Part shown: in pieces, positions 1 through 64,000 of the stretch
Layout: the number at the start of each line of letters is the position of its first letter
How positions within the stretch are numbered: the first letter of the stretch is position 1
Source: Microbacterium hominis
Lineage (GTDB): Bacteria > Actinomycetota > Actinomycetes > Actinomycetales > Microbacteriaceae
Assembly (NCBI RefSeq): GCF_013282805.1
Contig: NZ_CP054038.1
Location: 496,001-560,000, forward strand
Length of the DNA stretch: 64,000 bases
Direction: 5' to 3'
Program-made: the position numbers and the translations under genes
The notes under the pieces: generated by a model
The model's database searches: none
The model's input: only the letters and a program-made list of their open reading frames with translations
What the model was told of the DNA's origin: nothing

Positions 1-894
1 GTGTACGGCGCCATCGTGCTGCCGGCCGAGCAGGGCGAGACGCCCGAGGTGCTGACCGCGACCGCGGGGAGCGCAGCGGTCGCGCAGCTTCTGGGCGGCG
101 TCGCGCAGAGTCAGCAGGAGCAGATCGACGCGCAGATCCACGCGGCCGTCGAGGAGAACCTCGCGCAGCTGCAGGAGAGGGTCGCCGCGCAGATCCAGGC
201 GGTGATCCAGGCCGTTCAGAGCGGTCAGGCGCCGCAGGTGCCGGGAGACGCGGCGGAGCCGATCACGATCCCGACCGTCACCGTGGAGGTGACCGACGTC
301 GTGCCGCTCTCCGAGGACGACCCGAACGGCGCGGGGCTGGCCGCCTCGATGTTCCCCATGGTGATCGGCGGCATGATCGGCGGGATCGCCATGACCCTGC
401 TGGTCAAGCCGGGCGGCGCGCGCCGCGTCGTCGGCGTGATCATCTACGCCCCGGTCGCGGGGCTGGTGCTGGCGGGCATCCTGCAGGGCCTCTACGGGGC
501 GCTGCAGGGGGATTACTGGATCAACGCGGCCGCGATCACCCTTGCGATCGCCGCGATCTCGAGCACGATCACGGGTCTGGCGGGGCTCATCGGGCCCGCC
601 GGTGTCGGGCTCGGTGCGGCGTTCATGATGCTCGTGGCCAACCCGCTGTCGGCGGCGACGACGCCGGTGGAGTTCCTCCCCGCGCCGGGGGGGGAGTTCG
701 GGCAGTTCCTGCCGCCCGGCGCCGCGGCGACGCTCCTGCGCAGTCTCTCCTACTTCCCTGCGGCCGACGTCGCGTTCTCGTGGCTGGTGCTGGCGACGTG
801 GGCGGTCGCGGGCCTCGCCCTGACGCTGGTCGATCTGCCGCGCCGCCGGCTGGCGGCGGGGGAGACGGCCGCGGATCATCCGCTGACCGTCTGA
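1..894 (+). CDS. YhgE/Pip or ABC-2-like membrane protein, 5' partial
   Basis: The frame is already open at base 1, so this is probably the C-terminal part of a longer protein; the GTG at base 1 need not be the true start. The visible 297 residues begin with an alanine/glutamine-rich, probably helical extracytoplasmic stretch (about 25-75). Five hydrophobic segments follow, at roughly 113-135, 142-166, 174-198, 200-220 and 254-277. The sequence between the last two (NPLSAATTPVEFLP, then a phenylalanine- and proline-rich loop) resembles the C-terminal membrane domain of YhgE/Pip and ABC-2-type permeases. The substrate is unknown. A strong hairpin follows the stop codon, so it is not co-transcribed with the next gene. 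Confidence 0.6.
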   Translation: MYGAIVLPAEQGETPEVLTATAGSAAVAQLLGGVAQSQQEQIDAQIHAAVEENLAQLQERVAAQIQAVIQAVQSGQAPQVPGDAAEPITIPTVTVEVTDVVPLSEDDPNGAGLAASMFPMVIGGMIGGIAMTLLVKPGGARRVVGVIIYAPVAGLVLAGILQGLYGALQGDYWINAAAITLAIAAISSTITGLAGLIGPAGVGLGAAFMMLVANPLSAATTPVEFLPAPGGEFGQFLPPGAAATLLRSLSYFPAADVAFSWLVLATWAVAGLALTLVDLPRRRLAAGETAADHPLTV

Positions 895-908
895 GGGCGG
901 ATGCCGCA

Positions 909-933
909 AGCCCGCGACTCTCGGTCGCGGGCT
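909..933 (+). terminator. Intrinsic terminator hairpin
   Basis: AGCCCGCGAC (909-918) pairs perfectly with GTCGCGGGCT (924-933) around a 5-nt loop, 15 nt after the stop codon of the membrane protein gene. There is no long T tract, as is usual in high-GC actinobacteria. Confidence 0.75.
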
Positions 934-950
934 GTTCGCGTACGGGAGAA

Positions 951-975
951 GAAAAACCTCCGCGTGGAAGTTTTC
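951..975 (+). promoter_or_regulatory. Imperfect inverted repeat before the isomerase operon
   Basis: GAAAAACCTCC (951-961) and GGAAGTTTTC (966-975) form an imperfect inverted repeat about 60 nt before the isomerase start. It is the most AT-rich spot nearby. The right half contains TGGAAG, close to the TGGAAC half-site seen before other genes of this island. It is a candidate operator, either for a LacI/ROK-type protein or for the local IclR proteins. Confidence 0.4.
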
Positions 976-1035
976 TGCTACTCTGGCCGCGGGCGCCTTT
1001 CGCGTCCGCGGTCCACTTCACGGAAGAAGGTCAAC

Positions 1036-1860
1036 GTGGCCCTGCCAGCAGCTTCGGTTCAGCTCTATACGCTCGCGGAGCAGTTCTCCGCGGATATGGG
1101 AGGGTCGCTCGACAAGCTCGCGGCGATCGGCCTGAAGAATGTGGAGGCGTTCGACTTCGTGCGTCGTCCCGACGAGATCCGTGCCGCGCTCGATGCCGCG
1201 GGGCTGGCGTCGCCGACGGGCCACGCGCCGCTGCTGTCGGATGAGCTGTGGACGCCGGACGGCTCGATCCCCACGCCCGCCCCGGAGGTCGTCTTCGAGG
1301 CGGCCGCGAAGGTCGGGATGACGACGGTGATCGATCCGTTCGTCGCGCCCGAGCGCTGGTTCACCCTGGAGGGTGTGACCGACATCGCCGATCGCCTCAA
1401 CGCCCTGGTCGAGACGGCGGCCGGGTTCGGTCTGCAGGTCGGGTACCACAACCACGCGCAGGAGTTCGTGGCCGATTTCGACGGCCAGTCCGCGTTCGAG
1501 CGGTTCGTGACCCTCACCGATGAGCGGGTCCAGGTCGAGCTCGACCTGTTCTGGGCGCTCACCGGCGGTCAGGACGTTCCGGCCCTGGTCGAGCGCCTCG
1601 GCGACCGTCTGGTCGCCGTGCACGTGAAGGACGGTGTGGCACCGGTGCCCAACCCGTTCGGTCCGGACGCGGGCGAGTTCGGCTCCGCGAGCCTGGACCA
1701 GCGTCACGCCGGCACCGGCGAGGTTCCGCTGGCGGAGTCGCTGCGGGCGGCATCCGGTCTGCAGTACGCGGTCATCGAGTACGACAACCCGCCCGGGGAC
1801 GTGTTCGCCGATGTCGCGGCCAGCTACGCGTTCCTCATCGAGGGCGGGTTCGCCCGATGA
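1036..1860 (+). CDS. Sugar phosphate isomerase/epimerase-like TIM barrel protein
   Basis: A 274-residue protein of the xylose-isomerase-like TIM barrel (AP_endonuc_2) family. The GTG start at 1036 was chosen because GGAAGAAGG lies just upstream and the protein then begins directly with the barrel; the longer frame from 901 crosses the terminator and promoter. Probable metal ligands are E143 in HNHAQEF, D170 in VELDLFW, H196 in VHVKDG and a glutamate in VIEYDNP. Such proteins isomerise or epimerise keto-sugars or act on 3-keto-glycosides. The stop overlaps the start of the next oxidoreductase (ATGA), a pairing typical of sugar-3-dehydrogenase or inositol-type pathways. The substrate cannot be read from sequence. 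Confidence 0.85.
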   Translation: MALPAASVQLYTLAEQFSADMGGSLDKLAAIGLKNVEAFDFVRRPDEIRAALDAAGLASPTGHAPLLSDELWTPDGSIPTPAPEVVFEAAAKVGMTTVIDPFVAPERWFTLEGVTDIADRLNALVETAAGFGLQVGYHNHAQEFVADFDGQSAFERFVTLTDERVQVELDLFWALTGGQDVPALVERLGDRLVAVHVKDGVAPVPNPFGPDAGEFGSASLDQRHAGTGEVPLAESLRAASGLQYAVIEYDNPPGDVFADVAASYAFLIEGGFAR

Positions 1861-2981
1861 GCGCGGTCGGAATCGGCGTCATCGGCGTCGGGGTCATCAG
1901 CGACACCTACCTCGAGAACCTCGGACGCTTCCCCGACACCGAGGTGGTCATCCTCGGCGACCTCGACGTGGAGCGCGCCCGCGCGCAGGCCGAGAAGCAC
2001 GGGGTCGCCGGGTTCGGCACCGCCGAGGACGTGCTCGCCCACCCGGGCGTCGACCTCGTGATCAATCTCACGATCCCGGCCGCGCACATCGCGGTCTCCC
2101 GCGCGGCGATCGCCGCCGGCAAGCACGTGTGGACCGAGAAGCCGATCGGGCTGGACCGCGAGGGTGCCGTCGAGCTGGTGACGGAGGCGAAGGCGGCGGG
2201 GCTGCGGATCGGGTCCGCGCCCGACACGCTGCTCGGCCCCGGGTTCCAGGCCGCCCGCCGGGCGATCGAGGAGGGCCGCATCGGCCGCCCGCTGTTCGCG
2301 CAGACCGTGTTCCAGACGCAGGGGCCCGACCTGTGGCATCCCAACCCCGGCTTCCTGTTCGCACAGGGCGCCGGCCCGCTCCTGGACATGGGGCCGTACT
2401 ACTTCTCGGCGCTGGTGAGCCTGTTCGGACCGGTCGACCGGGTCTCGGCGGTGGGCACGAAGGCGCGCGAGGAGCGCCAGATCCACACCGGCCCGAACGC
2501 GGGCACCCTGTTCCCCGTCGAGGTGCCCTCGACGATCCAGATCGTGACGGCGTTCGAGTCGGGGCAGCAGGCGCAGAGCCTGCTGAGCTTCGACTCGGCG
2601 CTGGAGCGCCACGGCATCGTCGAGATCCACGGCACCGAGGGCTCGATCGTGATCCCCGACCCGAACCAGTTCGCCGGCCGCATCGCGTACGTCAACCCGC
2701 TCGGGGTGCTGCGCGACGGGATGTCGTTCGAGCAGCCCTGGATCGAGATCGAGCACGCCGACCTCGCCGTCGGCCGGGGCCTCGGCGCCCTCGACATGGT
2801 CCGTGCCATCGCCGAGGACCGCCCGCACGTCGCCTCGGGCGAGCTCGGCCTGCACGTGCTGGACGTGCTGCTGTCGGCGCAGGAGTCCGCTGCCACCGGC
2901 GCGACCGTCGAGGTGGCCAGCACCGTCGCCCCCGTGCCGCTGCTGCCCGAAGGCTTCGACCCCTTCGCCGCCACCCTGTAG
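1857..2981 (+). CDS. Gfo/Idh/MocA family oxidoreductase
   Basis: 374 residues. The N-terminal Rossmann fold has GVIGVGVISDTYLENL (about 7-22) for NAD(P), and the family signature EKPIG lies near residues 94-98. The C-terminal half is the mixed sheet domain that binds the sugar or cyclitol. It is translationally coupled (4-nt overlap) to the isomerase. Together they resemble pairs that oxidise a sugar or cyclitol to a keto compound and then epimerise or cleave it, such as E. coli YcjS/YcjR. A perfect 17-bp terminator follows. The exact substrate is unknown. Confidence 0.88.
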   Translation: MSAVGIGVIGVGVISDTYLENLGRFPDTEVVILGDLDVERARAQAEKHGVAGFGTAEDVLAHPGVDLVINLTIPAAHIAVSRAAIAAGKHVWTEKPIGLDREGAVELVTEAKAAGLRIGSAPDTLLGPGFQAARRAIEEGRIGRPLFAQTVFQTQGPDLWHPNPGFLFAQGAGPLLDMGPYYFSALVSLFGPVDRVSAVGTKAREERQIHTGPNAGTLFPVEVPSTIQIVTAFESGQQAQSLLSFDSALERHGIVEIHGTEGSIVIPDPNQFAGRIAYVNPLGVLRDGMSFEQPWIEIEHADLAVGRGLGALDMVRAIAEDRPHVASGELGLHVLDVLLSAQESAATGATVEVASTVAPVPLLPEGFDPFAATL

Positions 2982-2997
2982 GGTCCTGGTCGCCTCA

Positions 2998-3040
2998 GAC
3001 GCCCCGGTTCCGACGCTCGAATCGTCGGAACCGGGGCGTC
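2998..3040 (+). terminator. Strong intrinsic terminator
   Basis: Perfect 17-bp arms at 2998-3014 and 3024-3040 with a 9-nt loop, starting 16 nt after the oxidoreductase stop and followed by TTCGT. Confidence 0.88.
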
Positions 3041-3051
3041 TTCGTGCCCGC

Positions 3052-3068
3052 GGCTTACTGGGTGGAAC
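3052..3068 (+). promoter_or_regulatory. IclR-type half-site before the thuA-like gene
   Basis: ACTGGGTGGAAC (3057-3068) matches 11 of 12 bases of the right part of the palindrome at 4251-4267. It lies about 105 nt before the thuA-like start. The left arm is poorly conserved. Confidence 0.45.
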
Positions 3069-3172
3069 GCGCTTTGCGGCGCGCTTTCGGGCGCGCCTAG
3101 ATTCGCGATACTCCCGGGGCCGGCGACAGCGGCTCGCCCGAGGGAACCGCACGAACGATCAAAGGAGATCAC

Positions 3173-4144
3173 ATGAAATCGCTCATACGCTCCGGCATCG
3201 CGCTGGTGGCCGCGGCGGCGCTCGGCGCCGGAATGGTGGTCGGCGGGACGGCGCTGAACACGGAGAAGCCGAACGGCAACGGCAATGGACTGGGCGGGCA
3301 GCCCACGACCTCGGACCAGATCTACCTGGACGAGATCAAGGACTACGGCGTCTGCCGCGGCGTGAACCCCGAGTGCTACAACGAATGGGGCCGCGGCTGG
3401 GAGGAGGGGGAGCCGAAGCGCATCCTCATCTGGAGCCGCACCGCCGGTCCGCGCCACGCCCACCTCGGCACCACCCTCGGACCGGGCCTGAACCCGCCGC
3501 TGAACGCGAACAACGTCGCGCAGTCGTCGATGATCGCGTGGGCCGCCGAGCGCGGCATCACGGCCGACTACACCGAGGACCTCGCGCAGTTCCGCCCGAA
3601 CAACTACCAGGCCGTCATCTTCCTCGGCTCCAACCGCGACACGCTCGACGACACGGCGCAGACGTCGCTGATGCAGTACGTCCGCGGCGGCGGCGGCTTC
3701 GTCGGCATCCACAACGCCTTCGGCGCCGAGTACCACTGGCCGTACTACGAGGGCCTGCTCGGCGGGGCGAACTTCTACAACCACGGGCCGAACCGCGAGG
3801 GCACCGTCGAAGTCATCAACGGCGACGACGTCTCTACGTCGTTCATGCCGGACACGTGGGCGTTCAAGGATGAGTGGTACAACCTGGTGCCGTACCCGAG
3901 CTACGTCAACGTGCTGCTCGAGGTCGACCAGGCCACGAGCGAGGCGACCGTCCAGGGCCACGGCGAGTCGCACCCGGTGAGCTGGTGCCACTACTACGAC
4001 GGCGGACGCGCGTGGCTCACCACGCTCGGCCACGATGTCGCAGCCTGGACCGACGCACCGCTGCCCGGCGACGAGTTCTTCCAGCAGCACGTCATGGAGG
4101 GCATCGAGAGCGCGATGGGCATCAAGCCGTTCTGCGCGGCGTAA
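3173..4144 (+). CDS. Exported ThuA-domain protein
   Basis: 323 residues. The start has an excellent Shine-Dalgarno sequence (AAAGGAG, about 6 nt upstream). An N-terminal Sec signal peptide (about residues 1-30, no lipobox) is followed by a ThuA/trehalose-utilisation domain. Motifs of that class-I-amidotransferase-like fold are visible: ILIWSRTAGPRH, AVIFLGSNRD, GGGGFVGIHNAFGAEYHWPYY and RAWLTTLGHD. ThuA-like proteins are linked to trehalose and 3-keto-disaccharide catabolism, usually in the cytoplasm, so an exported version is less common. It stands alone between two hairpins, beside the isomerase/oxidoreductase pair. A role on an extracellular glycoside is inferred. Confidence 0.85.
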   Translation: MKSLIRSGIALVAAAALGAGMVVGGTALNTEKPNGNGNGLGGQPTTSDQIYLDEIKDYGVCRGVNPECYNEWGRGWEEGEPKRILIWSRTAGPRHAHLGTTLGPGLNPPLNANNVAQSSMIAWAAERGITADYTEDLAQFRPNNYQAVIFLGSNRDTLDDTAQTSLMQYVRGGGGFVGIHNAFGAEYHWPYYEGLLGGANFYNHGPNREGTVEVINGDDVSTSFMPDTWAFKDEWYNLVPYPSYVNVLLEVDQATSEATVQGHGESHPVSWCHYYDGGRAWLTTLGHDVAAWTDAPLPGDEFFQQHVMEGIESAMGIKPFCAA

Positions 4145-4175
4145 GGGCCGTGCGCGGCATCCATCGGGACTGATC

Positions 4176-4219
4176 CGAGGGGCGCGGGTTCGTCGTTCGC
4201 GACGCACCTGCGCCCCTCG
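4176..4219 (+). terminator. Terminator after thuA-like gene
   Basis: CGAGGGGCGC (4176-4185) pairs with GCGCCCCTCG (4210-4219). An inner CGTCG/CGACG stem extends the hairpin. It begins 32 nt after the stop codon. Confidence 0.8.
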
Positions 4220-4250
4220 CGGCTGTCCGGGTGGATGCCGCTGCCTGGCC

Positions 4251-4267
4251 GTTCCACTGGATGGAAC
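4251..4267 (+). promoter_or_regulatory. IclR-type operator palindrome
   Basis: Perfect inverted repeat GTTCCA-N5-TGGAAC. The arm contains TGGAA, the half-site of the classical IclR box. It lies 27 nt upstream of a -35 box and 62 nt before the first iclR-type gene, which suggests activation or autoregulation by the adjacent IclR proteins. It is the best copy of an element repeated before most units of this island. Confidence 0.65.
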
Positions 4268-4293
4268 CTTTCCGCGCCGTCGCCGTGGCCTGC

Positions 4294-4322
4294 TTGCCGT
4301 GCCGCCCGGCCCGACTGATACT
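4294..4322 (+). promoter_or_regulatory. Probable promoter of the first iclR pair, leaderless
   Basis: TTGCCG (4294-4299), a 17-nt spacer and GATACT (4317-4322). The -10 box lies only 6 nt before the ATG at 4329 and there is no Shine-Dalgarno sequence, which fits a leaderless actinobacterial transcript. Confidence 0.6.
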
Positions 4323-4328
4323 GCCGTC

Positions 4329-5069
4329 ATGCGATCCGCTCTCAGAGACGAGCCGGTATCCGTGCTCGACAGGATCCTCGCCATCCTCGACACCGTCCGC
4401 GACGCACACGGCTCCACCACGATCACCCAGCTCGCCCTGGCCACAGACATCCCCAAGTCCACCGTCTCGCGGCTCGTCGCCGATCTCGTCCGCCAGCGCT
4501 ACCTGCGGCGCACCCCGGGGGGCATCGCGATCGGACTGCGGCTGTTCGAGCTCGGCGCGCGGGCGAGCACCCCGCGGCGGCTCAGCCGCGCCGCGCTGCC
4601 CGTGCTCGCCGAGCTCTTCAACGCCACCGGCGAGCACCTGAACGTCGCGGTGCAGGAGGGCTGCGACATGCTGTCGGTCATCTCGGTGCGGGGTCGACTT
4701 CGACCCGTGCCTTCGCGTGCCGGCGCACGCGTCCCATCGGCGACGACCGCGCTGGGAAAGGCGGTGCTGGCCTTCACCGAGGACGAATCGGCGATGCGCA
4801 CGGTGCTGGCCACCCTCGATCCGGGAGCGCGCCACGCACTCGAGAGGGAGCTGGGCGCGATCCGCTCCGACGAGATCGCGATCGACTGCTGTCACACGTT
4901 CCCGGGGGTCGTCGCCGTGGCGAGCCCCGTCCTCTCGCCGGACCGGCTTCCGGTGGCGGCCATCTCGGTCGCCGGCCCCGTGAGCGACATGGACCCCGCC
5001 AGGGTGGCGCCGCTCGTCCGCCACGCGGCGCTCGCTCTCACCCACCGCCTGGCCGTCCGAGTCGCGTGA
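4329..5069 (+). CDS. IclR family regulator, pair 1 member A
   Basis: 246 residues with the classical IclR layout. A winged helix (about 12-75) contains IPKSTVSRLVADLVRQRYL, and a linker GLRLFELGARAS leads to the effector-binding domain (about 85-240), with ALGKAVLAF and VAVASPVLSPD motifs. IclR proteins bind catabolic intermediates and activate or repress nearby operons. It overlaps the next iclR gene (GTGA), so the two are co-translated. It closely resembles the gene at 9259: both start with PVSVL and share LRLFELGARAS. A perfect TGGAAC palindrome lies upstream. Likely targets are the quinate/shikimate and thuA-like units around it. Confidence 0.88.
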   Translation: MRSALRDEPVSVLDRILAILDTVRDAHGSTTITQLALATDIPKSTVSRLVADLVRQRYLRRTPGGIAIGLRLFELGARASTPRRLSRAALPVLAELFNATGEHLNVAVQEGCDMLSVISVRGRLRPVPSRAGARVPSATTALGKAVLAFTEDESAMRTVLATLDPGARHALERELGAIRSDEIAIDCCHTFPGVVAVASPVLSPDRLPVAAISVAGPVSDMDPARVAPLVRHAALALTHRLAVRVA

Positions 5070-5710
5070 GACGCATGACCGCGGACGGCGCGGGCGACGC
5101 GCTCGGCGTGCTCGACCGGATGACGTCCATCCTCGAGGCCTTCGGCGACGACGACCGCGGGCTGGGGATCTCGGAGCTCGCGGCGCGGGCGGGGCTCCCG
5201 AAGTCGACCGTCTCCCGGCTGGTCTCGACCCTCGTGCGCCAGCACTATCTGGAGCGCGACGGCTCGCGCATCCATCTCGGCCTGCGGCTGTTCGAACTCG
5301 GCCAGCTCGCCGCCCATCCGCGCGAGCTGCGCATCGCGGCCCTGCCCGTCATGACCGACCTGCGCAATCGCACGGGCCATCACGTGCACCTCGCCATCCG
5401 AGACGGCGACGACGTCGTGTGCATCGCGGCCCTGCGCGGCCGGTGGGCGGAGGGGCCCTTCCCGCGGACCGGCGCCCGGCTGGTGGGCGACACGGCCCAC
5501 GGCCGGGCATTGCGGGCTGACGGCCCCGTCGTGGACGTCGACGGGGACACGCGCTGCGTGGCGTGCCCGGTGGCGGACGCCGCCGGGGCGGCGGTCGCGT
5601 CGATCTCCGTGTCGGGCCCCGCGGCGGAGGTGGACCTCGAGCGCGCGGTGCTCGCGACGCGCGCCGCCGCGCGCGCCCTGAGCGGGCGGTGGGGGGACGG
5701 CGGGCTCTGA
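5066..5710 (+). CDS. IclR family regulator with shortened effector domain, pair 1 member B
   Basis: 214 residues from GTG 5066 (an in-frame ATG lies at 5075). The winged helix is complete (LPKSTVSRLVSTLVRQHYL), as is the linker GLRLFELGQLAAHPR. The effector domain is about 40 residues shorter than in its paralogue at 10020: the segment between the GKALLAY-like position and VACPVADAAG is reduced to a few residues. It may not bind a ligand normally and could act as a constitutive or heteromeric partner of member A. The stop lies 5 nt from the convergent tetR gene. Confidence 0.82.
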   Translation: MRRMTADGAGDALGVLDRMTSILEAFGDDDRGLGISELAARAGLPKSTVSRLVSTLVRQHYLERDGSRIHLGLRLFELGQLAAHPRELRIAALPVMTDLRNRTGHHVHLAIRDGDDVVCIAALRGRWAEGPFPRTGARLVGDTAHGRALRADGPVVDVDGDTRCVACPVADAAGAAVASISVSGPAAEVDLERAVLATRAAARALSGRWGDGGL

Positions 5711-5715
5711 TCCCG

Positions 5716-6405
5716 TCAGCGTGCGTCGGCTCCGGGACGGGGCAGGTCGCGGCTGCGATCGGTCATCGTCGCCACGATCATGTCGCCGATCAGACGCCGG
5801 TGCGATTCCTGCAGGGCGGGGTCGAGCATGTCACGCCCGAAGATCGCCGCGAACGTGTGGCGGTTGGCGACGTGGAAGCACGCGTAGGCGCTGATCACCA
5901 TGTGCACGTCCAGCGCGTCCACATCGTCCCGGAACTCGCCCTCGCGCACGCCCCGCTCGATGACCTCCTCGAGCAGGGTGATCGCCGTGACGTTCTCGCG
6001 GAGGATCGTCTCGGACTGGCGCAGGTGCTCGGCGCGGTGGATGTTCTCGATGCTCACGAGCTGGATGAAGGTCTCGTGCGTCGTGTGGTGGTCGTAGGTG
6101 GCCTCCGCCAGGGTGCGAAGAGCCTCCGCCGGCGCGAGGGTGTCGATGCGGATCGCCCGTTCGACGTCGCGGATGCGGGAGTACACGCGCTCGAGCACCG
6201 CGAGGTACAGGCCCTCCTTCGATCCGAAGTAGTAGTAGATCATCCGCTTGGTGGTGCGGGTGCGGGCCGCGATCTCGTCGACCCGCGCGCCCGTGTACCC
6301 CTTGGCGGCGAACTCGGCGGTCGCGACCTCGAGGATGTCACCCTGGGTGCGGACCGCACGTTCGGTCGGCGGAGCGTCCCGCACCCCCTCCGACGTGTCG
6401 CTCAC
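5716..6405 (-). CDS. TetR family regulator of the shikimate operon
   Basis: 229 residues from a GTG that overlaps the stop of the shikimate dehydrogenase gene (GTGA). The N-terminal TetR helix-turn-helix (about 20-70) includes VDEIAARTRTTKRMIYYYFGSKEGLY. The helical ligand-binding domain follows. It is the last gene of the qsuB-qsuD-tetR operon, so it probably autoregulates that operon. A perfect 18-bp palindrome of TetR type (9189-9206) lies just upstream of the operon. The ligand is plausibly a quinate/shikimate pathway compound, by context only. Confidence 0.88.
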   Translation of the reverse strand: MSDTSEGVRDAPPTERAVRTQGDILEVATAEFAAKGYTGARVDEIAARTRTTKRMIYYYFGSKEGLYLAVLERVYSRIRDVERAIRIDTLAPAEALRTLAEATYDHHTTHETFIQLVSIENIHRAEHLRQSETILRENVTAITLLEEVIERGVREGEFRDDVDALDVHMVISAYACFHVANRHTFAAIFGRDMLDPALQESHRRLIGDMIVATMTDRSRDLPRPGADAR

Positions 6406-7289
6406 TGCCGGTCCTCTCCCGCACCCGCGTCTTCTTCGGCGCTGATCAGTGCGCGGAAGTGCCGCTCCATCCGCTCGCGATCGGGTGCCGCGCCCGTGAT
6501 GATCCGCAGACTAGCGCATGCCTGGCCGACGGCCATGCGGCCGCCGTCGAGCACGGGATGCCGGCGCGCGGCCGCGCGCCGGATCAGCTCGGTCTCCAGC
6601 GGCCGGTAGACGACGTCCGACACCCACGCGCCCGGGCGGAGGAGCTCGACGTCGAACGCGACGCCGGGGTGGTGCAGCATCCCCAGCGGGGTGGCGTGCA
6701 CGACCCCGCCGGCGGCGGAGATCGCGTCATCCAGGTCTCCGCCGCGGAGTGCGATGACCTCCCGTCCGGGGAAGTGCGGGCGCATCCGTGCCGCGAGCTC
6801 ACGCGCCCGGGCGTCGTCGACATCGGCCAGCTCGAGGCGCAGGACGCCGCGCGACAGCAGGGCGTACGCCGTCGCGGCGCCCGCCCCGCCGCACCCGATC
6901 TGCACGACACGGTCGAGGCCGGCATCGGGAAGGCCCGCGACGAGACCGTCGTGGAACCCCATCCAGTCGGTGTTGTAGCCGACGAGCCGACCACCGTCGA
7001 ACACCACGAGGTTCACGGCGCGCAGGTGCGCGGCATCCGGATCCAGCTCGTCGACGAGGTCCAGCACGAGCTGCTTGCACGGGTGGGTGATGTTCATCGC
7101 GGCGTAGCCGGCGGCCCGGGCCTCGGCGAGCATCGCACCGAGGTCGGTGGCGGGCCGGCCCAGCTCGATGAGATCGAGCACCCGGTACTCGTAGTCCAGC
7201 CCCATCTCCGCGGCCTCGGCTTCGTGCATGGCGGGCGTCAGGGACGCGGTGATGCCTTCGCCGATGAGCCCGACGAGGAACCGGCTCAC
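6402..7289 (-). CDS. qsuD: Quinate/shikimate dehydrogenase, probably NAD-dependent
   Basis: 295 residues from a GTG overlapping the preceding stop by 4 nt. The shikimate-binding site is visible: SLTP (16-19), NITHPCKQ with catalytic K72, and GYNTDWMGF with D108. The nucleotide fold has IGCGGAGAAT (131-140). After the second strand the sequence reads ELADVDDAR; the acidic residue there, where NADP-specific AroE enzymes carry an NRT-type basic motif, points to NAD use as in catabolic quinate/shikimate dehydrogenases. It would oxidise shikimate to 3-dehydroshikimate or quinate to 3-dehydroquinate. Its neighbour converts 3-dehydroshikimate to protocatechuate. The symbol is by analogy with Corynebacterium. 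Confidence 0.85.
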   Translation of the reverse strand: MSRFLVGLIGEGITASLTPAMHEAEAAEMGLDYEYRVLDLIELGRPATDLGAMLAEARAAGYAAMNITHPCKQLVLDLVDELDPDAAHLRAVNLVVFDGGRLVGYNTDWMGFHDGLVAGLPDAGLDRVVQIGCGGAGAATAYALLSRGVLRLELADVDDARARELAARMRPHFPGREVIALRGGDLDDAISAAGGVVHATPLGMLHHPGVAFDVELLRPGAWVSDVVYRPLETELIRRAAARRHPVLDGGRMAVGQACASLRIITGAAPDRERMERHFRALISAEEDAGAGEDRQ

Positions 7290-9126
7290 GAGCGGTCGTC
7301 CCGGCTCGCGGCGCGTCGGCGCTCATACTGTGCGGCGAGCCGCACGGGGGCGTTGACCGCTCCGTAGCCGGAGTAGCCGCCACGGCGCTCCACGGCTTCG
7401 AGGAAGACCGTTCCGATCGGGTCGGTGTAGAAGTGGAGGAACTCGCCGGTGTCGTCGCGGTCGTACATCACGTTGAGCTCTCTGAGCTGGTCGAGCAGCC
7501 CCGGATCCAGCTGGTGGCGCGCCTCGATGTCGTCGTAGTAGTTCGCGGGGATGTCGAGCGGACGGAAGCCGCGGTCGCGGGCCGCGCGGGCCAGGGCGAG
7601 CACGTCGGGGGTCGCGAAGGCGATGTGCTGCGGGAGGATCGCCTCGTCGCCCGCGCCGGAGGGGACCAGGTTGAGTGCGATCCGCACCACGCCGTCGCGG
7701 CTGCGCAGCACCTGGCTGCGCACGAGTCCGACCGGTGCGGCGACCTCGACGGAGGGCTCGGCGTGCAGGTCGAGCACCGAGCGGAAGAACAGCACGGCGG
7801 CGTCGAAGTGCTGCCACGGCTGAGCCAGGTTGATGTGGTCGACGGCGGTGACCAACGGCGGCGGCCCCGGTTCGGGCTCGCCGAACTCCTCGACCCAGCG
7901 CGGGGCCGGGGCGCCGGCCTCCCCGAAGAACACCTCCGAACCGTCGGGGGCGCGCACGCCCACGAGGGGCTCGTCATCGGCGTCCTCTTCGCGGGGTACG
8001 GCGGGTGCGGACAGCTCGAGTGCGCGTCGCAGCGAGGTCGACGGGTCGCCGACCGACAGGCCGATGCCGGCGACGGTGGGCTGCGCGCGGTCAGTGGCGG
8101 GTGCGCCGAGAATGATCCGGGCTGCGCCCTGCGACCAGAGCTCCACCCCTTGGTGCGGTGGGGCCCGTGAGCGACGAACCCGAGCCGGCCGAGCAGGGCG
8201 CGCACCGCCGGGAGGTCGTCCGATCGCAGTTCGACGTAGTTCACATCGGCGGGGGGTGCCACCGCCGGGAGGAGATCGGCAGGGAGACCGGCCGGGGGAG
8301 CGCTCGGGCCTGCGGCCATCGCCGCCTCGTGCTCGAGCCAGCGCAGCGACCGGCGGGCGTCGATGGCGGTGGCGAGGGGATCGGACTGCCGGAAGGTGTC
8401 GTTGAAGATCTCGAGCGAGATGGGTCCGTCGTACCCGGTGCGCAGCAGGTGCGCCATGAAGCCGCCCAGGTCGAAGCCGCCCTCGCCGGGGAACAGGCGA
8501 TGGTGCCGGCTCCACGAGAGCACGTCGAGCGAGAGCAGCGGCGCGTCGGCCATCTGCACGAAGAAGATCCGGTCGGCGGGGATGGTCTCGATGGCCTCCG
8601 GGCTGTGCCCCTTGGAGAGGATGTGGAAGCTGTCCAGGCACAGGCCGATGCGCGGATGGTCGGCGAGGCGCACGATGCGCGCGGCCACCTCGTAATCGTC
8701 GACGAAGCGACCCCACGCGAGGGCCTCGTAGGCGACGCGCACCCCGTGCCGCTCGGCGAGGTCGCCGAGCTGCCGCAGCTGCGCGGCGGCCAGCTGCTCA
8801 TCACCGCTGCGGGCGGTCGCCACGTTGCTGCACAGCAGCATCGTCTCGATCCCGAGCCGGTTCATCAGCGTGAACTTGGCGTCGGCGCGACGGAGGTTCT
8901 GCTCCAGGGCAGCCGGCCCGACCCCCTCGAAATCGCGGAACGGCTGGTACAGATCAAGGCTCAGGCCGAGTTCGGCGGCGCGGTCGCGGATCTGCTCCGG
9001 CGAGGCCCGCGTGGCCACGAGGTCGGGCTCGAAGATCTCGACGCCGTCGAACCCGGCGTCGCGCGCGGCGACGAGCTTCTCGTCGAGCGTGCCGCTGAGG
9101 CACACCGTGGCGATCGACGTGCGCAT
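7286..9126 (-). pseudogene. qsuB: 3-Dehydroshikimate dehydratase (QsuB type), frameshifted
   Basis: Two open frames together make one QsuB-type protein of about 613 residues. The N-terminal TIM barrel runs from ATG 9126 (good AGAAGG upstream) and keeps the dehydratase metal ligands: Glu in AYEALAWG, Asp in LCLDSFH, Gln in VQMAD and Glu in LEIFND. At GPHRTKG the reading must slip to a second frame that continues VELWSQGAARI and carries the dioxygenase-like VOC domain to the stop at 7286. The break is a run of four C (8146-8149, plus strand); one more base would restore the gene. The VOC half keeps its full metal triad (His in VDHINL, His in PQHIAF, Glu in VFLEAV). It may be a sequencing error, a real lesion or a slippery site. 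First gene of the qsuB-qsuD-tetR operon. Confidence 0.88.
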
Positions 9127-9188
9127 CACACCCTTCTGCGGTCACCGACGCTGGTGCCCGACCGATCTGTCTACAGCATTGCATGGTT

Positions 9189-9206
9189 ACGTACTAACTA
9201 GTACGT
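9189..9206 (-). promoter_or_regulatory. TetR-type operator of the shikimate operon
   Basis: ACGTACTA-AC-TAGTACGT is a perfect 18-bp palindrome, centred about 70 nt upstream of the qsuB start in the region shared with the divergent iclR gene. Its AT-rich character stands out in this GC-rich DNA. The TetR gene closing the operon is the likely binder. Confidence 0.7.
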
Positions 9207-9258
9207 TCGGTCTCAAGGCCGATCGATGACGATTCAACCTGTCAGAAGGGGGCGCTCG

Positions 9259-10017
9259 ATGACGAGTCCCGCCGAATGGAACACCGCTCCTGCGCGCGCC
9301 GCAGCGCCCGTCTCGGTGCTCGGCCGCCTCATCGCGATCCTCGACGCCGTGAAGGAATCGGGCGGGGTGATCTCGATCACCGATCTGGCCGAGCGCACCG
9401 CCCTGCCCAAGTCCACCGTGTCGCGGCTCACGGCAGAGCTGACCGCGCAGCGATACCTCGAGCGCACCGACGGCGGTGTCGTGCTCGGGCTGCGGCTGTT
9501 CGAGCTCGGGGCGCGGGCGAGCCTGCCGCGCCGGCTGCTGGCGGCGGCGGCGCCGGTCATCCGCAACCTGCGGGACGCCACCGGAGAGCGCGTGGGGCTG
9601 TGGGTGCCGCAGGGCAGCGACATGGTGTCGCTCGCCACCGTCGCCGGGAACATCCCGCTGCTGCCCACGCGCGTGGGCATGCACGCGCCCGTCCTGACCA
9701 CCGCCAGCGGAAAGGCGTATCTCGCGTTCTGCGCAGACCAGGGCCTCGTCAGCCGCATCAGCGCGCCTCTCGTGGCCGACGCGGCCAGCCACTTCCGCGA
9801 CGAGCTCAGCGACGTGCGCAAGGCGGTCGTCGCGACCGACATCGAGAACTCCTACCCCGGCATCTCGGCGGTCGCGACCCCCGTGCTCTCGCCCGACCGC
9901 CGCGTGCTCGGCGCGATCTCCATCGCCGGACCGAGCGCCTCGCTGGATCCCCGCAGCGTCGCGCCCCTGGTGCGGGCGGCGGGAACCACCGTGACCCGCC
10001 GGCTCTCGGCGGCGTAG
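9259..10017 (+). CDS. IclR family regulator, pair 2 member A
   Basis: 252 residues. ATG 9259 is preceded by AGAAGGGGG at good spacing; an earlier in-frame start at 9226 lacks that signal. The winged helix contains LPKSTVSRLTAELTAQRYL, the linker reads LRLFELGARAS, and the effector domain ends with VATPVLSPDRRVLGAISIAGP. It is a close paralogue of the regulator at 4329 and is again followed directly by a member-B regulator. It is divergent from the qsuB operon. A TGGAAC element overlaps its first codons, which suggests autorepression. Confidence 0.88.
   Translation: MTSPAEWNTAPARAAAPVSVLGRLIAILDAVKESGGVISITDLAERTALPKSTVSRLTAELTAQRYLERTDGGVVLGLRLFELGARASLPRRLLAAAAPVIRNLRDATGERVGLWVPQGSDMVSLATVAGNIPLLPTRVGMHAPVLTTASGKAYLAFCADQGLVSRISAPLVADAASHFRDELSDVRKAVVATDIENSYPGISAVATPVLSPDRRVLGAISIAGPSASLDPRSVAPLVRAAGTTVTRRLSAA
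9266..9282 (+). promoter_or_regulatory. IclR-type element inside the start of the iclR gene
   Basis: GTCCCG-CCGAA-TGGAAC lies at codons 3-8 of the regulator. The same 17-mer occurs with one mismatch at 12126-12142 and two at 17320-17336, both intergenic. The position fits autorepression, but it could be coding coincidence. Confidence 0.45.
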
Positions 10018-10019
10018 CG

Positions 10020-10781
10020 ATGCGCATCGCCGACTGGACCGAGGCTGTCAGCGTCCTCGACCGCGTGACGGCCGTGTTCGATGCCTTCGGCGACGACGAG
10101 GAGGGGCTCGGGATCTCCGAGTTGGCGCGGCGCGCGAGCATCCCCAAATCGACGGTGTCGCGCATCGCGGCCGAACTCGTCGCGGAGCGCCTGCTCGACC
10201 GGGAGGGCGACAAGTTCTACCTCGGCGTGCGCCTGTTCGAGCTCGGTCAGACCGTGGCCCATCCCCGACGCCTCCGGCGACTGTCGCACTCGGTGATGGC
10301 GGAGCTGCGCGACGTCACCGGGCAGTCGGTCCAGCTGGCCGTGCTCGAGGGCGCCGACGTCGTCTACCTCGCGATCCTCCGCAGCGAGCCGGCCTTCCGA
10401 CCGCATGCCGTCGTGGGCGGACGACTGCCGGCCCATGCCACAGCGCTGGGCAAGGCGCTGCTCGCGTACGCGCCGCCCGGCGTCATCGATCGGGTCGTGC
10501 AGGGCGGACTGACCCGTCGTACGCCGCACACCCTCACCGATCCCCAGGCGCTGCGCGACGAGCTGCGGCAGATCCGGAGCGCGGGAGTCGCCTCCGAGAA
10601 GGAGGAGTGCGTGCTCGGGCGCTCGTGCACCGCGGCGGTCGTCTTCGGCCATGACGGCTCTCCCCTGGCCGCAGTGTCGGTCGCCGGCACCGTCGAGTCG
10701 GTGTCCACGGAGCGGCTGGGCCCGGTCGTGCGGGCCGCGGCGGCCGCCCTGACCCGCCGGATCTCCGACCGCGAGGCGTGA
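10020..10781 (+). CDS. IclR family regulator, pair 2 member B
   Basis: 253 residues from ATG 10020, 2 nt after the previous stop. Winged helix IPKSTVSRIAAELVAERLL, linker GVRLFELGQTVAHPR and a full-length effector domain (ALGKALLAYAPP, AAVVFGHDGSPLAAVSVAG). It shares AFGDD-x-x-GLGISELA-x-RA and the FELGQ/AHPR linker with the shortened regulator at 5066, so the two A-B pairs derive from duplication of a two-gene unit. The 3' end, including the stop, is tandemly repeated downstream. A strong terminator follows. Confidence 0.88.
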   Translation: MRIADWTEAVSVLDRVTAVFDAFGDDEEGLGISELARRASIPKSTVSRIAAELVAERLLDREGDKFYLGVRLFELGQTVAHPRRLRRLSHSVMAELRDVTGQSVQLAVLEGADVVYLAILRSEPAFRPHAVVGGRLPAHATALGKALLAYAPPGVIDRVVQGGLTRRTPHTLTDPQALRDELRQIRSAGVASEKEECVLGRSCTAAVVFGHDGSPLAAVSVAGTVESVSTERLGPVVRAAAAALTRRISDREA

Positions 10782-10819
10782 CCCGCCGGATCTGCGACCG
10801 CGAGGCGTGACCCGCCGGA
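10751..10819 (+). repeat. 29-bp tandem duplication across a stop codon
   Basis: A 29-bp unit starting GACCCGCCGGATCT occurs at 10751-10779 and 10780-10808 with one mismatch, and a third partial copy (11 bp) reaches 10819. Each unit ends in GCGTGA, so the first carries the stop codon of the iclR gene and the second repeats it. This looks like a recent slippage duplication at a gene end. Confidence 0.9.
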
Positions 10820-10827
10820 ACGAGAGA

Positions 10828-10859
10828 ACGGGGTGGATGCCGGTCGGCACCCACCCCGT
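10828..10859. terminator. Bidirectional terminator
   Basis: ACGGGGTGG (10828-10836) pairs with CCACCCCGT (10851-10859), with an inner TGCCG/CGGCA stem. It lies between two convergent genes, the iclR regulator and dctP, and can serve both. Confidence 0.85.
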
Positions 10860-10882
10860 CTGCTCGCGTGGCCGGGAGGGGG

Positions 10883-11941
10883 TCAGTCCGCCGTCTCGCG
10901 GATGGCCTGGTAGGCCTCCAGGTTCTCGCCGGTGAAGTAGCCCTCGAAGAACGTCTCGGCCTTGCTGATGAAGGCGTCCATGTCGATGTCCTCCTGCTCG
11001 ACGACCGTGAACGCGTCATTGGCGCGGTACTCGTCGAGGACCTCCTCGGTCGCCTCGTCGACGCAGTCGCGGTTCTCGGGGCGGATCTCGTGGATGGTCT
11101 CCTCGAGCAGCGCGGCCTGCTCCTCGCTCATCTTCTCGTAGGTCGCGTCGCTGACGATGATCCAGTGGATGCCGACCTGGTGGTTGTTCAGGACGGCGGT
11201 GTTGAGCACCTCGTCGTAGCTGGCGGCGTTCGTCGCGACGATCGGGTTCTCCTGGCCGGCGGCGATGCCCTGCTGCAGTGCGGAGTAGACCTCTTCGAAG
11301 GCGACGGAGACCGGGTTGGTGACGCCGAGCGCCTCCGCGTTGGCGAGGAACTGCGGCGAGTTCGGGAACCGGATCGGCACACCGTCGAGGTCGTCGGGGC
11401 TGGTGACCTCGACGTCCTTCGTGGTGAAGGTGCGGTCGCCGAAGAACCATCCGTCGACGACGGAGACGCCGGTCGCCTCGTGGAAGGCTGTGAACAGCTC
11501 CTCCGACGACTCGTCGATCCACCGGAAGGCGTGGTCGACGTCGTTGAACGCGTACGCGGCGTCGACGACGCCGATCGGCTCGAAGGTGGAGCTCAGCGCG
11601 GACGCACCCTGCAGGTCGATGTCGATGTCACCGGCCTGCACGAGCGGGAACCGGTCGGCGTCGGGGCCGAGCTGGCTCGCGGGGAACAGGTCGACCGTGA
11701 AGCCGATGTCGGCATCCTCGAGACGATCCTTGAGCAGTTGGACGCCGCAGTAGTAGTTCGGCGTCTCCTCGTTCTGGCTGGTCGCGACCGTCAGCGTCAC
11801 GGGTTCATTCGTGGATTCGGAAGCGTCTTCCGTCTCCGTCGGGGTGCCGCCGCCGCCGGCGCAGCCGGTGACGACGAGTGCGGATGCTGCGAGCACCGAC
11901 GCGGTAATGCGGCCTCGGCGCGTCGATCGGGCTGTGCCCAT
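10883..11941 (-). CDS. dctP: TRAP transporter substrate-binding lipoprotein (DctP family)
   Basis: 352 residues from ATG 11941, with GAGGAG upstream. The signal peptide ends in a lipobox (ALVVTGCAGG, Cys27), followed by a serine/threonine/glutamate linker. The mature part shows DctP-family features: LTVATSQNE, VDLFPASQLGPDADRF, GVPIRFPNSPQFLANAEALG and VYSALQQGIAAGQENPI. It captures an organic acid outside the membrane and delivers it to DctQM. Those permease genes lie 3.3 kb away on the same strand, separated by plus-strand genes, so the transporter is split. Quinate, shikimate or a related acid is the likely substrate by context. Confidence 0.88.
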   Translation of the reverse strand: MGTARSTRRGRITASVLAASALVVTGCAGGGGTPTETEDASESTNEPVTLTVATSQNEETPNYYCGVQLLKDRLEDADIGFTVDLFPASQLGPDADRFPLVQAGDIDIDLQGASALSSTFEPIGVVDAAYAFNDVDHAFRWIDESSEELFTAFHEATGVSVVDGWFFGDRTFTTKDVEVTSPDDLDGVPIRFPNSPQFLANAEALGVTNPVSVAFEEVYSALQQGIAAGQENPIVATNAASYDEVLNTAVLNNHQVGIHWIIVSDATYEKMSEEQAALLEETIHEIRPENRDCVDEATEEVLDEYRANDAFTVVEQEDIDMDAFISKAETFFEGYFTGENLEAYQAIRETAD

Positions 11942-12125
11942 GTGACTGTCTCCTCTTACTCTGCGCACGTCTTCGTGCAAGCGCGGACGTGTCATTCGGT
12001 GGCCGCCCCGCGGCATCCGGTCGTCGTGACGTCGCACGGGGCGAGATCGTCGTCGACCAGGCTGTCGCGGTGCGGCTCGGTGGCAGTTGCGACTCTCTCG
12101 GACTCGGGACGGTTCGCAAAGCGAT

Positions 12126-12142
12126 GTCCCGGCGAATGGAAC
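12126..12142 (+). promoter_or_regulatory. IclR-type element, copy 1 of 2
   Basis: GTCCCG-GCGAA-TGGAAC, nearly identical to the elements at 9266 and 17320. It lies about 185 nt upstream of dctP and 123 nt upstream of the oxidoreductase gene. Confidence 0.6.
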
Positions 12143-12175
12143 ATGCCTTCCGACTCGCGGTCCGGGCGTCCCGCG

Positions 12176-12192
12176 GAGCCACTGAGTGGAAC
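12176..12192 (+). promoter_or_regulatory. IclR-type element, copy 2 of 2
   Basis: GAGCCA-CTGAG-TGGAAC. It shares ACTG-N2-TGGAAC with the palindrome at 4251. The spacing to the first element is 50 nt, about five helical turns, which would put both sites on one face of the DNA. Confidence 0.6.
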
Positions 12193-12264
12193 GTGGACGG
12201 GTCGTCGGTTCATGGTGCCATACGCTCGGAGGCATCGCCGCCGCGACGACGCAAGGGGAACCCG

Positions 12265-13356
12265 ATGACCGTTTCCGGACAGCCTGCGGTGCGCATCGCC
12301 GTGATCGGTGCGGGATTCATGGGGCGACAGCACATCGAGTTCGTCCACGCCGCCGCGGGGGCACGGCTGGTCGCCGTGGTCGACCCGGCGGTGACCGACG
12401 GCGAGGCCTTCGGGTGCCCGCTCTTCGACGGGACGGCGGCCATGCTCGAGGCGGTGCGACCGGATGCCGTCATCATCGCCAATCCGAACCGCGTCCATGT
12501 CGACACGGCGATCGAGTGCCTGGGCGCCGGTGTCGCGGTGCTGCTCGAAAAGCCGATCGCCAGCACATTCGGCGATTCGCGGCGACTCGTGCGCGAGGTC
12601 GCTCGGCGAGCCGATGCGCGCCTGCTCGTCGGACACCACCGCCGGCATCATCCCGCCATCGCCCGTGCGCGCGTGGCGGTCCGTGAGGGGGAGCTCGGCC
12701 AGATCGTGGCCGTCAGCGGAATGTGGTCGGCCCGCAAGGACGACGCGTACTTCTCCGACCTGCCCTGGCACCGCGAACCCGGCGCCGGTGTGATGCTCAT
12801 CAACGTCGTGCACGACCTCGACCTGCTGCGCCACCTGCTCGGCGAGGTCGCGCAGATCCAGGCGATGAAGAGCCACCATGCGCGGGGTCTCGCGGTCGAG
12901 GACACCATCTCGCTGAGCCTGCGATTCGACAGCGGTGCGGTGGGGAGCTTCCTGGCCTCCGACGCCGGGGTCTCGCCGTGGGGGTGGGACCAGGCGACCG
13001 AGGAGACGGCCGCGTTCCCGTACGTCCCGGACGAGATCGCATACCGTGTGGTCGGCACGCGCGCCGGCCTGTCGGTGCCGAATCTCGCGATGTACGGGTA
13101 TCACCCCTCGGTGGCCGCGGACTGGCACTCCCCGCTGTCGCGCACCTACCTGGCGGCGCCGCCGCGCGGGTCGTTCCAGGCCCAGCTGGACCACTTCCTC
13201 GACGTCGCCCGTGGCGACGCACCGCCTCTGGTGTCGGCCGAGGACGCGTCACGCACGCTGGCGCTCGTCGAAGCTGCGACCTGGGCGGCGCAGACGGGAG
13301 AGACGGTCGACGTGGAGCGCTTCCGCGTCGACGCGATCAGAGCGGCTGACAGCTGA
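12265..13356 (+). CDS. Gfo/Idh/MocA family oxidoreductase
   Basis: 363 residues from ATG 12265 (AAGGGGAA upstream). NAD-binding motif AVIGAGFMGRQHIEF (about 12-26), family motif EKPIAS (about 98-103), and a C-terminal substrate domain with GVMLINVVHDLDLLRHLLGE, where the histidine and aspartate correspond to the usual catalytic region. It likely oxidises a hydroxyl of a cyclitol or sugar acid. Its stop overlaps the next start by one base, linking it to the FAD oxidoreductase. Two IclR-type elements lie upstream. A role on quinate-like or other ring polyols is inferred from context; the LigC semialdehyde dehydrogenases of aromatic pathways belong to the same superfamily but are shorter. Confidence 0.87.
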   Translation: MTVSGQPAVRIAVIGAGFMGRQHIEFVHAAAGARLVAVVDPAVTDGEAFGCPLFDGTAAMLEAVRPDAVIIANPNRVHVDTAIECLGAGVAVLLEKPIASTFGDSRRLVREVARRADARLLVGHHRRHHPAIARARVAVREGELGQIVAVSGMWSARKDDAYFSDLPWHREPGAGVMLINVVHDLDLLRHLLGEVAQIQAMKSHHARGLAVEDTISLSLRFDSGAVGSFLASDAGVSPWGWDQATEETAAFPYVPDEIAYRVVGTRAGLSVPNLAMYGYHPSVAADWHSPLSRTYLAAPPRGSFQAQLDHFLDVARGDAPPLVSAEDASRTLALVEAATWAAQTGETVDVERFRVDAIRAADS

Positions 13357-14711
13357 TGCCCGGTCCCCACGGCTTCGACGCGATCGTCGTGGGCGGAGGA
13401 CTGGCCGGCCTGGCCGCCACCCAGCGCCTCGCTGCGGCGGGGGCGAGGGTCGCCCTCGTGGAGAAGCGCCCTCGGCTGGGAGGCAGCTCGGCGATGAGCG
13501 GCGGATGGTTCGCCCTTTCCGGCACCGCCGTGCAGCGGCGCGTCGGTGTCGCCGACTCGGACGACGTGTTCCTCGCCGACCTCGTGGCCACGGGCGGGGG
13601 CGCCGCCGATCCGGCGCTGCTGGAGGCGCTCGTCGCCCGGCAGTCGGACGCGACGGTGGCCATCGAGCGGGCGGGCGCATGGACGGGCGAGCTCAAGGTG
13701 AGCGCGGGAATGACCGTGGCACGCGCCCACCTCGTGCGCATCGCGGCGCTGCTCGGGATGCTCGAGGAGGAGGCGGTCGCCGCCGGGGCGACGGTGCTGC
13801 GCGGCCGGGCCGTGGCGGAGCTGGTGCACGACGGTAGGCGCGTCGTCGGGGTCCGTACCGGGTCCGACCTGCTCGAGGCTCCCGCGGGTGTCGTCCTCAC
13901 CACCGGAGGCTTCTCGCGCTCGCCCGAGCTGCTCGAGCTGTTCGTGCCGGACCAGGCGGCCGCGATGCCGTACGGGGGAGTGGGGAACACCGGCGACGGT
14001 CTGCGCATGGCGTGGCTGCTGGGCGCGGGACTCGCCGACATCGGACATGTCACGGGCACCTACGGGCAGCACGCCGAGACGAGCGACGACGAGCATGAGC
14101 TCCTCACCGCGAACTACCTCGGCGCGATCCTCGTGAACTCCCGCGGGGAGCGGTTCGCCGACGAGTCCGCGTCGTACAAGGTCCTCGGTGCCGCGGTGCT
14201 GGCCCAGCCGGGCCGGACGGCGTTCCAGATCTTCGACGCGCGCGTGCGGGCGCTCTCCCGACCCGGGGTGCCGCTGTCGGACATGGACCGGATCGAGCAG
14301 CTCGGCCATCTGGTCACCGCGCCCACGATCGGAGCGCTCGCCGCCGAGGTGGGGATTCCACCGCGGGCGCTGCAGGCGACGGTGTCGGAGTACAACGGAA
14401 TCGTGGCGGGCACTCGGCCGGACGGATTCGGGCGGACCGGGCTCGTGAACGGGGTGGGCGCGCTCGTGCCGGTCGCGACCCCTCCGTTCTGGGCCTATGC
14501 GGCCGTCACGGCCATGACGTCCACCTTCGGCGGCATCAGGGTCGGAGCGGACACCGGGGCGCGACGGGTCGACGGCACCCGGATCGACGGCCTGTACGCC
14601 GCCGGCGAGGTGGTCGGCGGATTCCACGGCGCGTCGTACATGACAGGGTCGGCTCTCACCAAGGCCCTCGTCTTCGGCTTCGCGGCCGCCGACGCGATCT
14701 CGGGTCGCTGA
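13356..14711 (+). CDS. FAD-dependent oxidoreductase, fumarate reductase flavoprotein family
   Basis: 451 residues. It begins with an FAD-binding Rossmann motif, AIVVGGGLAGLAAT (about 9-22), then EKRPRLGGSSAMSGG, typical of the FAD_binding_2 family (fumarate reductase, 3-ketosteroid dehydrogenase). The C-terminus has the usual second FAD contact, GLYAAGEVVGGFHGASYMTGSALTKAL. Such enzymes introduce or reduce C=C bonds next to carbonyls. Coupled to the upstream dehydrogenase, it could desaturate a keto-cyclitol on the way to an aromatic or enone product; this is an inference. Downstream the genes converge with aroQ. Confidence 0.85.
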   Translation: MPGPHGFDAIVVGGGLAGLAATQRLAAAGARVALVEKRPRLGGSSAMSGGWFALSGTAVQRRVGVADSDDVFLADLVATGGGAADPALLEALVARQSDATVAIERAGAWTGELKVSAGMTVARAHLVRIAALLGMLEEEAVAAGATVLRGRAVAELVHDGRRVVGVRTGSDLLEAPAGVVLTTGGFSRSPELLELFVPDQAAAMPYGGVGNTGDGLRMAWLLGAGLADIGHVTGTYGQHAETSDDEHELLTANYLGAILVNSRGERFADESASYKVLGAAVLAQPGRTAFQIFDARVRALSRPGVPLSDMDRIEQLGHLVTAPTIGALAAEVGIPPRALQATVSEYNGIVAGTRPDGFGRTGLVNGVGALVPVATPPFWAYAAVTAMTSTFGGIRVGADTGARRVDGTRIDGLYAAGEVVGGFHGASYMTGSALTKALVFGFAAADAISGR

Positions 14712-14738
14712 CGCTGTGCGCCCAGGGGCGTCCCTCGC

Positions 14739-15182
14739 TCAGCGCGGCGGTGTGAGCCGGGCCGCGGTGCGGATCGCCAGTTCGTAGCCGTACGCGCCCG
14801 CGCCGGCGATCACCGCCCGGGCGACCGTGGAGATCAGCGATGTGCGGTGGATCTCGTCGCGGGCATGGATGTTGGTGATGTGCACCTCGACCACCGGTGT
14901 CGTGAGCATATGCAGCGCGTCCAGCAGGGGCACCGAGGCGAAGCTCAGCGCCGCCGGATTCACGACGACGGTCGCGCTCTGCCGGAACGCCTCGTGCACC
15001 CATTCCACGAGCTCGTGCTCCGCGTTCGACTGGGCGAAGAACAGATCGAAGCCGACTTCGTCGGCGACGCGCTCGCAGTCGGCGCGGATGTCGGCGAGGG
15101 TGGCCGTGCCGTACAGCTCCGGCTCGCGCTGTCCGAGCATGTTCAGATTTGGCCCGTTCAGCACGAAGAGGCGTCGGGTCAT
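14739..15182 (-). CDS. aroQ: 3-Dehydroquinate dehydratase, type II
   Basis: 147 residues, the normal size of dodecameric type II dehydroquinases. Motifs are intact: LNGPNLNMLGQREPELYG with R19 and catalytic Y24, VVNPAALSF, and HITNIHARDEIHRTS with the active-site histidine. It interconverts 3-dehydroquinate and 3-dehydroshikimate. In this island it would feed 3-dehydroquinate from quinate oxidation to the dehydroshikimate dehydratases, so a catabolic (QsuC-like) role is likely; a biosynthetic role cannot be excluded. It follows dctQM on the same strand but behind a strong hairpin. Confidence 0.92.
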   Translation of the reverse strand: MTRRLFVLNGPNLNMLGQREPELYGTATLADIRADCERVADEVGFDLFFAQSNAEHELVEWVHEAFRQSATVVVNPAALSFASVPLLDALHMLTTPVVEVHITNIHARDEIHRTSLISTVARAVIAGAGAYGYELAIRTAARLTPPR

Positions 15183-15209
15183 CGCATCCTTCCCTTCCTT
15201 CCCTGGGGC

Positions 15210-15250
15210 GCTGCGCCGATGCCCTTCCCCAGAACGGGCATCGGCGCAGC
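15210..15250 (-). terminator. Terminator after dctM
   Basis: Perfect 15-bp arms (15210-15224 and 15236-15250) with an 11-nt loop, 9 nt beyond the dctM stop and upstream of aroQ. It should reduce read-through from the transporter into aroQ. Confidence 0.8.
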
Positions 15251-15259
15251 CGCCCGTGA

Positions 15260-16540
15260 CTACAGCAGTCCGAGCAGCGTCGGCAGGGCCGTCACGATCT
15301 GCGGGAACAGGGTGAGCAGCAGCAGGACGACGCCGAGCGGGATGAGGAACGGGAGGATGCCGCGGAACAGCTCTCCCATGGGCCGTCGGGTGATCGACCC
15401 CACCACGAACAGCACGGCACCGACCGGTGGTGTCAAGGACCCGATCATCAGGTTCAGGATCATGATCACGCCCAGCTGCACCGGCTCGATCCCGAACTCG
15501 GCGACGATCGGCATGAGGATGGGCACCAGCACCAGGATCACCGGCGGCGCCTCGAGGGGCACGCCCAGCAGGATCAGCAGCACGTTCAGGATCAGCAGGA
15601 ACACGATCGGGTTGTCGGTGACCCCGAGCAGCCACTCACCGAGGGCCCGTGACACCTGCTCGCGGGCCAGCACCTGGCCCATGAGGTTCGATGCGCCGAG
15701 GATCAGCAGGATGCCACCGGAGATGACGACCGTCTCCTTCGCCGACTTCCAGAACACCGGCCAGGTCAGCGTGCGGTAGATCAGGCCGAGCGCCAGCATG
15801 TAGGCGGCGGCGATGCCCGCGCTCTCGGTCGGTGTGAACAGGCCGCTGAAGATGCCGCCGAGGATGATCACGGGCAGCATGGCAGGCCCGATCACGCGCA
15901 CCGCCGCCTTGCCCAGCAGCGCGCCGTTGAACGGCCGGCTCACGGCGACTTCCGGGTGACGGCGCACCCAGACGAAGACGTAGATCGCGAGCCCGACGGC
16001 CATGAGCATCGCGGGGATGATCGAGCCCGCGAACAGCGCACCCGTCGAGATCGACGCCGTGGCCGCGAACAGCACTGCGGGCACGCTCGGCGGCATCACC
16101 GTGCTCATCAGCGATCCCGAGGCCGTGAGACCGGCCGAGAAGCCGTACGGGTAGCCGGCCTTCAGCATCTGCGGGATCTGCACCTTGCTCGTCGAGGCCG
16201 CGTCGGCGAGCGCCGAGCCGCTGATCCACGAGAAGCCGATCGCCGTGCCGAGGTTGACGTAGGCGAGGTGCCCGGGGAGCCGGGGGAGCAGCGCTCGCGC
16301 CAGATCGTACAGACGGGTGGCGATGCCGAGGTTGTTGGCGATGCTGCCGACGAAGATGAACAGCGGAACCGCCAGCAGCGGGAAGCTGTTGATGCCGTTC
16401 ACGATCGACGAGACCGCGTAACCGGCCGAGAGGCCCTGACTGTAGAAGTAGAGCATGCTCGCCGCGATCATCGCGAAGGCGACGGGCACCCGCAGCAGCA
16501 GGAAGACGACGAACAGCAGGATGTAGAGCCAGAGTTCCAC
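15260..16540 (-). CDS. dctM: TRAP transporter large permease
   Basis: 426 residues, almost entirely hydrophobic, with about 12 transmembrane segments. Family signatures include LLRVPVAFAM near the N-terminus, NLGTAIGFSWISGSALADAAS, GFSAGLTASGSLMSTVMPPSVPAVLF and LTPPVGAVLFV. It is the ion-coupled transport subunit of a TRAP carboxylate importer. It lies 3 nt after dctQ. Together with the DctP lipoprotein at 10883 it should import the acid degraded here. Confidence 0.93.
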   Translation of the reverse strand: MELWLYILLFVVFLLLRVPVAFAMIAASMLYFYSQGLSAGYAVSSIVNGINSFPLLAVPLFIFVGSIANNLGIATRLYDLARALLPRLPGHLAYVNLGTAIGFSWISGSALADAASTSKVQIPQMLKAGYPYGFSAGLTASGSLMSTVMPPSVPAVLFAATASISTGALFAGSIIPAMLMAVGLAIYVFVWVRRHPEVAVSRPFNGALLGKAAVRVIGPAMLPVIILGGIFSGLFTPTESAGIAAAYMLALGLIYRTLTWPVFWKSAKETVVISGGILLILGASNLMGQVLAREQVSRALGEWLLGVTDNPIVFLLILNVLLILLGVPLEAPPVILVLVPILMPIVAEFGIEPVQLGVIMILNLMIGSLTPPVGAVLFVVGSITRRPMGELFRGILPFLIPLGVVLLLLTLFPQIVTALPTLLGLL

Positions 16541-16543
16541 CGC

Positions 16544-17200
16544 TCAGCCCTCCATCTCGCCGATGTCGAGCTTGCGCTCGGGGCGGTTCGCGTAGGGGAT
16601 CTTGAAGGCGGAGTGGATCGCCGCCGACACGAAGCCGATGAGCGCGAAGATGTAGAGCACGCCCAGCGGGACGTGCATCGCCGCGCTGGCGCGCCCCCAT
16701 TCGGTGTCGATCTTCACCCACGCCTCGAACGCGAGGGCGACGCTGGTGGCGACCATGATCACGGCGGAGACGACGCGCAGCGCGATGAACAGGCGGGTGC
16801 CCGCCAGCAGCTCGTCGAAGATCTCGAGGACGATGTGGCCGTTGCGGCCGACGAGGTAGCCGGTCACGACGAACGTCATGGCGATCATCGACAGCAGTGC
16901 GAGCTCGCCCGCCCCGACCCAGTTCACCGAGGGGAAGTAGCGCCCCAGCACCTGGTACATGACGCCGAAGACGATGAGGGCGAACAGCGTGACGCCGATC
17001 GTGATCTCGATGGCCGACAGGATCCGCAGGAACAGGGGGTCCTCGGGGGCGCCGCGGTTGAGGCCGGGAGCGGTGTAGTAGGTGTCGGTGGCGGGGTAGA
17101 TGGACTCGCCCTCGGCCTCCGAGGCCTTGCGCGCCTGCTCGCCGTCCGCATCGCGGTGCGGCTCGTCCTCGGGCGTCCGCTCCGCGTCGTTGTCGGTCAT
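16544..17200 (-). CDS. dctQ: TRAP transporter small permease
   Basis: 218 residues with a hydrophilic, acidic N-terminal tail of about 65 residues, then four transmembrane segments in the DctQ pattern (ITIGVTLFALIVFGVMYQV, ELALLSMIAMTFVV, NGHIVLEIFDELL, and a final segment near AALMHVPLGVLYIFALIG). The motif GHIVLEIF is typical of the family. The charged tail is longer than usual. It is the first gene of the dctQM unit and has an IclR-type element about 120 nt upstream. Confidence 0.9.
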   Translation of the reverse strand: MTDNDAERTPEDEPHRDADGEQARKASEAEGESIYPATDTYYTAPGLNRGAPEDPLFLRILSAIEITIGVTLFALIVFGVMYQVLGRYFPSVNWVGAGELALLSMIAMTFVVTGYLVGRNGHIVLEIFDELLAGTRLFIALRVVSAVIMVATSVALAFEAWVKIDTEWGRASAAMHVPLGVLYIFALIGFVSAAIHSAFKIPYANRPERKLDIGEMEG

Positions 17201-17319
17201 GGCGTCACCGCCACGGTGTCAGGGTGCATTGCCAACCTCTCTGTTGATCCGGGGGGTGATGCGCACGCGCATGACCGCCCCTGTGACTCTGGTCTGTGAT
17301 CCGGGAACTGCAAAGACGA

Positions 17320-17336
17320 GTCTCGCCGAATGGGAC
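17320..17336 (-). promoter_or_regulatory. IclR-type element upstream of dctQM
   Basis: GTCTCG-CCGAA-TGGGAC on the plus strand, matching the elements at 9266 and 12126 in 15 and 14 of 17 positions. It lies 120 nt upstream of dctQ. Read on the minus strand, a TTGCAG box follows it directly, so the position suits an activator. Confidence 0.6.
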
Positions 17337-17350
17337 ATCGGCCACACAGA

Positions 17351-17386
17351 CCGATCCGCCCCCGTCGGGCGACGGGAGCGGATCGG
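17351..17386 (-). terminator. Terminator of the PQQ dehydrogenase gene
   Basis: CCGATCCGCCCCCGTC (17351-17366) pairs with 17371-17386 (15 of 16 bases) around a 4-nt loop, 19 nt after the stop codon. Confidence 0.8.
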
Positions 17387-17405
17387 CGTGCCGGCGATGC
17401 GGCGA

Positions 17406-20093
17406 CTACTTGACGACGGTGACGACCGCGCTCGAGGAGAGCTGCTCCTGGGCGCCGTCGGCGTTCAGCACGTCGATGGTCAGTGTCAGGGTCACCTCCC
17501 CGGTGGGCACGTTGTTGTCGAGGTCCGCCTTGTCGATCTTCACGATGACGCGGTTCGGGTTCGCCGTGACGACGTCGACGGGCAGCGCCTGCAGTCCCAG
17601 CGGTGTCGTCAGCGCGGCGCCGCCGTCGTAGGTGTAGCCGGCGGGGAGCGCGAACTGCGCCGTGACGGTCCCGTGGATGCCGGTGAACAGCCCGGTGCCG
17701 GAGGCGAGGTTCAGCCTCGCCGGCGTGAAGGTGAGCGCGCCCGGCTGGTCCTCGGCCGTCAGGTAGACCTCGATCTTCCCGGTCGGCCGCGGGTCGGTGC
17801 AGTCGTTGAAGAAGTACTCACCGGCACGATCGAACGTGTGCTGGTAGGTCTCGCCCGGCTGCAGCCTCGCGTTGAACTCGCCCTCGAAGAACTGCGTGGC
17901 GCAGTGCTCCTTCAGGTTCGGGAAGTTCGGGAACGTCTCGACCCCGGGATTGCGGAAGGTCACCGTCGTTCCGACCGGCACGCGCAGGTGCGTCGGCTGC
18001 ATGCCGCTCTGCGACACGCTGTCACGCGCCGCGGCGGTGTCGGCCGTACGGCTGCTGCGGGCCAGCAGCACGGTGTTCTCGACCGTCTCGCCCGCCACGG
18101 CGCCGCCGCTGACCGGGCGTCGGATCGACAGCGGACCGGTGATCGGACCCTCCTGGCTCCCCGATGCGGTGGTGTACGTGCCGCCGAGCTTGAACGCCCA
18201 GAGCGAGTCGCCCCGTGTGACCGAGCCGCCGTAGGGGTTCGTCGATCCCGCCGCGATGACGGCGACGTACTGCTCGCCGTCCACCTCGTACGTCACCGGC
18301 GCCCCGGCGATGCCCGAGCCGGTCTGGAACTCCCACAGCACGTCGCCGTGCGCTGCATCCATCGCCAGCAGGCGACCGTCGATCTGGCCGACGAACAGCA
18401 GATCGGATGCCGTCGTCAGCGGCCCCTGTCCGTGGGACATGTCGGTGCCGAGGTGGTTGCGCCACGCCACTTCGCCGGTCGAGGCGTCGTAGGCGAGGAT
18501 GCCGCCGGTCTGGTACTGCCCCATCGCGCGCTGGCCGTTGGCCGCCGCGCCGTTCCAGTGCGCCACCGGGTTGGTGCCGTACGGGAAGTAGACGAGGTTC
18601 GTGCTGTGGCTGTACGAGTTGTTCGACCAGTCGCCGCCGCCGTTCTGGCTCGTCGTCGACAGGATCGGCGCGTCCCACTGCGGGTCGTACATGCAGCCCT
18701 CACGGTGGTCCTGGCCCTCCGGGTAGGTGAGGAAGGGCTCGTCGACGGCCACATAGCTGTCGGGGTTGTAGACGAGGTTGCCGTCCGCGTCGGGCTGGTA
18801 GCCGTTGTAGTTCGGCACTGCGCGCCACGGGTCTCCCGGGATGTTGTCGGGGTCGAGCTTCTCCCACACGAGGCACTCGGGGAGCAGTCGGTTCACGGGG
18901 AACGGCTGCGTCTCGGCGTGCGCCTGGCGCGAGTCGGTGATCATCGGCCTGTCGACCACGGGCAGGGCGGGCTGACCGTTCGTGCGGTCGAGCACGAACT
19001 GGTGACCCGACTTGCTCCCGTAGAAGAGCACCTTGCGCTCGACGCCCTCGATCTCGATGTCGGCGAGGGTCGGCGGGTGCACGTTGTCCATGTCCCAGAC
19101 GTCGTGGCGGATCGACTGATAGTGCCACTTGTAGTCGCCGCTGACCGCGTCGACGGCCACCATCGTGCTCGAGAAGAGGTTGTCGCCGGGTCGCAGCGAG
19201 CCGTTCTGCGACGACGTGCAGCTGCGGGCGTTGCCGAAGGTGATGAAGTAGTAGCCGAGCTCCGGGTCGACGGAGCCGTGCATCCACGGGGTCGAGCCTC
19301 CGGTGAGGGAGCAGTCCACGCCGTTGGGCAGCACCGGACCCCACGTGGCCCCGGCATCCACCGAGTTCCCGTTGACGTCGGTGTAGATCACTCCGCGATC
19401 GGGACCGCCGAAGAAGTGCCAGACGTAGCTGCCGTCGCTCGCGTCGAGCGCGATCACGGCGGCGCGGTTTCCGTTGGCGGCGTGCGCGAAGACGAGACCG
19501 TTGTAGTAGACGGTCGCGACGCGATCGATGTTGCCGAGGAACTCGCCGTTCGGACCCTCCGGCGCGACGACCCAGACCTCCTCGCCGGTCTCCTGGTCCA
19601 GGGCCACCACGCGGTCGTCGGCGAGGGTGAAGATCTTCCCGTCGCCGGCCGAGACGCCGCGGCGGGTGCCGGCGGCCGGGTAGTCGGTGGGCTCCCACTT
19701 CCACTCCGACGCGCCCGTCGCACCGTCGACGGCGATGACGCCGCCGCTGGGGGTGTCGACGTAGATGACGCCGTCGACGACGATCGGGGTCGTCTGCTGT
19801 CCGACGTCGTCGCTGGCGGGGGCGATCGCCGAGACATGGGTGCGCCAGGCCGGCGCGAGCTCGTCGAGGTTCCTCTGGTCGATCTGCGTCAGGCCCGAGT
19901 AGTGCTGGTTGCCGAGGTTGCCGCCAACGGTCGGCATGTCCGCGCCGGTGGGCTCCATACCCGTCAGCCCGGCGGGGGGCATCGGCTCGGCGGGTCTTCC
20001 CAGCCCGTACGCGGGCGAGGCGGCCACGGCGAGCACGATCGCGAGTGCTCCGATCCCTGCGGCTCCCCACCCTCTGGTCAGTCTTCTGCGCAT
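17406..20093 (-). CDS. Exported PQQ-type dehydrogenase with cupredoxin-like C-terminal domain
   Basis: 895 residues; AAGGAG lies 8 nt before ATG 20093. A Sec signal peptide (1-30) precedes an eight-bladed quinoprotein propeller (about 50-640). Family motifs include TTPIVVDGVIYV, ALDQETGEEVW and HDVWDMDNVHPPTLADI, whose aspartates (334/336) match the catalytic region of glucose/quinate dehydrogenases. Residues about 698-780 form a cupredoxin-like domain (VPVGTTVTFRNPG). Its copper site is degenerate: the usual Cys-x-x-His with a nearby Met reads CTDPRPTGKIEV. A further beta-rich domain closes the protein (about 783-895). No membrane anchor domain is seen. Extracellular oxidation of quinate or a polyol is the likely role. 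It is monocistronic, between dctQM and the divergent aldehyde dehydrogenase operon. Confidence 0.85.
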   Translation of the reverse strand: MRRRLTRGWGAAGIGALAIVLAVAASPAYGLGRPAEPMPPAGLTGMEPTGADMPTVGGNLGNQHYSGLTQIDQRNLDELAPAWRTHVSAIAPASDDVGQQTTPIVVDGVIYVDTPSGGVIAVDGATGASEWKWEPTDYPAAGTRRGVSAGDGKIFTLADDRVVALDQETGEEVWVVAPEGPNGEFLGNIDRVATVYYNGLVFAHAANGNRAAVIALDASDGSYVWHFFGGPDRGVIYTDVNGNSVDAGATWGPVLPNGVDCSLTGGSTPWMHGSVDPELGYYFITFGNARSCTSSQNGSLRPGDNLFSSTMVAVDAVSGDYKWHYQSIRHDVWDMDNVHPPTLADIEIEGVERKVLFYGSKSGHQFVLDRTNGQPALPVVDRPMITDSRQAHAETQPFPVNRLLPECLVWEKLDPDNIPGDPWRAVPNYNGYQPDADGNLVYNPDSYVAVDEPFLTYPEGQDHREGCMYDPQWDAPILSTTSQNGGGDWSNNSYSHSTNLVYFPYGTNPVAHWNGAAANGQRAMGQYQTGGILAYDASTGEVAWRNHLGTDMSHGQGPLTTASDLLFVGQIDGRLLAMDAAHGDVLWEFQTGSGIAGAPVTYEVDGEQYVAVIAAGSTNPYGGSVTRGDSLWAFKLGGTYTTASGSQEGPITGPLSIRRPVSGGAVAGETVENTVLLARSSRTADTAAARDSVSQSGMQPTHLRVPVGTTVTFRNPGVETFPNFPNLKEHCATQFFEGEFNARLQPGETYQHTFDRAGEYFFNDCTDPRPTGKIEVYLTAEDQPGALTFTPARLNLASGTGLFTGIHGTVTAQFALPAGYTYDGGAALTTPLGLQALPVDVVTANPNRVIVKIDKADLDNNVPTGEVTLTLTIDVLNADGAQEQLSSSAVVTVVK

Positions 20094-20398
20094 GCGTTGA
20101 CTCCTTGATCATCGTTGATCCGACGCGGTCGGGTGGTGCCCGGTCCGCGCCGCTGGGGGCGCTGTCCGGCCCGCCCGACCTGGGGGTTCGGCGATGAACC
20201 GGCCAGCGCTGGGGACGCTAACGGCGGGTCCGCGGGCGGGCAACAGCGCGGCCCATCGAGTGAGACAGAGCCCGTGCGGAGGGCCCCGGACACGGGCGGC
20301 GGCCGCGCCGTTACTACCCAGTGGGACAGCCTTTGTCGGCCGCGGCGGACGGTGCCTACCATGCGGCTGTCGGCACCACGCCCATGGACGGAGTTGTC
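20094..20398. other. Divergent intergenic region between PQQ dehydrogenase and aldehyde dehydrogenase genes
   Basis: 305 bp with no supported gene. It contains the PQQ dehydrogenase leader, a GC-rich stretch without clear structure, an IclR-type element at 20311-20327 and a GGAG Shine-Dalgarno sequence before the aldehyde dehydrogenase start. Confidence 0.5.
20311..20327 (+). promoter_or_regulatory. IclR-type element before the aldehyde dehydrogenase operon
   Basis: TTACTA-CCCAG-TGGGAC. The right half matches the TGGGAC form seen before dctQM, and CCCAGTGGG is itself palindromic. It lies 72 nt upstream of the start codon. Confidence 0.45.
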
Positions 20399-21850
20399 AT
20401 GGCTGCATCAGCACCCAAATCCCTGTCGCCCGAGCAGGAGAGCGAGATCGACGAGGTCTTCGCCCGCGCACGCGCGGCGCTCGCGATCATCGAGACCTAC
20501 GATCAGGCCCGGGTGGATCGCCTGATCCGGGCGGTCGCCTGGGCGGTGGCCAACCGCAGCACATTCCGCCGGCTCGTCTCGATGGGCATCGAGGAGTCCG
20601 GTCTCGGCGACTTCGACAGCCGCATGAACAAGCGCATGAAGATCCGCGGGGTGCTGCGCGACGCGCTGCGCAGCCCCTCCGTCGGGATCATCGAAGAGGA
20701 TGCCGCGCGCGGCCTGGTCAAGTACGGCAAGCCCGTCGGCGTCATCGGCTGCGTCGTGCCGACCACCAACCCCGACCTGACGCCGGCCGGCAACGCGATC
20801 TATGCGATCAAGGCGCGCGACGTCGTCGTCTTCTCCCCGCACCCGCGCTCGCAGCACACGACCTTCGAGACGGTCCGGCTCATGCGCGAGGCGCTGGAGG
20901 CCGAAGGCGCGCCCGCCGACATCCTGCAGTGCATCACGCTGCCGAGCCTCGCGGCGTCGCAGGAGATCATGCGGCGCTCCGACCTCGTGATCGCCACAGG
21001 AGGTCAGGGACTGGTGCGCGCGGCGTACAGCTCCGGCACCCCGGCCTACGGGGTGGGAGCCGGGAACGCGACCGAGTTCGTCGACGAGACGGCCGACCTC
21101 GCCGAGACCGCGCGCAACTGCATGCTCTCGAAGACCTCGGACTTCGGCTCGGGCTGCTCGGCCGACGGCAACGTGCTGGTGCCCGCAGCCCGCTACGCCG
21201 ACATGCTCGCCGCTCTCCAGGCCGAGGGCGGGTATCTCGCGAGCGCCGCGGAGCGGGATGCGCTGCGTGGCGCGATGTGGGACGACGAGGGGCACCGCCT
21301 GCCCGACACCGTCGCGATCTCGCCGCAGGCCCTCGCGCGCGCGGCCGGGTTCGGCATCCCGGACGACCGCCGGTTCATCGTCGTCGAGGGGGACGGGATC
21401 GGCGAGGATCGGCAGTTCTGCAAGGAGAAGCTCACGACGCTCATGGCGGTGCATGCCTACGAGGGCGGCTTCGAAGACGGTGTCGAGGTCGCCAAGCGGC
21501 TCTACGAGATCGGCGGCAAGGGGCATTCGTGCGGGATCGCATCGACGGACGACGCCCATATCGATTACTTCGCCCAGCACATGCCGGTCTCGCGGATCAT
21601 GGTGCGCCAGCCCAATTCGAAGGCGAACGCGGGATCGTTCACGAACGGGATGCCGATGACCTCGTCGATGGGATGCGGCACGTGGGGCGGCAACATCACG
21701 TCGGAGAACGTCTCGCTGCGCCACTACCTCAACACGACCTGGGTCTCCCGCGCCATCGCGGAGGACCGGCCCTCCGACGAGGAGCTCTTCGGCGACTTCT
21801 ACGACGCCGCGCTCGAGGCGTCGGACCCGGCTGTGGCCGCGGCATCGTGA
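20399..21850 (+). CDS. Acylating aldehyde dehydrogenase (CoA-dependent)
   Basis: 483 residues from ATG 20399 (GGAG 6 nt upstream; ATG 20384 is an alternative). Fold and motifs match acylating enzymes related to the AdhE N-terminal domain and to sulfoacetaldehyde dehydrogenase SauS: VGVIGCVVPTTNPDLTP, GVGAGNATEFVDETADL and SDFGSGCSADGNVLV, with probable catalytic Cys253. The reaction would be aldehyde + CoA + NAD(P)+ to acyl-CoA. It overlaps the next gene (GTGA) and opens a tight operon with a citryl-CoA-lyase-like protein and a TPP enzyme. The context suggests its aldehyde is made by the TPP enzyme and its acyl-CoA is cleaved by the lyase. Substrate unproven. Confidence 0.87.
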   Translation: MAASAPKSLSPEQESEIDEVFARARAALAIIETYDQARVDRLIRAVAWAVANRSTFRRLVSMGIEESGLGDFDSRMNKRMKIRGVLRDALRSPSVGIIEEDAARGLVKYGKPVGVIGCVVPTTNPDLTPAGNAIYAIKARDVVVFSPHPRSQHTTFETVRLMREALEAEGAPADILQCITLPSLAASQEIMRRSDLVIATGGQGLVRAAYSSGTPAYGVGAGNATEFVDETADLAETARNCMLSKTSDFGSGCSADGNVLVPAARYADMLAALQAEGGYLASAAERDALRGAMWDDEGHRLPDTVAISPQALARAAGFGIPDDRRFIVVEGDGIGEDRQFCKEKLTTLMAVHAYEGGFEDGVEVAKRLYEIGGKGHSCGIASTDDAHIDYFAQHMPVSRIMVRQPNSKANAGSFTNGMPMTSSMGCGTWGGNITSENVSLRHYLNTTWVSRAIAEDRPSDEELFGDFYDAALEASDPAVAAAS

Positions 21851-22746
21851 ACGGCGCGGATGAGGGCGCCGCCGGCGCGGATCCGGCGACCGGCAGGGAG
21901 TACGACGACCTCGTCTCCGAGGCCCGGCAGTGGTGGCAGACCGACATCATCGACGTGCACCCGGGCGAGATCGCGCTGCGGGGCTATCCGATCGAGGAGC
22001 TCATCGGCAACGCGGGCTTCGTCGACACGATCTGGCTCATGGTGCGCGGTGAACTGCCCTCCCGGGCGGAGGCCGCGCTGTTCGAAGCGGCGCTGGTCGC
22101 CTCGGTCGACCACGGCCCGCAGGCGCCGTCGATCGCGATCGCCCGCATGGCGATGACCTGCGGCGTGGCGATCAACGGTGCGATGGCCTCGGGGATCAAC
22201 GTGCTCGGCGACGTGCACGGCGGCCCGGGCCAGCAGTGCATGGAGCTGTACTTCGAGATCGACGCCGAAGCCGAGCGGACGGGCAGCCTCGAGGAGGCCG
22301 TTGCGTCGGTGCTGCGCCGTCACCGGGAGGGGGGCGAGAAGTACGTCCCCGGCTTCGGGCATCGCTTCCACCCGCTCGACCCGCGCACCCCGCGGCTGCT
22401 GTCGCTCGTCGACGACGCCGTCGCCGACGGCGTCATCGGCGGCCGGTTCGCGGCCATCGGGCGTGCCGTCGAGGACGCGATCAGCGACGGCCGCGCGCAG
22501 CGGATACCGATGAACGTCGACGGGGTGACCGCGGTCATCTACTGCGAGCTCGGATTCAGCCCCGAGCTCGGGCGGGGGGTGTTCATCCTCGCCCGCTCGG
22601 TCGGCATCCTCGCCCACGCGCACGAGCAGATGGTGCAGGGCGGGCGCATCAAGGGGCCGACGCCGAAGGCCATCGGCTACACGTACACGGGACCGGCTCG
22701 CCGATCGGTTCCGCACACAGGCGACGACAGAGGGAGAACGTCATGA
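21847..22746 (+). CDS. Citryl-CoA lyase-like protein of the citrate synthase superfamily
   Basis: 299 residues from GTG 21847. It is shorter than citrate synthase (about 430) and lacks its N-terminal part. Motifs typical of citryl-CoA lyase-type proteins are present: DHGPQAPSIAIARMAMTCG, GDVHGGPGQQ with the first catalytic histidine region, PGFGHRFHPLDPR with the second, and MNVDGVTAVIYCELG with the aspartate. Members cleave or form beta-hydroxyacyl-CoA thioesters such as citryl-CoA (to acetyl-CoA + oxaloacetate). Overlaps on both sides (4 nt each) place it firmly between the acylating dehydrogenase and the TPP enzyme. The true thioester is unknown. Confidence 0.85.
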   Translation: MNGADEGAAGADPATGREYDDLVSEARQWWQTDIIDVHPGEIALRGYPIEELIGNAGFVDTIWLMVRGELPSRAEAALFEAALVASVDHGPQAPSIAIARMAMTCGVAINGAMASGINVLGDVHGGPGQQCMELYFEIDAEAERTGSLEEAVASVLRRHREGGEKYVPGFGHRFHPLDPRTPRLLSLVDDAVADGVIGGRFAAIGRAVEDAISDGRAQRIPMNVDGVTAVIYCELGFSPELGRGVFILARSVGILAHAHEQMVQGGRIKGPTPKAIGYTYTGPARRSVPHTGDDRGRTS

Positions 22747-24506
22747 AGGATGTGGTGTCGAACCAGATCATCCGATATCTGGAGGCACGGGGCGTCGAGC
22801 ACATCTTCGGACTGTGCGGGCACACCAACATCGCGCTTCTGGCCGCCCTCGAGCAGAGCGAGCAGATCGCCTTCGTGAACGTGCGTCACGAGCAGATCGC
22901 CGCGCACGCGGCCGACGGCTACGCCCGGGTGACCAAGCGGACCGGGGTCGTCCTCTCGCACCTCGGCCCCGGCCTGACCAATGCGACCACGGGCGTGGCG
23001 AACGCCGCGCTGGACTCGATCCCGATGGTCGTGATCGCCGGCGACGTGCCGACGCACTACTTCGGCAAGCATCCGCATCAGGAGGTCAACCTGCACGCGG
23101 ATGCCGCCCAGTACGAGATCTACCGCCCCTTCGTCAAGCGCGCGTGGCGGGTGGATCAGCCTCACCTCATCGCCGAGATCCTGGACAAGGCCTTCACGCT
23201 TGCCGAGAGCGGGCGTCCGGGGCCGGTGCTGGTCGACGTGCCGATGGACGTGTTCTCGGCGGAGATCGACACCGCCCTGTTCGACCGGGTGATCGGCAAC
23301 ACCCGGGCCCTGGTCAAGCCGAGCCTCGACGAGGAGGTCGCCGAGCGGATCGTGCGGAACCTGCTCGAGGCCGAGCGGCCGGTGCTGTACGTCGGCGGCG
23401 GCGTCGTCGCCGCCGACGCCTCAGACGAACTCGTCGAGTTCGCAGAGCTGCTGTCGCTGCCCGTGGCGCACAGCCTCATGGGCAAGGGGGCCGTACCCGA
23501 CGACAGCCCCCTTGTCCTGGGGATGACCGGGTTCTGGGGCACGGCTCTCACCAATGAGCAGACCCGGACGGCGGATCGGATCCTCGCCCTCGGCACGCGC
23601 TTCGCCGAAGCCGACTCGAGCTCCTGGTATCCCGAGTACACCTTCGACATCCCGGGCACGAAGCTCATGCAGATCGACATCGATCCGTCCGAGCTCGGGC
23701 GCAACTACCCGCTGGAGATCGGCGCGATCGCCGACCTGAAGTCGGCGCTGACCGTGCTCCTGCGCGTGGCGCGCCGACTCGCTCCGGACGGGGTCCAGCG
23801 CCCCGAGCTGCGGGAGCGGATCGCCGCCGACCGCGCCGCGCGCAAGCGCGGGAACGCCGACGCGCAGGTCTCCGACGCGTGGCCGATGCGGCCCGAGCGG
23901 ATCCTCTCGGAGACGAGGGAGGTGCTGCCGGCCGACGCGATCATCACCACCGACGTCGGCTGGAACAAGAACGGCGTGGGGCAGCAGTTCGACATCCTCA
24001 CGCCCGGGACCTTCCTGACGCCGGGCGGCTTCGCGACGATGGGCTTCGGTGCTCCCGCCGCCGTCGGCGCGAAGATCGCGCAGCCGGGTCGCGTGGTCGT
24101 CTCGCTCGTCGGCGACGGCGGCTTCGGCCAGAACCCCGCGGTGCTCGCCACCGCGCGGGAGGAGGGCGTGCCCGTGGTCTGGGTCGTGATGAACAACAAC
24201 GCGTTCGGCACCATCGCGGGCCTCGAGAAGGCGGCGTTCGACACGACCTACGGCACCGTGTTCGGCAAGGGGGATGACCCCATGTACACCGACTACGCCG
24301 CGATCGCCCGGGCCTACGGCGTCACGGGGATCAAGGTCGAGTCGGCCGCCGAGTTCAAACCCGCGCTGGAGCGCGCGATCGCCCACGACGGCCCGGTCGT
24401 CATCGACGTGTCGATGGTGAACGTCCCTACGCCCACCACCGGGCACTGGAACATCCTCGACATCTACGCGCCCGGCGAGACCGTCGAGCACGTCGCCACG
24501 CACTGA
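22743..24506 (+). CDS. Thiamine pyrophosphate-dependent enzyme (2-oxoacid decarboxylase/acetolactate synthase type)
   Basis: 587 residues with the three-domain TPP layout. The N-terminal Pyr domain has VNVRHEQIAAHAADGYAR with the cofactor-activating glutamate (E50) and GPGLTNATTGVANA. A central domain carries RPVLYVGGG. The C-terminal PP domain has the TPP/Mg motif LVGDGGFGQNPAVL, ending at WVVMNNNAFG. The general class (decarboxylase, carboligase or acetyltransferase) is clear; the substrate is not. With its operon partners the simplest reading is decarboxylation of a 2-oxoacid to an aldehyde for the acylating dehydrogenase. 16 nt separate it from the qsuB fusion gene. Confidence 0.88.
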   Translation: MKDVVSNQIIRYLEARGVEHIFGLCGHTNIALLAALEQSEQIAFVNVRHEQIAAHAADGYARVTKRTGVVLSHLGPGLTNATTGVANAALDSIPMVVIAGDVPTHYFGKHPHQEVNLHADAAQYEIYRPFVKRAWRVDQPHLIAEILDKAFTLAESGRPGPVLVDVPMDVFSAEIDTALFDRVIGNTRALVKPSLDEEVAERIVRNLLEAERPVLYVGGGVVAADASDELVEFAELLSLPVAHSLMGKGAVPDDSPLVLGMTGFWGTALTNEQTRTADRILALGTRFAEADSSSWYPEYTFDIPGTKLMQIDIDPSELGRNYPLEIGAIADLKSALTVLLRVARRLAPDGVQRPELRERIAADRAARKRGNADAQVSDAWPMRPERILSETREVLPADAIITTDVGWNKNGVGQQFDILTPGTFLTPGGFATMGFGAPAAVGAKIAQPGRVVVSLVGDGGFGQNPAVLATAREEGVPVVWVVMNNNAFGTIAGLEKAAFDTTYGTVFGKGDDPMYTDYAAIARAYGVTGIKVESAAEFKPALERAIAHDGPVVIDVSMVNVPTPTTGHWNILDIYAPGETVEHVATH

Positions 24507-24522
24507 GCGCCACGGACCTGTC

Positions 24523-27219
24523 GTGCAGAGCGTCGCCATCTCGACGGTGTGTCTGTCGGGAACCCTCGAGGACAAGCTGCGGGCCGCCGCGGCCGCCGGC
24601 TTCACCGGCGTCGAGCTGCTCGAATACGACCTCGTCATGTCCTCGTGGTCGCCCAGACGCCTCGCCGAGGAGGCCTCGGCACTGGGGCTCGCGATCGAGG
24701 TGTACCAGCCGCTCCACGTCGAGGCTGTCCCGCCCGAGCGCTTCGGCGCGGTGCTGAGGCTGGCCGAGCGCAAGTTCGCCCTGCTCGCCGAGCTCGGGGC
24801 TCGCGTTCTGGTGTGCTGTGCGACGCGGACGCCGCAGGGGCTCGACGACGACGATCTCGCCGCGCGCCAGCTGCGCGAGCTCGCCGTGCGCGCGGAGGCG
24901 CGCGGCATCCGGCTCGCGTTCGAGGCCGTGCCGTGGGGACGGGTGCGCACCGTCGAGCACGCGTGGCGGCTCGTGCAGGCCGTGGCGCACCCCGCCCTCG
25001 GCCTGTGTCTCGACAGCTTCCACGTGCTGTCGGCGCGGAACGACCCGGCGGCGATCGCGCCGATTCCGGGGGACCGGATCTTCCACGTTCAGCTCGCCGA
25101 CGCTCCCCGGCTCGACATGGACGTGCGCGAGTGGAGCCTCCACGAGCGGGTGTTCCCCGGACAGGGCTCGCTCGAGGTCGTCGGCTTCCTCTCGCGCGTC
25201 TTCGAGAAGGGCTACACCGGCCCGATCGCGCTGGAGGTGTTCAACGACGTCTACCAGCAGGAGGACCCGCATCACGCCGCCACCGACGCCATGCGGTCGC
25301 TGCGGGTGCTCGCCGAGTCGCTGGAACCCGGCGCGGGCAGGTCGATATCGCCGCCGTCGGGTGTCGCGCTGCCTCCTGCCCCGCCGCTGGGCGGCTACGC
25401 GTTCGCGGAGCTCGCGGTCGACGAGGTCTCCGCGCCGCTCGTCGCGCGCACGCTCACCGCGCTCGGGTTCGTCGAGGCCGCCCGGCATCGCTCCAAGCCG
25501 GTCGGGCTGTGGGAGCAGGGCGACGCGCGCATCCTCCTCAATCGGGCGCCCGATCGGTCGGTCGCGCCGGCCACGGCCGCCGTGTGCGCGCTCGCGGTCG
25601 AGAGCGCAGACCCGGCCGCCTCGATGCGCCGCGCCGAGACGCTGCTCGCGCCGAAGCTCGCCAGGACGCGCCGTCCCGACGAGACCGACCTCGACTCGGT
25701 CGCGATGCCCGGCGGCACGGCGCTGTTCTTCTGCGGGGCGGCCGGCGGCCGGTCTTGGCTCGACGACTTCGCACGGTCCGGCGCCCCCGGCGTCGCCGAT
25801 CCCCTGCTGCGGCGCATCGACCACGTATCGATCACCGAGACGATCGACGACTTCGACCCCTCGACCCTGTTCCTCCGCGCGGTCCTGGGCCTTCCGCCCG
25901 GGGAGTCCGTCGAGAGCACCGCTCCCTTCGGCCTCGTCCGCACCTGGACCGCCGCCGACGCATCGCGCAGCACCCGTGTCGCGCTGAGCACCACACCGCT
26001 GCGGCGGGGCGACTGGGCTCCCGGTGTGGCGAACCCGCAGCTGGTCGCCTTCGCCACCGACGATGCGATCGCGTGCGCGAAGGAGCTGCGCCGGCGCGGG
26101 GCGCCGCTGCTCGGCATCCCGGACAACTACTACGACGACCTCGAAGCGCGCTGCGACCTGCCCGGCGGCATGATCGACGAACTCCGGGCCAACGCGATCC
26201 TGTACGACCGCGACGAGAACGGCGAGTTCCTGCACTTCTTCACCGAGATGGTGGGATCGCGGGTCTTCTTCGAAATCGTGCAGCGCATCGACGGCTACGA
26301 CGGCTTCGGCGACCCGCGCAGCGTTCCGCTGCGCATGGCCGCACACCGACGGCAGCGGATGCGCATGCTCGCCAGCGCCCCCACCAACCCCGCCGAGCAC
26401 CGCCACGACTACTCGCTGGCCCACCTCACGGCGCTGAGCCTCTCGCCGCCGGAGCTCGTGGATGCCGCCGCGGCAGCCGGCTACCGCTATGTCGGCGTGC
26501 GCATGACGAAGGTCACGCCGCAGGAGCCGCACTACCCGCTGGCCTACGACCCGGCGCTCATGCGCGCGACCAAGACCCATCTCGCCGCGACGGGCATCGA
26601 GGTGCTCGACATCGAGCTGGCGCGGTTCACGTCGGGCGACAACCCGCGCGACTACCTCCGCTTCCTCGAGGCGGGAGCCGAGCTCGGCGCGCGCCACGTC
26701 ATCGCGCAGTTCCCCGACGCCGACTTCGCCCGCAAGACCGACCGCTTCGCCGAGCTGTGCGCACTGGCGCGTCCGCTCGGGCTCACGATCGACCTCGAGT
26801 TCCCGTCGTGGACCGAGACGCCGAACCTCATCGAGGCGACACGCGTGCTGCGGGCCGCGGATCAGCCCAATGCGGGCCTGCTGATCGATCTGCTGCACTT
26901 CGCGCGGTCGGGGTCGAGCGTGGAAGAGCTGCGGAGCCTGCCGCGGGAGTGGTTCCACTACGCACACGTGTGCGACGCCCCGGCGGAGGTCCCCGCCACC
27001 ACCGCCGAGCTCATCCACACCGCGCGGTTCGAGCGGCTGTTCCCGGGCGAGGGCGGGATCGACGCGCCCGCGATCCTCGGGGCGCTGCCGAGCGGCATCC
27101 CCTACGCCCTCGAGATCCCGCGGGCGATGCTCGTCGCGCAGGTCGGCGCCAAGGAGCACGCGCGCCTGGCCATCGCCGCCGCGCGCGCCCACCTCGACGC
27201 GCTCGCCGTCGCGCGGTGA
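24523..27219 (+). CDS. Three-domain fusion: 3-dehydroshikimate dehydratase, dioxygenase-like VOC domain and second TIM barrel
   Basis: 898 residues from GTG 24523, one uninterrupted frame. Residues 1-270 are a QsuB/AsbF-type dehydratase barrel with all ligands (E134, D164, Q190, E238). Residues about 290-615 are the hydroxyphenylpyruvate-dioxygenase-like VOC part. Here H434 and E584 of the metal triad are kept, but the middle histidine is L507 (NPQLVAFAT, against PQHIAFAT in the paralogue). Residues about 628-898 are an additional isomerase-type TIM barrel with its own metal set (E759, D789, H815, E864). Usual QsuB proteins stop near 620. Expected output is protocatechuate from 3-dehydroshikimate; the extra barrel is unexplained. 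Last gene of the aldehyde dehydrogenase/lyase/TPP operon. Confidence 0.87.
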   Translation: MQSVAISTVCLSGTLEDKLRAAAAAGFTGVELLEYDLVMSSWSPRRLAEEASALGLAIEVYQPLHVEAVPPERFGAVLRLAERKFALLAELGARVLVCCATRTPQGLDDDDLAARQLRELAVRAEARGIRLAFEAVPWGRVRTVEHAWRLVQAVAHPALGLCLDSFHVLSARNDPAAIAPIPGDRIFHVQLADAPRLDMDVREWSLHERVFPGQGSLEVVGFLSRVFEKGYTGPIALEVFNDVYQQEDPHHAATDAMRSLRVLAESLEPGAGRSISPPSGVALPPAPPLGGYAFAELAVDEVSAPLVARTLTALGFVEAARHRSKPVGLWEQGDARILLNRAPDRSVAPATAAVCALAVESADPAASMRRAETLLAPKLARTRRPDETDLDSVAMPGGTALFFCGAAGGRSWLDDFARSGAPGVADPLLRRIDHVSITETIDDFDPSTLFLRAVLGLPPGESVESTAPFGLVRTWTAADASRSTRVALSTTPLRRGDWAPGVANPQLVAFATDDAIACAKELRRRGAPLLGIPDNYYDDLEARCDLPGGMIDELRANAILYDRDENGEFLHFFTEMVGSRVFFEIVQRIDGYDGFGDPRSVPLRMAAHRRQRMRMLASAPTNPAEHRHDYSLAHLTALSLSPPELVDAAAAAGYRYVGVRMTKVTPQEPHYPLAYDPALMRATKTHLAATGIEVLDIELARFTSGDNPRDYLRFLEAGAELGARHVIAQFPDADFARKTDRFAELCALARPLGLTIDLEFPSWTETPNLIEATRVLRAADQPNAGLLIDLLHFARSGSSVEELRSLPREWFHYAHVCDAPAEVPATTAELIHTARFERLFPGEGGIDAPAILGALPSGIPYALEIPRAMLVAQVGAKEHARLAIAAARAHLDALAVAR

Positions 27220-27291
27220 CGACGTCGGCGGCAAAGGCGTCGGCGGCAAGGGCGTCGTCGGCCTCTGAGCCACCGGCCCCGGGCCCTGCAG

Positions 27292-27365
27292 AACTCCGGA
27301 AGATCCGCGGTCGCGGCACCGATGGTCGCACCGATTCCGGGCGAGGGCGGAAAAGTTCCGGAGTT
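27292..27365. repeat. Spaced inverted repeat at gene junction
   Basis: AACTCCGGAA (27292-27301) and TTCCGGAGTT (27356-27365) are perfect inverse copies 54 nt apart, between two convergent genes. The right arm overlaps the stop codon of the kinase gene. It may help transcription termination. Confidence 0.45.
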
Positions 27366-28350
27366 ATGCGCGCGCCGCGTCGAGGAGGTCGATCATGTCG
27401 GCCGACCAGCGGTGCACGACGTCGAGCCGCGCCGCGAAGGCCGCGTTCACCCGCGCGGTGCCGGTGTACCAGAGGTCGAAGCCGACCTGCCGGGCGGCGA
27501 TGTAGTCGTCGAGGTGGGTGAGGTCGATGTCTCGATGGGCGGTGTAGCCGGCCACGAGCGCGTCACGGTACTCCGGGTAGTCGGGCTCATCGCGGCGTTC
27601 CCACACGGCGACCGCGAGATCGTAGAGGCGCGGCCCGAACCCGCAGTCGTCGAAGTCGATGAGCCCGACCCGATCGCCCTCGAAGACCGCATTGCCGGTG
27701 TGGAGGTCGGCGTGGATGAGCCCCGTGTCGGGGTCGGCCGCCATCACGCCGTCGAGGCGCTCGGCCACCCGGTCGAAGCGCGCGCGCAGGTCGGCGGGCA
27801 GCATCGTCCAGCATTCGGCGGCCGGCACGTCGCCGTAGACCATCACGTCTCCGAAGAAGGCCGCGTGGTTCCACGAGATGCGGGAGAACCCGGGCGGCGG
27901 CGACCACGTGTCGGCGTGGCGGTGCAGACTCGCCATCGCGGCGCCGAGGCGTCGGAGGTGCACGGGTCGCGGATGGTCCTCGTGGATGCGACCCGGCAGC
28001 CACCCCAGGACGGAGACGTCGCGGGTGAGGCCGGAGGCCTGCGCCCGCGTGCTCGCCGCACCGGAGCGCGTCAGCACCGGCGCAGGCACCTCGAGATCGG
28101 TGTCGGCGCGCAGTGCGGTGAGCCAGGCGATCTCCGAGCGGATAGCGACGGTCGCAGCGTCGGCGGATCGCCCGTGGCGCTGCGGCCGGTGCACGCGCAC
28201 GAGGCGGCGCCCGGCGGGGCCGTCGAGGCGGAACGTCGTGTTCTCGCCGTGCGTCAGGAAGGTGAGCCTGCCGTCGGGCAGGTCGTAGTCGGCCACCGCC
28301 GTCGCCGCCACCGCGCGCAGCCGCCTCAGCTGCGACCGTCGGGTCTCCAT
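27364..28350 (-). CDS. Aminoglycoside phosphotransferase-fold kinase
   Basis: 328 residues from ATG 28350. The APH/choline kinase fold shows LTFLTHGENTTFRLD (nucleotide loop), LIHADLHTGNAVF (Brenner-type catalytic loop with Asp) and GLIDFDDCGFGPRLYDLA (Mg-binding). The protein has no resistance-specific marker and is closer to homoserine kinase II/YihE-like small-molecule kinases. The substrate is unknown. It is followed by a 35-nt gap from the SulP gene on the same strand, so they may be co-transcribed. Confidence 0.82.
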   Translation of the reverse strand: METRRSQLRRLRAVAATAVADYDLPDGRLTFLTHGENTTFRLDGPAGRRLVRVHRPQRHGRSADAATVAIRSEIAWLTALRADTDLEVPAPVLTRSGAASTRAQASGLTRDVSVLGWLPGRIHEDHPRPVHLRRLGAAMASLHRHADTWSPPPGFSRISWNHAAFFGDVMVYGDVPAAECWTMLPADLRARFDRVAERLDGVMAADPDTGLIHADLHTGNAVFEGDRVGLIDFDDCGFGPRLYDLAVAVWERRDEPDYPEYRDALVAGYTAHRDIDLTHLDDYIAARQVGFDLWYTGTARVNAAFAARLDVVHRWSADMIDLLDAARA

Positions 28351-28385
28351 GGCCTCACTGTGGCGCGCCGTCGGCGGCTGCGCAA

Positions 28386-30140
28386 TCAGCGATCCGTGCC
28401 GTCGCCGGCGCGCGGGGCGTCGTCGTCGTCCCAGCGTGTGCCGCCGAGGTCGCCCCGGAGCGTGCCGGTGATCTCGTCGACCGCCGCCCCCACCGTGGGC
28501 GCGAACCGGTCGGGGGTGAAGCGGTCGTCGAGCCCGAACCTCGTCAGCCGGTCGCGCACCGGGTCCTTCATCTCCGCGACGATCAGACGGATTCCGCGGG
28601 CGTCGAGGTACTCGTCGAGCTCGACGAGCTCGTCGACGGCGGTGGTGTCGATGTCGGTGATCGGCTCGGCGGCGAGGATGACCGAGTGGATGCCGGTGCC
28701 TGCGGCATCCACTCTCGATCGCACCCAATCATCGAACGAGCCGCCGTTCGCGAAGAAGAGGGGCGCGTCGAACCGCACGATCACGATGCCGGGGATGCGC
28801 TCGCCGCTCTCGCGGTATCGGGAGAGGTCGTGGTACCCGCGCAGGCCCGGGACGCGCCCGAGCTCGGCCCGGTAGGGTCGCCAGGCGCGCGAGAAGAAGG
28901 CGAGCAGCGACAGGAGGATCGCGACGAGGATTCCCTCGAGCACACCGAACACCAGCACGCCCGCGAAGGCCGCCAGCGACAGGGCGAGATCCAGTCGGCT
29001 CATGCGCCACAGCGCGACCACTCCGCGCACGTCGATGAGACTCACGGCGGCCGCCACGACCACGGCGCCCAGCACCGACGCCGGGAGGAACACCGTCAGC
29101 CCCGGGGCGACGAGGATGAAGACGGTGATGAGCACCGCGCCGACCACTCCGGTCAGCTGCGTGCGGGAGCCGGCCTGATCGGCCACCGGCGTGCGCGAGG
29201 ACGATCCCGAGATGGGGAACCCGCCGAGCAGGCCGCCCGCGATGTTCGCGACGCCGATGCCGCGCAGTTCCCGATTGCCGCTGACGGTCTCGCCGCGCTT
29301 GGCGGCGAATGTGCGGGAGAGCACGGCGCTGTCGGTGAAGGAGACCAGCGCGATCCCGGCCGCGGGGATGATGAGCGGGACGACGTCGCTCCACTGGAGT
29401 CCGCCGAGGGCCGGGGCGGGAAGGCCCTGCGGCAGCGCGCCGACCACCGGCATCGCATCGGCGAGGTTCAGCGCCCAGGTGAGCACCATGCCGAGCACGA
29501 CCGCGACCAGCACGCCGGGCACGGGGGAGCGCAGCGCCTTGAGGCCCCAGATCACCGCGAGGGCGCCCAGGCCGAAGGCGGCCGCCACCGGCTGGACGGA
29601 GCCGCCCAGGATTCCCTCGATGATCGCCGCGGCGGCGGCCGCGTTCCCCTCCGCGTCGACGCTGAAGCCGAGCACCTTCGGGATCTGCGAGATCAGCACG
29701 ATCAGGGCGATGGCGTTGATGTAGCCGACGCGGATCGGCTTGGAGAGGAGGTCCGTGACGAAGCCGAGCCGGAGCAGTCCGCCGATCAGCATCAGCAGGC
29801 CGACCATGATGGCGAGAAGGCCCGCGAGGGCGACCGCCCGCGCCGTGTCGCCGAGCGCGAGCGGCAGGATCGCGGCGGCGATGATCGGCGCGAGCGCCGA
29901 GTCGGGGCCGAGCACGAGGATGCGCGACGGCCCGAACACCGCGTACGCGAGCAGGGGGATGATCGTCGCGTACAGGCCGGTCTCGGGCGGCAGTCCCGCG
30001 ACCTGCGCGTAGCCCATGCCGGCGGGGATGAGCAGGGCGGTCACCACGATGCCGGCGCGGATGTCCGGCCACAGCCACGCGCGGCGGTACTCGCGCGCCA
30101 CCGCGACCCCCGGCATCCACCTCGCGATGCCCGTCGTCAT
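28386..30140 (-). CDS. SulP family anion permease with STAS domain
   Basis: 584 residues. Two adjacent ATGs exist; the second (30140) has AGGAGG at ideal 7-nt spacing. The transport domain (about 20-420) has SulP signatures: VVTALLIPAGMGYAQVAGLPPETGLYAT, SALAPIIAAAILPLA, and GGFPISGSSSRTPVADQAGSRTQLTGVV. The cytoplasmic STAS domain (about 455-570) contains IVIVRFDAPLFFANG and ITDIDTTAVDELVEL. SulP proteins move sulfate, bicarbonate or dicarboxylates. It is divergent from a MarR-type regulator, which may control it. Confidence 0.92.
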   Translation of the reverse strand: MTTGIARWMPGVAVAREYRRAWLWPDIRAGIVVTALLIPAGMGYAQVAGLPPETGLYATIIPLLAYAVFGPSRILVLGPDSALAPIIAAAILPLALGDTARAVALAGLLAIMVGLLMLIGGLLRLGFVTDLLSKPIRVGYINAIALIVLISQIPKVLGFSVDAEGNAAAAAAIIEGILGGSVQPVAAAFGLGALAVIWGLKALRSPVPGVLVAVVLGMVLTWALNLADAMPVVGALPQGLPAPALGGLQWSDVVPLIIPAAGIALVSFTDSAVLSRTFAAKRGETVSGNRELRGIGVANIAGGLLGGFPISGSSSRTPVADQAGSRTQLTGVVGAVLITVFILVAPGLTVFLPASVLGAVVVAAAVSLIDVRGVVALWRMSRLDLALSLAAFAGVLVFGVLEGILVAILLSLLAFFSRAWRPYRAELGRVPGLRGYHDLSRYRESGERIPGIVIVRFDAPLFFANGGSFDDWVRSRVDAAGTGIHSVILAAEPITDIDTTAVDELVELDEYLDARGIRLIVAEMKDPVRDRLTRFGLDDRFTPDRFAPTVGAAVDEITGTLRGDLGGTRWDDDDAPRAGDGTDR

Positions 30141-30243
30141 CATCAGGCCTCCTGACGCCATCTTGGCGGATGCCGAGGGGGAGCGCCTCGTTCCCCACGA
30201 CCCGATCGCGAAGATGCCGACACCCTGCCGGTACTGTGAGTCC

Positions 30244-31110
30244 ATGCCGACGGAATCGCCGGGCGGCCTCGCCGGAGTACGCGCCCTGGTGCTGCTGGGC
30301 CGCATCACGCGTCATGTGTCGGGGATCATCCCGCCGTCGCTGGAGGCGATCGCCAGCAGCAACGCCATGATGCGCCTGTTCGTGCTGATCGCGGATCAGC
30401 CCGGGCGCAGTCCGAGCGAGCTCGCCGACGTGCTCGCGCTCGATCGCGCGGTCGTCTCGCGCACGCTCGCGCGCCTCGACGGCCTCGGCATGATCATCCG
30501 CAAGGTGGATGCCTCGGATCGCCGCTACATCCAGGTGCGGCTCTCGGCGCGCGGCCGGCGACAGCTCGACGCGTACACCGCGGCGATCGTGCCCGTGCTG
30601 GCCGAGTGCGCGCCGTTGTTCGACGGTCTCGGCGGGGCGCTCGCGATCGAGGTCGCGGCCTCGCAGGCCGAGCGGCTGTCGGCCCCCGCGCTCATCGATC
30701 GGATGGGGGAGATCGGCGGCCGGATCGTGCCGGGACTCGTGGAGGCCGAGACGGCGCAGGGCGTGACGCACTGGACGCAGCGATTCGTCCTGTGGGAGGT
30801 GTGCGCCGCGCCGGGCGTCTCGTCGGCGACGGTGTGCGCGCGGCTCGAGCTCGACGCGGCCGCGACCGAGAAGGCCATCGGCCGGCTGACGAGGCTGGGG
30901 CTCATCGAGGTGCCCCCGCGCCGCGCCGTGCTCACCGAGGCGATGACGGCCACCGACGCGGGCCGGGCGCTCGTGGCCGCGCAGGCCGACGTGCTCGTGG
31001 GCTTCCGTGCGGAGCTCGCCGGCCTGCTCGGCACGTGGATCGCGAGCGTCGAGGAGGCGGCTTCGGCGCGCGGCGGACGTGGGGCGGAGACGATGGATGC
31101 CGCGGGCTGA
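30244..31110 (+). CDS. Regulator with two MarR-like winged helices
   Basis: 288 residues. The first winged helix (about 35-105) reads SPSELADVLALDRAVVSRTLARLDGLGMI and has the wing KVDASDRRYIQVRLSARG, the classical MarR DxR motif. A second, more divergent winged helix occupies about 175-245 (RFVLWEVCAAPGVSSATVCARLELDAAATEKAIGRL, split here by function). It resembles a fused MarR dimer. The 103-bp gap to the divergent SulP gene suggests control of that transporter. A hairpin overlaps the stop codon. Confidence 0.75.
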   Translation: MPTESPGGLAGVRALVLLGRITRHVSGIIPPSLEAIASSNAMMRLFVLIADQPGRSPSELADVLALDRAVVSRTLARLDGLGMIIRKVDASDRRYIQVRLSARGRRQLDAYTAAIVPVLAECAPLFDGLGGALAIEVAASQAERLSAPALIDRMGEIGGRIVPGLVEAETAQGVTHWTQRFVLWEVCAAPGVSSATVCARLELDAAATEKAIGRLTRLGLIEVPPRRAVLTEAMTATDAGRALVAAQADVLVGFRAELAGLLGTWIASVEEAASARGGRGAETMDAAG

Positions 31111-31125
31111 GCGCCGCGGCATCCA
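31094..31125 (+). terminator. Terminator overlapping a stop codon
   Basis: TGGATGCCGCGG (31094-31105) pairs with CCGCGGCATCCA (31114-31125) around an 8-nt loop that contains the stop codon. Confidence 0.7.
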
Positions 31126-31219
31126 CCATCGGCTCGACCTGGCGTGACCCCTGTGCGCCGCGCGCTCCCGGGCGTACGCTGAGCCGCAACGGCACGGCGC
31201 ACGGGAAAGGCCGATCTCG

Positions 31220-32833
31220 ATGGCGAGCGAACTGCGACCTCTGATCCTTGTCCGCGGATTCGGGGGCGCCGACGTCTCCGACGAGCAGGCCAGCCCCTAT
31301 CAGGGGTTCAACGACGGCACCGTGTACGGCAACCGGCGCGGTGAGAACTACATCTACGAGGGCTTCGTGCTGCGGGCGCTCAAATCGCCGACGCATCCGT
31401 ATCAGGATGCGACCAACGTGGTCGGCTTCTACTCGAACAGCGTCGATGCGCCGCCGGTCCCGAGCGACATCGATCCTGACCTCCTGGAGGGCACCGTCGT
31501 GCTCGACCCGTCGGTCGAGGCGAGGGTGCTCGCCAACGGCGTGGCCGGAACGATCTGGATCTACCGCTATTACGACCTCCGACCGCGCGCCCTCGAGCGG
31601 TACGGCCAGGGCCTCGCGCGGCTGGTCGAGCTCATCGAGCGATCTGCCGCGCGCCACGGGGAGGAGTTCCGCGGCGTCGACATCGTGGCGCACAGCATGG
31701 GCGGGCTCGTCACGCGGGAGGGCGTGCTGGCGATCGATGCCGCCGAGAAGGGGTCTGCCGAGCGCAAAGTCCATCGCATCGTGACCCTCGGCACGCCGCA
31801 CCGCGGCATCTCGTTCCAGCGGACGCCGGACTGGCTGCTGCGGGTGCTCCCGAAGGTGAACGACGCGGGGGATGAGCTGGCGTCGTTCACGCCCGACTCG
31901 ACACGGTTCCTGGATTGGAACGATGTGTTCGACACGCGGCGCATCCTCACCGTGGTGGGTACCGACTTCCGCTCGTACAGCATCGGCGTGACCACGGCCC
32001 TGAACCGGCTCTCGAACCTGTTCGACGAGGGGAACATGGTCTACAACCGCAGCGACGGCCTCGTGAAGCAGGCCTCCGCGCAGCTTCCCGATGCGCCGCG
32101 CACCTTCGTGCACAAGTGTCACGGCGGGCGCGACTCGCTCGTCACCTCGCGCGAAGCCTACGAGATCGCGATGCGGTTCTTTCACGGCACGCACCGTGTC
32201 TCGCTCTCGCTCGAAGATGCCAAGATCACGCGTGGCGGCGACTGGTTCGGCAGGAGCGAGTTCTACTTCGGCGTGTCGATCAAGCCCCGCTACGTGGACT
32301 TCGAGCTGTTCCACCAGAGCGTCGAGGCCCAGAACTGCTACGGGCCGTTCCATGAGAAGGACCTCAGCGACGACCTGCCGGCGCTCGCCGACGAGCTGCG
32401 CAAGCCCCTCGCCGAGTACGGCGACCGCACGACGGGCTGGGCGGGACCGGATCGTCTCATCTGGGAGGGATGGGTCGACGGCCGGGTCAAGCCCGAGCAG
32501 GTGTACGGGCTGGTCTTCCGCGCCGACTTCTACCTCGGCGAGCGGGACTCGTTCGGCATCGGCTTCTCCGACAACGTCGTCTATCGCAAGCAGTACTACA
32601 TCCAGGCGTTCCCCGGGGCGACGCCGCAGATCTTCGTGCACACCGGCGAGCGGTATCTCGCGGGGCCGGAGGCCCTGACCCAGGAGCAGCTGCAGCAGCG
32701 GGCGGGGACGGGGGCGCGCGACGAGATCCAGGCCGCGCAGCCGGTGGCGGGGTCGCCCGGGTACTGGACGTTCGACATCGGCGGCACGGGGTTCTCCGGC
32801 CGCTTCCGCATCGGAATCGTCCCCGAGGCCTGA
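31220..32833 (+). CDS. Lipase-like alpha/beta hydrolase
   Basis: 537 residues; GGGAAAGG precedes the ATG. The N-terminal half is an alpha/beta hydrolase: ILVRGFGGAD (oxyanion-hole region), VDIVAHSMGG with the nucleophile Ser159, and HRIVTLGTPHRGISF, the pattern of PGAP1- and lipase-like enzymes acting on esters. The C-terminal 200 residues (after HGTHRVSLSLEDAKI) form a beta-rich domain that was not recognised. No signal peptide is seen, so it is probably cytoplasmic. Substrate unknown. Confidence 0.75.
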   Translation: MASELRPLILVRGFGGADVSDEQASPYQGFNDGTVYGNRRGENYIYEGFVLRALKSPTHPYQDATNVVGFYSNSVDAPPVPSDIDPDLLEGTVVLDPSVEARVLANGVAGTIWIYRYYDLRPRALERYGQGLARLVELIERSAARHGEEFRGVDIVAHSMGGLVTREGVLAIDAAEKGSAERKVHRIVTLGTPHRGISFQRTPDWLLRVLPKVNDAGDELASFTPDSTRFLDWNDVFDTRRILTVVGTDFRSYSIGVTTALNRLSNLFDEGNMVYNRSDGLVKQASAQLPDAPRTFVHKCHGGRDSLVTSREAYEIAMRFFHGTHRVSLSLEDAKITRGGDWFGRSEFYFGVSIKPRYVDFELFHQSVEAQNCYGPFHEKDLSDDLPALADELRKPLAEYGDRTTGWAGPDRLIWEGWVDGRVKPEQVYGLVFRADFYLGERDSFGIGFSDNVVYRKQYYIQAFPGATPQIFVHTGERYLAGPEALTQEQLQQRAGTGARDEIQAAQPVAGSPGYWTFDIGGTGFSGRFRIGIVPEA

Positions 32834-32905
32834 TCCGCCGCCGGCTCCGGCCGGTCTTCGCCCTGAGAAGCGCCCCACGGCGATGCTTCCGCGCGCTCTC
32901 GGAGC

Positions 32906-32958
32906 GTAATTCACGTTACCTATTGCACGATAACGAGTGCATATGTAACGTGTGTTAC
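32906..32958 (+). promoter_or_regulatory. Promoter of the ABC transporter operon with two 14-bp palindromic operators
   Basis: GTAAT-TCAC-GTTAC (32906-32919) and GTAAC-GTGT-GTTAC (32945-32958) are palindromes 39 bp apart. Between them lies TTGCAC (32923-32928); with a 17-nt spacer, TAACGT (32946-32951) serves as the -10 box and overlaps the second operator. This AT-rich patch is conspicuous. The arrangement suits a repressor, most likely the RpiR protein encoded in the same operon. A third copy of the palindrome lies between the cyanophycinase and decarboxylase genes. Confidence 0.75.
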
Positions 32959-33003
32959 GCTCATCGCGGTCTCGACGATGAGACCCCCGAGAAAGGTCCA
33001 CCG

Positions 33004-33975
33004 ATGGAACACCTCACCTCCCGAATCCGCCGCGCGGGCTTCGCGGCCGCCGCGCTCGCCGTGACGGGCGCACTGCTGGCGGGCTGCACCGCTGCCGCCG
33101 AATCGGCGGAGCAGGCGGCCGACCCCACCGGCGATGCCGTCGAGATCCTCGACATGGAGATCGCCCTCGACGACGAGGCGCGCGCCCAGCTCCCCGATGA
33201 CATCGCGGCCGCCGGCGCCGTCCGCGTCGCCACCGATGCCCCCTACGCGCCGTTCGAGATGTTCGTGGAGGAGGGGTCGGACGAGCTCACCGGCGTCGAT
33301 GTGCTCCTCGGCCAGGCGATCGGGGCGAAGCTCGGCATCGCGTTCGAGTTCGCCCAGCAGGGTTTCGACGGCATCATCCCGGCGCTTCAGGCCGGCAACT
33401 TCGACGTCACGATCTCCGCGATGACCTCGAGCGTCGAGCGCATGGACGTGCTGACCTTCGTCGACTACTCGGCCTCGGGCACCGGCATCCTGACCCGTGC
33501 GGGCAACCCGGACGGCATCGAGACCTACCTCGACCTGTGCGGCAAGGACGTCGCCGTGCAGGCCGCCACCAGCCAGGTCGACCTCGTCAACGGCGTCTGG
33601 CAGGCCGAGTGCGCCGCCGAAGGGCGGGAGCCGATCGCGCTGAGCGAGTTCCCCTCCGACTCCGACGCGCAGCTGGCGATCACGGCGGGCAAGGCGGTCG
33701 CCTCGCTGCTGACCAAGCCGTCGGCGGGCTACGTCGCGAAGATCACCGGCGACGGCGACACGTTCGAGGTCGTCGAGGACCCCACCGCGCCGAACGGCTA
33801 CGACGCCACCCTCAACGGCATCGGCGTGCTCGCATCGAATGCGGAGCTCGCCGAGGCGATCCAGGCGGCGCTCCAGTCGCTGATGGACGACGGCAGCTAC
33901 GACGCGATCCTCGCCGAGTTCGGCGTCGAAGGCATCGGCATCGACGAGGCCACGATCAACGGCGCCGCCTCCTGA
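33004..33975 (+). CDS. ABC transporter substrate-binding lipoprotein, amino-acid family
   Basis: 323 residues from ATG 33004. The signal peptide ends in a lipobox ([10 protein letters not shown], Cys28). The mature protein belongs to the polar amino-acid binding family (SBP_bac_3): [58 protein letters not shown] and [16 protein letters not shown]. It binds an amino acid or small peptide outside the membrane. It heads an operon with permease, ATPase, M20 peptidase and RpiR regulator. With the exported cyanophycinase nearby, a beta-aspartyl-arginine dipeptide is a plausible ligand; this is inferred. Confidence 0.9.
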
Positions 33976-34106
33976 TCGCGCGGGTGCGGTCGCCCCTGAC
34001 CGGCCGCACCCGCCTCCCCGCCCGGCTCGCGCCCCCTCAGACCCCGCCCGGCTCGCGCCGCGGCCGACCCCTCCGGGCACACCGCCCCCGAACTCCGAGG
34101 AGCACC

Positions 34107-35045
34107 ATGGCACCGTCGCCACAGCTCGCCGCGTCCACGGCCGCGACCGACTCCGCACCCCCCGCGCCCATCGCCGCCGTCCCGCTCCGCCACCCGTGGC
34201 GCTGGGTGTCGGGAGCCGTCGTCGGGCTCGCCGGCGCGGGACTGATCCTGTCCTTCGCGCAGAACCCGAACCTCGACTGGCCCACGGTCGGCGAGTACCT
34301 CTTCGCGCCGCTCACCCTGCAGGGCCTCGCCACGACCCTCTTCCTCACGGTCGCCGCCATGGCGATCGGCCTCGCCGGTGGGGTGGTCGTCGCGATCATG
34401 CGACTCTCGCCCAACCCGGTGCTGCGCGTCTCGAGCGGCCTGTTCGTGTGGGTGTTCCGGGGAACCCCGGTGCTCCTGCAGCTCATCTTCTGGGGCTTCA
34501 TCGGCGCGTTCCTGCCCCGGGTCGTGGTGGGAATCCCCTTCACCAGCGTCGAGTTCTGGTCGGTGAGTACGAGCGATCTCATCCCCGCCACCGTGGCCGC
34601 CCTGCTCGCGCTCGGCCTCAACGAGATGGCCTACGCATCCGAGATCGTGCGGGCCGGCATCCAATCCGTCGATCACGGTCAGACCGAGGCGGCGCACTCG
34701 CTCGGCATGACGCCGGCGCGCACCATGCGACGCATCGTGCTCCCGCAGGCCATGCGCGTCATCGTGCCCCCGATGGGCAACGAGGTCATCACCATGCTGA
34801 AGACGACCGCCCTGGTGTCGGTGATCGCCGGACGCGACCTGATGTCGAACCTGCAGATGGCCTACGCCCAGAACTTCAAGATCATCCCGCTGCTGGTCGT
34901 CGCCGCGATCTGGTACCTGGCGCTCACGAGCATCCTCGCCGTGCCCCAGGCCTGGCTCGAACGGCGCTACGGCCGCGGTGTCGCGGGCGCGCGCGAGAGC
35001 GGCGTGTCCCGCATGCTCCAGCTCTGGAAGGGCGGAAAGAAGTGA
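34107..35045 (+). CDS. ABC transporter permease, amino-acid type
   Basis: 312 residues from ATG 34107 (CCGAGGAG upstream). After a proline/alanine-rich cytoplasmic tail (1-30) come five transmembrane segments. The binding-protein-dependent transport motif for coupling to the ATPase is [37 protein letters not shown] is typical of HisM/GlnP permeases. A single permease gene implies a homodimer. It overlaps the ATPase gene by 4 nt. Confidence 0.92.
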
Positions 35046-35851
35046 CCCTCATGACCCCGCACACCACGGCCGACGCGGCGGAGTCCGCGACCTCGGCCAT
35101 CATCGACGCCCGCGACGTGCACAAGCGCTTCGGCTCGCTGGAGGTGCTCAAGGGCATCACGCTGCAGGTGGAGCGCGGTCAGGTGGCGTGCCTGCTCGGG
35201 CCGTCGGGGTCGGGCAAGTCGACCTTCCTGCGGTGCATCAACCACCTCGAGAAGATCGATGCCGGCAGCATCCGCGTGGCCGGCCGCACAGTCGGGTACG
35301 AAGAGCGCGGCGGCAGGCTGTACGAGCTCCGCGAGCGAGAGGTGGCCCGTCAGCGTCGCGGCGTGGGAATGGTCTTCCAGCGGTTCAACCTCTTTCCGCA
35401 CATGACGGCGCTGGAGAACATCATCGAGGCGCCCACCCAGGTGCTCGGGCGCTCGCGCTCCGCCGCGCGTGAGCGCGCCGCCGAGCTGCTCGAGCGGGTG
35501 GGTCTGGCGGGCAAGGCCGACGCCTACCCCAGCGCGCTCTCGGGCGGTCAGCAGCAGCGCGTCGCGATCGCCCGGGCGCTCGCGATGGATCCCGAGGTGA
35601 TGCTCTTCGACGAGCCGACCTCCGCCCTCGACCCGGAGCTCGTCGGAGACGTGCTCGACGTGATGCGCGATCTCGCCGCCAGCGGCATGACCATGATCGT
35701 CGTGACGCACGAGATCGGCTTCGCCCGCGAGGTGGGCGACCTGGCCGTGTTCATCGACGGGGGCGTCGTGGTCGAGCAGGGCCGCCCCGACGACGTGCTC
35801 GTGCGCCCTGCCGAGGCGCGCACGCAGGCGTTCCTCGCGAAGGTGCTCTGA
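35042..35851 (+). CDS. ABC transporter ATP-binding protein, amino-acid type
   Basis: 269 residues from GTG 35042 (overlap GTGA; ATG 35051 is an alternative). Walker A is GPSGSGKST, the Q-loop lies in [12 protein letters not shown], the signature is LSGGQQQR, Walker B is VMLFDEP and the switch histidine is in VVTHE. It is closest in pattern to GlnQ/HisP proteins. It powers import through the neighbouring permease. Confidence 0.95.
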
Positions 35852-37045
35852 GTGCGGCCCGCACTCGGCGAGGCGGTGCAGCTCTCGCCGTCGTCGCTGC
35901 GCCATCGCGCCGGGCAGCTGCTGCCCCAGTACCTGCGCGAGCTCGCCCACCTGGTGTCGATCGACTCGGGCACGCATGACGCCGAGGGCGTGGATGCCGT
36001 GGGCCGGTGGTGCTCGGCCCGGCTCGCCGCACTCGGCTTCGCCGTCGAGCACATCGCCACCGCGCCGGTCGAGGGCCGCCGGTACGGGCAGGTCGTCGTG
36101 GCGCGACGCCGCGGATCGGGCACGCGGCGCGTCCTGCTGTTCGCGCACCTCGACACGGTCTACCCGGCCGGAACCGCGGCAGCCCGACCGTTCCGGGAGA
36201 GAGACGGGCGTGCCTACGGACCCGGAGTCTGCGACGACAAGGGCGGCGCGCTGGCGGGCATCCATGCCGCTCAGGTGCTCGTCGAGTCAGGTTTCGACTC
36301 GTTCGGGGAGCTCGTGCTGGTGTTCACCCCCGATGAGGAGGTGGGGTCGCCCGCATCCGCCGAGATCCTCGCGGGCATCGCCGCGGGAATGGATGCCGCG
36401 CTCTGCCTCGAATGCGCACGGGAGAACGGCGATCTGGTCGTCGCGCGCAAGGGCGTCGCCGACATCGGCGTCTCCGTGCGCGGGCGCGCCGCCCACTCCG
36501 GCGTCGAGCCCGAACGGGGCCGGAACGCGGCCGTCGAGGCCGCACGCATCCTTCTGGATCTCGATCGGCTGAACGGTCGGCGAGCAGACCTCACCGTGAA
36601 CGTCGGCGTGCTCACCGCCGGCGAGCGGCCGAACATCGTCCCGGGCTCGGCCACGCTGTCGGGAGAGGTGCGCGCGAAGACCGCGGCCGACCTCGCGTGG
36701 GCGCTGGAGGCCATCGAGCAGCGCGCGGCGGCCGGCACCGTGCCGGGCGTCACCGCGTGCGCGCAGCGCGCGGCCGTCTGCCCGCCACTGGAGCGCACGG
36801 CGACGCGACTGCTGTTCGATCGCGCGCGCGACGTCGGTGCCGAGCTGGGGATCGCCGTCGGCGGCGCGGCCACCGGCGGAGTCTCCGACGCGAACTTCGT
36901 GGCCGCGCGCGGTGTGCCGGTGCTCGACGGGATGGGGCCGATCGGCGGCGACGACCACTCCGAGGCGGAGTGGCTCGACGTCGCATCCGTCCCCGACCGG
37001 GTGGCGCTCCTCGCGCTGCTCGTCGCTCGCGTCGGGGAGGCGTGA
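35852..37045 (+). CDS. M20 family metallopeptidase, glutamate carboxypeptidase-like
   Basis: 397 residues from GTG 35852, right after the ATPase stop. Di-zinc peptidase motifs: LLFAHLDTVYP (first His/Asp), YGPGVCDDKGG (bridging Asp), FTPDEEVGSP (catalytic Glu-Glu) and GPIGGDDHSEAEWL (C-terminal His). A dimerisation domain is inserted at about 185-290. The pattern is that of CPG2-type carboxypeptidases, which remove a C-terminal residue from N-acyl amino acids or dipeptides. No signal peptide is seen. Between the importer and its regulator, it probably cleaves the imported compound in the cytoplasm. Beta-Asp-Arg dipeptide is one candidate. Confidence 0.88.
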   Translation: MRPALGEAVQLSPSSLRHRAGQLLPQYLRELAHLVSIDSGTHDAEGVDAVGRWCSARLAALGFAVEHIATAPVEGRRYGQVVVARRRGSGTRRVLLFAHLDTVYPAGTAAARPFRERDGRAYGPGVCDDKGGALAGIHAAQVLVESGFDSFGELVLVFTPDEEVGSPASAEILAGIAAGMDAALCLECARENGDLVVARKGVADIGVSVRGRAAHSGVEPERGRNAAVEAARILLDLDRLNGRRADLTVNVGVLTAGERPNIVPGSATLSGEVRAKTAADLAWALEAIEQRAAAGTVPGVTACAQRAAVCPPLERTATRLLFDRARDVGAELGIAVGGAATGGVSDANFVAARGVPVLDGMGPIGGDDHSEAEWLDVASVPDRVALLALLVARVGEA

Positions 37046-37077
37046 GCGCGCTACTGTCGGTTCCGGAGGTTCACCAG

Positions 37078-37935
37078 ATGACCGAAGCCGGCGTCGCCGA
37101 GTCCATCCGACGAGGGATGGGGGACTGCTCGCCCGCGGAGCGCAAGGTGGCCAGGGTGCTGCTGGCGGCGTATCCCTCCGCCGGGTTCGAGACCGTCGCG
37201 CGTCTCGCCGAGCGTGCGGGGGTGAGCGGCCCCACGGTCCTGCGCTTCGTGCAGCGGCTGGGCTACCGCGGATTCCCCGACTTCCAGGAGGCGCTGCGCC
37301 ACGATCTCGATGAGCGCTCCGCATCGCCGTTGCGCATCTACGAGAAGCGCCCGCCGGCGGCGGATGATCTCGGATCGCTGCGCGACCGCTCCGCGGCCGT
37401 GGCCGCGAGCACCCTGCAGCGCACGTTCGACGAGCTCAGCCTCCACGATCTGGACCGCTGCATCGAACTCGTCTCCGACGCCCCCGGCGCGGTCGTGATC
37501 GCAGGCGGCCGGTACAGCGGCCTGCTCGGCCGGGTGCTCGCCCTTCATCTCGAGCAGCTGCGGCCGCGCGTGCGCACGCTGCCCGAGGAGCCCTCGGCGC
37601 GTGCGGCGATGGTCGAGGACCTCGGCCGGCGCGACGTGGTCGTGCTGTTCGACTATCGCCGGTACGAGGAGCAGACGCTGCGGCTCGCTCAGGTCGCGGA
37701 GGAGCGGGATGCCCGGGTCGTGCTGTTCACCGACGCGCTCCTGTCGCCCATCTCCTCGATCGCCGACGTCGTGCTGACCAGTGAGACGGCCGCTCCCAGC
37801 CCCTTCGACGCGCTCACCCCCGCCCTTGCGCTCATCGAGACGGTCGTCGCGGGCTGCTTCGAGCGCCTCGGCGACGCGGCCGTGCAGCGCATGGCCCGCG
37901 CCGATCGCACGGCGGAGCAGCTCGGCCTGTACTGA
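37078..37935 (+). CDS. MurR/RpiR family regulator
   Basis: 285 residues. ATG 37078 has GGAGG 9 nt upstream; GTG 37042, overlapping the peptidase stop, is an in-frame alternative. The N-terminal helix-turn-helix (about 10-85) contains VARLAERAGVSGPTVLRFVQRLGYRGFPDFQ, the RpiR signature. The C-terminal SIS domain (about 115-250) contains AVVIAGGRYSGLLGRVL and VVLFDYRRYEEQT. SIS domains usually sense phosphosugars, but RpiR members also control amino-acid derivative uptake. As last gene of the operon it probably acts on the GTAAY-N4-GTTAS palindromes. Confidence 0.9.
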   Translation: MTEAGVAESIRRGMGDCSPAERKVARVLLAAYPSAGFETVARLAERAGVSGPTVLRFVQRLGYRGFPDFQEALRHDLDERSASPLRIYEKRPPAADDLGSLRDRSAAVAASTLQRTFDELSLHDLDRCIELVSDAPGAVVIAGGRYSGLLGRVLALHLEQLRPRVRTLPEEPSARAAMVEDLGRRDVVVLFDYRRYEEQTLRLAQVAEERDARVVLFTDALLSPISSIADVVLTSETAAPSPFDALTPALALIETVVAGCFERLGDAAVQRMARADRTAEQLGLY

Positions 37936-37944
37936 TCCGGCGCG

Positions 37945-37993
37945 GAACGCGAACAGGGGGCCCGGCCATGAGCCGGACCCCCTGTTCGCGTTC
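37945..37993. terminator. Long bidirectional terminator
   Basis: GAACGCGAACAGGGGG (37945-37960) pairs with 37978-37993, and an inner CCGG/CCGG stem closes the hairpin. It separates the convergent rpiR and cyanophycinase genes and stops 3 nt before the latter's stop codon. Confidence 0.9.
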
Positions 37994-37996
37994 TGA

Positions 37997-39304
37997 TCAG
38001 TCCGCGCGGACGATGTCGACGCGCAGCTGTGAGAACCCGGTGCTTCCGCTCGGCGAGGCCCACGCCCGCGTCGCGCCGTCGCGGGTGAGGTGCGTCGCGA
38101 AGCGCGGGCCCTCCTCGTAGGTGAGGCCGATGCCGACCCCCGCGTGCGATGCGACGACCTCCCGCGCGAGGTCGCGCAGCGACGAGGTGCCGCCGGCGCC
38201 GTCGAGGGAATCCCAGGCGTCCTCGCGGATGGCGGGATCCGCGCCCTCGGCGGCGAGCTTCTTGGCACCCGTGCCGGCGCGCACCGCCGCCCCGTGGCGC
38301 AGATCGATGGTGTCGCCGGCGACGGCGTAGCTCCAGCGGACGCCCGTGGTCCCCGCCTCGGTCACCGTCGCTCCGGTGACGTCGAGCACGGAGGCGCCGT
38401 GCTCGCCGATCACGTGTCCGACCCCGCGCACGCGGTCGAGCACCACCGCGGTCGTCTCGTCGACGCCGAGCACGTAGGGATGCCCGGTCTCGAGGGCGAG
38501 CTCGACCGCGCGGCCCTGCCGGCCCCAGGTCGTGAAGTGGCTGTCGAGGAGGACCTCGTCGACGAAGCCGAACCCGCCGTGCGGGAGGTAGCCGAGGGCC
38601 GTGGCGTCGTCGAGGTAGCCCGCCGTGGCGCCGTCGCGCCATGCCTGGTAGGACTCGCCCCCCGTGATCATGTCGGCGCCCTGCTGGATCGTGAGACCGG
38701 CGCTCACACCGGCGACGACGCCGCGCGCGGCGACCTCGCGGATGGCGGTCATCGCGGGGGTGTCGCCGCACTCCGTGAACGCCTCGAGGGCGGCATCCTC
38801 GCACTGGAACAGGGTGCGCACGTACCGCATCTGGTCGCCGCCGCCGAAGAACACCCCCGTTGCGGATGCGATCTCGGCGCTGACCGCGGGGTCGAAGGCG
38901 CCGGCCGGGGTGTAGGCGTCTCCTGCGAACTGCACCCCGGTGTCGATCGGCACGGCGTATGTTTCGGCGCCGAAGCGCTCGAACAGCGCCGAGTAGTACA
39001 GGCCGTTCGCGGCGGCGTTGTTCCTGTCGGGGTCGGCGGCCTCGGCGGCGGTGCGGGCCGGAGATGCCGCGGCGGTCACGATCGCGATGCGCGCGGGGAG
39101 CGGGCCCTTCCCGTCGGGATCGGCGAGGTCGACGATCCGCTGGAGGATCTCGGCGTTCTCCCGCAGGTTGCCGCCGATGAGCACGGCGTGCGGGTTCTTC
39201 GAGGTCGCGCTGTGGGCCGGAGGTGCAGCGGACGCCGCTGTCGCGGAAAGGACGAGTGCGGTGGTCGCGGCGAGGACGCCGAGGCCGATGGCAGGTCTGG
39301 ACAC
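37997..39304 (-). CDS. Exported cyanophycinase
   Basis: 435 residues from GTG 39304, preceded by AAAGGAGAA. A Sec signal peptide (about 1-28, ending ATAASAAPP) is followed by a peptidase S51-type domain: PHAVLIGGNLRENAEIL, TGVFFGGGDQMRYVRTL, and VVAGVSAGLTIQQG with the probable nucleophile serine. QAWRDGATAGYLDDATALGYLP and VDEVLLDSHFTTWGRQGRAVELAL are typical of cyanophycinases, including the DSHF motif. Such enzymes release beta-aspartyl-arginine dipeptides from cyanophycin; an exported form (CphE type) degrades polymer from other bacteria. About 100 C-terminal residues extend past the usual core. It is divergent from a decarboxylase gene and shares its promoter region with it. Confidence 0.87.
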   Translation of the reverse strand: MSRPAIGLGVLAATTALVLSATAASAAPPAHSATSKNPHAVLIGGNLRENAEILQRIVDLADPDGKGPLPARIAIVTAAASPARTAAEAADPDRNNAAANGLYYSALFERFGAETYAVPIDTGVQFAGDAYTPAGAFDPAVSAEIASATGVFFGGGDQMRYVRTLFQCEDAALEAFTECGDTPAMTAIREVAARGVVAGVSAGLTIQQGADMITGGESYQAWRDGATAGYLDDATALGYLPHGGFGFVDEVLLDSHFTTWGRQGRAVELALETGHPYVLGVDETTAVVLDRVRGVGHVIGEHGASVLDVTGATVTEAGTTGVRWSYAVAGDTIDLRHGAAVRAGTGAKKLAAEGADPAIREDAWDSLDGAGGTSSLRDLAREVVASHAGVGIGLTYEEGPRFATHLTRDGATRAWASPSGSTGFSQLRVDIVRAD

Positions 39305-39342
39305 TGTTCTCCTTTGAAATGGAAAGTACAAAGCGTGTACTG

Positions 39343-39371
39343 TTGCGTCGAAATCTAACAAGCATTACAAC
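39343..39371 (+). promoter_or_regulatory. Promoter of the PLP decarboxylase gene
   Basis: TTGCGT (39343-39348), a 17-nt spacer and TACAAC (39366-39371), 20 nt before the start codon. The palindromic operator at 39355-39368 lies inside the spacer and -10 box, as expected for repression. Confidence 0.6.
39355..39368 (-). promoter_or_regulatory. Third GTAAY-N4-GTTAS operator, between cyanophycinase and decarboxylase
   Basis: On the minus strand this reads GTAAT-GCTT-GTTAG, matching the two palindromes before the ABC operon at 9 of 10 arm positions. It lies about 50 nt upstream of the cyanophycinase start and 24 nt upstream of the decarboxylase start. A separate inverted repeat, AGTAC-N7-GTACT (39325-39341), lies beside it. 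Confidence 0.65.
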
Positions 39372-39391
39372 TCAACGGAAGAGGCATCTCG

Positions 39392-40831
39392 ATGCAGCGA
39401 TCGCCTGTCATTCCCCTCGGGGCGCCCGGATTCGACCTTGCGGGAGTCGACGGCGACGAAGGGGTGCACGAGATGCACGCCGTGTCCGCCCACACCGCGG
39501 CCATCGTCGACGACGTGCTCGACTACGCCCGCCGCCGGGCGCTCTATCGCGACGTTCCCCTGGATCGCGCGGTGCCCGCGGCCGACCTCACCCGGCTCGC
39601 CGGCCCCACCGTGACCGAGGACGGCATCGGCGCACGACGCGCGCTGGGCGTGTTCGAGCACGTGCTCGCGCCCGCGTGCCTGTCCACGGACCACCCCGGC
39701 TACCTCTCCTTCATCCCCTCGGCGCCGACGAAGGCGGCGCTCGCGTTCGACGTCGTCGTGTCGGCGTCGGCGATCTACGGCGGGTCGTGGCTGGAAGGGG
39801 CGGGCGCCGTCCACGCCGAGAACGAGGTGCTCCGCTGGCTCGCCGGCGAGTTCGGCCTCCCCGCGACAGCGGGCGGGGTGTTCGTCCAAGGCGGCACGGT
39901 CGGGAACCTGTCCGCGCTGGTGACGGCCCGGGATGCCGCGCGGCGGCGCCTGCGCGCGGCGGGCCAGACCCCGCCGTCGCGGTGGATCGTCGTCTGCAGC
40001 GCGGAGGCGCACTCGTCGATCGCGGCGGCGGCCGACGTGATGGACGTCGACGTGCTCCCGGTTCCGGTGGACGCGGAGGGCCGGCTCCGCGGCGAAGCGG
40101 TGCGTCCGGCGCTGGAGGCAGGAGGCTCGGCGGTCTTCGCGGTCGTCGCCACGGCCGGCACCACCAACTTCGGGATCGTCGACGACGTGGCATCCATCGC
40201 GGAGGTCTGCCGCGCGCACGACGTGTGGCTCCACGTCGACGGGGCGTACGGGCTCGCCGCGATGCTCGCTCCGAGCACGCGCGGGCTGTTCGCGGGGGTC
40301 GAGTGGGCCGACTCGATGATCGTCGATCCGCACAAATGGCTGTTCGCGCCCTTCGACGCCTGTGCCCTGCTCTACCGCGATCCCGCGCGCGCGGCGGCGG
40401 CGCACACGCAGAAGGCCGAGTATCTCGAGACGCTCACCGACTCCGAGGGCGGGAATCCCTCCGACCTCGCCATTCAGCTCACCCGCCGGGCCCGAGGTCT
40501 TCCGCTCTGGTTCTCGCTCGCCGTCCACGGGGCGGCGCGCTATCGGATCGCCATCGAGGATGCCATCCGCAGAGCGCAGCGGCTCGCCGATGAGATCGCG
40601 CGGCGGCCGGAGCTCGAGCTCGTGCGGGCGCCGCAGCTCTCCGTGGTGGTGTTCCGGCGACGCGGGTGGACGGCCGCCGACTACCAGGGGTGGTCGGACC
40701 GGCTCCTGGCCGACCAGCGCGCGTTCATCACGCCCAGCTCGCACGATGGGGAGACCGTGCTGCGCATCGCCCTCATCTCGCCGCTGACCACCGACGATCT
40801 GCTCTCGGACATCCTGGATTCGCTCCGCTGA
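39392..40831 (+). CDS. PLP-dependent group II amino acid decarboxylase
   Basis: 479 residues from ATG 39392 (GGAAGAGG upstream). The aromatic-L-amino-acid/glutamate decarboxylase family fold is clear: FVQGGTVGNLSALVTARDAA, HVDGAYGL with the PLP-stacking Asp region, and MIVDPHKWLFAPFDA with the Schiff-base lysine. The family covers aromatic, glutamate, aspartate and diaminobutyrate decarboxylases, so the substrate is open. Its shared promoter region with the cyanophycinase suggests it uses a product of cyanophycin breakdown, aspartate or arginine. That link is inferred. Confidence 0.85.
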   Translation: MQRSPVIPLGAPGFDLAGVDGDEGVHEMHAVSAHTAAIVDDVLDYARRRALYRDVPLDRAVPAADLTRLAGPTVTEDGIGARRALGVFEHVLAPACLSTDHPGYLSFIPSAPTKAALAFDVVVSASAIYGGSWLEGAGAVHAENEVLRWLAGEFGLPATAGGVFVQGGTVGNLSALVTARDAARRRLRAAGQTPPSRWIVVCSAEAHSSIAAAADVMDVDVLPVPVDAEGRLRGEAVRPALEAGGSAVFAVVATAGTTNFGIVDDVASIAEVCRAHDVWLHVDGAYGLAAMLAPSTRGLFAGVEWADSMIVDPHKWLFAPFDACALLYRDPARAAAAHTQKAEYLETLTDSEGGNPSDLAIQLTRRARGLPLWFSLAVHGAARYRIAIEDAIRRAQRLADEIARRPELELVRAPQLSVVVFRRRGWTAADYQGWSDRLLADQRAFITPSSHDGETVLRIALISPLTTDDLLSDILDSLR

Positions 40832-40893
40832 GCGCAGCGGTGGCCCACGTGCACGCAGGCGAACCCGTGCGAGTCAGCCTCTAGGCTGACCAC

Positions 40894-41943
40894 ATGGACG
40901 AGTCCGCCGCGCCCCGACGCTCGCGGTCGCGGGTGAGCGAGGTCGCCGCGGCGGCCGGGGTGTCGCCGACGACGGTGTCGCACGCGTTCAGCGGTGCGCG
41001 CGCCGTGAACGCCGAGACGCGGGAGCGCATCTTCGCCGCCGCGCGCGAGCTCGACTACGTGCCCGACCGCATCGCGAGCAGCCTGCGCACGCGGCGTACC
41101 GGGCTCATCGGGTTCGTGGGCGACCATCTCGCGACGACGCCCTACGCGGGTCGCATCATCGAGGGTGCGCGCCGGGCCGGCCTGGAGCGCGACGTGCTGC
41201 TGCTGGTGGGGGAGAGCGGGGGAGACGCCGCGGCCGAGGCGGACCTGCTCACCCGGCTGGTCGCGCAGCGGGTCGACGGCATCCTCCTGTCCCGCATGTT
41301 CCACCAGCGCGTGCGCCGGCCCGAGCTGCCCGAGGCGCTGCCGCTGGTCCTGGTCGACGCGGCGCCCGAGCCGGGGTGGGACGTCGATGCCGTCGTCCCC
41401 GACGAGGCGCAGATCGCCGCCCTCGCGTGCGAGCGCCTGCTGCGCGAGGGGCACCGCGACATCGCCTACGTCGGGACCACCGACACCTCGCGCGCCGCCC
41501 GCGGGCGCCAGATCGGCGTACGCACGGTGCTCGGCGACGCCGGCATCCCGCTCGGCCCGGACCGGCTCGTCTCGGATGCGTCCGACGCTCCCGGTGGCCG
41601 CCGCGCCGGGCTGACGCTGCTCAGCGGTCGATCACGGCCCACCGCGGTGATCTGCTTCAACGACCAGATCGCGATGGGGGTCATGCAGGCCGCGGCCCGG
41701 CTGGGCATCGACGTCCCCGCCGGGCTGTCGGTGGTCGGCATCGACGACCTGCACCCGGTCGCCGACGCGCTGGATCCGGCGCTGACGACCGTGGCCCTGC
41801 CGCACGAGGAGATGGGGCGCTGGGGCATGCGCCGCCTGCTGGACCTGATCGACGGATCGGCCGAGGCGGTCACCGGCGGACCGCACCGCCTCCCCGGCTG
41901 GCTCGTGGACCGCGAATCGGTGGCGGCGCCCGCCGCACGGTGA
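40894..41943 (+). CDS. LacI family regulator, fructan island copy 1
   Basis: 349 residues. The N-terminal LacI helix-turn-helix reads RVSEVAAAAGVSPTTVSHAFSGARAVNAETRERI (in two parts: recognition helix TTVSHAF and hinge ELDYVPDRIASSLRTRRT). The periplasmic-binding-protein-like sensor domain follows (about 65-340), with RPTAVICFNDQIAMGVM and TTVALPHEEMGRWG. It is convergent with the exported GH32 gene. It resembles the second LacI at 45565 in layout and in the ATTPYAGRII/ATTPFAGRML segment, so the two are paralogues. The -10-like TAGGCT lies 5 nt before the ATG. Confidence 0.88.
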   Translation: MDESAAPRRSRSRVSEVAAAAGVSPTTVSHAFSGARAVNAETRERIFAAARELDYVPDRIASSLRTRRTGLIGFVGDHLATTPYAGRIIEGARRAGLERDVLLLVGESGGDAAAEADLLTRLVAQRVDGILLSRMFHQRVRRPELPEALPLVLVDAAPEPGWDVDAVVPDEAQIAALACERLLREGHRDIAYVGTTDTSRAARGRQIGVRTVLGDAGIPLGPDRLVSDASDAPGGRRAGLTLLSGRSRPTAVICFNDQIAMGVMQAAARLGIDVPAGLSVVGIDDLHPVADALDPALTTVALPHEEMGRWGMRRLLDLIDGSAEAVTGGPHRLPGWLVDRESVAAPAAR

Positions 41944-41963
41944 CCGCAGCGGGCGGCACCGCG

Positions 41964-43634
41964 TCACGGCCCATCGAGGCGCTCCACCCCCGCCACACGC
42001 AGCGGGGTCACCGCGGCCTGCGACACCGCGACCTCACCGCGCGGGGCTTCGACGGCGATGCCGCGTGCTGCCGGCGCCGTCGTCGTCGCCATGCTGAGCG
42101 TGGCCTCGCCCTCGTTGACGAAGGCCTCCACCGAGCCGACGTCGACGAGCACGTCGAACTGCACCTGCCCGTCGCGCGGCGCCACGGGCGCTGTACTGGT
42201 GCGGGCGTACACCTCCGGCATGTCGGCGGCGATCGCGTCGGCGCCGCGGGCGATGAAGGCCGCGCCGGTGGCGAAGTCGTACCCGACCGTCGCGAAGCTG
42301 CCGTCGGATCCCACGCGTACGCGCACGCGGATCTCGTCGTCGCCCCCGTCCGGGTCCGACACCGTGAATCGCAGCCGATACGCGTCGGCGTCGGCCTCGG
42401 CGAGCGGACGCACCCCCGCGGCGGGAACGGTCGTGTCGTCGATCGTCTGAGCGGCGCCCTCCAGCTCTTCCAGCTGCTCGAGGGGCGTGGAGGTCAGCTG
42501 CAGGTTCCCCTCGCGTGTCGAGAGCGCGATGCGGCGCACGACCGAGTCCGAGCCGCCGTGCCAGCCGTCTCCGGGAATGCGATCGGCGTAGGCCCAGTTG
42601 TTCAGCCACCCGATCGCGTACCGATGCGCCAGGCGCTCTTCCGCGGCATCCCGGGGGTCGTCCCACGTCACGGTCGCGTACAGGTCCGGTCCGTGATCGA
42701 GCCAGCGGTGCCCCTCCTCGTCGGGCGTGAACGTCTCGCCGTCCCAGTCGCCGGTCCAGTAGACGGTGCCCGTCGTCCTTCCTTCGGCCCCGCCGTTGGC
42801 GCCGGCCACGAGCACCCAGCGCACGTCGTCCGGATCCCCGTCGACCGACATCGGGAACAGGTCGGGGCACTCCAGCACTCCCAGCCCGGCGGTCTGCACA
42901 TCGGACCGGTAGGTCCACGAGCGCAGGTCGGGCGAGGTGTAGATGCCGAGCCGGTCATGCTCTGCCAGCACCATCACCCAGCGCCGAGCATCGTCGTCCC
43001 AGAACACGCGGGGGTCGCGGAAATCGGCGACGCCCGGGTTCTCCATCACCGGATTGCCCTCGAAGGACTCGAACGAGTACCCGCCGTCGTGCGAGACGAA
43101 CAGCGACTGCCTCTGCACGCCCTCGGACTGCTGGGTGACGATCGCGATCACGGCGCCCTCGCCGAAGCCGGCGGAGCCGGTGCTGTCGACGACCGCGGTG
43201 CCGGTCCAGATGTCGCCGAGCCCGTTCGTGTACTTCTCGATCGCGATCCCGCGGTCGGTCCAGTGCACGAGATCGGGTGACGTCGCGTGGTACCACGCCG
43301 TGCCGTTCCCCGAGGGATAGTCGGCGTTGTAGAGGTAGTAGTAGTGCCACAGTCCGTCGAGGAAGAACGGCTTCTGCGGGTCGTTCTTCCAGTGCTGCTG
43401 CGGCGTGAGGTGGATCGCCGGACGATGCGGGCCCCACTCGGCCGGGCGCGTGTACGGGTCGCCGGTGTCGGCGTCGGGCCGCGGGGCGGGTGCGGGCGCG
43501 GAGTCGGGGGCGGAGGGGGTGAGCACGAGCACTGTCGCGATCACGGCGAGGGCGAGCGCGCCCGCCGCTGCCGCCAGGGCGGTGCGACGCCGGCGGGTGG
43601 TTCGCGTCGTCTGCGGGTCGGGGGTGGTCGGCAC
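41964..43634 (-). CDS. Exported GH32 beta-fructosidase, levanase/inulinase type
   Basis: 556 residues from GTG 43634 (GAGGAG upstream). A charged N-terminus and hydrophobic segment (about 15-38) form a signal peptide or anchor, followed by a Pro/Ala-rich linker. Clan GH-J residues are present: HWKNDPQ with nucleophile D85, FRDP with D207 and LECPD with acid/base E255. The five-bladed propeller runs to about 385 and the beta-sandwich to the end. It hydrolyses fructan or sucrose outside the cell. It lies downstream of the levansucrase gene on the same strand, behind a hairpin. Confidence 0.9.
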   Translation of the reverse strand: MPTTPDPQTTRTTRRRRTALAAAAGALALAVIATVLVLTPSAPDSAPAPAPRPDADTGDPYTRPAEWGPHRPAIHLTPQQHWKNDPQKPFFLDGLWHYYYLYNADYPSGNGTAWYHATSPDLVHWTDRGIAIEKYTNGLGDIWTGTAVVDSTGSAGFGEGAVIAIVTQQSEGVQRQSLFVSHDGGYSFESFEGNPVMENPGVADFRDPRVFWDDDARRWVMVLAEHDRLGIYTSPDLRSWTYRSDVQTAGLGVLECPDLFPMSVDGDPDDVRWVLVAGANGGAEGRTTGTVYWTGDWDGETFTPDEEGHRWLDHGPDLYATVTWDDPRDAAEERLAHRYAIGWLNNWAYADRIPGDGWHGGSDSVVRRIALSTREGNLQLTSTPLEQLEELEGAAQTIDDTTVPAAGVRPLAEADADAYRLRFTVSDPDGGDDEIRVRVRVGSDGSFATVGYDFATGAAFIARGADAIAADMPEVYARTSTAPVAPRDGQVQFDVLVDVGSVEAFVNEGEATLSMATTTAPAARGIAVEAPRGEVAVSQAAVTPLRVAGVERLDGP

Positions 43635-43673
43635 GGGCTTCTCCTCGGGTGGATCGTGGGTGGGCGGACGCAA

Positions 43674-43712
43674 CGCGGGTGCCCCGGGCCTGGCGGCCGC
43701 GGAGCACCCGCG
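43674..43712 (-). terminator. Hairpin between levansucrase and GH32 genes
   Basis: CGCGGGTGC (43674-43682) pairs with GCACCCGCG (43704-43712), with a GC-rich inner stem. It lies 5 nt after the levansucrase stop and may lower expression of the downstream GH32 gene or protect the upstream mRNA. Confidence 0.6.
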
Positions 43713-43717
43713 CGCGG

Positions 43718-45367
43718 TCACCGCCCGGCGGCGGCGAGCAGCTTCTGCGCCTCGGCGTCGGACACGAGCGTGCCGCGCTTGCCGTTGGTGAACAGGTGCA
43801 GGTTGGCGGGGATGTCGGCCCAGCCGCCCAGGCCGCCGTCGCCGTACGAGTAGTCGACGGCCGTCGCGGTCGGATCGCCGCCCACGCCGATGTCCATCTT
43901 CACCGTGGGAGCGAGCGTCCCGCCGCGGACGAAGTCATCGTGGGTGCCGATGGTGTCGATGAACGACTGCACGAGACCGCCGGGCATCACGTAGTGCGAG
44001 TACGCCTGGAAGTGGCCGGGGTGCTGATTGAAGTCGGGTGCGAACGGCTGACCGCCCCAGAAGTTGAGGTTGGTCGGGTTGCCCAGAGCGAGGCCGGAGC
44101 CGCTGTTGAGCGGCTGGAAGTCGCTGCGGATGCCGTTGCCGACGAAGCCGTACACGCCCTCCGGTCCGTCGAGCCCGGAGGCGAACGTGCCGCGGTGGCT
44201 GATCGTGAACAGGTACGACTTGCCGTCCTTGAACACGAACTGCGGACGCTCGGTCTGGTCGGTGACGCAGTTGGCCGAGAGGATCGGCGGGAGGAACTCC
44301 CACTCCGTCAGCTCCTTGTTCTTGGCCTTGGCCAGGCCGACGTTTCCGATCTGGTAGGTCGCGCCCGAAGCGTTGACCTCGTCGAGCGACTCGGCGAACG
44401 GGTCGCCGGGGCGATACCCGAGATCCTCCTCCGTGCACACGGCCTCCTCGCGAGGCATCGCGGAGTTGCCCTCGAAGACCATGTAGGTCTCGCCGGGGTG
44501 CGCGGGGTCCTCGAAGGTGAACGGGTCGCGGAAGTTGAAGAACTCGTTCTGCTCGCCGGTCTGGTAGTAGACGCCGTCGGCCTGGAGCAGGTCGGTCACC
44601 TTGTTGAAGCCCGAGAACGAGACGCCCTTCTTGCCCGCCTTCACCTTGCCGACGCTGAGCGCCAGACGCGGGTCGTAGGGCTTGCGGTTGCTGCCGTCGG
44701 CGTTGCGGTAGAACGCGACGTCGGTGAAGAACAGCTTGATCTCGCCGTTCTTGAACACGCGCGCCGAGCCCGACCACTGGGTCTGATGGCTGAACGACTT
44801 GTCCTCGAAGATCTCGCCGGTCACGCCCTCGTCGAAGACGAGGCCGCCGTAGGTCCAGCCGCCGTTCTCGGGGCGGTCTTCCGCGGCGATGCCGGCCGGA
44901 CGGTAGAAGTATCCGATCTTCGCGAACACGTGGCGGTCGTCGAAGCCGAGATCGCGGTCGGCGACCAGCGAGAAGATGATCTCCCAGCCGTTGACCGAGT
45001 ACTGGTTCCCGTCTTCGTCCGTGAGCGGCCACGTGTCCCACACCCACACCTCGCCGTTGGACATGTCGGGGAAGTCCTGCGGAACGGTGGGCATGGTCAG
45101 TTCGGCGGGCATCGAGTTCTCCCGGGAGGGAGCGCTCGGGTCTGAGAGGCGCTGGAGCTGGCGGGCGTCGGCCCGCGTCCACTTGGCGGTGAAGTCGTCT
45201 TCGGGGGCGAACGCCTCCTGGGTGTGCAGGGTCGGCTCCGGGCCGTCCTGCAGGTCGGGGGTGGCGGCGGTCGCCGCCGGGGCGCCGATCATCGCGGTGG
45301 CCACGAGCGCGCTCGCGACGACACCGCCGACGAGGCGTCGCCGGGAGCGGTGCGGGGGAGTGTGCAT
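43718..45367 (-). CDS. Exported GH68 levansucrase/fructosyltransferase
   Basis: 549 residues from ATG 45367 (GAAGGAGA upstream). The Sec signal peptide runs to about residue 35 (ATAATP). GH68 catalytic residues are all present: D111 in VWVWDTWPL, D281 in FNFRDPF and E373 in DQTERPQF. It would split sucrose and either build levan/fructo-oligosaccharides or release fructose. Its upstream region holds a perfect LacI-type operator. A polymer builder next to two fructan hydrolases suggests storage and reuse of fructose, or an invertase-type GH68. Confidence 0.9.
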   Translation of the reverse strand: MHTPPHRSRRRLVGGVVASALVATAMIGAPAATAATPDLQDGPEPTLHTQEAFAPEDDFTAKWTRADARQLQRLSDPSAPSRENSMPAELTMPTVPQDFPDMSNGEVWVWDTWPLTDEDGNQYSVNGWEIIFSLVADRDLGFDDRHVFAKIGYFYRPAGIAAEDRPENGGWTYGGLVFDEGVTGEIFEDKSFSHQTQWSGSARVFKNGEIKLFFTDVAFYRNADGSNRKPYDPRLALSVGKVKAGKKGVSFSGFNKVTDLLQADGVYYQTGEQNEFFNFRDPFTFEDPAHPGETYMVFEGNSAMPREEAVCTEEDLGYRPGDPFAESLDEVNASGATYQIGNVGLAKAKNKELTEWEFLPPILSANCVTDQTERPQFVFKDGKSYLFTISHRGTFASGLDGPEGVYGFVGNGIRSDFQPLNSGSGLALGNPTNLNFWGGQPFAPDFNQHPGHFQAYSHYVMPGGLVQSFIDTIGTHDDFVRGGTLAPTVKMDIGVGGDPTATAVDYSYGDGGLGGWADIPANLHLFTNGKRGTLVSDAEAQKLLAAAGR

Positions 45368-45395
45368 GAGTCTCTCCTTCGGAGGATGGAAGTGT

Positions 45396-45413
45396 GTGCA
45401 AATCGATTTGCAC
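45396..45413 (-). promoter_or_regulatory. LacI-type operator before levansucrase
   Basis: GTGCAAATCGATTTGCAC is a perfect 18-bp palindrome with the central CG typical of LacI-family operators. It lies about 30 nt upstream of the levansucrase start. The core AAATCGATTT recurs at 45536-45545. Confidence 0.85.
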
Positions 45414-45490
45414 CGTTCTATGGTTGCACGCTTCGCGCCGGTGCGCATGTCGTCCTTTCGGGGGACAAGGATGCCGCCGCGGCCGTGCGC

Positions 45491-45519
45491 TTGACTCCCG
45501 CTGCGACGGCGTGCATAAT
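45491..45519 (+). promoter_or_regulatory. Promoter of the second lacI gene
   Basis: TTGACT (45491-45496), a 17-nt spacer and CATAAT (45514-45519). This is one of the closest matches to the sigma-70 consensus in the window. Confidence 0.75.
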
Positions 45520-45534
45520 CGTGCAGGCAGATGT

Positions 45535-45546
45535 TAAATCGATTTA
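45535..45546 (+). promoter_or_regulatory. LacI-type operator in the lacI leader
   Basis: TAAATCGATTTA, a perfect palindrome sharing the core AAATCGATTT with the operator 122 bp away. It lies just downstream of the lacI transcription start expected from the promoter, so it should give autorepression. The spacing also permits looping between the two sites. Confidence 0.8.
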
Positions 45547-45564
45547 TCACAGCGAGGTGATCAC

Positions 45565-46611
45565 ATGGCGCGAGCGCGCATCTCCGACGTCGCGACCGCG
45601 GCGGGAGTCTCGCCGACGACCGTCTCGCTCGTCCTGAACGACGTGGAATCGCGGATCTCGGAAGAGACGCGCCGCCGTGTGCGCGAGGCGGCCGAAGCCG
45701 TGGGCTATGCGCCCAGCTCCGTCGCCCGCGGCCTGCGCACTCGCCAGACCCGCACGATCGGGCTCATCTCCGACCAGATCGCCACCACGCCCTTCGCGGG
45801 CCGCATGCTCGCCGGCGCGCAGGACGCCGCACGGGAGAACGGCCGCCTCGTCTTCCTCGTCGACACCGGTGGCGACGACGTCATCGAGCGCGAGGCGATC
45901 GCCGCCCTGTCGGCGCAGCAGGTGGACGCGATGATCTACGCCTGCATGTGGCACCGGGTCGTGCCCGCGCCGGAGGGGCTCCCCGCGGGCACCATCTTCA
46001 TGGACTGCCGACCCGAGGGCGGTGGATTCCGCAGCGTCGTGCCGGACGACCGCGAGGGCGGTGCGGCCGCGGTGCGCGAGCTGGTCGCAGCCGGGCACCG
46101 TCGCATCGCCTATCTCGACACCTCCGACACCCCGATCGCCTCCGGACTGCGCTACGAGGGCTACCGGGCAGCGCTGGCCGAGGCCGGCCTGCCGTTCGAC
46201 CCGGCGCTGCACGTGAGCGGCGACACCTCCGCGCAGGGAGGCCGCGCGGCGGCCGATCGACTGCTCGAACTGCCGGAAGACCGTCGCCCGACCGGCATCT
46301 TCTGCTTCAACGACCGCATGGCCATCGGCGTCTACACCGCCGCTCACCACCGCGGACTCGAGATTCCCCGCGATCTGTCCGTCGTCGGCTACGACGACCA
46401 GCAGCTGGTCGCGGCGGAGCAGGATCCCCCGCTGACCACGATCGCCCTGCCCCACTACGCGATGGGGCGATGGGCGATGGAGGTCGCGCTCGGCGTCCGC
46501 GCGGAGGGGGATGAGGACGCCACGCACCTGATGGAGTGTCCCATCGTCAGACGGAACTCAGTGGGCCCGCCGCCGGCGCAAGTCGCCAAACCCAGCCGGC
46601 GACGGGCTTAA
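45565..46611 (+). CDS. LacI family regulator, fructan island copy 2
   Basis: 348 residues. The helix-turn-helix reads ISDVATAAGVSPTTVSLVLN and the hinge helix YAPSSVARGLRTRQT. The sensor domain carries HRRIAYLDTSD, TGIFCFNDRMAIGVYTA and TTIALPHYAMGRWAMEVALG. It lies between the levansucrase gene and the sugar ABC operon, with its probable operators in the shared upstream region. It likely represses both directions until a fructoside or phosphofructose inducer appears. Confidence 0.92.
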   Translation: MARARISDVATAAGVSPTTVSLVLNDVESRISEETRRRVREAAEAVGYAPSSVARGLRTRQTRTIGLISDQIATTPFAGRMLAGAQDAARENGRLVFLVDTGGDDVIEREAIAALSAQQVDAMIYACMWHRVVPAPEGLPAGTIFMDCRPEGGGFRSVVPDDREGGAAAVRELVAAGHRRIAYLDTSDTPIASGLRYEGYRAALAEAGLPFDPALHVSGDTSAQGGRAAADRLLELPEDRRPTGIFCFNDRMAIGVYTAAHHRGLEIPRDLSVVGYDDQQLVAAEQDPPLTTIALPHYAMGRWAMEVALGVRAEGDEDATHLMECPIVRRNSVGPPPAQVAKPSRRRA

Positions 46612-46646
46612 ACCAACCGAACGGCCGCAGAGGGCGGCCCCGATCG

Positions 46647-46670
46647 GTGATCGACGTGGACGTCGATCAC
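46647..46670 (+). promoter_or_regulatory. 24-bp palindrome in the leader of the sugar ABC operon
   Basis: GTGATCGACGT-gg-ACGTCGATCAC has perfect 11-bp arms and lies 17 nt before the start codon of the binding-protein gene. It could be an operator for the other LacI protein or an mRNA hairpin close to the ribosome-binding site (AAGAAAAGGA follows it). No T tract follows, so a simple terminator is less likely. Confidence 0.6.
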
Positions 46671-46687
46671 AAGAAAAGGAAACCACA

Positions 46688-47980
46688 ATGAAGCGCAGGA
46701 CTGCGCCGATCCTCGCATCGGCAGGGCTTGTCGGGGCGCTCGCCCTGACCGGATGCGGCCAGGCGGGCCAGGGCGGAGACACCTCCGCCGACGGCCGCAC
46801 GCAGTTGACGATGTGGACGCACTCGGCCGGCAACCCGGCCGAACTCGAGGTCTACGAGCGGATCATCTCGGACTTCAACGCCTCGCAGGACGAGTACGAG
46901 GTGGTCCACGAGTCGTTCCCGCAGGGCGCGTACAACGACGCGATCGTCGCCGCCGCGGCATCCGGAGATCTGCCCTGCCTGCTCGATCTCGACGGTCCGA
47001 TCATGCCGAACTGGGCGTGGGCCGGATACCTCCAGCCGCTCGGCCTGCCCGCCGAGCTCACCGATTCGCTGCTGCCCACCGCGGTGGGAGTGTGGGACGA
47101 CGAGATCTACTCCGCCGGCTACTGGGATGCCGCGCTCAGCATCTTCGCGCGCGAGTCGGTGCTCGACGCCAACGGCATCCGCATTCCGACAGTCGAGGAG
47201 CCCTGGACCGAGGCCGAGTTCTCCGATGTGCTCGCCACGCTGAAGGACGCGGGCTACGACACCCCGATCGACATCGGCGCCGAGGACGCGGGCGAATGGT
47301 GGCCCTACGCCTACTCGCCGTTCCTGCAGAGCTTCGGCGGCGACCTCATCGATCGCTCCACGATGCTGACCGCCGACGGCGTGCTCAACGGCGGCGACGC
47401 GGTGGCCTGGGGCGAGTGGTTCCAGTCGCTGTTCGCAGACGGCTACGCCGGCAACGGCGGCACCGTCGGCAACCAGGAGTTCGTCGACGACGAGGTCGCG
47501 CTCAGCTACACGGGCGTGTGGAACGCGGTGTCGGCGCTCGACGCCGTCGGCGACGACCTGCTCATCCTCCCCCCGCCGGACCTCGGTCAGGGACCGAAGA
47601 TCGGCGGCGGGTCGTGGCAGTGGGCGATCTCGGCGGAGTGCAACGACGCCGACGGCGCCCGCGACTACCTCGAGTTCAGCTTCCAGGACGAGTACATCAC
47701 CGAGTTCGCCGACAAGCAGGTCGTGATCCCGGCGACCGAGGGTGCCGCGGCCGCCTCGGAGTACTTCGGCGAGGACGGCGCGCTGCGCCCGTTCGTCGAA
47801 TTCTCGCAGGAATACGCCGTGCTGCGGCCTGAGACGCCGGCCTACGCCGTCATCTCGAGCACGTTCGAGACCGCCGCGAAGGACATCATGAGCGGCGCCG
47901 ACGTGCAGGAGACGCTCGACCGCGCCGTCGCCGAGATCGACGCGAACATCGCGTCGAACGACGGGTACGGCTTCCAGTGA
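46688..47980 (+). CDS. Sugar ABC transporter substrate-binding lipoprotein
   Basis: 430 residues; AAAAGGAAACC lies before the ATG. Lipobox ALALTGCGQA (Cys23). The mature protein is a carbohydrate-binding family 1 receptor: LTMWTHSAGNPAELEVYERIISDFNA, VVHESFPQGAYNDAIVAAAASGDLPCLLDLDGP and IGGGSWQWAIS. It likely binds fructo-oligosaccharides or sucrose made outside by the GH32/GH68 enzymes. First gene of a six-gene co-directional run; its ATPase is not encoded here, so a shared MsiK-type ATPase probably serves it. Confidence 0.92.
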   Translation: MKRRTAPILASAGLVGALALTGCGQAGQGGDTSADGRTQLTMWTHSAGNPAELEVYERIISDFNASQDEYEVVHESFPQGAYNDAIVAAAASGDLPCLLDLDGPIMPNWAWAGYLQPLGLPAELTDSLLPTAVGVWDDEIYSAGYWDAALSIFARESVLDANGIRIPTVEEPWTEAEFSDVLATLKDAGYDTPIDIGAEDAGEWWPYAYSPFLQSFGGDLIDRSTMLTADGVLNGGDAVAWGEWFQSLFADGYAGNGGTVGNQEFVDDEVALSYTGVWNAVSALDAVGDDLLILPPPDLGQGPKIGGGSWQWAISAECNDADGARDYLEFSFQDEYITEFADKQVVIPATEGAAAASEYFGEDGALRPFVEFSQEYAVLRPETPAYAVISSTFETAAKDIMSGADVQETLDRAVAEIDANIASNDGYGFQ

Positions 47981-48036
47981 TCCGCGCGTGGGCGGGGGCC
48001 GTCGCGCCCCCGCCCACGCTCTCGAAGAGAGTCCCC

Positions 48037-48978
48037 ATGACTGTCACACCTCCGACGGTCGCCGCCGAGAACGCTCGGCGTCAGACCCGTCGATTCCGCT
48101 CCATCAAGGGCCGCGAGACGTGGGCCGGGCTCGGCATGATCGCCCCGGCGGCGATCCTGCTCGTGCTGTTCCTCGTCATCCCCGTGCTCCTCGCGTTCAC
48201 TCTCTCGTTCACGAACGCGCGCCTGATCTCTCCGAACCCGCCCCGCTTCGTCGGACTCGACAACTTCGTGCGGGCCTTCACCGCCGATCCTGTCTTCCTG
48301 CAGTCGGCGTGGAACACGTTCGTGTTCGCCCTCGTCGTGGTGCCGGTGCAGGCCGGCCTCGGGCTGCTGCTCGCGGTGCTCGTGAACCGTCGCATGCGGG
48401 GAGTCACCGCGTTCCGCGTGATCTTCTTCATCCCCGTGGTGACCTCGATCGTCGTGGTGTCGATCCTGTGGAAGTTCATGTACCAGAAGGACGGGCTGAT
48501 CAACTCGTTCATCGACACGATCACCTTCGGGGCGTGGTCCGGCGTCGACTGGCTCAACAACCCCGACACCGCGCTCGGGGCGATCATCGTGCTCTCCATC
48601 TGGCAGGCCGTCGGCTTCCACATGATCATCTGGCTCTCGGGGCTGCAGACGATCCCCGAGGAGCTCTACGAGGCCGCCAAGATGGACGGCGCATCGCCCT
48701 GGCGCCAGTTCACCAACGTGACCTGGCCGGGGCTCCGGCCCACCATGGTCTTCGTCCTCGTGACGATCACCATCGCCGCTCTCGGCCTGTTCGTGCAGGT
48801 CGACGTGATGACGCAGGGCGGCCCGATCAACTCCACCTCCACGATCGTGTTCCACGCCGTGCGCAAGGGCTACCAGCAGCAGGAGATCGGCTATGCCGCA
48901 GCGATCTCGCTGATCTTCTTCGTGGCGGTGCTGATCATCGCACTCGTCCAGCGCCGGCTCACGCGAGAGAAGGACTGA
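48037..48978 (+). CDS. Sugar ABC transporter permease 1 (MalF type)
   Basis: 313 residues from ATG 48037; the longer frame from 47977 lacks a ribosome-binding site. Six transmembrane segments. Permease motif EAAKMDGASPWRQFTNVTWP contacts the ATPase. AVLVNRRMRGVTAFRVIFFIPVVTS is typical of family 1 sugar importers. It pairs with the next permease, 1 nt downstream. Confidence 0.92.
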   Translation: MTVTPPTVAAENARRQTRRFRSIKGRETWAGLGMIAPAAILLVLFLVIPVLLAFTLSFTNARLISPNPPRFVGLDNFVRAFTADPVFLQSAWNTFVFALVVVPVQAGLGLLLAVLVNRRMRGVTAFRVIFFIPVVTSIVVVSILWKFMYQKDGLINSFIDTITFGAWSGVDWLNNPDTALGAIIVLSIWQAVGFHMIIWLSGLQTIPEELYEAAKMDGASPWRQFTNVTWPGLRPTMVFVLVTITIAALGLFVQVDVMTQGGPINSTSTIVFHAVRKGYQQQEIGYAAAISLIFFVAVLIIALVQRRLTREKD

Positions 48979-48979
48979 C

Positions 48980-49933
48980 ATGACCGTGACACGCACTCTG
49001 ACGACGGCGGGCTCGTCGCCGGATGATCGTCGCCCCGAGCCGCTGCCGCGCAGCGAGGCGGCACGCAAGCGGCGCGGGACGGTGCTGCTCTACATCGCCC
49101 TGGCGCTGTTCGGCGTGATCTTCCTCTTCCCGCTGGTGTTCATGTTCGTCTCGAGCCTGAAGCCGGATGCGCAGATCCTCCAGGACATCGATTCGCCCGC
49201 GGCGTTCCTGCCGGTCGGGGACATCAGCCTCGACAACTACTTCGGCGTCTTCGACCGAGTTCCGGTGGCGCAGTTCCTCTTCAACTCGGTGCTGGTGACG
49301 GTGCTGACGGTCGGGCTCGGACTCGTCGTCAATTCCATGGCGGGCTTCGCGCTGTCCCGCCTCGAGTGGAAGGGGCGGTTCGTCGTGCTCGCGCTCGTGG
49401 TCGCCACCCTCATCGTGCCCTTCGAGACGATCGCGGTGCCGATGGTCTACTGGGTGGCGCAGCTTCCCACGCTCGTGATCGAGGGCGGCGTCCTCAAATA
49501 CGACTTCGGATGGCTGAACACCTACGAGGTGCAGATCGTGCCGTTCATCGCGAACGCCTTCTCGATCTTCCTGTTCACGCAGTACTTCTCCACGATTCCG
49601 AAGTCGCTCGACGAGGCGGCGCGCATCGACGGCGCGAGCTGGTTCACGATCTACCGGCGGATCATCGTGCCCCTGTCGGGCCCGGCGTTCGCGACGGTCG
49701 CGATCCTCACCTTCCTTCCCGCGTGGAACCAGTACCTGTGGCCGCTCATGGTCGTCCAGAAGGAGGAGCTGCGGCCGGTGATGGTCGGCATGCAGTACTT
49801 CTTCCAGCTCAACACCGCGTGGGGAGAGGTGATGGCGTACACCTCGCTCATCACGATCCCGGTGCTGATCGTCTTCCTCGTCTTCCAGCGGGCGTTCGTG
49901 AGCAGCATCGCGGCGAGCGGGGTCAAGGGATGA
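48980..49933 (+). CDS. Sugar ABC transporter permease 2 (MalG type)
   Basis: 317 residues. Six transmembrane segments; the coupling motif DEAARIDGASWFTIYRRIIVPL is intact, and NSVLVTVLTVGLGLVVNSMAGFALSRL is typical of MalG-type subunits. The stop overlaps the start of the kinase gene (ATGA). Confidence 0.92.
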   Translation: MTVTRTLTTAGSSPDDRRPEPLPRSEAARKRRGTVLLYIALALFGVIFLFPLVFMFVSSLKPDAQILQDIDSPAAFLPVGDISLDNYFGVFDRVPVAQFLFNSVLVTVLTVGLGLVVNSMAGFALSRLEWKGRFVVLALVVATLIVPFETIAVPMVYWVAQLPTLVIEGGVLKYDFGWLNTYEVQIVPFIANAFSIFLFTQYFSTIPKSLDEAARIDGASWFTIYRRIIVPLSGPAFATVAILTFLPAWNQYLWPLMVVQKEELRPVMVGMQYFFQLNTAWGEVMAYTSLITIPVLIVFLVFQRAFVSSIAASGVKG

Positions 49934-50898
49934 TCGATGAGGATGCCGCGGTGCCGCGCTTCGCGGTGGTGGGCGAGGCGCTCGTCGACATCGTCCACCG
50001 CGGCGGCGCACCCGATGTCGAGCTTCCGGGAGGGAGCTGCGCGAACGTCGCGCTCGCGCTCGGGCGGCTGGGCCGACACCCGATCCTGCTCACCGCGCTC
50101 GGTGCGGATGCGCGCGGCGAGCGCCTCCGCGGCTGGCTCGACGCGTCGGGGGTGACGGTGCACGCCGCGCCGCTGCCACGGACCTCGACCGCGACGGCTG
50201 TCCTCGGCGCGGACGGGTCGGCGACGTACGACTTCGACGTCGACTGGACGCTCGAGTCGGCGCCGCTGCGCGATTCGCTGTCGGCGGATGTCGTGCACGT
50301 GGGCTCGCTGTCGGCGCTCCTTGCGCCGGGCTCCGAGCACGTCGCCCGGCTCGCGAGCCGGTGCCGCGACGAGTCGCTCGTGAGCTACGACCTCAACATC
50401 CGTCCGGCGCTCCTGCCCGATCGTGCGGCCGCGACGGCACGCGTGGACGCGATGATCGCGTCGGCGGATGTCGTCAAGGCCAGTGACGAGGACGCCGCCT
50501 GGCTGGATCCGGATGCCGACCCGCTCGACATCGCGCGCGGCTGGCTGGAGCGCGGCGCAGCCCTGGCCGTGGTCACCCTCGGCGCCCAGGGCGTCATCGC
50601 CGTCTCCGACCGCGACGTGCTCGAGGTCCCCGCCGCGCAGACGGCCGTCGCCGACACGATCGGCGCCGGCGACACGTTCATGGCTGCGCTGCTGGACGGG
50701 CTGGCCGCGCTCGGATTCTTCGGAGCCGCTGCGCGGGAACCGCTGCGCGGCATCCCCGCCGGCGACCTCGAGGCGCTGCTGCGTCACGCCGCGGCGGCGG
50801 CCGCGGTGACGGTCTCCCGACCCGGAGCCGACCCGCCGTGGCGCGCCGAGCTCCCCGACTCACCACTCACCTCTCTCGTGCGCGATGCGCGCATCTGA
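49930..50898 (+). CDS. PfkB family carbohydrate kinase, probable fructokinase
   Basis: 322 residues from ATG 49930. PfkB signatures: VVGEALVDIVHRGG and PGGSCANVALALGRLG near the N-terminus, and VADTIGAGDTFMAALLDGL with the catalytic aspartate and anion hole. Family members phosphorylate fructose, ribose or 2-keto-3-deoxygluconate. In this island fructose to fructose-6-phosphate is the obvious role. It overlaps the next gene by 14 nt in another frame, implying coupled translation. Confidence 0.88.
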   Translation: MIDEDAAVPRFAVVGEALVDIVHRGGAPDVELPGGSCANVALALGRLGRHPILLTALGADARGERLRGWLDASGVTVHAAPLPRTSTATAVLGADGSATYDFDVDWTLESAPLRDSLSADVVHVGSLSALLAPGSEHVARLASRCRDESLVSYDLNIRPALLPDRAAATARVDAMIASADVVKASDEDAAWLDPDADPLDIARGWLERGAALAVVTLGAQGVIAVSDRDVLEVPAAQTAVADTIGAGDTFMAALLDGLAALGFFGAAAREPLRGIPAGDLEALLRHAAAAAAVTVSRPGADPPWRAELPDSPLTSLVRDARI

Positions 50899-51913
50899 CC
50901 TCGAAGGACTCCCCGTGTTCGATCTCCCCGGTTCCTGGGTCTGGGACTTCTGGTTCGCCGACGACGGCGAGCAGTACCACCTCTTCTTCCTCTACGCGTC
51001 GCGCGCGCTCCACGATCCGGATGCCCGCCACTACCGCGCCTCCATCGGCCACGCCGTCTCCGACGATCTCGTCGAGTGGACCCAGGTCGCCGACGCGCTG
51101 GTGCGCAGCGACGCCCCCGCGTTCGACGATCTCGCCACCTGGACCGGCTCGATCGTGCGTCACCCCGACGGCACGTGGTTCCTCTTCTACACCGGCTCCA
51201 CGCTCGCCCCCGACGGCAAGAACGTGCAGCGGGTGGGATACGCGACCTCCACCGACCTGCACACCTGGACCAAGTCGGAAGCCCCGGTGCTCGAAGCCGC
51301 GGCGCCCTGGTACGAGACCCTCGACAGCGGTGCATGGCACGACGAGGCGTTCCGCGACCCCTGGGTGTTCGCCGATCCCGATGGCGACGGCTGGCACATG
51401 CTCATCACGGCGCGCGCAGCGCGCGGGCCCGTCGACGGGCGTGGGGTCATCGGCCACGCCTGGTCGCCCGATCTGCGTCGCTGGGAGCTGCGGGAGCCGC
51501 TCAGCGCGCCGAGCGAGCGCGGATTCGGGCAGCTCGAGGTGGCGCAGGTGGAGATCGTGGACGGACGCCCGGTGCTGCTGTTCTCGTGCCTCGCCGAGCA
51601 CGCGACGCCCACCCGCCGGGCCGCGCGCGGCGGCACGTGGGCGGTTCCCGCCGACGGGCTGCTCGGCCCCTACGACATCGAGGGGGCGTACCCCCTCACC
51701 GACGAGAGCCTCTACGTCGGACGCCTGATCCGTCGTCGCTCCGACGGCCGGTGGATGCTGTGCGCGTTCCGCAACGTCGGACCCGACGGGCGCTTCTCTG
51801 GCGGCATCACCGACCCCATGCCGGTGCGGTGGGCGGGGGACCGGCTGACCGTCTCGCTTCCCGACGCCGCCGGTGTCGGCGCCGACCGCTCGATCGGAGT
51901 CGCCGCCGGCTGA
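50885..51913 (+). CDS. Cytoplasmic clan GH-J beta-fructosidase-like protein, propeller only
   Basis: 342 residues from ATG 50885, inside the end of the kinase gene. It has no signal peptide. The five-bladed propeller of GH32/GH68 is recognisable: WVWDFWFADDGEQYHLFF (putative nucleophile Asp), TWTGSIV, FRDPWVFADPDGDG (transition-state Asp) and QLEVAQVEIVDG (candidate acid/base Glu, in place of the usual EC motif). It lacks the C-terminal beta-sandwich of normal GH32 enzymes. It probably splits imported fructosides inside the cell, supplying fructose to the kinase. Exact family assignment is uncertain. Confidence 0.78.
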   Translation: MRASDLEGLPVFDLPGSWVWDFWFADDGEQYHLFFLYASRALHDPDARHYRASIGHAVSDDLVEWTQVADALVRSDAPAFDDLATWTGSIVRHPDGTWFLFYTGSTLAPDGKNVQRVGYATSTDLHTWTKSEAPVLEAAAPWYETLDSGAWHDEAFRDPWVFADPDGDGWHMLITARAARGPVDGRGVIGHAWSPDLRRWELREPLSAPSERGFGQLEVAQVEIVDGRPVLLFSCLAEHATPTRRAARGGTWAVPADGLLGPYDIEGAYPLTDESLYVGRLIRRRSDGRWMLCAFRNVGPDGRFSGGITDPMPVRWAGDRLTVSLPDAAGVGADRSIGVAAG

Positions 51914-51939
51914 CCCGGCCCACCCCAGGAAGGACGACG

Positions 51940-53967
51940 ATGTCCCCTCTCCCTCTCCACCCCGCCCGCCGTCGTGGCGCGGCGCTGCTGATCACCGCAC
52001 TCCTCGGCGTCGGCGCCGCGGGAGGCTCGGCCGCTGCGGCCGGTGCTCCCGCGCGCGCGGACGAGCCGTCGGACCAGTACCGGGCGCAGTACCACTTCAC
52101 GGTGCCCGACCACTGGAAGAACGACCCGCAGCGGCCCGTCTACGTCGACGGGGAGTTCCGCTACTACTACCTGTACAACGCGGATTACAACGCCGACCCG
52201 AGCGCGAACTTCGGCACCGAGTGGCGGCTCGCGACGACGCGCGATGGCGTGGTCTTCGCCGACCAGGGGGTCGCGGCTCCGAAGAAGACCACTGCGAACT
52301 ACGACCTGTGGTCGGGCTCGGCGGTCGTCGATCACGACGGCACCGCCGGGTTCGGCGCCGGTGCGGTGGTGATGCTCGTGACCCAGATGGATCACCCCAC
52401 CCCGGCGCAGCAGGAGGACGCCTCCGGGCCGCAGGCGCAGTTCCTCTGGTACTCCATCGACGGCGGGCGCACCTTCCGCCCGCACGGCGAAGACCCGGTG
52501 ATCCCCAACGGCGGGCGCGCGGATTTCCGCGATCCGAAGGTGGTGTGGGACGACGAGCGCGGACAGTGGGTGGCGCTCATCGCGGAGCGCGATCGTGTGA
52601 GCTTCTACACCTCGCCCGATCTGCGCACGTGGCAGCGGACGGGGGAGTGGGTCGACGACGGCATCGGCACGATCGAATGCCCCGACCTCTTCCGCATGCG
52701 CGCCGACGACGGGACGCTCACGTGGGTCATGGGCGTGAGCGCGAACGGGTATGCCACCGGCGAGCCGGCGACCTTCGCCTACTGGACGGGCGACTTCGAC
52801 GGCGCGGTGTTCACCCCTCACGACGCGGCGCCCCAATGGCTCGACCACGGTTTCGACTGGTACGGCGCGGTGACGTGGGAGGACCCGGTCCAACCGCTCG
52901 ATCAGCGGTACGCGATCGCGTGGATGAACAACTGGGACTACGCCCACCGCACGCCGACGTTCGCGTCGGACGGCTTCAACGGCACCGACTCGATCACCCG
53001 GTCGGTGCGGCTCGTGCGCAACGGCGACCGCCACAGCCTCGTCTCCCGGCCTGTCGACGCGCTGCAGGACATCGCGACACGCACCGTCGAGCTCGGCGAC
53101 CTCGACGTCGACGGATTCCTCCCACTCGCGTACGAAGGGACGGCCTACCAGGTCGATGTCGACGTCGCCTGGGATGCCGCCACGAACGTCGGGCTCCAGC
53201 TGCGACGGTCCGCCGACGGTACGCGTCACGCCGACGTCGGCGTGACGGAGTCGTACTCGTATCTGAACCGCGGGCAGACCGGCCACCCCGCGGACACGTG
53301 GAAGCGCGAGAGCCGCGCGGCCTTCGACGCGTCGGGCGGAACGGTGCACCTGCGCATCCTCGTCGACCGCTCCACGATCGAGGTCTTCGTCGACGACGGA
53401 CTCGTGGTGCACTCGAGCCAGGTGTTCGCGCCGCCGGGCGACGACGGTCTGGCGCTGTACACGGTCGACGGACCGGCCCGCTTCGAGGATCTGACGATCA
53501 CCGAGTTCGCGAGCGTGGCGCAGCGGCCCGCGCGTCCGATCGCCGGGTTCGAGGGCGACTGGTGGGGCGAGGGCTGGACGGCCACCGGCGACTTCACGTC
53601 GGCGGCGCCGACGCCCTCCGATCTGCCCGGGCAGGTGGGCGATCAGGTCGCCGACACGTTCGCGGGCGGCGGGGATGCCGCGACGGGGACGATCACCTCG
53701 CCGCCGTTCGTGATCGACCGCGACGCGCTCCACTTCCTCCTCGGCGGCGGCCGGCACCCGCTCGGGGTGGAGCCGGCGACGTCGGTGCAGCTCCTCATCG
53801 ACGGTGTACCCGTGCGGACCGCGACGGGCGATGACTCAGGGCGCCTGCGGCACGTGGAGTGGGACGTGCGCGACCTCGCGGGCCGGAGCGCGCAGTTCCA
53901 GATTCTCGACGATGCGACGGGCGATTGGGGGCACCTGATGGTCGACCACGTCGTCCTCTCCGACTGA
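51940..53967 (+). CDS. Large exported GH32 enzyme with extra C-terminal domain
   Basis: 675 residues from ATG 51940 (CAGGAAGGA upstream). The signal peptide reaches about residue 40 (AAGAPARA). Catalytic residues: D62 in HWKNDPQ, D198 in FRDPK and E246 in IECPDLF. After the propeller and beta-sandwich (to about 525), a further domain of about 145 residues starts with PIAGFEGDWWGEGWTATGDF and resembles GH32-associated C-terminal modules that may bind fructan. Levanase or exo-inulinase activity is expected. It ends the sugar operon and shares the NDPQ pattern with the GH32 enzyme at 41964. Confidence 0.9.
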   Translation: MSPLPLHPARRRGAALLITALLGVGAAGGSAAAAGAPARADEPSDQYRAQYHFTVPDHWKNDPQRPVYVDGEFRYYYLYNADYNADPSANFGTEWRLATTRDGVVFADQGVAAPKKTTANYDLWSGSAVVDHDGTAGFGAGAVVMLVTQMDHPTPAQQEDASGPQAQFLWYSIDGGRTFRPHGEDPVIPNGGRADFRDPKVVWDDERGQWVALIAERDRVSFYTSPDLRTWQRTGEWVDDGIGTIECPDLFRMRADDGTLTWVMGVSANGYATGEPATFAYWTGDFDGAVFTPHDAAPQWLDHGFDWYGAVTWEDPVQPLDQRYAIAWMNNWDYAHRTPTFASDGFNGTDSITRSVRLVRNGDRHSLVSRPVDALQDIATRTVELGDLDVDGFLPLAYEGTAYQVDVDVAWDAATNVGLQLRRSADGTRHADVGVTESYSYLNRGQTGHPADTWKRESRAAFDASGGTVHLRILVDRSTIEVFVDDGLVVHSSQVFAPPGDDGLALYTVDGPARFEDLTITEFASVAQRPARPIAGFEGDWWGEGWTATGDFTSAAPTPSDLPGQVGDQVADTFAGGGDAATGTITSPPFVIDRDALHFLLGGGRHPLGVEPATSVQLLIDGVPVRTATGDDSGRLRHVEWDVRDLAGRSAQFQILDDATGDWGHLMVDHVVLSD

Positions 53968-54032
53968 CGTGACTCTGTCAACCCCCCGCCGTCCGACGGG
54001 TGCGCGGGCGCGGGCTGTGGCACCATGACGCC

Positions 54033-54728
54033 ATGGCCCAGCCCCACGTCGAAGATGACAGCGCCGACAGCCCCGGCCCGGTGACCGCACGCCCCGACCC
54101 CGACGCGAGGCGGCTGCCCGCGCTCATCGCGGGAGTCGCCGCCGCCGTCCTGTTCGTGGCGCTGAGGTTCGTCGTCGCCCTCGACGGCGGCGCGCCGTTG
54201 CCGATCGACGCCTGGTGGGCGTCGACGATGCAGGACCTGCAATCGCCGGTCTGGCTCTTCGTGGCGTGGGTGCCGGCGATCGTCGGGGGCACCATCGGGA
54301 TGATCGTGATCGGCGTGGTGATCATCGCGGTCTTCCTCATCCGGAAGCGACGATGGGATGCCGCCAATGTCGCCGCTGCCATGGTCGTGGTCGTCGCCAT
54401 CGGCGCTCCGCTGGCGTCGGTGATCGGTCGGCAGCGGCCGGACTGGTCGCTGGCCGAGAGCGTGCCGACGTCGTTCCCGTCGGGCCATACGGCGGTGGCG
54501 ACGACGGTCACTCTCACGCTCGCCCTCCTGCTGCGGCGCTGGTACGTGTGGGCTGGAGCGGTCACCTGGATCGTGCTCATGATGTGGAGTCGCACGTACC
54601 TCGGGGCGCACTGGTTGAGCGATGTGTTCGCGGGGATGCTGGAGGGCATCGCCGTCTCGATGCTCGTGTGGGTGGCGATCGAGGCGCTGCGCGACCGCCG
54701 CGCGCTGCGACGAGAGGCACAACTCTGA
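54033..54728 (+). CDS. PAP2 family phosphatase
   Basis: 231 residues with about six transmembrane segments. The three phosphatase motifs are visible: GRQRPDW (first, slightly divergent), SFPSGHTA (second) and SRTYLGAHWLSDVFAG (third, with the catalytic His). It dephosphorylates a membrane lipid phosphate or pyrophosphate at the outer face. Start ATG 54033; a nearby ATG at 54025 is out of frame. Confidence 0.9.
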   Translation: MAQPHVEDDSADSPGPVTARPDPDARRLPALIAGVAAAVLFVALRFVVALDGGAPLPIDAWWASTMQDLQSPVWLFVAWVPAIVGGTIGMIVIGVVIIAVFLIRKRRWDAANVAAAMVVVVAIGAPLASVIGRQRPDWSLAESVPTSFPSGHTAVATTVTLTLALLLRRWYVWAGAVTWIVLMMWSRTYLGAHWLSDVFAGMLEGIAVSMLVWVAIEALRDRRALRREAQL

Positions 54729-54780
54729 GGTTTGCGCAAGACCCCCTCCCGCGGAGGCGACGGGTCGATAGTCTCGCGCC

Positions 54781-55584
54781 ATGAGCACAGCCAAATCCGC
54801 CGCCCGCACCGCCCAGGACTCGACCGCCTTCCGGGTGGTGGCCCGCGTCGGCTACGTCGTTCTCGGCATCCTCCACATCATCATCGGGGCGATCGCGGTC
54901 TCCATCGCCATCGGCGGAGGAGGCGGTGAGGCTGATCAGGGCGGTGCCATGGAGCAGATCCGGCAGACGCCGCTGGGTGTGGCGCTCCTGTGGGCCATCG
55001 TCCTGGGTCTGGTGGCACTCGCCATCTGGCAGATCGCCGAGGCCGTGCTCGAACGGGACTCCGATGCGAAGAAGAAGTGGGGCCATCGCATCAAGATGGT
55101 CGGCACCGCGATCGTGTACCTCGCGATCGCCTGGACGGCCCTCGTGTACGCGCTCGGCGGCAGCTCCGACTCCTCGGAGACCTCGCAGACCTTCACCGCG
55201 CAGCTGATGGCCACCCCCGGCGGAGTGTTCCTCGTCGCGCTGGTCGGGCTCGTCGTGCTCGGCATCGGCATCGCGTTCATCGTGCGCGGTCTCACCCGTG
55301 CGTTCGAGAAGTACCTCGCACTGCCGCCCGAGCCGGCGCGGAAGGGCATCGTCACCTTCGGCGTCGTCGGCTACGTCGCCAAGGGCATCGCGATCGGCGT
55401 CGCGGGCATCCTGTTCGTCGTGGCCGCGCTCACGCACAACCCGGAGCAGGCCGGCGGTCTGGATGCCGCGCTGCACACGCTCGCGGGCCTGCCGTTCGGG
55501 CCGGTCATCCTCTGGATCGTCGGCGCCGGCCTCGTGATCTACGGCATCTTCTGCTTCGCGCGCGCCCGCTACGCCAAGATGTGA
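54781..55584 (+). CDS. DUF1206 membrane protein
   Basis: 267 residues with six predicted transmembrane segments in three repeated pairs, the DUF1206 layout: ARVGYVVLGILHIIIGAIAV, KMVGTAIVYLAIAWTALVYAL and GVVGYVAKGIAIGVAGILFVV start the three repeats. Function unknown. A -10-like TAGTCT lies 6 nt before the ATG, so the transcript may be leaderless. Its last 16 nt overlap the convergent tetR gene. Confidence 0.9.
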   Translation: MSTAKSAARTAQDSTAFRVVARVGYVVLGILHIIIGAIAVSIAIGGGGGEADQGGAMEQIRQTPLGVALLWAIVLGLVALAIWQIAEAVLERDSDAKKKWGHRIKMVGTAIVYLAIAWTALVYALGGSSDSSETSQTFTAQLMATPGGVFLVALVGLVVLGIGIAFIVRGLTRAFEKYLALPPEPARKGIVTFGVVGYVAKGIAIGVAGILFVVAALTHNPEQAGGLDAALHTLAGLPFGPVILWIVGAGLVIYGIFCFARARYAKM

Positions 55585-56201
55585 CGCAGCGCGCCCGCGG
55601 GCAGGCCGAGGGTCCATTCGGCGACGTCGGAGGCGAAGAGGTCGAGGGCGACCTGGTCGGCTGCGGGATCGTTGACGTACGAGCCTGAGCCGTCGACCGC
55701 GATGAGGATGCGGATCGCCGCCGCCTCGGCATCCACCTCGGCGAACGCGCCCGCGGCGATGCCGTCCTCGATGATCGCGGCGAGCCGCTCGCGGTCGAGC
55801 GCATCCTGCTCGCGCAGCGCATCGCCGAGCGCGGGCGAGAAGCGCGAGAGGTGGCGCGCGTTCAGCCACATGCGGGCGAGGGCGAGCGACGCGCCGCTCT
55901 GGATGTGGCCGAGGAAGTGCGCGAGGCGCTGCACAGGCGCACCCTGGGAGGGGAAGAAGTCTTCGCGCTCGCGGGTCGCGGCCCGCACGAAGGCGGCGAT
56001 GACCAGGTCTTCGGCCGCGGGGAAGTAGTGCGTGATGAGTCCGGGGCGCACCCCGAGCCGCTCGGCGACCGCGCGGAGGGTGATGCGCTCCAGGCCCTCG
56101 TCGAGGGCGATGGATGCCGCAGCGTCGAGGATCTCCTCCCGACGCTCCTCGGGCTTCTTGCGAGATCGCTGCGGATCGACCCTTGACACCATGCCGGACA
56201 T
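55569..56201 (-). CDS. TetR family regulator of the NCS1 permease operon
   Basis: 210 residues from ATG 56201; ATG 56192 and GTG 56189 are alternatives. The helix-turn-helix (about 18-65) is LRAVAERLGVRPGLITHYFPAAEDLV, and the C-terminal domain carries SYVNDPAADQVALDLF. It is divergent from the permease/amidohydrolase operon. The short intergenic space is packed with TTGGT/ACCAA repeats that form its likely operators. Confidence 0.9.
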   Translation of the reverse strand: MSGMVSRVDPQRSRKKPEERREEILDAAASIALDEGLERITLRAVAERLGVRPGLITHYFPAAEDLVIAAFVRAATREREDFFPSQGAPVQRLAHFLGHIQSGASLALARMWLNARHLSRFSPALGDALREQDALDRERLAAIIEDGIAAGAFAEVDAEAAAIRILIAVDGSGSYVNDPAADQVALDLFASDVAEWTLGLPAGALRHILA

Positions 56202-56202
56202 G

Positions 56203-56244
56203 TTATTGGATGTGTGACCAATAAGGAATTGGTCACGCGACCAA
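56203..56244 (+). promoter_or_regulatory. Overlapping TetR-type operators
   Basis: GTGACCAAT-AAGGA-ATTGGTCAC (56214-56236) is a perfect inverted repeat with 9-bp arms. Flanking half-sites, TTATTGG (56203) and GACCAA (56239-56244), form two more palindromes that share arms with it. The block lies between divergent tetR and NCS1 permease starts and can control both. Confidence 0.8.
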
Positions 56245-56268
56245 CAAGCATCCCGATCCGGAGGACCC

Positions 56269-57714
56269 ATGATCGACACACGCGCCGACGAGGCCCCGCC
56301 CGTCGACCCCGGCTTCGTCGACACGGCGACCCGGCCCGAGACCCGCGGTATCGAGCTCATCTCCGACGCCGAGCGACACGGGCGCCCGCGCGACCTCTTC
56401 TTCATCTGGGCGGCGCCGGGGGTCAGCATCCTGAACCTCACGATCGGCGCCACGCTCATCCTGCTCGGCCTCGAGATCTGGCAGGCCGCCGCCGTGATCC
56501 TCGCGGCGTCGGTGCTGTGGATCTTCCCCGGCCTCATCGCCGCGGCCGGTCCGGCGGCCGGCACCTCGGGCTCGGTGATCACCCGCGCCATGTACGGCAT
56601 CGTCGGCAACAAGCTCTTCGTCGCCTTCGTGGGCTGGTTCATCGGGGCGGTGTTCCTGTCGCTCACGTGGCTGGCGTCGTCGTTCATGGGCGCCGATCTG
56701 CTTCGGCGGATGGGAATGGATGCCGGGGTGTGGGTGCCCATCGGCGTGACCCTGGTCATCTCCGCGATCACCGTGGTCGTCGCGGTGTTCGGACACGGGT
56801 TGATCCTGCGGGTGTACCCGCTGCTCGCCGGGGCGCTGTTCGTGATCTTCCTGCTGGTCGCGGCGTTCATCCTGCCCTCGGTGGACTGGCAGTACCGGGC
56901 GGCCGAGCCGCTCGAGGGCGTGGCGCTGTGGTCTGCCGTGACGATCGGGTTCACGATCCTGGCATCCAGCCCGCTGTCGTTCATCAACAGCCCCGACATC
57001 GCCCGGTACCTGCCGCGCAGTGCGAAGCGCTCGCACATCGCGGCGGCGACGGCGCTCGGCGGGGCGGTCCCCGCGGTGGTCTTCACGTTCGTCGGCGCGC
57101 TGCTGGCCACGGCGCTGACGCCGGATGCGATCGCCGCGGGAATCGAGCTCGCGCTTCTCGACCTGCTGCCCGCGTGGCTCGGGCCGGTGCTCGTGCTCGG
57201 CGTCGTGATCAACACCATCGCCCTGAACGCGATGACGGCCTACACCTCGAGCATGTCGCTCCAGGCGATCGGGCTGCCGCTGCGGCGCATCCCGGCGACG
57301 ATCATCGTGGGCGTCGTCGGAACGGCGCTCACCATCTACCTCGTGATGTCGACCAGCCTGCTCGACGCGGTGAACCTCATGCTGCAGTTCCTCGTGGTCG
57401 TCTCGGGTCCGGCGATCGTGATCTTCGCCGTCGACCAGTTCCGCCGGCGCAACGACTACGACGGTCTCGACCTGTTCGACGACCGCCGCGGCGGACGCTT
57501 CTGGTTCACCGGCGGGTGGAGCGTGCCCGGCATCGCCGCCCTGCTGCTCGGCGGCAGCGCCACCGCGCTGTGCCTGGCGACCGAGGCGTGGGCGGGACCC
57601 ATCGCCGAGGCGACGGGGTACATCGACCTGTCGGTTCCGGTGGGCATGATCGTCGCGGGGCTCGCCTACGCCGGGCTCAAGCGCACCGCACTCGGGAAGG
57701 AGACCCGCGCATGA
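56269..57714 (+). CDS. NCS1 family nucleobase/hydantoin-type permease
   Basis: 481 residues; CCGGAGGACCC precedes the ATG. Twelve transmembrane segments are expected. NCS1 motifs: FFIWAAPGVSILNLTIGATL in the first helix, GTSGSVITRAMYGIVGN, SPLSFINSPDIARYLP and VINTIALNAMTAYTSSMSLQAIG. It imports purines, pyrimidines, hydantoins or similar nitrogen heterocycles by cation symport. It overlaps the amidohydrolase gene by 4 nt, so the imported compound is probably hydrolysed by that enzyme. Confidence 0.9.
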   Translation: MIDTRADEAPPVDPGFVDTATRPETRGIELISDAERHGRPRDLFFIWAAPGVSILNLTIGATLILLGLEIWQAAAVILAASVLWIFPGLIAAAGPAAGTSGSVITRAMYGIVGNKLFVAFVGWFIGAVFLSLTWLASSFMGADLLRRMGMDAGVWVPIGVTLVISAITVVVAVFGHGLILRVYPLLAGALFVIFLLVAAFILPSVDWQYRAAEPLEGVALWSAVTIGFTILASSPLSFINSPDIARYLPRSAKRSHIAAATALGGAVPAVVFTFVGALLATALTPDAIAAGIELALLDLLPAWLGPVLVLGVVINTIALNAMTAYTSSMSLQAIGLPLRRIPATIIVGVVGTALTIYLVMSTSLLDAVNLMLQFLVVVSGPAIVIFAVDQFRRRNDYDGLDLFDDRRGGRFWFTGGWSVPGIAALLLGGSATALCLATEAWAGPIAEATGYIDLSVPVGMIVAGLAYAGLKRTALGKETRA

Positions 57715-59315
57715 CCGACCTGTACACGCACGCACGCATCTTCACCGCCGACAGGCGCCGCTGGGCGGACGCCCTCGTCGTCGCGGACGGCCTCATCGTC
57801 TACGTGGGCGACGAGACCACGGCGCGTCGCATCGCGGGCGCCGATGCGCGGGAGGTCGCGCTCGACGGCGCTCTGGTGCTCCCGGGATTCGTCGACGGTC
57901 ACGCGCACGTCGTCGGCACCGGCGAGGCCGCACAGCAGGTCGACCTGTGGGGCGCCGATTCGCCGGGCGAGATCCAGCGCCGGATCGGCGCGGCCGCCGC
58001 GCTGCAGCCCGACGCGCCGCGGATCCGCGCGCACGGCTGGCAGCACGGCGCCGTCGGCGGCGCGCCCACGCGTGAGCTGCTCGACGCGGTCGTCGGCGAC
58101 CGGCCCGTCTACGCGATGGCGTACGACTTCCACTCGATCTGGCTCAACAGCGCCGCCCTCGCCGAGCTCGGCGTCGACGCCGACACCGTCGCGCCCGCGG
58201 GCGGGACGATCCATCGGGATGCCGCGGGGCAGCCGACGGGCGTGATCGACGAGGTCGCGATGGAGGACCTCGTACTGTCGGTCATCGACGGCTGGGTCAC
58301 CGACGACGACCGCGACGCGGCGCTCGCCGCCGCGCAGCGCGGCTACCGCGAGACCGGCGTCACCGCGGCGACCGACATGGCGCTGAGCGCGCCGGAGCTC
58401 GACGCGATGGCGCGGGCCGAGGCCGCCGGCACCCTCACGACCCGCATCGTCGGGCACTGGCGGCTGTTCCCCGCCGTCGACGCGGCGGCGAATCTCGCCA
58501 ATGTCGCGCACGCCGCGGAGCTGGCCCGTCGCCATCGCTCGGACCGCCTGCGCGTGACCGGCATCAAGGTCATGGTCGACGGCACGGTCGACGGCTGCAC
58601 CGCGGTGCTCGGCCGTCCGTACGCGAATGGGTCCAATGCCGAGCCGATCTGGAGCCTCGATGAGCTGGCGCCGGTGGTGACCGCAGCCGATGCGGCCGGG
58701 CTCCAGGTCGCGATGCACGCGATCGGCGACGAGGCCGTGCGCATCGCCATCGGCGCGGTCGAGGCGGCGATCGCCGCGAACGGCCCCCGCGAGCGACGTC
58801 ACCGCATCGAGCATCTCGAGGTGGTCGAGCGGGCGGACATCGATCGCCTCGCCGCCCTCGGCATCACGGCGAGCATGCAGCCGGTGCACTCCGATCCGGC
58901 GATCGAGGCCAACTGGAAGGCCATGCTCGGAGACGAGCGCGCCGAGCGCGGCTGGCCGTTCCCCGAGATGGTGGATGCCGGGGCCACGCTGGTCTTCGGC
59001 ACCGATTCGCCCACCTCGCCGCACGCGCCGCTGCCGAACATGTTCATCGCCGCGACGCGCCGGTCGGCCCTGCAGCCGGCGCTGCCGCCGAACGTGCCGC
59101 AGTTCGCGGTGCCGCTGGAGGACGCCGTCGAGCACGCCACGCGCGACGCCGCCTGGGCGTGCCGCGCCGACGGCCGCTTCGGGCGCCTCGCTGCCGGTCT
59201 CGCCGCCGACTTCATCGTGCTCGATCGCGACATCTTCGCCGTGCCGCGCGACGAACTGCTCGAGGCGCGCGTGGTGCGCACCGTCGTCGGGGGCGAGACC
59301 GTCTACGAGGGCTGA
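57711..59315 (+). CDS. YtcJ-like amidohydrolase
   Basis: 534 residues. Amidohydrolase superfamily, YtcJ/Amidohydro_3 type: LVLPGFVDGHAHVVGTG (metal-binding HxH), VTGIKVMVDGTVDGCTAVL (region of the bridging lysine), VAMHAIGDEAVRIA, RHRIEHLEVV and VFGTDSPTSPHAPL (catalytic Asp). It cleaves an amide, imide or similar bond in the cytoplasm. Its substrate is probably what the coupled NCS1 permease imports. Its last 13 nt overlap the convergent tetR gene. Confidence 0.9.
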   Translation: MTDLYTHARIFTADRRRWADALVVADGLIVYVGDETTARRIAGADAREVALDGALVLPGFVDGHAHVVGTGEAAQQVDLWGADSPGEIQRRIGAAAALQPDAPRIRAHGWQHGAVGGAPTRELLDAVVGDRPVYAMAYDFHSIWLNSAALAELGVDADTVAPAGGTIHRDAAGQPTGVIDEVAMEDLVLSVIDGWVTDDDRDAALAAAQRGYRETGVTAATDMALSAPELDAMARAEAAGTLTTRIVGHWRLFPAVDAAANLANVAHAAELARRHRSDRLRVTGIKVMVDGTVDGCTAVLGRPYANGSNAEPIWSLDELAPVVTAADAAGLQVAMHAIGDEAVRIAIGAVEAAIAANGPRERRHRIEHLEVVERADIDRLAALGITASMQPVHSDPAIEANWKAMLGDERAERGWPFPEMVDAGATLVFGTDSPTSPHAPLPNMFIAATRRSALQPALPPNVPQFAVPLEDAVEHATRDAAWACRADGRFGRLAAGLAADFIVLDRDIFAVPRDELLEARVVRTVVGGETVYEG

Positions 59316-59911
59316 TCGTCTGCGGCGGTGATCCCCAGCGCATCCAGCAGATACGCGATGTGGGCGGTCATGTCGAGCGACGGGTCGTAGGACCACTGCG
59401 CCTGGAGGCCTTCCATGGCGGCGATGAGCAGCGTTGCAGCCCGCTCGGCATCGAGGGATGCCGGAACGCGCCCGTGTGCGCGCAGCTCGGTCAGGGCATC
59501 CGCGGAGATCTCGCGCGACGCCTCATACCGCTGTGCGAAGAAGACGTGCGCCGGATGGGCGGGCTCGGAGGCGTCCACGCTGAGCCGCAGGCCGAGCTGC
59601 AGGAGGCCCGGGGCCTGCGCCAGCGCGTCGGTCGCGTCGAGCACGCGCCGGCGGTAGTCCGATGCGATCCGGTGCGGGTCGGTTCCGATCTGGACGGTCA
59701 GCTGCTGGTCGCGGTGGCGGAGGATCTCGAGGAACAGCCGGTCCTTCGAGCCGAAGTAGTGCAGAAGTCCGTTCTGGCTGAGGCCGACGGCGTCGGCGAG
59801 CTCCTTGACGGTCGCGTTCGAGTAGCCGTTGCGCTCGATGACCTCCACCGCGGTGTCGAGGATCTCGGCGCGTTTGGCGACGCCCTTCTTGTACGGACCG
59901 CGTGCTGCCAT
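59303..59911 (-). CDS. TetR family regulator
   Basis: 202 residues from ATG 59911. The helix-turn-helix (about 15-60) reads VKELADAVGLSQNGLLHYFGSKDRLF. The ligand domain is of ordinary length. It is divergent from the MFS/hydrolase operon, which it probably regulates. An imperfect inverted repeat in the intergenic space is a possible operator. Confidence 0.9.
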   Translation of the reverse strand: MAARGPYKKGVAKRAEILDTAVEVIERNGYSNATVKELADAVGLSQNGLLHYFGSKDRLFLEILRHRDQQLTVQIGTDPHRIASDYRRRVLDATDALAQAPGLLQLGLRLSVDASEPAHPAHVFFAQRYEASREISADALTELRAHGRVPASLDAERAATLLIAAMEGLQAQWSYDPSLDMTAHIAYLLDALGITAADDQPS

Positions 59912-59949
59912 AACCGGGAGTGTAGGCGGGATTCGCGTCGAGGGCGATG

Positions 59950-59971
59950 AAACCAGTGCGGTATGAGGTTT
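59950..59971. promoter_or_regulatory. Possible TetR operator before the MFS operon
   Basis: AAACC (59950-59954) and GGTTT (59967-59971) form an inverted repeat with a 12-nt spacer, in an AT-richer patch 39 nt upstream of the tetR start. Short arms make this a weak call. Confidence 0.4.
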
Positions 59972-60079
59972 TGTTGCGGACTGTGAATGCCGCATGGCAT
60001 GCTGATTTCAGCCGACCGGGGCGCTCGCCACAACAACGCCGTTGATCCGTGTCGGGCATCACCGTCGATGGGAGCTCGC

Positions 60080-61525
60080 ATGAGCACAACCGAAACCCCC
60101 CGGCCCGGGGTCGCAGCGAAGGGCGAGGTGGTCGTCGATCCGGCTGAGCCGGGCACGTCCACGGTCCTGATCAAGGGGCTGCGCTCGCGCCGCTATCTCA
60201 CCTGGTTCACGATCGTCACGATCGCCTCCACGGCGATCTGGGGCGCCACCTCGATTCTGCTCGCCAATCAGGTGCAGATGCTCGAGTTCGGCAACTGGTT
60301 CAGCGGGGCCGATGCCGACGTGGACCTGCAGCAGCTGACGCTGCTGAAGCAGCAGATCGACTCGGGCCTGGCGACGGCGACGCCCGAGCAGACGCGGCAG
60401 CTCGAGATCCTCGCCGGCTTCGACTCGGCACGCGCCCAGTCGCTGTCGGTCATCGCGTCGGTCGGTGTCGTGCTGACGATGCTCATCCAGCCCCTCGTGG
60501 GCGTCGCATCCGATCGCACGCGCACGCGCTGGGGTCGGCGCGCGCCCTGGATCCTCTTCGGCACGCTCGCGGGCGCGGCGCTGCTGGTCGCCGTGCGCTT
60601 CGCGCCCTCGGTCGCCATCCTCGCGGTCGTCTGGATGCTGGCGCAGGCCGTCATCAACTCGGGGATCGGCCCGCTCAACGCCACCGTGGCAGACCGCATG
60701 CCGGAGAATCGACGCGGCACGGCGTCGGCTCTCGGCGGGTTCGGCAACTTCTTCGGGGGTGTCGTCGGCGGCGTGTCGGCCGGCGCACTGTTCGCCGTGC
60801 TCGGGCTCGACATCTACTTCGTGATCGCCGCGTTCCTCGCCTTCGCGGGGGTGATGTTCGTGATCTTCGCCCGCGACGACTCCTCGAAGGACCTCGCCGT
60901 CGAGCCGTTCCATTGGCGCTCGTTCCTCGTCGGCTTCACGATCGCGCTGCGCTCCCGCAACTTCCGGTGGGTGTGGGTCGCGCGCATCCTCCTCACCTTC
61001 GGCTACGCCGTCTCGACGGCGCTGTCGCTGTACATGATGCAGAGCTACGTGCGCCCCGCGCTCAGCGCGATCGAGGCCACGCAGATGGCGGCCCTGCTCG
61101 CCCTCGTGGGGGTGCCCTTCCTGATCACCGCGGTGCTGGTGGCGGGCAAGCTCTCCGACAAGCTCCAGCAGCGCCGCTCGTTCGTGATCTTCTCGTCGCT
61201 GCTCATGGCGCTGTCCATGACGATCCCGATCATCTCGCCGACCCTGCCCGCCCTCTTCATCCAGGCGGTCGTCGCCGGCATCGCCTTCGGCACCTACCTC
61301 CCGGTCGACCAGGCCCTGTTCATCGATGTCCTCCCGGACCAGAAGGCGGCCGGCCGCGACCTCGGCGTGGCCGCGATGGGCAGCAACCTCGGACAGGCCC
61401 TCGGGCCGGTCATCGCCGGCGCGATCGTGGCGATCACCGGGGGCTACCTCGGTGTGTGGGTCGCCGCCTTCGTGCTCGTGCTGCTGGCAGGCATCCTCAT
61501 CTTCCCTCTGAAGGGCATCAAGTGA
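60080..61525 (+). CDS. MFS transporter, glycoside-cation symporter-like
   Basis: 481 residues from ATG 60080 (GGGAGCTCGC upstream). Twelve transmembrane segments; the conserved loop VGVASDRTRTRWGRRAPW is typical of GPH/SLC45-type sugar symporters within the major facilitator superfamily. An unusual feature is a polar, Gln/Leu-rich insertion of about 55 residues after the first helix (about 73-125). It is coupled by a GTGA overlap to the large hydrolase, suggesting import of that enzyme's substrate or product. Confidence 0.88.
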   Translation: MSTTETPRPGVAAKGEVVVDPAEPGTSTVLIKGLRSRRYLTWFTIVTIASTAIWGATSILLANQVQMLEFGNWFSGADADVDLQQLTLLKQQIDSGLATATPEQTRQLEILAGFDSARAQSLSVIASVGVVLTMLIQPLVGVASDRTRTRWGRRAPWILFGTLAGAALLVAVRFAPSVAILAVVWMLAQAVINSGIGPLNATVADRMPENRRGTASALGGFGNFFGGVVGGVSAGALFAVLGLDIYFVIAAFLAFAGVMFVIFARDDSSKDLAVEPFHWRSFLVGFTIALRSRNFRWVWVARILLTFGYAVSTALSLYMMQSYVRPALSAIEATQMAALLALVGVPFLITAVLVAGKLSDKLQQRRSFVIFSSLLMALSMTIPIISPTLPALFIQAVVAGIAFGTYLPVDQALFIDVLPDQKAAGRDLGVAAMGSNLGQALGPVIAGAIVAITGGYLGVWVAAFVLVLLAGILIFPLKGIK

Positions 61526-63567
61526 CCTCCGACCTGTCTACGACCACGCTCGTCGAGCGCTTCGCCGGCGCCTCGCCGCTCGCGGAGCATCCCGACCTCG
61601 GCGCACCGTTCATCGACGTCGACGAATGGCGGGAGCTGCCCGCGCCGCACCGCTACGTGCACGGCGGATTCGTCGGAAGCGGCATCCTGTTCTCCTTCCA
61701 TTTCCCGCCGGCAGACGCCTACGAGGGGCGGTTCTTCCAATACATCACACCGGTACCTGAGAGCGAGAGGACGAGCCAGGCGGTCACCGGTGAGGACGAC
61801 CGCATCGGGTCGACCCTCGCCGCCGGGGCGTACTTCATCGAGACCAACGGGGGCGGGGCGGCGGCGGCCGATCCCTTCTCGGGCGTGGATCCGACCATCG
61901 GCGCGTTCCGTGCCAACGCCGCGACGGCGATCTTCTCGCGCCAGATCGCGGAGGCGATCTACGGCGCGGGTCGCCCGTTCGGCTACTCGTTCGGCGGCAG
62001 CGGCGGCGCCTACCGCACGATCGGCGGACTCGAGAACACGGAGGGCGTGTGGGACGGCGCGGTGCCCTTCGTGCTCGGCTCTCCCATGGCCATCCCGAAC
62101 TGCTTCACCCCTCGCATCCATGCCCTCCGTGTGATCGGCGACAGCCTCGACGATGTCGTGGATGCGATGGATGCCGGTGGCAGCGGCGACCCGTATGCGA
62201 CGCTCTCCGCAGAGCAGGCCGAAGCGCTGCGGGAGGTGACCGGCATGGGCTTCCCGCTGCGCTCGTGGTACGGACACCGCTCGATGGGGATGCACGCGCT
62301 CGCCGTGCTCTATCCGGGCGTGCGGGCCATGGATCCGACGTACTTCGACGACTTCTGGACGGTGCCGGGCTACCTCGGTGCCGATGCGGCCTCCTCGGTG
62401 CACCGCGACCGCGTCGTGCTCGACACAGCGATCGCGGAGCTGCTCACCGTCGCCGACCTCGTGGCGGCGGGCGTCGACATCATGACGCTCCCCGGTGCCT
62501 CGACCGGCAATGCCGATGATTCCTGGCAGGGCCGCGACACCGCCGCCGTGGTGGGCGTGCGCCTGGCCGCGGAACCCGATCGCGACCCGGCCTTCGCCGA
62601 GCTCGTCGTCGCCACAGGGGGTGCCGCGGGCGCGCGGATCGTGCTGCTGCAGACCATCGGGGATGTCGCGGTGTTCGGCCCCGCCGACCCGCGCGTGCTC
62701 GGCGGCCTTGCCGCGGGCGATGCCGTCACGCTCGACAACTCCGGCTTCCTCGCAATCCAGACCTATCACCGTCACCAGGTGCCGGGGCCCGAGTACACGG
62801 TGTGGGACCAGTTCCGCGACGAATCGGGTGCGCCCCGGTACCCGCAGCGGCCGCTGCTCGTGGGGCCGGTCTTCGCGGCTGGGGCTGCGGGCACGGTGCC
62901 GACGGGCCGGTTCCACGGCAAGATGATCCTCGTCGAGTCGCTCATGGATAGGGAGGCCTACCCGTGGCAGGCCGACTGGTATCGCCGCGAGGCCGCGGCG
63001 TTCCACGGCGACGCCCTCGGCGACCGATTCCGGCTGTGGATGACCGACCGGGCGCTCCACTCCGACACGGACGTGCGCGATCACCCCGACCAGACGATCA
63101 ACTACGGCGGCATGCTGCAGCAGGCCCTTCGCGACCTCGCGGCGTGGGTCGAGCGCGGCGTCGAGCCCCCGGCGCACTCGGCTTACCAGATCGAGGGCGG
63201 TCAGGTGAGCGTGTCGGGTGTCGCCTCCGAGCGCGGCGGCATCCAGCCCACCGTGACTCTGACGGCCGACGGTGCGGGTCGCGTCGAGGTGGGCGTGCGG
63301 GAAGACGTCGTGCTGCGCGCCGAAGCCGAGACTCCAGGATCGGGTGAGGTCGTCAGCTTCGAATGGGACCTCGACGCCGACGGCCGCTACGACACGATGT
63401 CGCCCGTTGCTCCCGCCCGGTCGGCGTTCGAGGAGCGCACCGTCTCGTTCGCCGAACCAGGCACCCATTTCGTCACGGTTCGGGTGGTTGCGCAGCGTGC
63501 GGTCGCCCAGGGCACGCCCTACGCGCGTCTCTACAATCTGGCGCGCGTGCGGGTCGTCGTCGCGTAG
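61522..63567 (+). CDS. Large hydrolase-like protein with C-terminal PKD domain, function unknown
   Basis: 681 residues from GTG 61522, overlapping the transporter stop. Residues about 1-560 resemble an alpha/beta hydrolase: PFGYSFGGSGGAYRT has a G-x-S-x-G nucleophile elbow, and GKMILVESLMDREAYPWQADWYRR could supply the acid region. Residues about 585-680 are a PKD-like Ig fold (VVSFEWDLDADGRYD). No signal peptide or membrane segment is seen, which is odd since PKD domains are usually extracellular. Possible esterase or peptidase acting on the compound moved by the MFS protein. The family was not recognised. Confidence 0.7.
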   Translation: MTSDLSTTTLVERFAGASPLAEHPDLGAPFIDVDEWRELPAPHRYVHGGFVGSGILFSFHFPPADAYEGRFFQYITPVPESERTSQAVTGEDDRIGSTLAAGAYFIETNGGGAAAADPFSGVDPTIGAFRANAATAIFSRQIAEAIYGAGRPFGYSFGGSGGAYRTIGGLENTEGVWDGAVPFVLGSPMAIPNCFTPRIHALRVIGDSLDDVVDAMDAGGSGDPYATLSAEQAEALREVTGMGFPLRSWYGHRSMGMHALAVLYPGVRAMDPTYFDDFWTVPGYLGADAASSVHRDRVVLDTAIAELLTVADLVAAGVDIMTLPGASTGNADDSWQGRDTAAVVGVRLAAEPDRDPAFAELVVATGGAAGARIVLLQTIGDVAVFGPADPRVLGGLAAGDAVTLDNSGFLAIQTYHRHQVPGPEYTVWDQFRDESGAPRYPQRPLLVGPVFAAGAAGTVPTGRFHGKMILVESLMDREAYPWQADWYRREAAAFHGDALGDRFRLWMTDRALHSDTDVRDHPDQTINYGGMLQQALRDLAAWVERGVEPPAHSAYQIEGGQVSVSGVASERGGIQPTVTLTADGAGRVEVGVREDVVLRAEAETPGSGEVVSFEWDLDADGRYDTMSPVAPARSAFEERTVSFAEPGTHFVTVRVVAQRAVAQGTPYARLYNLARVRVVVA

Positions 63568-63580
63568 CACCGTCGAGCGT

Positions 63581-63617
63581 CGACCGGCGGTACCGCCCTG
63601 GGCGGTGCCGCCGGTCG
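63581..63617. terminator. Bidirectional terminator
   Basis: CGACCGGCGGTACCGCC (63581-63597) pairs with 63601-63617 (16 Watson-Crick pairs and one wobble) around a 3-nt loop, between two convergent genes. Confidence 0.88.
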
Positions 63618-63624
63618 GTGCCGC

Positions 63625-64000
63625 TCAGCGCCCGAAGCCCTTCGCGTCGGACATCGGGCCCCAGATGCCGTCGGCCGTGAGACCGTGCGCGGCCTGCCAG
63701 TTCTTCACCTTCGCCGTGGTGTCGGGTCCGTAGGCGCCGTCGGGCGTCGCGCCGACCAGGCGCTGGATGTCGGCGGTCGGCCGCTTCGTGATGTTGCGGC
63801 CGACGGGGCCGGCGGCGGGCTTGGCGGCCGGCTTCGCAGCGGGCTTGGCGACGGGCTTCGCGGCGGCCTTGGCTGCGGCCTTCGGGAATCCCTTCGCATC
63901 GGAGACCGGGCCCCAGATGCCGTCGGCGGTCAGCCCGTTCGCGGCCTGCCACGCCTTCACCTTCGCGGTCGTCGCCGGTCCGTAGATGCCGTCGGGCGTC
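63625..64000 (-). CDS. Peptidoglycan-binding protein with two PG_binding_1 repeats, 5' partial
   Basis: The frame enters from the right edge, so only the C-terminal 124 residues are visible. Two PG_binding_1-like units share the ending WQAANGLTADGIWGPVSDAKGF / WQAAHGLTADGIWGP (shown in part), each beginning TPDG-x-YGP-x-TTAKVK. They are joined by a low-complexity linker of K/A/P repeats (AAKPVAKPAAKPAAKP). Such modules anchor secreted enzymes, often amidases or lytic proteins, to the cell wall. The catalytic part lies outside the window. Confidence 0.85.
   Translation of the reverse strand, partial: TPDGIYGPATTAKVKAWQAANGLTADGIWGPVSDAKGFPKAAAKAAAKPVAKPAAKPAAKPAAGPVGRNITKRPTADIQRLVGATPDGAYGPDTTAKVKNWQAAHGLTADGIWGPMSDAKGFGR

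Follow-up and report, generated by a model that had tools for sequence, protein, structure and literature searches.

A gene module in Microbacterium hominis proposed to break down quinate and shikimate without dioxygenases

Three tightly packed genes of Microbacterium hominis raise the question of which catabolic pathway they serve. They lie in a 64,000-nucleotide stretch of the genome (the window), where sequence and family profile searches identified them as an operon on the + strand encoding an aldehyde dehydrogenase (ALDH), a citryl-CoA-lyase-like protein and a ThDP enzyme. The initial annotation had placed the ThDP gene first; the actual order is ALDH, lyase, ThDP. Its description of a tight operon is confirmed by stop/start overlaps of exactly 4 nt (GTGA at 21847-21850, ATGA at 22743-22746). 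The 16-nt gap between the end of the ThDP gene and the next gene (at 24523) was also correctly described, but the downstream product is not simply a protocatechuate-forming enzyme. It is a fusion of three domains, the last of which makes up the C-terminal third and forms a TIM barrel of its own, termed here the C-type domain. The features are as follows:

20399..21850, + strand: CoA-acylating aldehyde dehydrogenase, SauS-like (PF00171; NF047625 SauS, 452.7 bits), with a 4-nt overlap with the next gene
21847..22746, + strand: citryl-CoA-lyase-like protein (NF004864, 434 bits versus a cut-off of 261)
22743..24506, + strand: ThDP enzyme, proposed cyclic 1,2-dione hydrolase (PF02776, PF00205, PF02775)
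24523..27219, + strand: fusion of a dehydroshikimate dehydratase-like domain (residues 1-285), an HPPD-like domain (286-615) and the module TIM barrel (about 616-898) (domain searches; PDB 5hmq; QuiC model)
26368..27216, + strand: C-type TIM-barrel domain of the fusion, proposed to dehydrate 3-dehydroquinate to a dione (locus comparison, conserved site, model of a homologue)

The operon sits within a 21-kb quinate/shikimate cluster. This includes second copies of AroE and AroQ (the other aroQ copy is near genome position 2.015 Mb), a TRAP transporter and an IclR-family regulator:

6402..7289, - strand: AroE-type quinate/shikimate dehydrogenase, second copy (PF08501; 309 bits against an HMM of the AroE proteins that neighbour the module)
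7286..9129, - strand: second QuiC-like dehydroshikimate dehydratase, its N domain and HPPD-like domain in two different frames (domain searches)
9276..10781, + strand: ORF with an IclR-family regulator (PF01614, PF09339); because the domains occupy residues 261-491, the gene probably starts near 10040
10883..12235, - strand: ORF whose residues 161-429 hold the domain of the TRAP solute-binding protein DctP (PF03480)
11989..13356, + strand: ORF with an accessory dehydrogenase of the Gfo/Idh/MocA oxidoreductase type, its domains starting at residue 101 (family searches)
13356..14711, + strand: flavocytochrome-c-like FAD dehydrogenase, accessory (PF00890; TIGR01813 below cut-off)
14739..15182, - strand: AroQ, type II 3-dehydroquinate dehydratase, second copy (PF01220, 166 bits)
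15260..16540, - strand: TRAP transporter large permease DctM (PF06808)
16544..17200, - strand: TRAP transporter small permease DctQ (PF04290)
17406..20093, - strand: PQQ-dependent dehydrogenase, possibly for periplasmic quinate/shikimate oxidation (PF01011; TIGR03075 277 bits and TIGR03074 204 bits, both below cut-off)

A link between the operon and quinate/shikimate metabolism is supported by comparison with related loci. We analyzed 80 loci from several phyla, the closest of at least 572, alongside 40 control stretches; 53 of the 80 reach at least 19 kb, and the statistics treat related loci as independent. A 3-dehydroquinate dehydratase (AroD or AroQ) is encoded beside the ThDP gene in 45 of the 80 loci, including 33 of the 53 longer ones, and AroE in 32. 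Neither was found in any control stretch. In addition, a genome from the genus of Propionivibrio soli carries three copies of the module, and AroE, C-type and TRAP genes accompany every one of them. A search of a plasmid collection at E 1e-150 returned three records, one at 68% and two at 52-53%.

The same comparison agrees with the earlier view that the genes form one pathway and indicates that their arrangement exceeds chance. A complete set for converting an aldehyde to an acyl-CoA and cleaving it accompanies the ThDP gene in 56 of the 80 loci, and the exact pair seen in the window, acylating ALDH with citryl-CoA-lyase-like protein, in 17. The individual steps are exchangeable. Thirty-one loci encode the citryl-CoA-lyase-like protein, 31 an unrelated HMG-CoA-lyase-like protein and none both, while one genome outside the set has the two lyases adjacent. 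Acylating ALDHs occur in 44 loci and plain ALDHs in 26 (20 of them with a CoA-transferase), with both present in three. Likewise, AroE (32 loci) alternates with a Zn-ADH (29), the two occurring together twice. All four combinations of ALDH and lyase are represented (17, 22, 10 and 9 loci; 56 distinct). Within the range covered (only 53 of the 80 loci reach 19 kb), a lyase is missing from 18 loci, an ALDH from 13, all of AroD, AroQ and AroE from 20, and both the C-type domain and a cupin from 18.

The lower half of the pathway probably runs as the initial annotation suggested, with the aldehyde converted to a CoA thioester and a tertiary beta-hydroxyacyl-CoA then split by retro-Claisen cleavage. 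The nearest NCBIfam family of the window ALDH is SauS, the acylating sulfoacetaldehyde dehydrogenase; its score of 453 bits is below the cut-off of 600, and in contrast to SauS systems no sulfonate genes are found among the annotated neighbour groups. We propose that this ALDH converts homocitrate semialdehyde to homocitryl-CoA. The citryl-CoA-lyase-like protein passes the cut-off for NF004864 and has the His/His/Asp set of the citrate synthase type, with H124 conserved in 30 and H172 and D225 in all of the 31 loci bearing it. Its HMG-CoA-lyase-like counterpart scores 346 against a cut-off of 246 for NF004283 (one representative) and retains R21, D22, H213, H215 and C246 (Arg-Asp, His-x-His, Cys) in at least 30 of 31 loci. 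These are the catalytic residues of the two families. Citryl-CoA and HMG-CoA lyases perform retro-Claisen cleavage of tertiary beta-hydroxyacyl-CoAs with release of acetyl-CoA. The module lyases share their catalytic residues; the proposed substrate differs, being homocitryl-CoA, which the citryl-CoA-lyase-like protein would cleave to acetyl-CoA and 2-oxoglutarate.

The aldehyde would be generated by the ThDP enzyme. Its highest NCBIfam scores are to acetolactate synthases (419 bits), as are its names in public databases, so it might be read as an acetolactate synthase or acyl transfer enzyme with incidental neighbours. We regard this as highly implausible. The protein misses the cut-off of 538 for TIGR00118 and those of the other acetolactate synthase models among its best 25 of 55 families, another protein of the genome (L001) clusters with the acetolactate synthases in the tree, and the same families neighbour the ThDP gene across phyla. 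H27, E50 and H73 are conserved in all 80 loci. In the alignment, H27 corresponds to H28 of cyclohexane-1,2-dione hydrolase (CDH; a sequence matching PDB 2pgn over all 589 residues) and H40 of IolD. A histidine occupies this position in eight of eight module-family proteins (one being a 51-52% paralogue), in the CDH and in two IolD, and in none of 13 other ThDP enzymes. As the enzyme has this histidine of the ring hydrolases CDH and IolD, 2-oxoacid decarboxylase, the activity previously assigned, is not the best reading. On sequence grounds, we propose that the protein is a cyclic 1,2-dione hydrolase that would open a ring.

The resemblance to known ring hydrolases is partial. The module enzyme shares the GHT loop and His28 with CDH, whereas identity is about 27%, no common branch is supported, and CDH His31, His76 and Asn484 correspond to I30, L74 and I491 in the window protein, with His73 one column away from H76; the two IolD also lack these residues. 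The IolD model TIGR04377 (cut-off 715) is not among the best 25 of 55 families for the window protein, the 25th scoring 305 bits. The ThDP clade joins neither CDH nor IolD in the tree. Phylogeny failed to name the reaction, given that deep branches are poorly resolved and long branches meet. In strain 22Lin, CDH (L109) and the module (L076) occur together.

The substrate of this enzyme would be supplied by the C-type domain, which in other bacteria is encoded separately as a TIM-barrel partner of the ThDP gene. It was found at 54 of the 80 loci: six encode the same fusion, one (L012) is cut by the locus end, and the rest have no QuiC-type domain in the same ORF. The first two domains of the window fusion match PDB 5hmq with 405 bits; the QuiC model scores 476 bits on the fusion, below its cut-off of 1200. 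The TIM barrel neighbouring the ThDP gene at other loci was considered as a protocatechuate-forming domain and rejected, as it matches the C-terminal domain of the fusion. Compared with the dehydroshikimate dehydratase site, the Glu, Asp, Arg and Glu are present in all 22 C-type members and the His in 19; the Gln position is kept in five, with His in 17. The seven QuiC-type comparison sequences are themselves uneven (Asp in three, Gln in three). The predicted structure of the homologue from L020 (11779-12624; pLDDT 93) has Lmo2234, IolI and QuiC1 as its nearest folds. We propose that the C-type domain dehydrates 3-dehydroquinate to 1-hydroxy-3,4-dioxocyclohexane-1-carboxylate.

Because these dehydratase residues are kept, the C-type domain could instead be a further dehydroshikimate dehydratase making protocatechuate, with the ThDP enzyme, ALDH and lyase forming a lower protocatechuate pathway. 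The QuiC model weakly matches 13 of the 22 members (best E 1.4e-8), and the M. hominis genome has an intradiol (PcaGH-like) dioxygenase pair. We nonetheless consider this improbable. The window fusion already has a QuiC-type domain, so a second protocatechuate maker would be redundant, and we know of no ThDP enzyme that opens an aromatic ring. Furthermore, module hosts include Anaerospora, Desulfofustis and Formimonas, lineages known as anaerobes, and neither PF00775 (intradiol family) nor PF02900 (LigB) was detected in nine of the 47 genomes examined; PF00775 genes occur in 17. Domibacillus indicus (L058) and Anoxybacillus tepidamans (L070) are examples of module-bearing hosts lacking both families. 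The fused dehydratase domain and the intradiol pair point to the ordinary protocatechuate route operating alongside the module in the source organism.

The initial annotation had proposed protocatechuate 4,5-cleavage to 4-carboxy-4-hydroxy-2-oxoadipate, which the ThDP enzyme would decarboxylate to citrate semialdehyde, followed by citryl-CoA and cleavage to acetyl-CoA and oxaloacetate. In its favor, the steps assigned to ALDH and lyase are of the right kind, the downstream gene does encode a domain of a type that forms protocatechuate, and PF02900 matches are found in 29 of the 47 module genomes. Against this, the ThDP active-site histidine is shared with dione hydrolases, and profile searches gave no PF02900 match in the M. 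hominis genome or in 17 others of the 47. For want of a PF02900 match the route was rejected for the source genome, and it appears very improbable overall. PF02900 is a weak cross-genome marker of protocatechuate cleavage: the family is wider than LigAB, and many of the matches lie in Bacilli and anaerobes, where they are probably other superfamily members. We reason that the citrate-like carbon would come more simply from C1 of quinate, before aromatisation.

We therefore favor, and consider probable, a pathway that catabolizes quinate and shikimate independently of dioxygenases. A more specific formulation, a widespread O2-independent breakdown without aromatic intermediates in which a ThDP ring hydrolase acts on dehydrated 3-dehydroquinate and homocitryl-CoA is cleaved to acetyl-CoA and 2-oxoglutarate, is held with slightly better than even confidence. 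The gene set, its link to AroE, AroD and AroQ, the interchangeable steps and the conserved catalytic residues are observed; from them we infer the substrates and intermediates, the dehydration, the regiochemistry and the end products as follows. Quinate would be oxidized to 3-dehydroquinate, and shikimate would enter through 3-dehydroshikimate, using the AroQ/AroD reaction, which is reversible. The C-type barrel would remove the C5 hydroxyl from 3-dehydroquinate, much as IolE acts on inosose, giving the non-aromatic dione; a cupin may stand in for it in some Bacilli. The ThDP enzyme would then hydrolyze the C3-C4 bond, like CDH or IolD, yielding homocitrate semialdehyde with the aldehyde at C3 and the carboxylate at C4. 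Conversion to homocitryl-CoA would take one acylating ALDH, or else a plain ALDH together with a CaiB-type CoA-transferase, and either lyase family may perform the final cleavage.

The middle of this hydroaromatic pathway may differ. Nearest fold matches of the C-type domain include the isomerase IolI and many epimerases, and it could be an IolI-like isomerase that shifts the carbonyl or epimerises. In that case, the ThDP enzyme would cleave an alpha-ketol or a dione bearing the C5 hydroxyl, and the lyase would give acetyl-CoA and another 2-oxoacid, for example 4-hydroxy-2-oxoglutarate. We view this as unlikely, though a more serious contender than the protocatechuate-based readings. Dehydration to the dione is favored because H27 is common to dione hydrolases and the C-type Arg (22/22) and His (19/22) are common to the dehydroshikimate dehydratase site. 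The dehydrated route would also lead straight to central metabolites.

The proposed sequence of steps has a precedent in myo-inositol catabolism (IolG, IolE, IolD, IolI), where a carbocycle ketone undergoes TIM-barrel elimination to a 1,2-dione and ThDP-dependent ring hydrolysis to an aldehyde acid. The proposed step order is the same and IolD shares the active-site His; in contrast, the module substrate would be a hydroaromatic acid, the ThDP enzyme is about 25% identical to two IolD, and the module ends in a CoA lyase rather than the Iol lower pathway. In the textbook quinate/shikimate route, protocatechuate is an intermediate whose ring is cleaved with O2. With the beta-ketoadipate version of that route (QsuABCD, QuiABC, PcaGH), the cluster shares an AroE-type dehydrogenase, 3-dehydroquinate dehydratase, QuiC-like dehydratase and IclR-family regulator. 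Unlike that route, the module would skip aromatisation and dioxygenases, and of the 39 loci that have all parts, 30 show no N-type (QuiC-type) dehydroshikimate dehydratase at 100 bits. As the initial annotation stated, no pathway with such a gene set was found described in the literature searched, a body to which subscription papers mostly did not belong.

Quinate and shikimate are plant acids that occur in abundance. If the proposal is true, a hydrolytic route would yield central metabolites and NAD(P)H from them without O2. Propionivibrio limicola and Ilyobacter insuetus are reportedly hydroaromatic-compound specialists, judging by the titles of papers, and the pathway would explain how fermenting specialists of this kind live on such compounds. 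It would also mean that the names 'acetolactate synthase', 'sulfoacetaldehyde dehydrogenase' and 'citryl-CoA lyase' need correcting for many of the proteins that carry them.

The three genes of the operon overlap one another by 4 nt and stand 16 nt before the next gene, as the initial annotation had described, although their order is aldehyde dehydrogenase (ALDH), lyase and ThDP enzyme rather than ThDP enzyme first. According to family models, the first product is an acylating, SauS-like ALDH scoring below the SauS cut-off and the second is citryl-CoA-lyase-like, with a score above the family cut-off. The three-domain ThDP protein has its top family scores with acetolactate synthases, yet misses their displayed cut-offs. 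Among its best 120 database relatives, those named at 83-90% identity are mostly Microbacterium, Agromyces and Occultella. The gene is patchily distributed, being detected in two of 199 genomes of the family, including its own, at E 1e-150 or better. The operon lies at the end of a quinate/shikimate-type cluster spanning 6.4 to 27.2 kb of the window:

7286-9129 (-), QuiC-like dehydroshikimate dehydratase, its N-terminal and HPPD-like domains out of frame with each other (the gene is broken or the sequence contains an error)
within 6.4-27.2 kb, AroE-type dehydrogenase
within 6.4-27.2 kb, IclR regulator
within 6.4-27.2 kb, TRAP parts DctP, DctM and DctQ
within 6.4-27.2 kb, Gfo/Idh and FAD dehydrogenase
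within 6.4-27.2 kb, before the operon, AroQ and PQQ dehydrogenase
20399-21850 (+), acylating ALDH
21847-22746 (+), citryl-CoA-lyase-like protein
22743-24506 (+), ThDP enzyme
24523-27219, fusion gene

The aroE and aroQ genes are second copies, the others lying near genome position 2.01 Mb. The fusion gene had been read as protocatechuate-forming. Its residues 5-612 match QuiC1 (PDB 5hmq, 405 bits), but the C-terminal third (residues 616-898) is a separate TIM barrel, here called C-type. This barrel matches a protein adjoining the ThDP gene elsewhere, with 36-61% identity when near relatives are left out (matches of at least 100 bits). A second, sugar/cyclitol-like set occupies 901-5707 (+) and comprises an AP_endonuc_2 barrel, Gfo/Idh, ThuA and two neighboring ORFs that contain IclR domains.

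A scan with the ThDP alignment confirmed relatives at no fewer than 572 places, the best 80 of which were analyzed. These loci (68-90% identity) derive from Actinomycetes, Bacilli, other Bacillota, and Alpha-, Beta-, Gamma- and Deltaproteobacteria; only 53 reach a length of at least 19 kb. Neighbors were grouped by BLAST and Louvain clustering, with one representative annotated per larger group, and ORFs were rescored with HMMs of these groups (E 1e-20). For C-type and QuiC-type (the dehydratase-like domain of the fusion), the window's own domains served as BLAST queries, with a threshold of 100 bits. Acylating ALDH was detected at 44 loci, plain ALDH at 26, CaiB CoA-transferase at 26, and citryl-CoA-lyase-like and HMG-CoA-lyase-like proteins at 31 each. 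The C-type barrel occurs at 54 loci (six as the same fusion), QuiC-type at 15, AroD and AroQ at 24 each (either at 45), AroE at 32, Zn-ADH at 29, DctM at 37 and a small cupin at eight. Within this partly short set of 80, a lyase was not found in 18 loci, an ALDH in 13, any of AroD, AroQ or AroE in 20, and either C-type or cupin in 18.

As controls, the same HMMs were run on 40 stretches of 20 kb each, chosen arbitrarily by round coordinates in six of the genomes that carry the loci. AroE, AroD, AroQ, DctM, DctP, acylating ALDH and shikimate kinase were each found in none of the 40; plain ALDH and CoA-transferase were each found in three, Zn-ADH and IclR each in two, and citryl-CoA-lyase-like (99 bits) and HMG-CoA-lyase-like (86 bits) each in one. 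AroD or AroQ is present at 33 of the 53 long loci versus 0/40 controls (Fisher p 1.4e-11), p-values being indicative because the related loci are not independent. A shikimate-kinase-family protein (PF01202 for the representative) also lies near the module, for example at L057 6635-7192 (-); the first grouping placed it at 18 loci, whose titles all indicate Bacilli, and the HMM at 20/80, against 0/40 controls. A conserved protein of ~449 residues, present at L028 2625-3974 (-) and at a further 17 loci, resembles a membrane permease; its representative had no Pfam match at E 0.001. One MAG titled Bordetella parapertussis, a label that may be wrong, carries the ThDP gene, acylating ALDH and AroE (L039).

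Several steps appear exchangeable. The two lyase families never co-occur in the 80 loci (31 and 31 alone, neither in 18); outside this set, both lie adjacent to each other beside the ThDP gene at L167 768-2596. Acylating and plain ALDH are together at only three of the 80 loci, and CoA-transferase accompanies plain ALDH in 20/26 loci and acylating ALDH in six. AroE and Zn-ADH coincide at two of 80. The cupin is confined to the loci without a detected C-type barrel (eight versus 54, both in none), for which it is a possible unrelated replacement; it lies shortly 3' of the ThDP gene at L066 11782-12162 and seven other loci, except L023, where it is 5'. Each of the two ALDH routes was found with each of the two lyases (17, 22, 10 and nine loci; 56 distinct). 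Of these 56, 39 also carry AroD, AroQ or AroE with C-type or cupin, and 30 of the 39 are missing the QuiC-type dehydratase. This exchange pattern suggests that the shared point is an acyl-CoA split by a retro-Claisen lyase.

For comparison of the ThDP enzyme, cyclohexane-1,2-dione hydrolase (CDH) was located in the Aromatoleum diolicum 22Lin genome (L109; its match to PDB 2pgn spans all 589 residues), and two Bacilli genomes supplied two IolD sequences. CDH needs H28 for ring cleavage. In an alignment of 24 proteins, seven module proteins, one 51-52% paralogue, CDH and both IolD have His at this position; 13 others, a partial sample of ThDP enzymes from the own genome and three more, have Gly, Ser, Asp, Ala, Asn or Glu there. 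CDH H31, H76 and N484 are not matched in the module enzymes of this alignment. One CDH variant employed in carboligation is H28A/N484A (PMC12247030). H27, E50 and H73 are invariant at 80/80 loci. The module enzymes form their own supported clade, the deeper branches not being separated by the tree. Paralogues 51-53% identical occur at L069 15948-17672 (-) and in two plasmid records (Noviherbaspirillum, Streptomyces, Nonomuraea); of these, the Noviherbaspirillum protein retains the GHT loop.

In the genus to which Propionivibrio soli belongs, 13 of 28 genomes carry the ThDP gene at E 1e-100 or better. Three copies are present in one of these genomes, each adjoining AroE, C-type and TRAP genes, and one of the three adjoins AroQ as well. 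Propionivibrio limicola and Ilyobacter insuetus are reportedly hydroaromatic-compound specialists, judging by paper titles.

The initial annotation had speculatively placed the operon in protocatechuate 4,5-cleavage, converting 4-carboxy-4-hydroxy-2-oxoadipate through citrate semialdehyde and citryl-CoA to acetyl-CoA and oxaloacetate. The own genome has no match to PF02900 and two adjacent, PcaGH-like matches to PF00775. Across 47 genomes (the own and 46 behind the loci, several draft or MAG), PF02900 was not found in 18 and PF00775 was not found in 30, both being absent from nine. The proposed gene set is real and conserved, and the type of chemistry suggested for the lower half is correct. 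Ring hydrolysis of dehydrated 3-dehydroquinate is the better explanation for the substrate and the ThDP step. A literature search with limited reach into subscription journals found no published account of such a pathway.

Elimination of the C5 hydroxyl converts dehydroshikimate to aromatic protocatechuate, whereas the same elimination from 3-dehydroquinate would yield a non-aromatic 1,2-dione, because C1 bears OH and COOH. Hydrolytic cleavage of the bond joining the carbonyls of this dione, leaving the aldehyde at C3, would give 2-hydroxy-2-(2-oxoethyl)glutarate, the regiochemistry being fixed by the requirement of the lyase. Its CoA thioester would be homocitryl-CoA, which the lyase would cleave to acetyl-CoA and 2-oxoglutarate. 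With its atom balance worked by hand, the proposed route would open the quinate/shikimate ring independently of O2.
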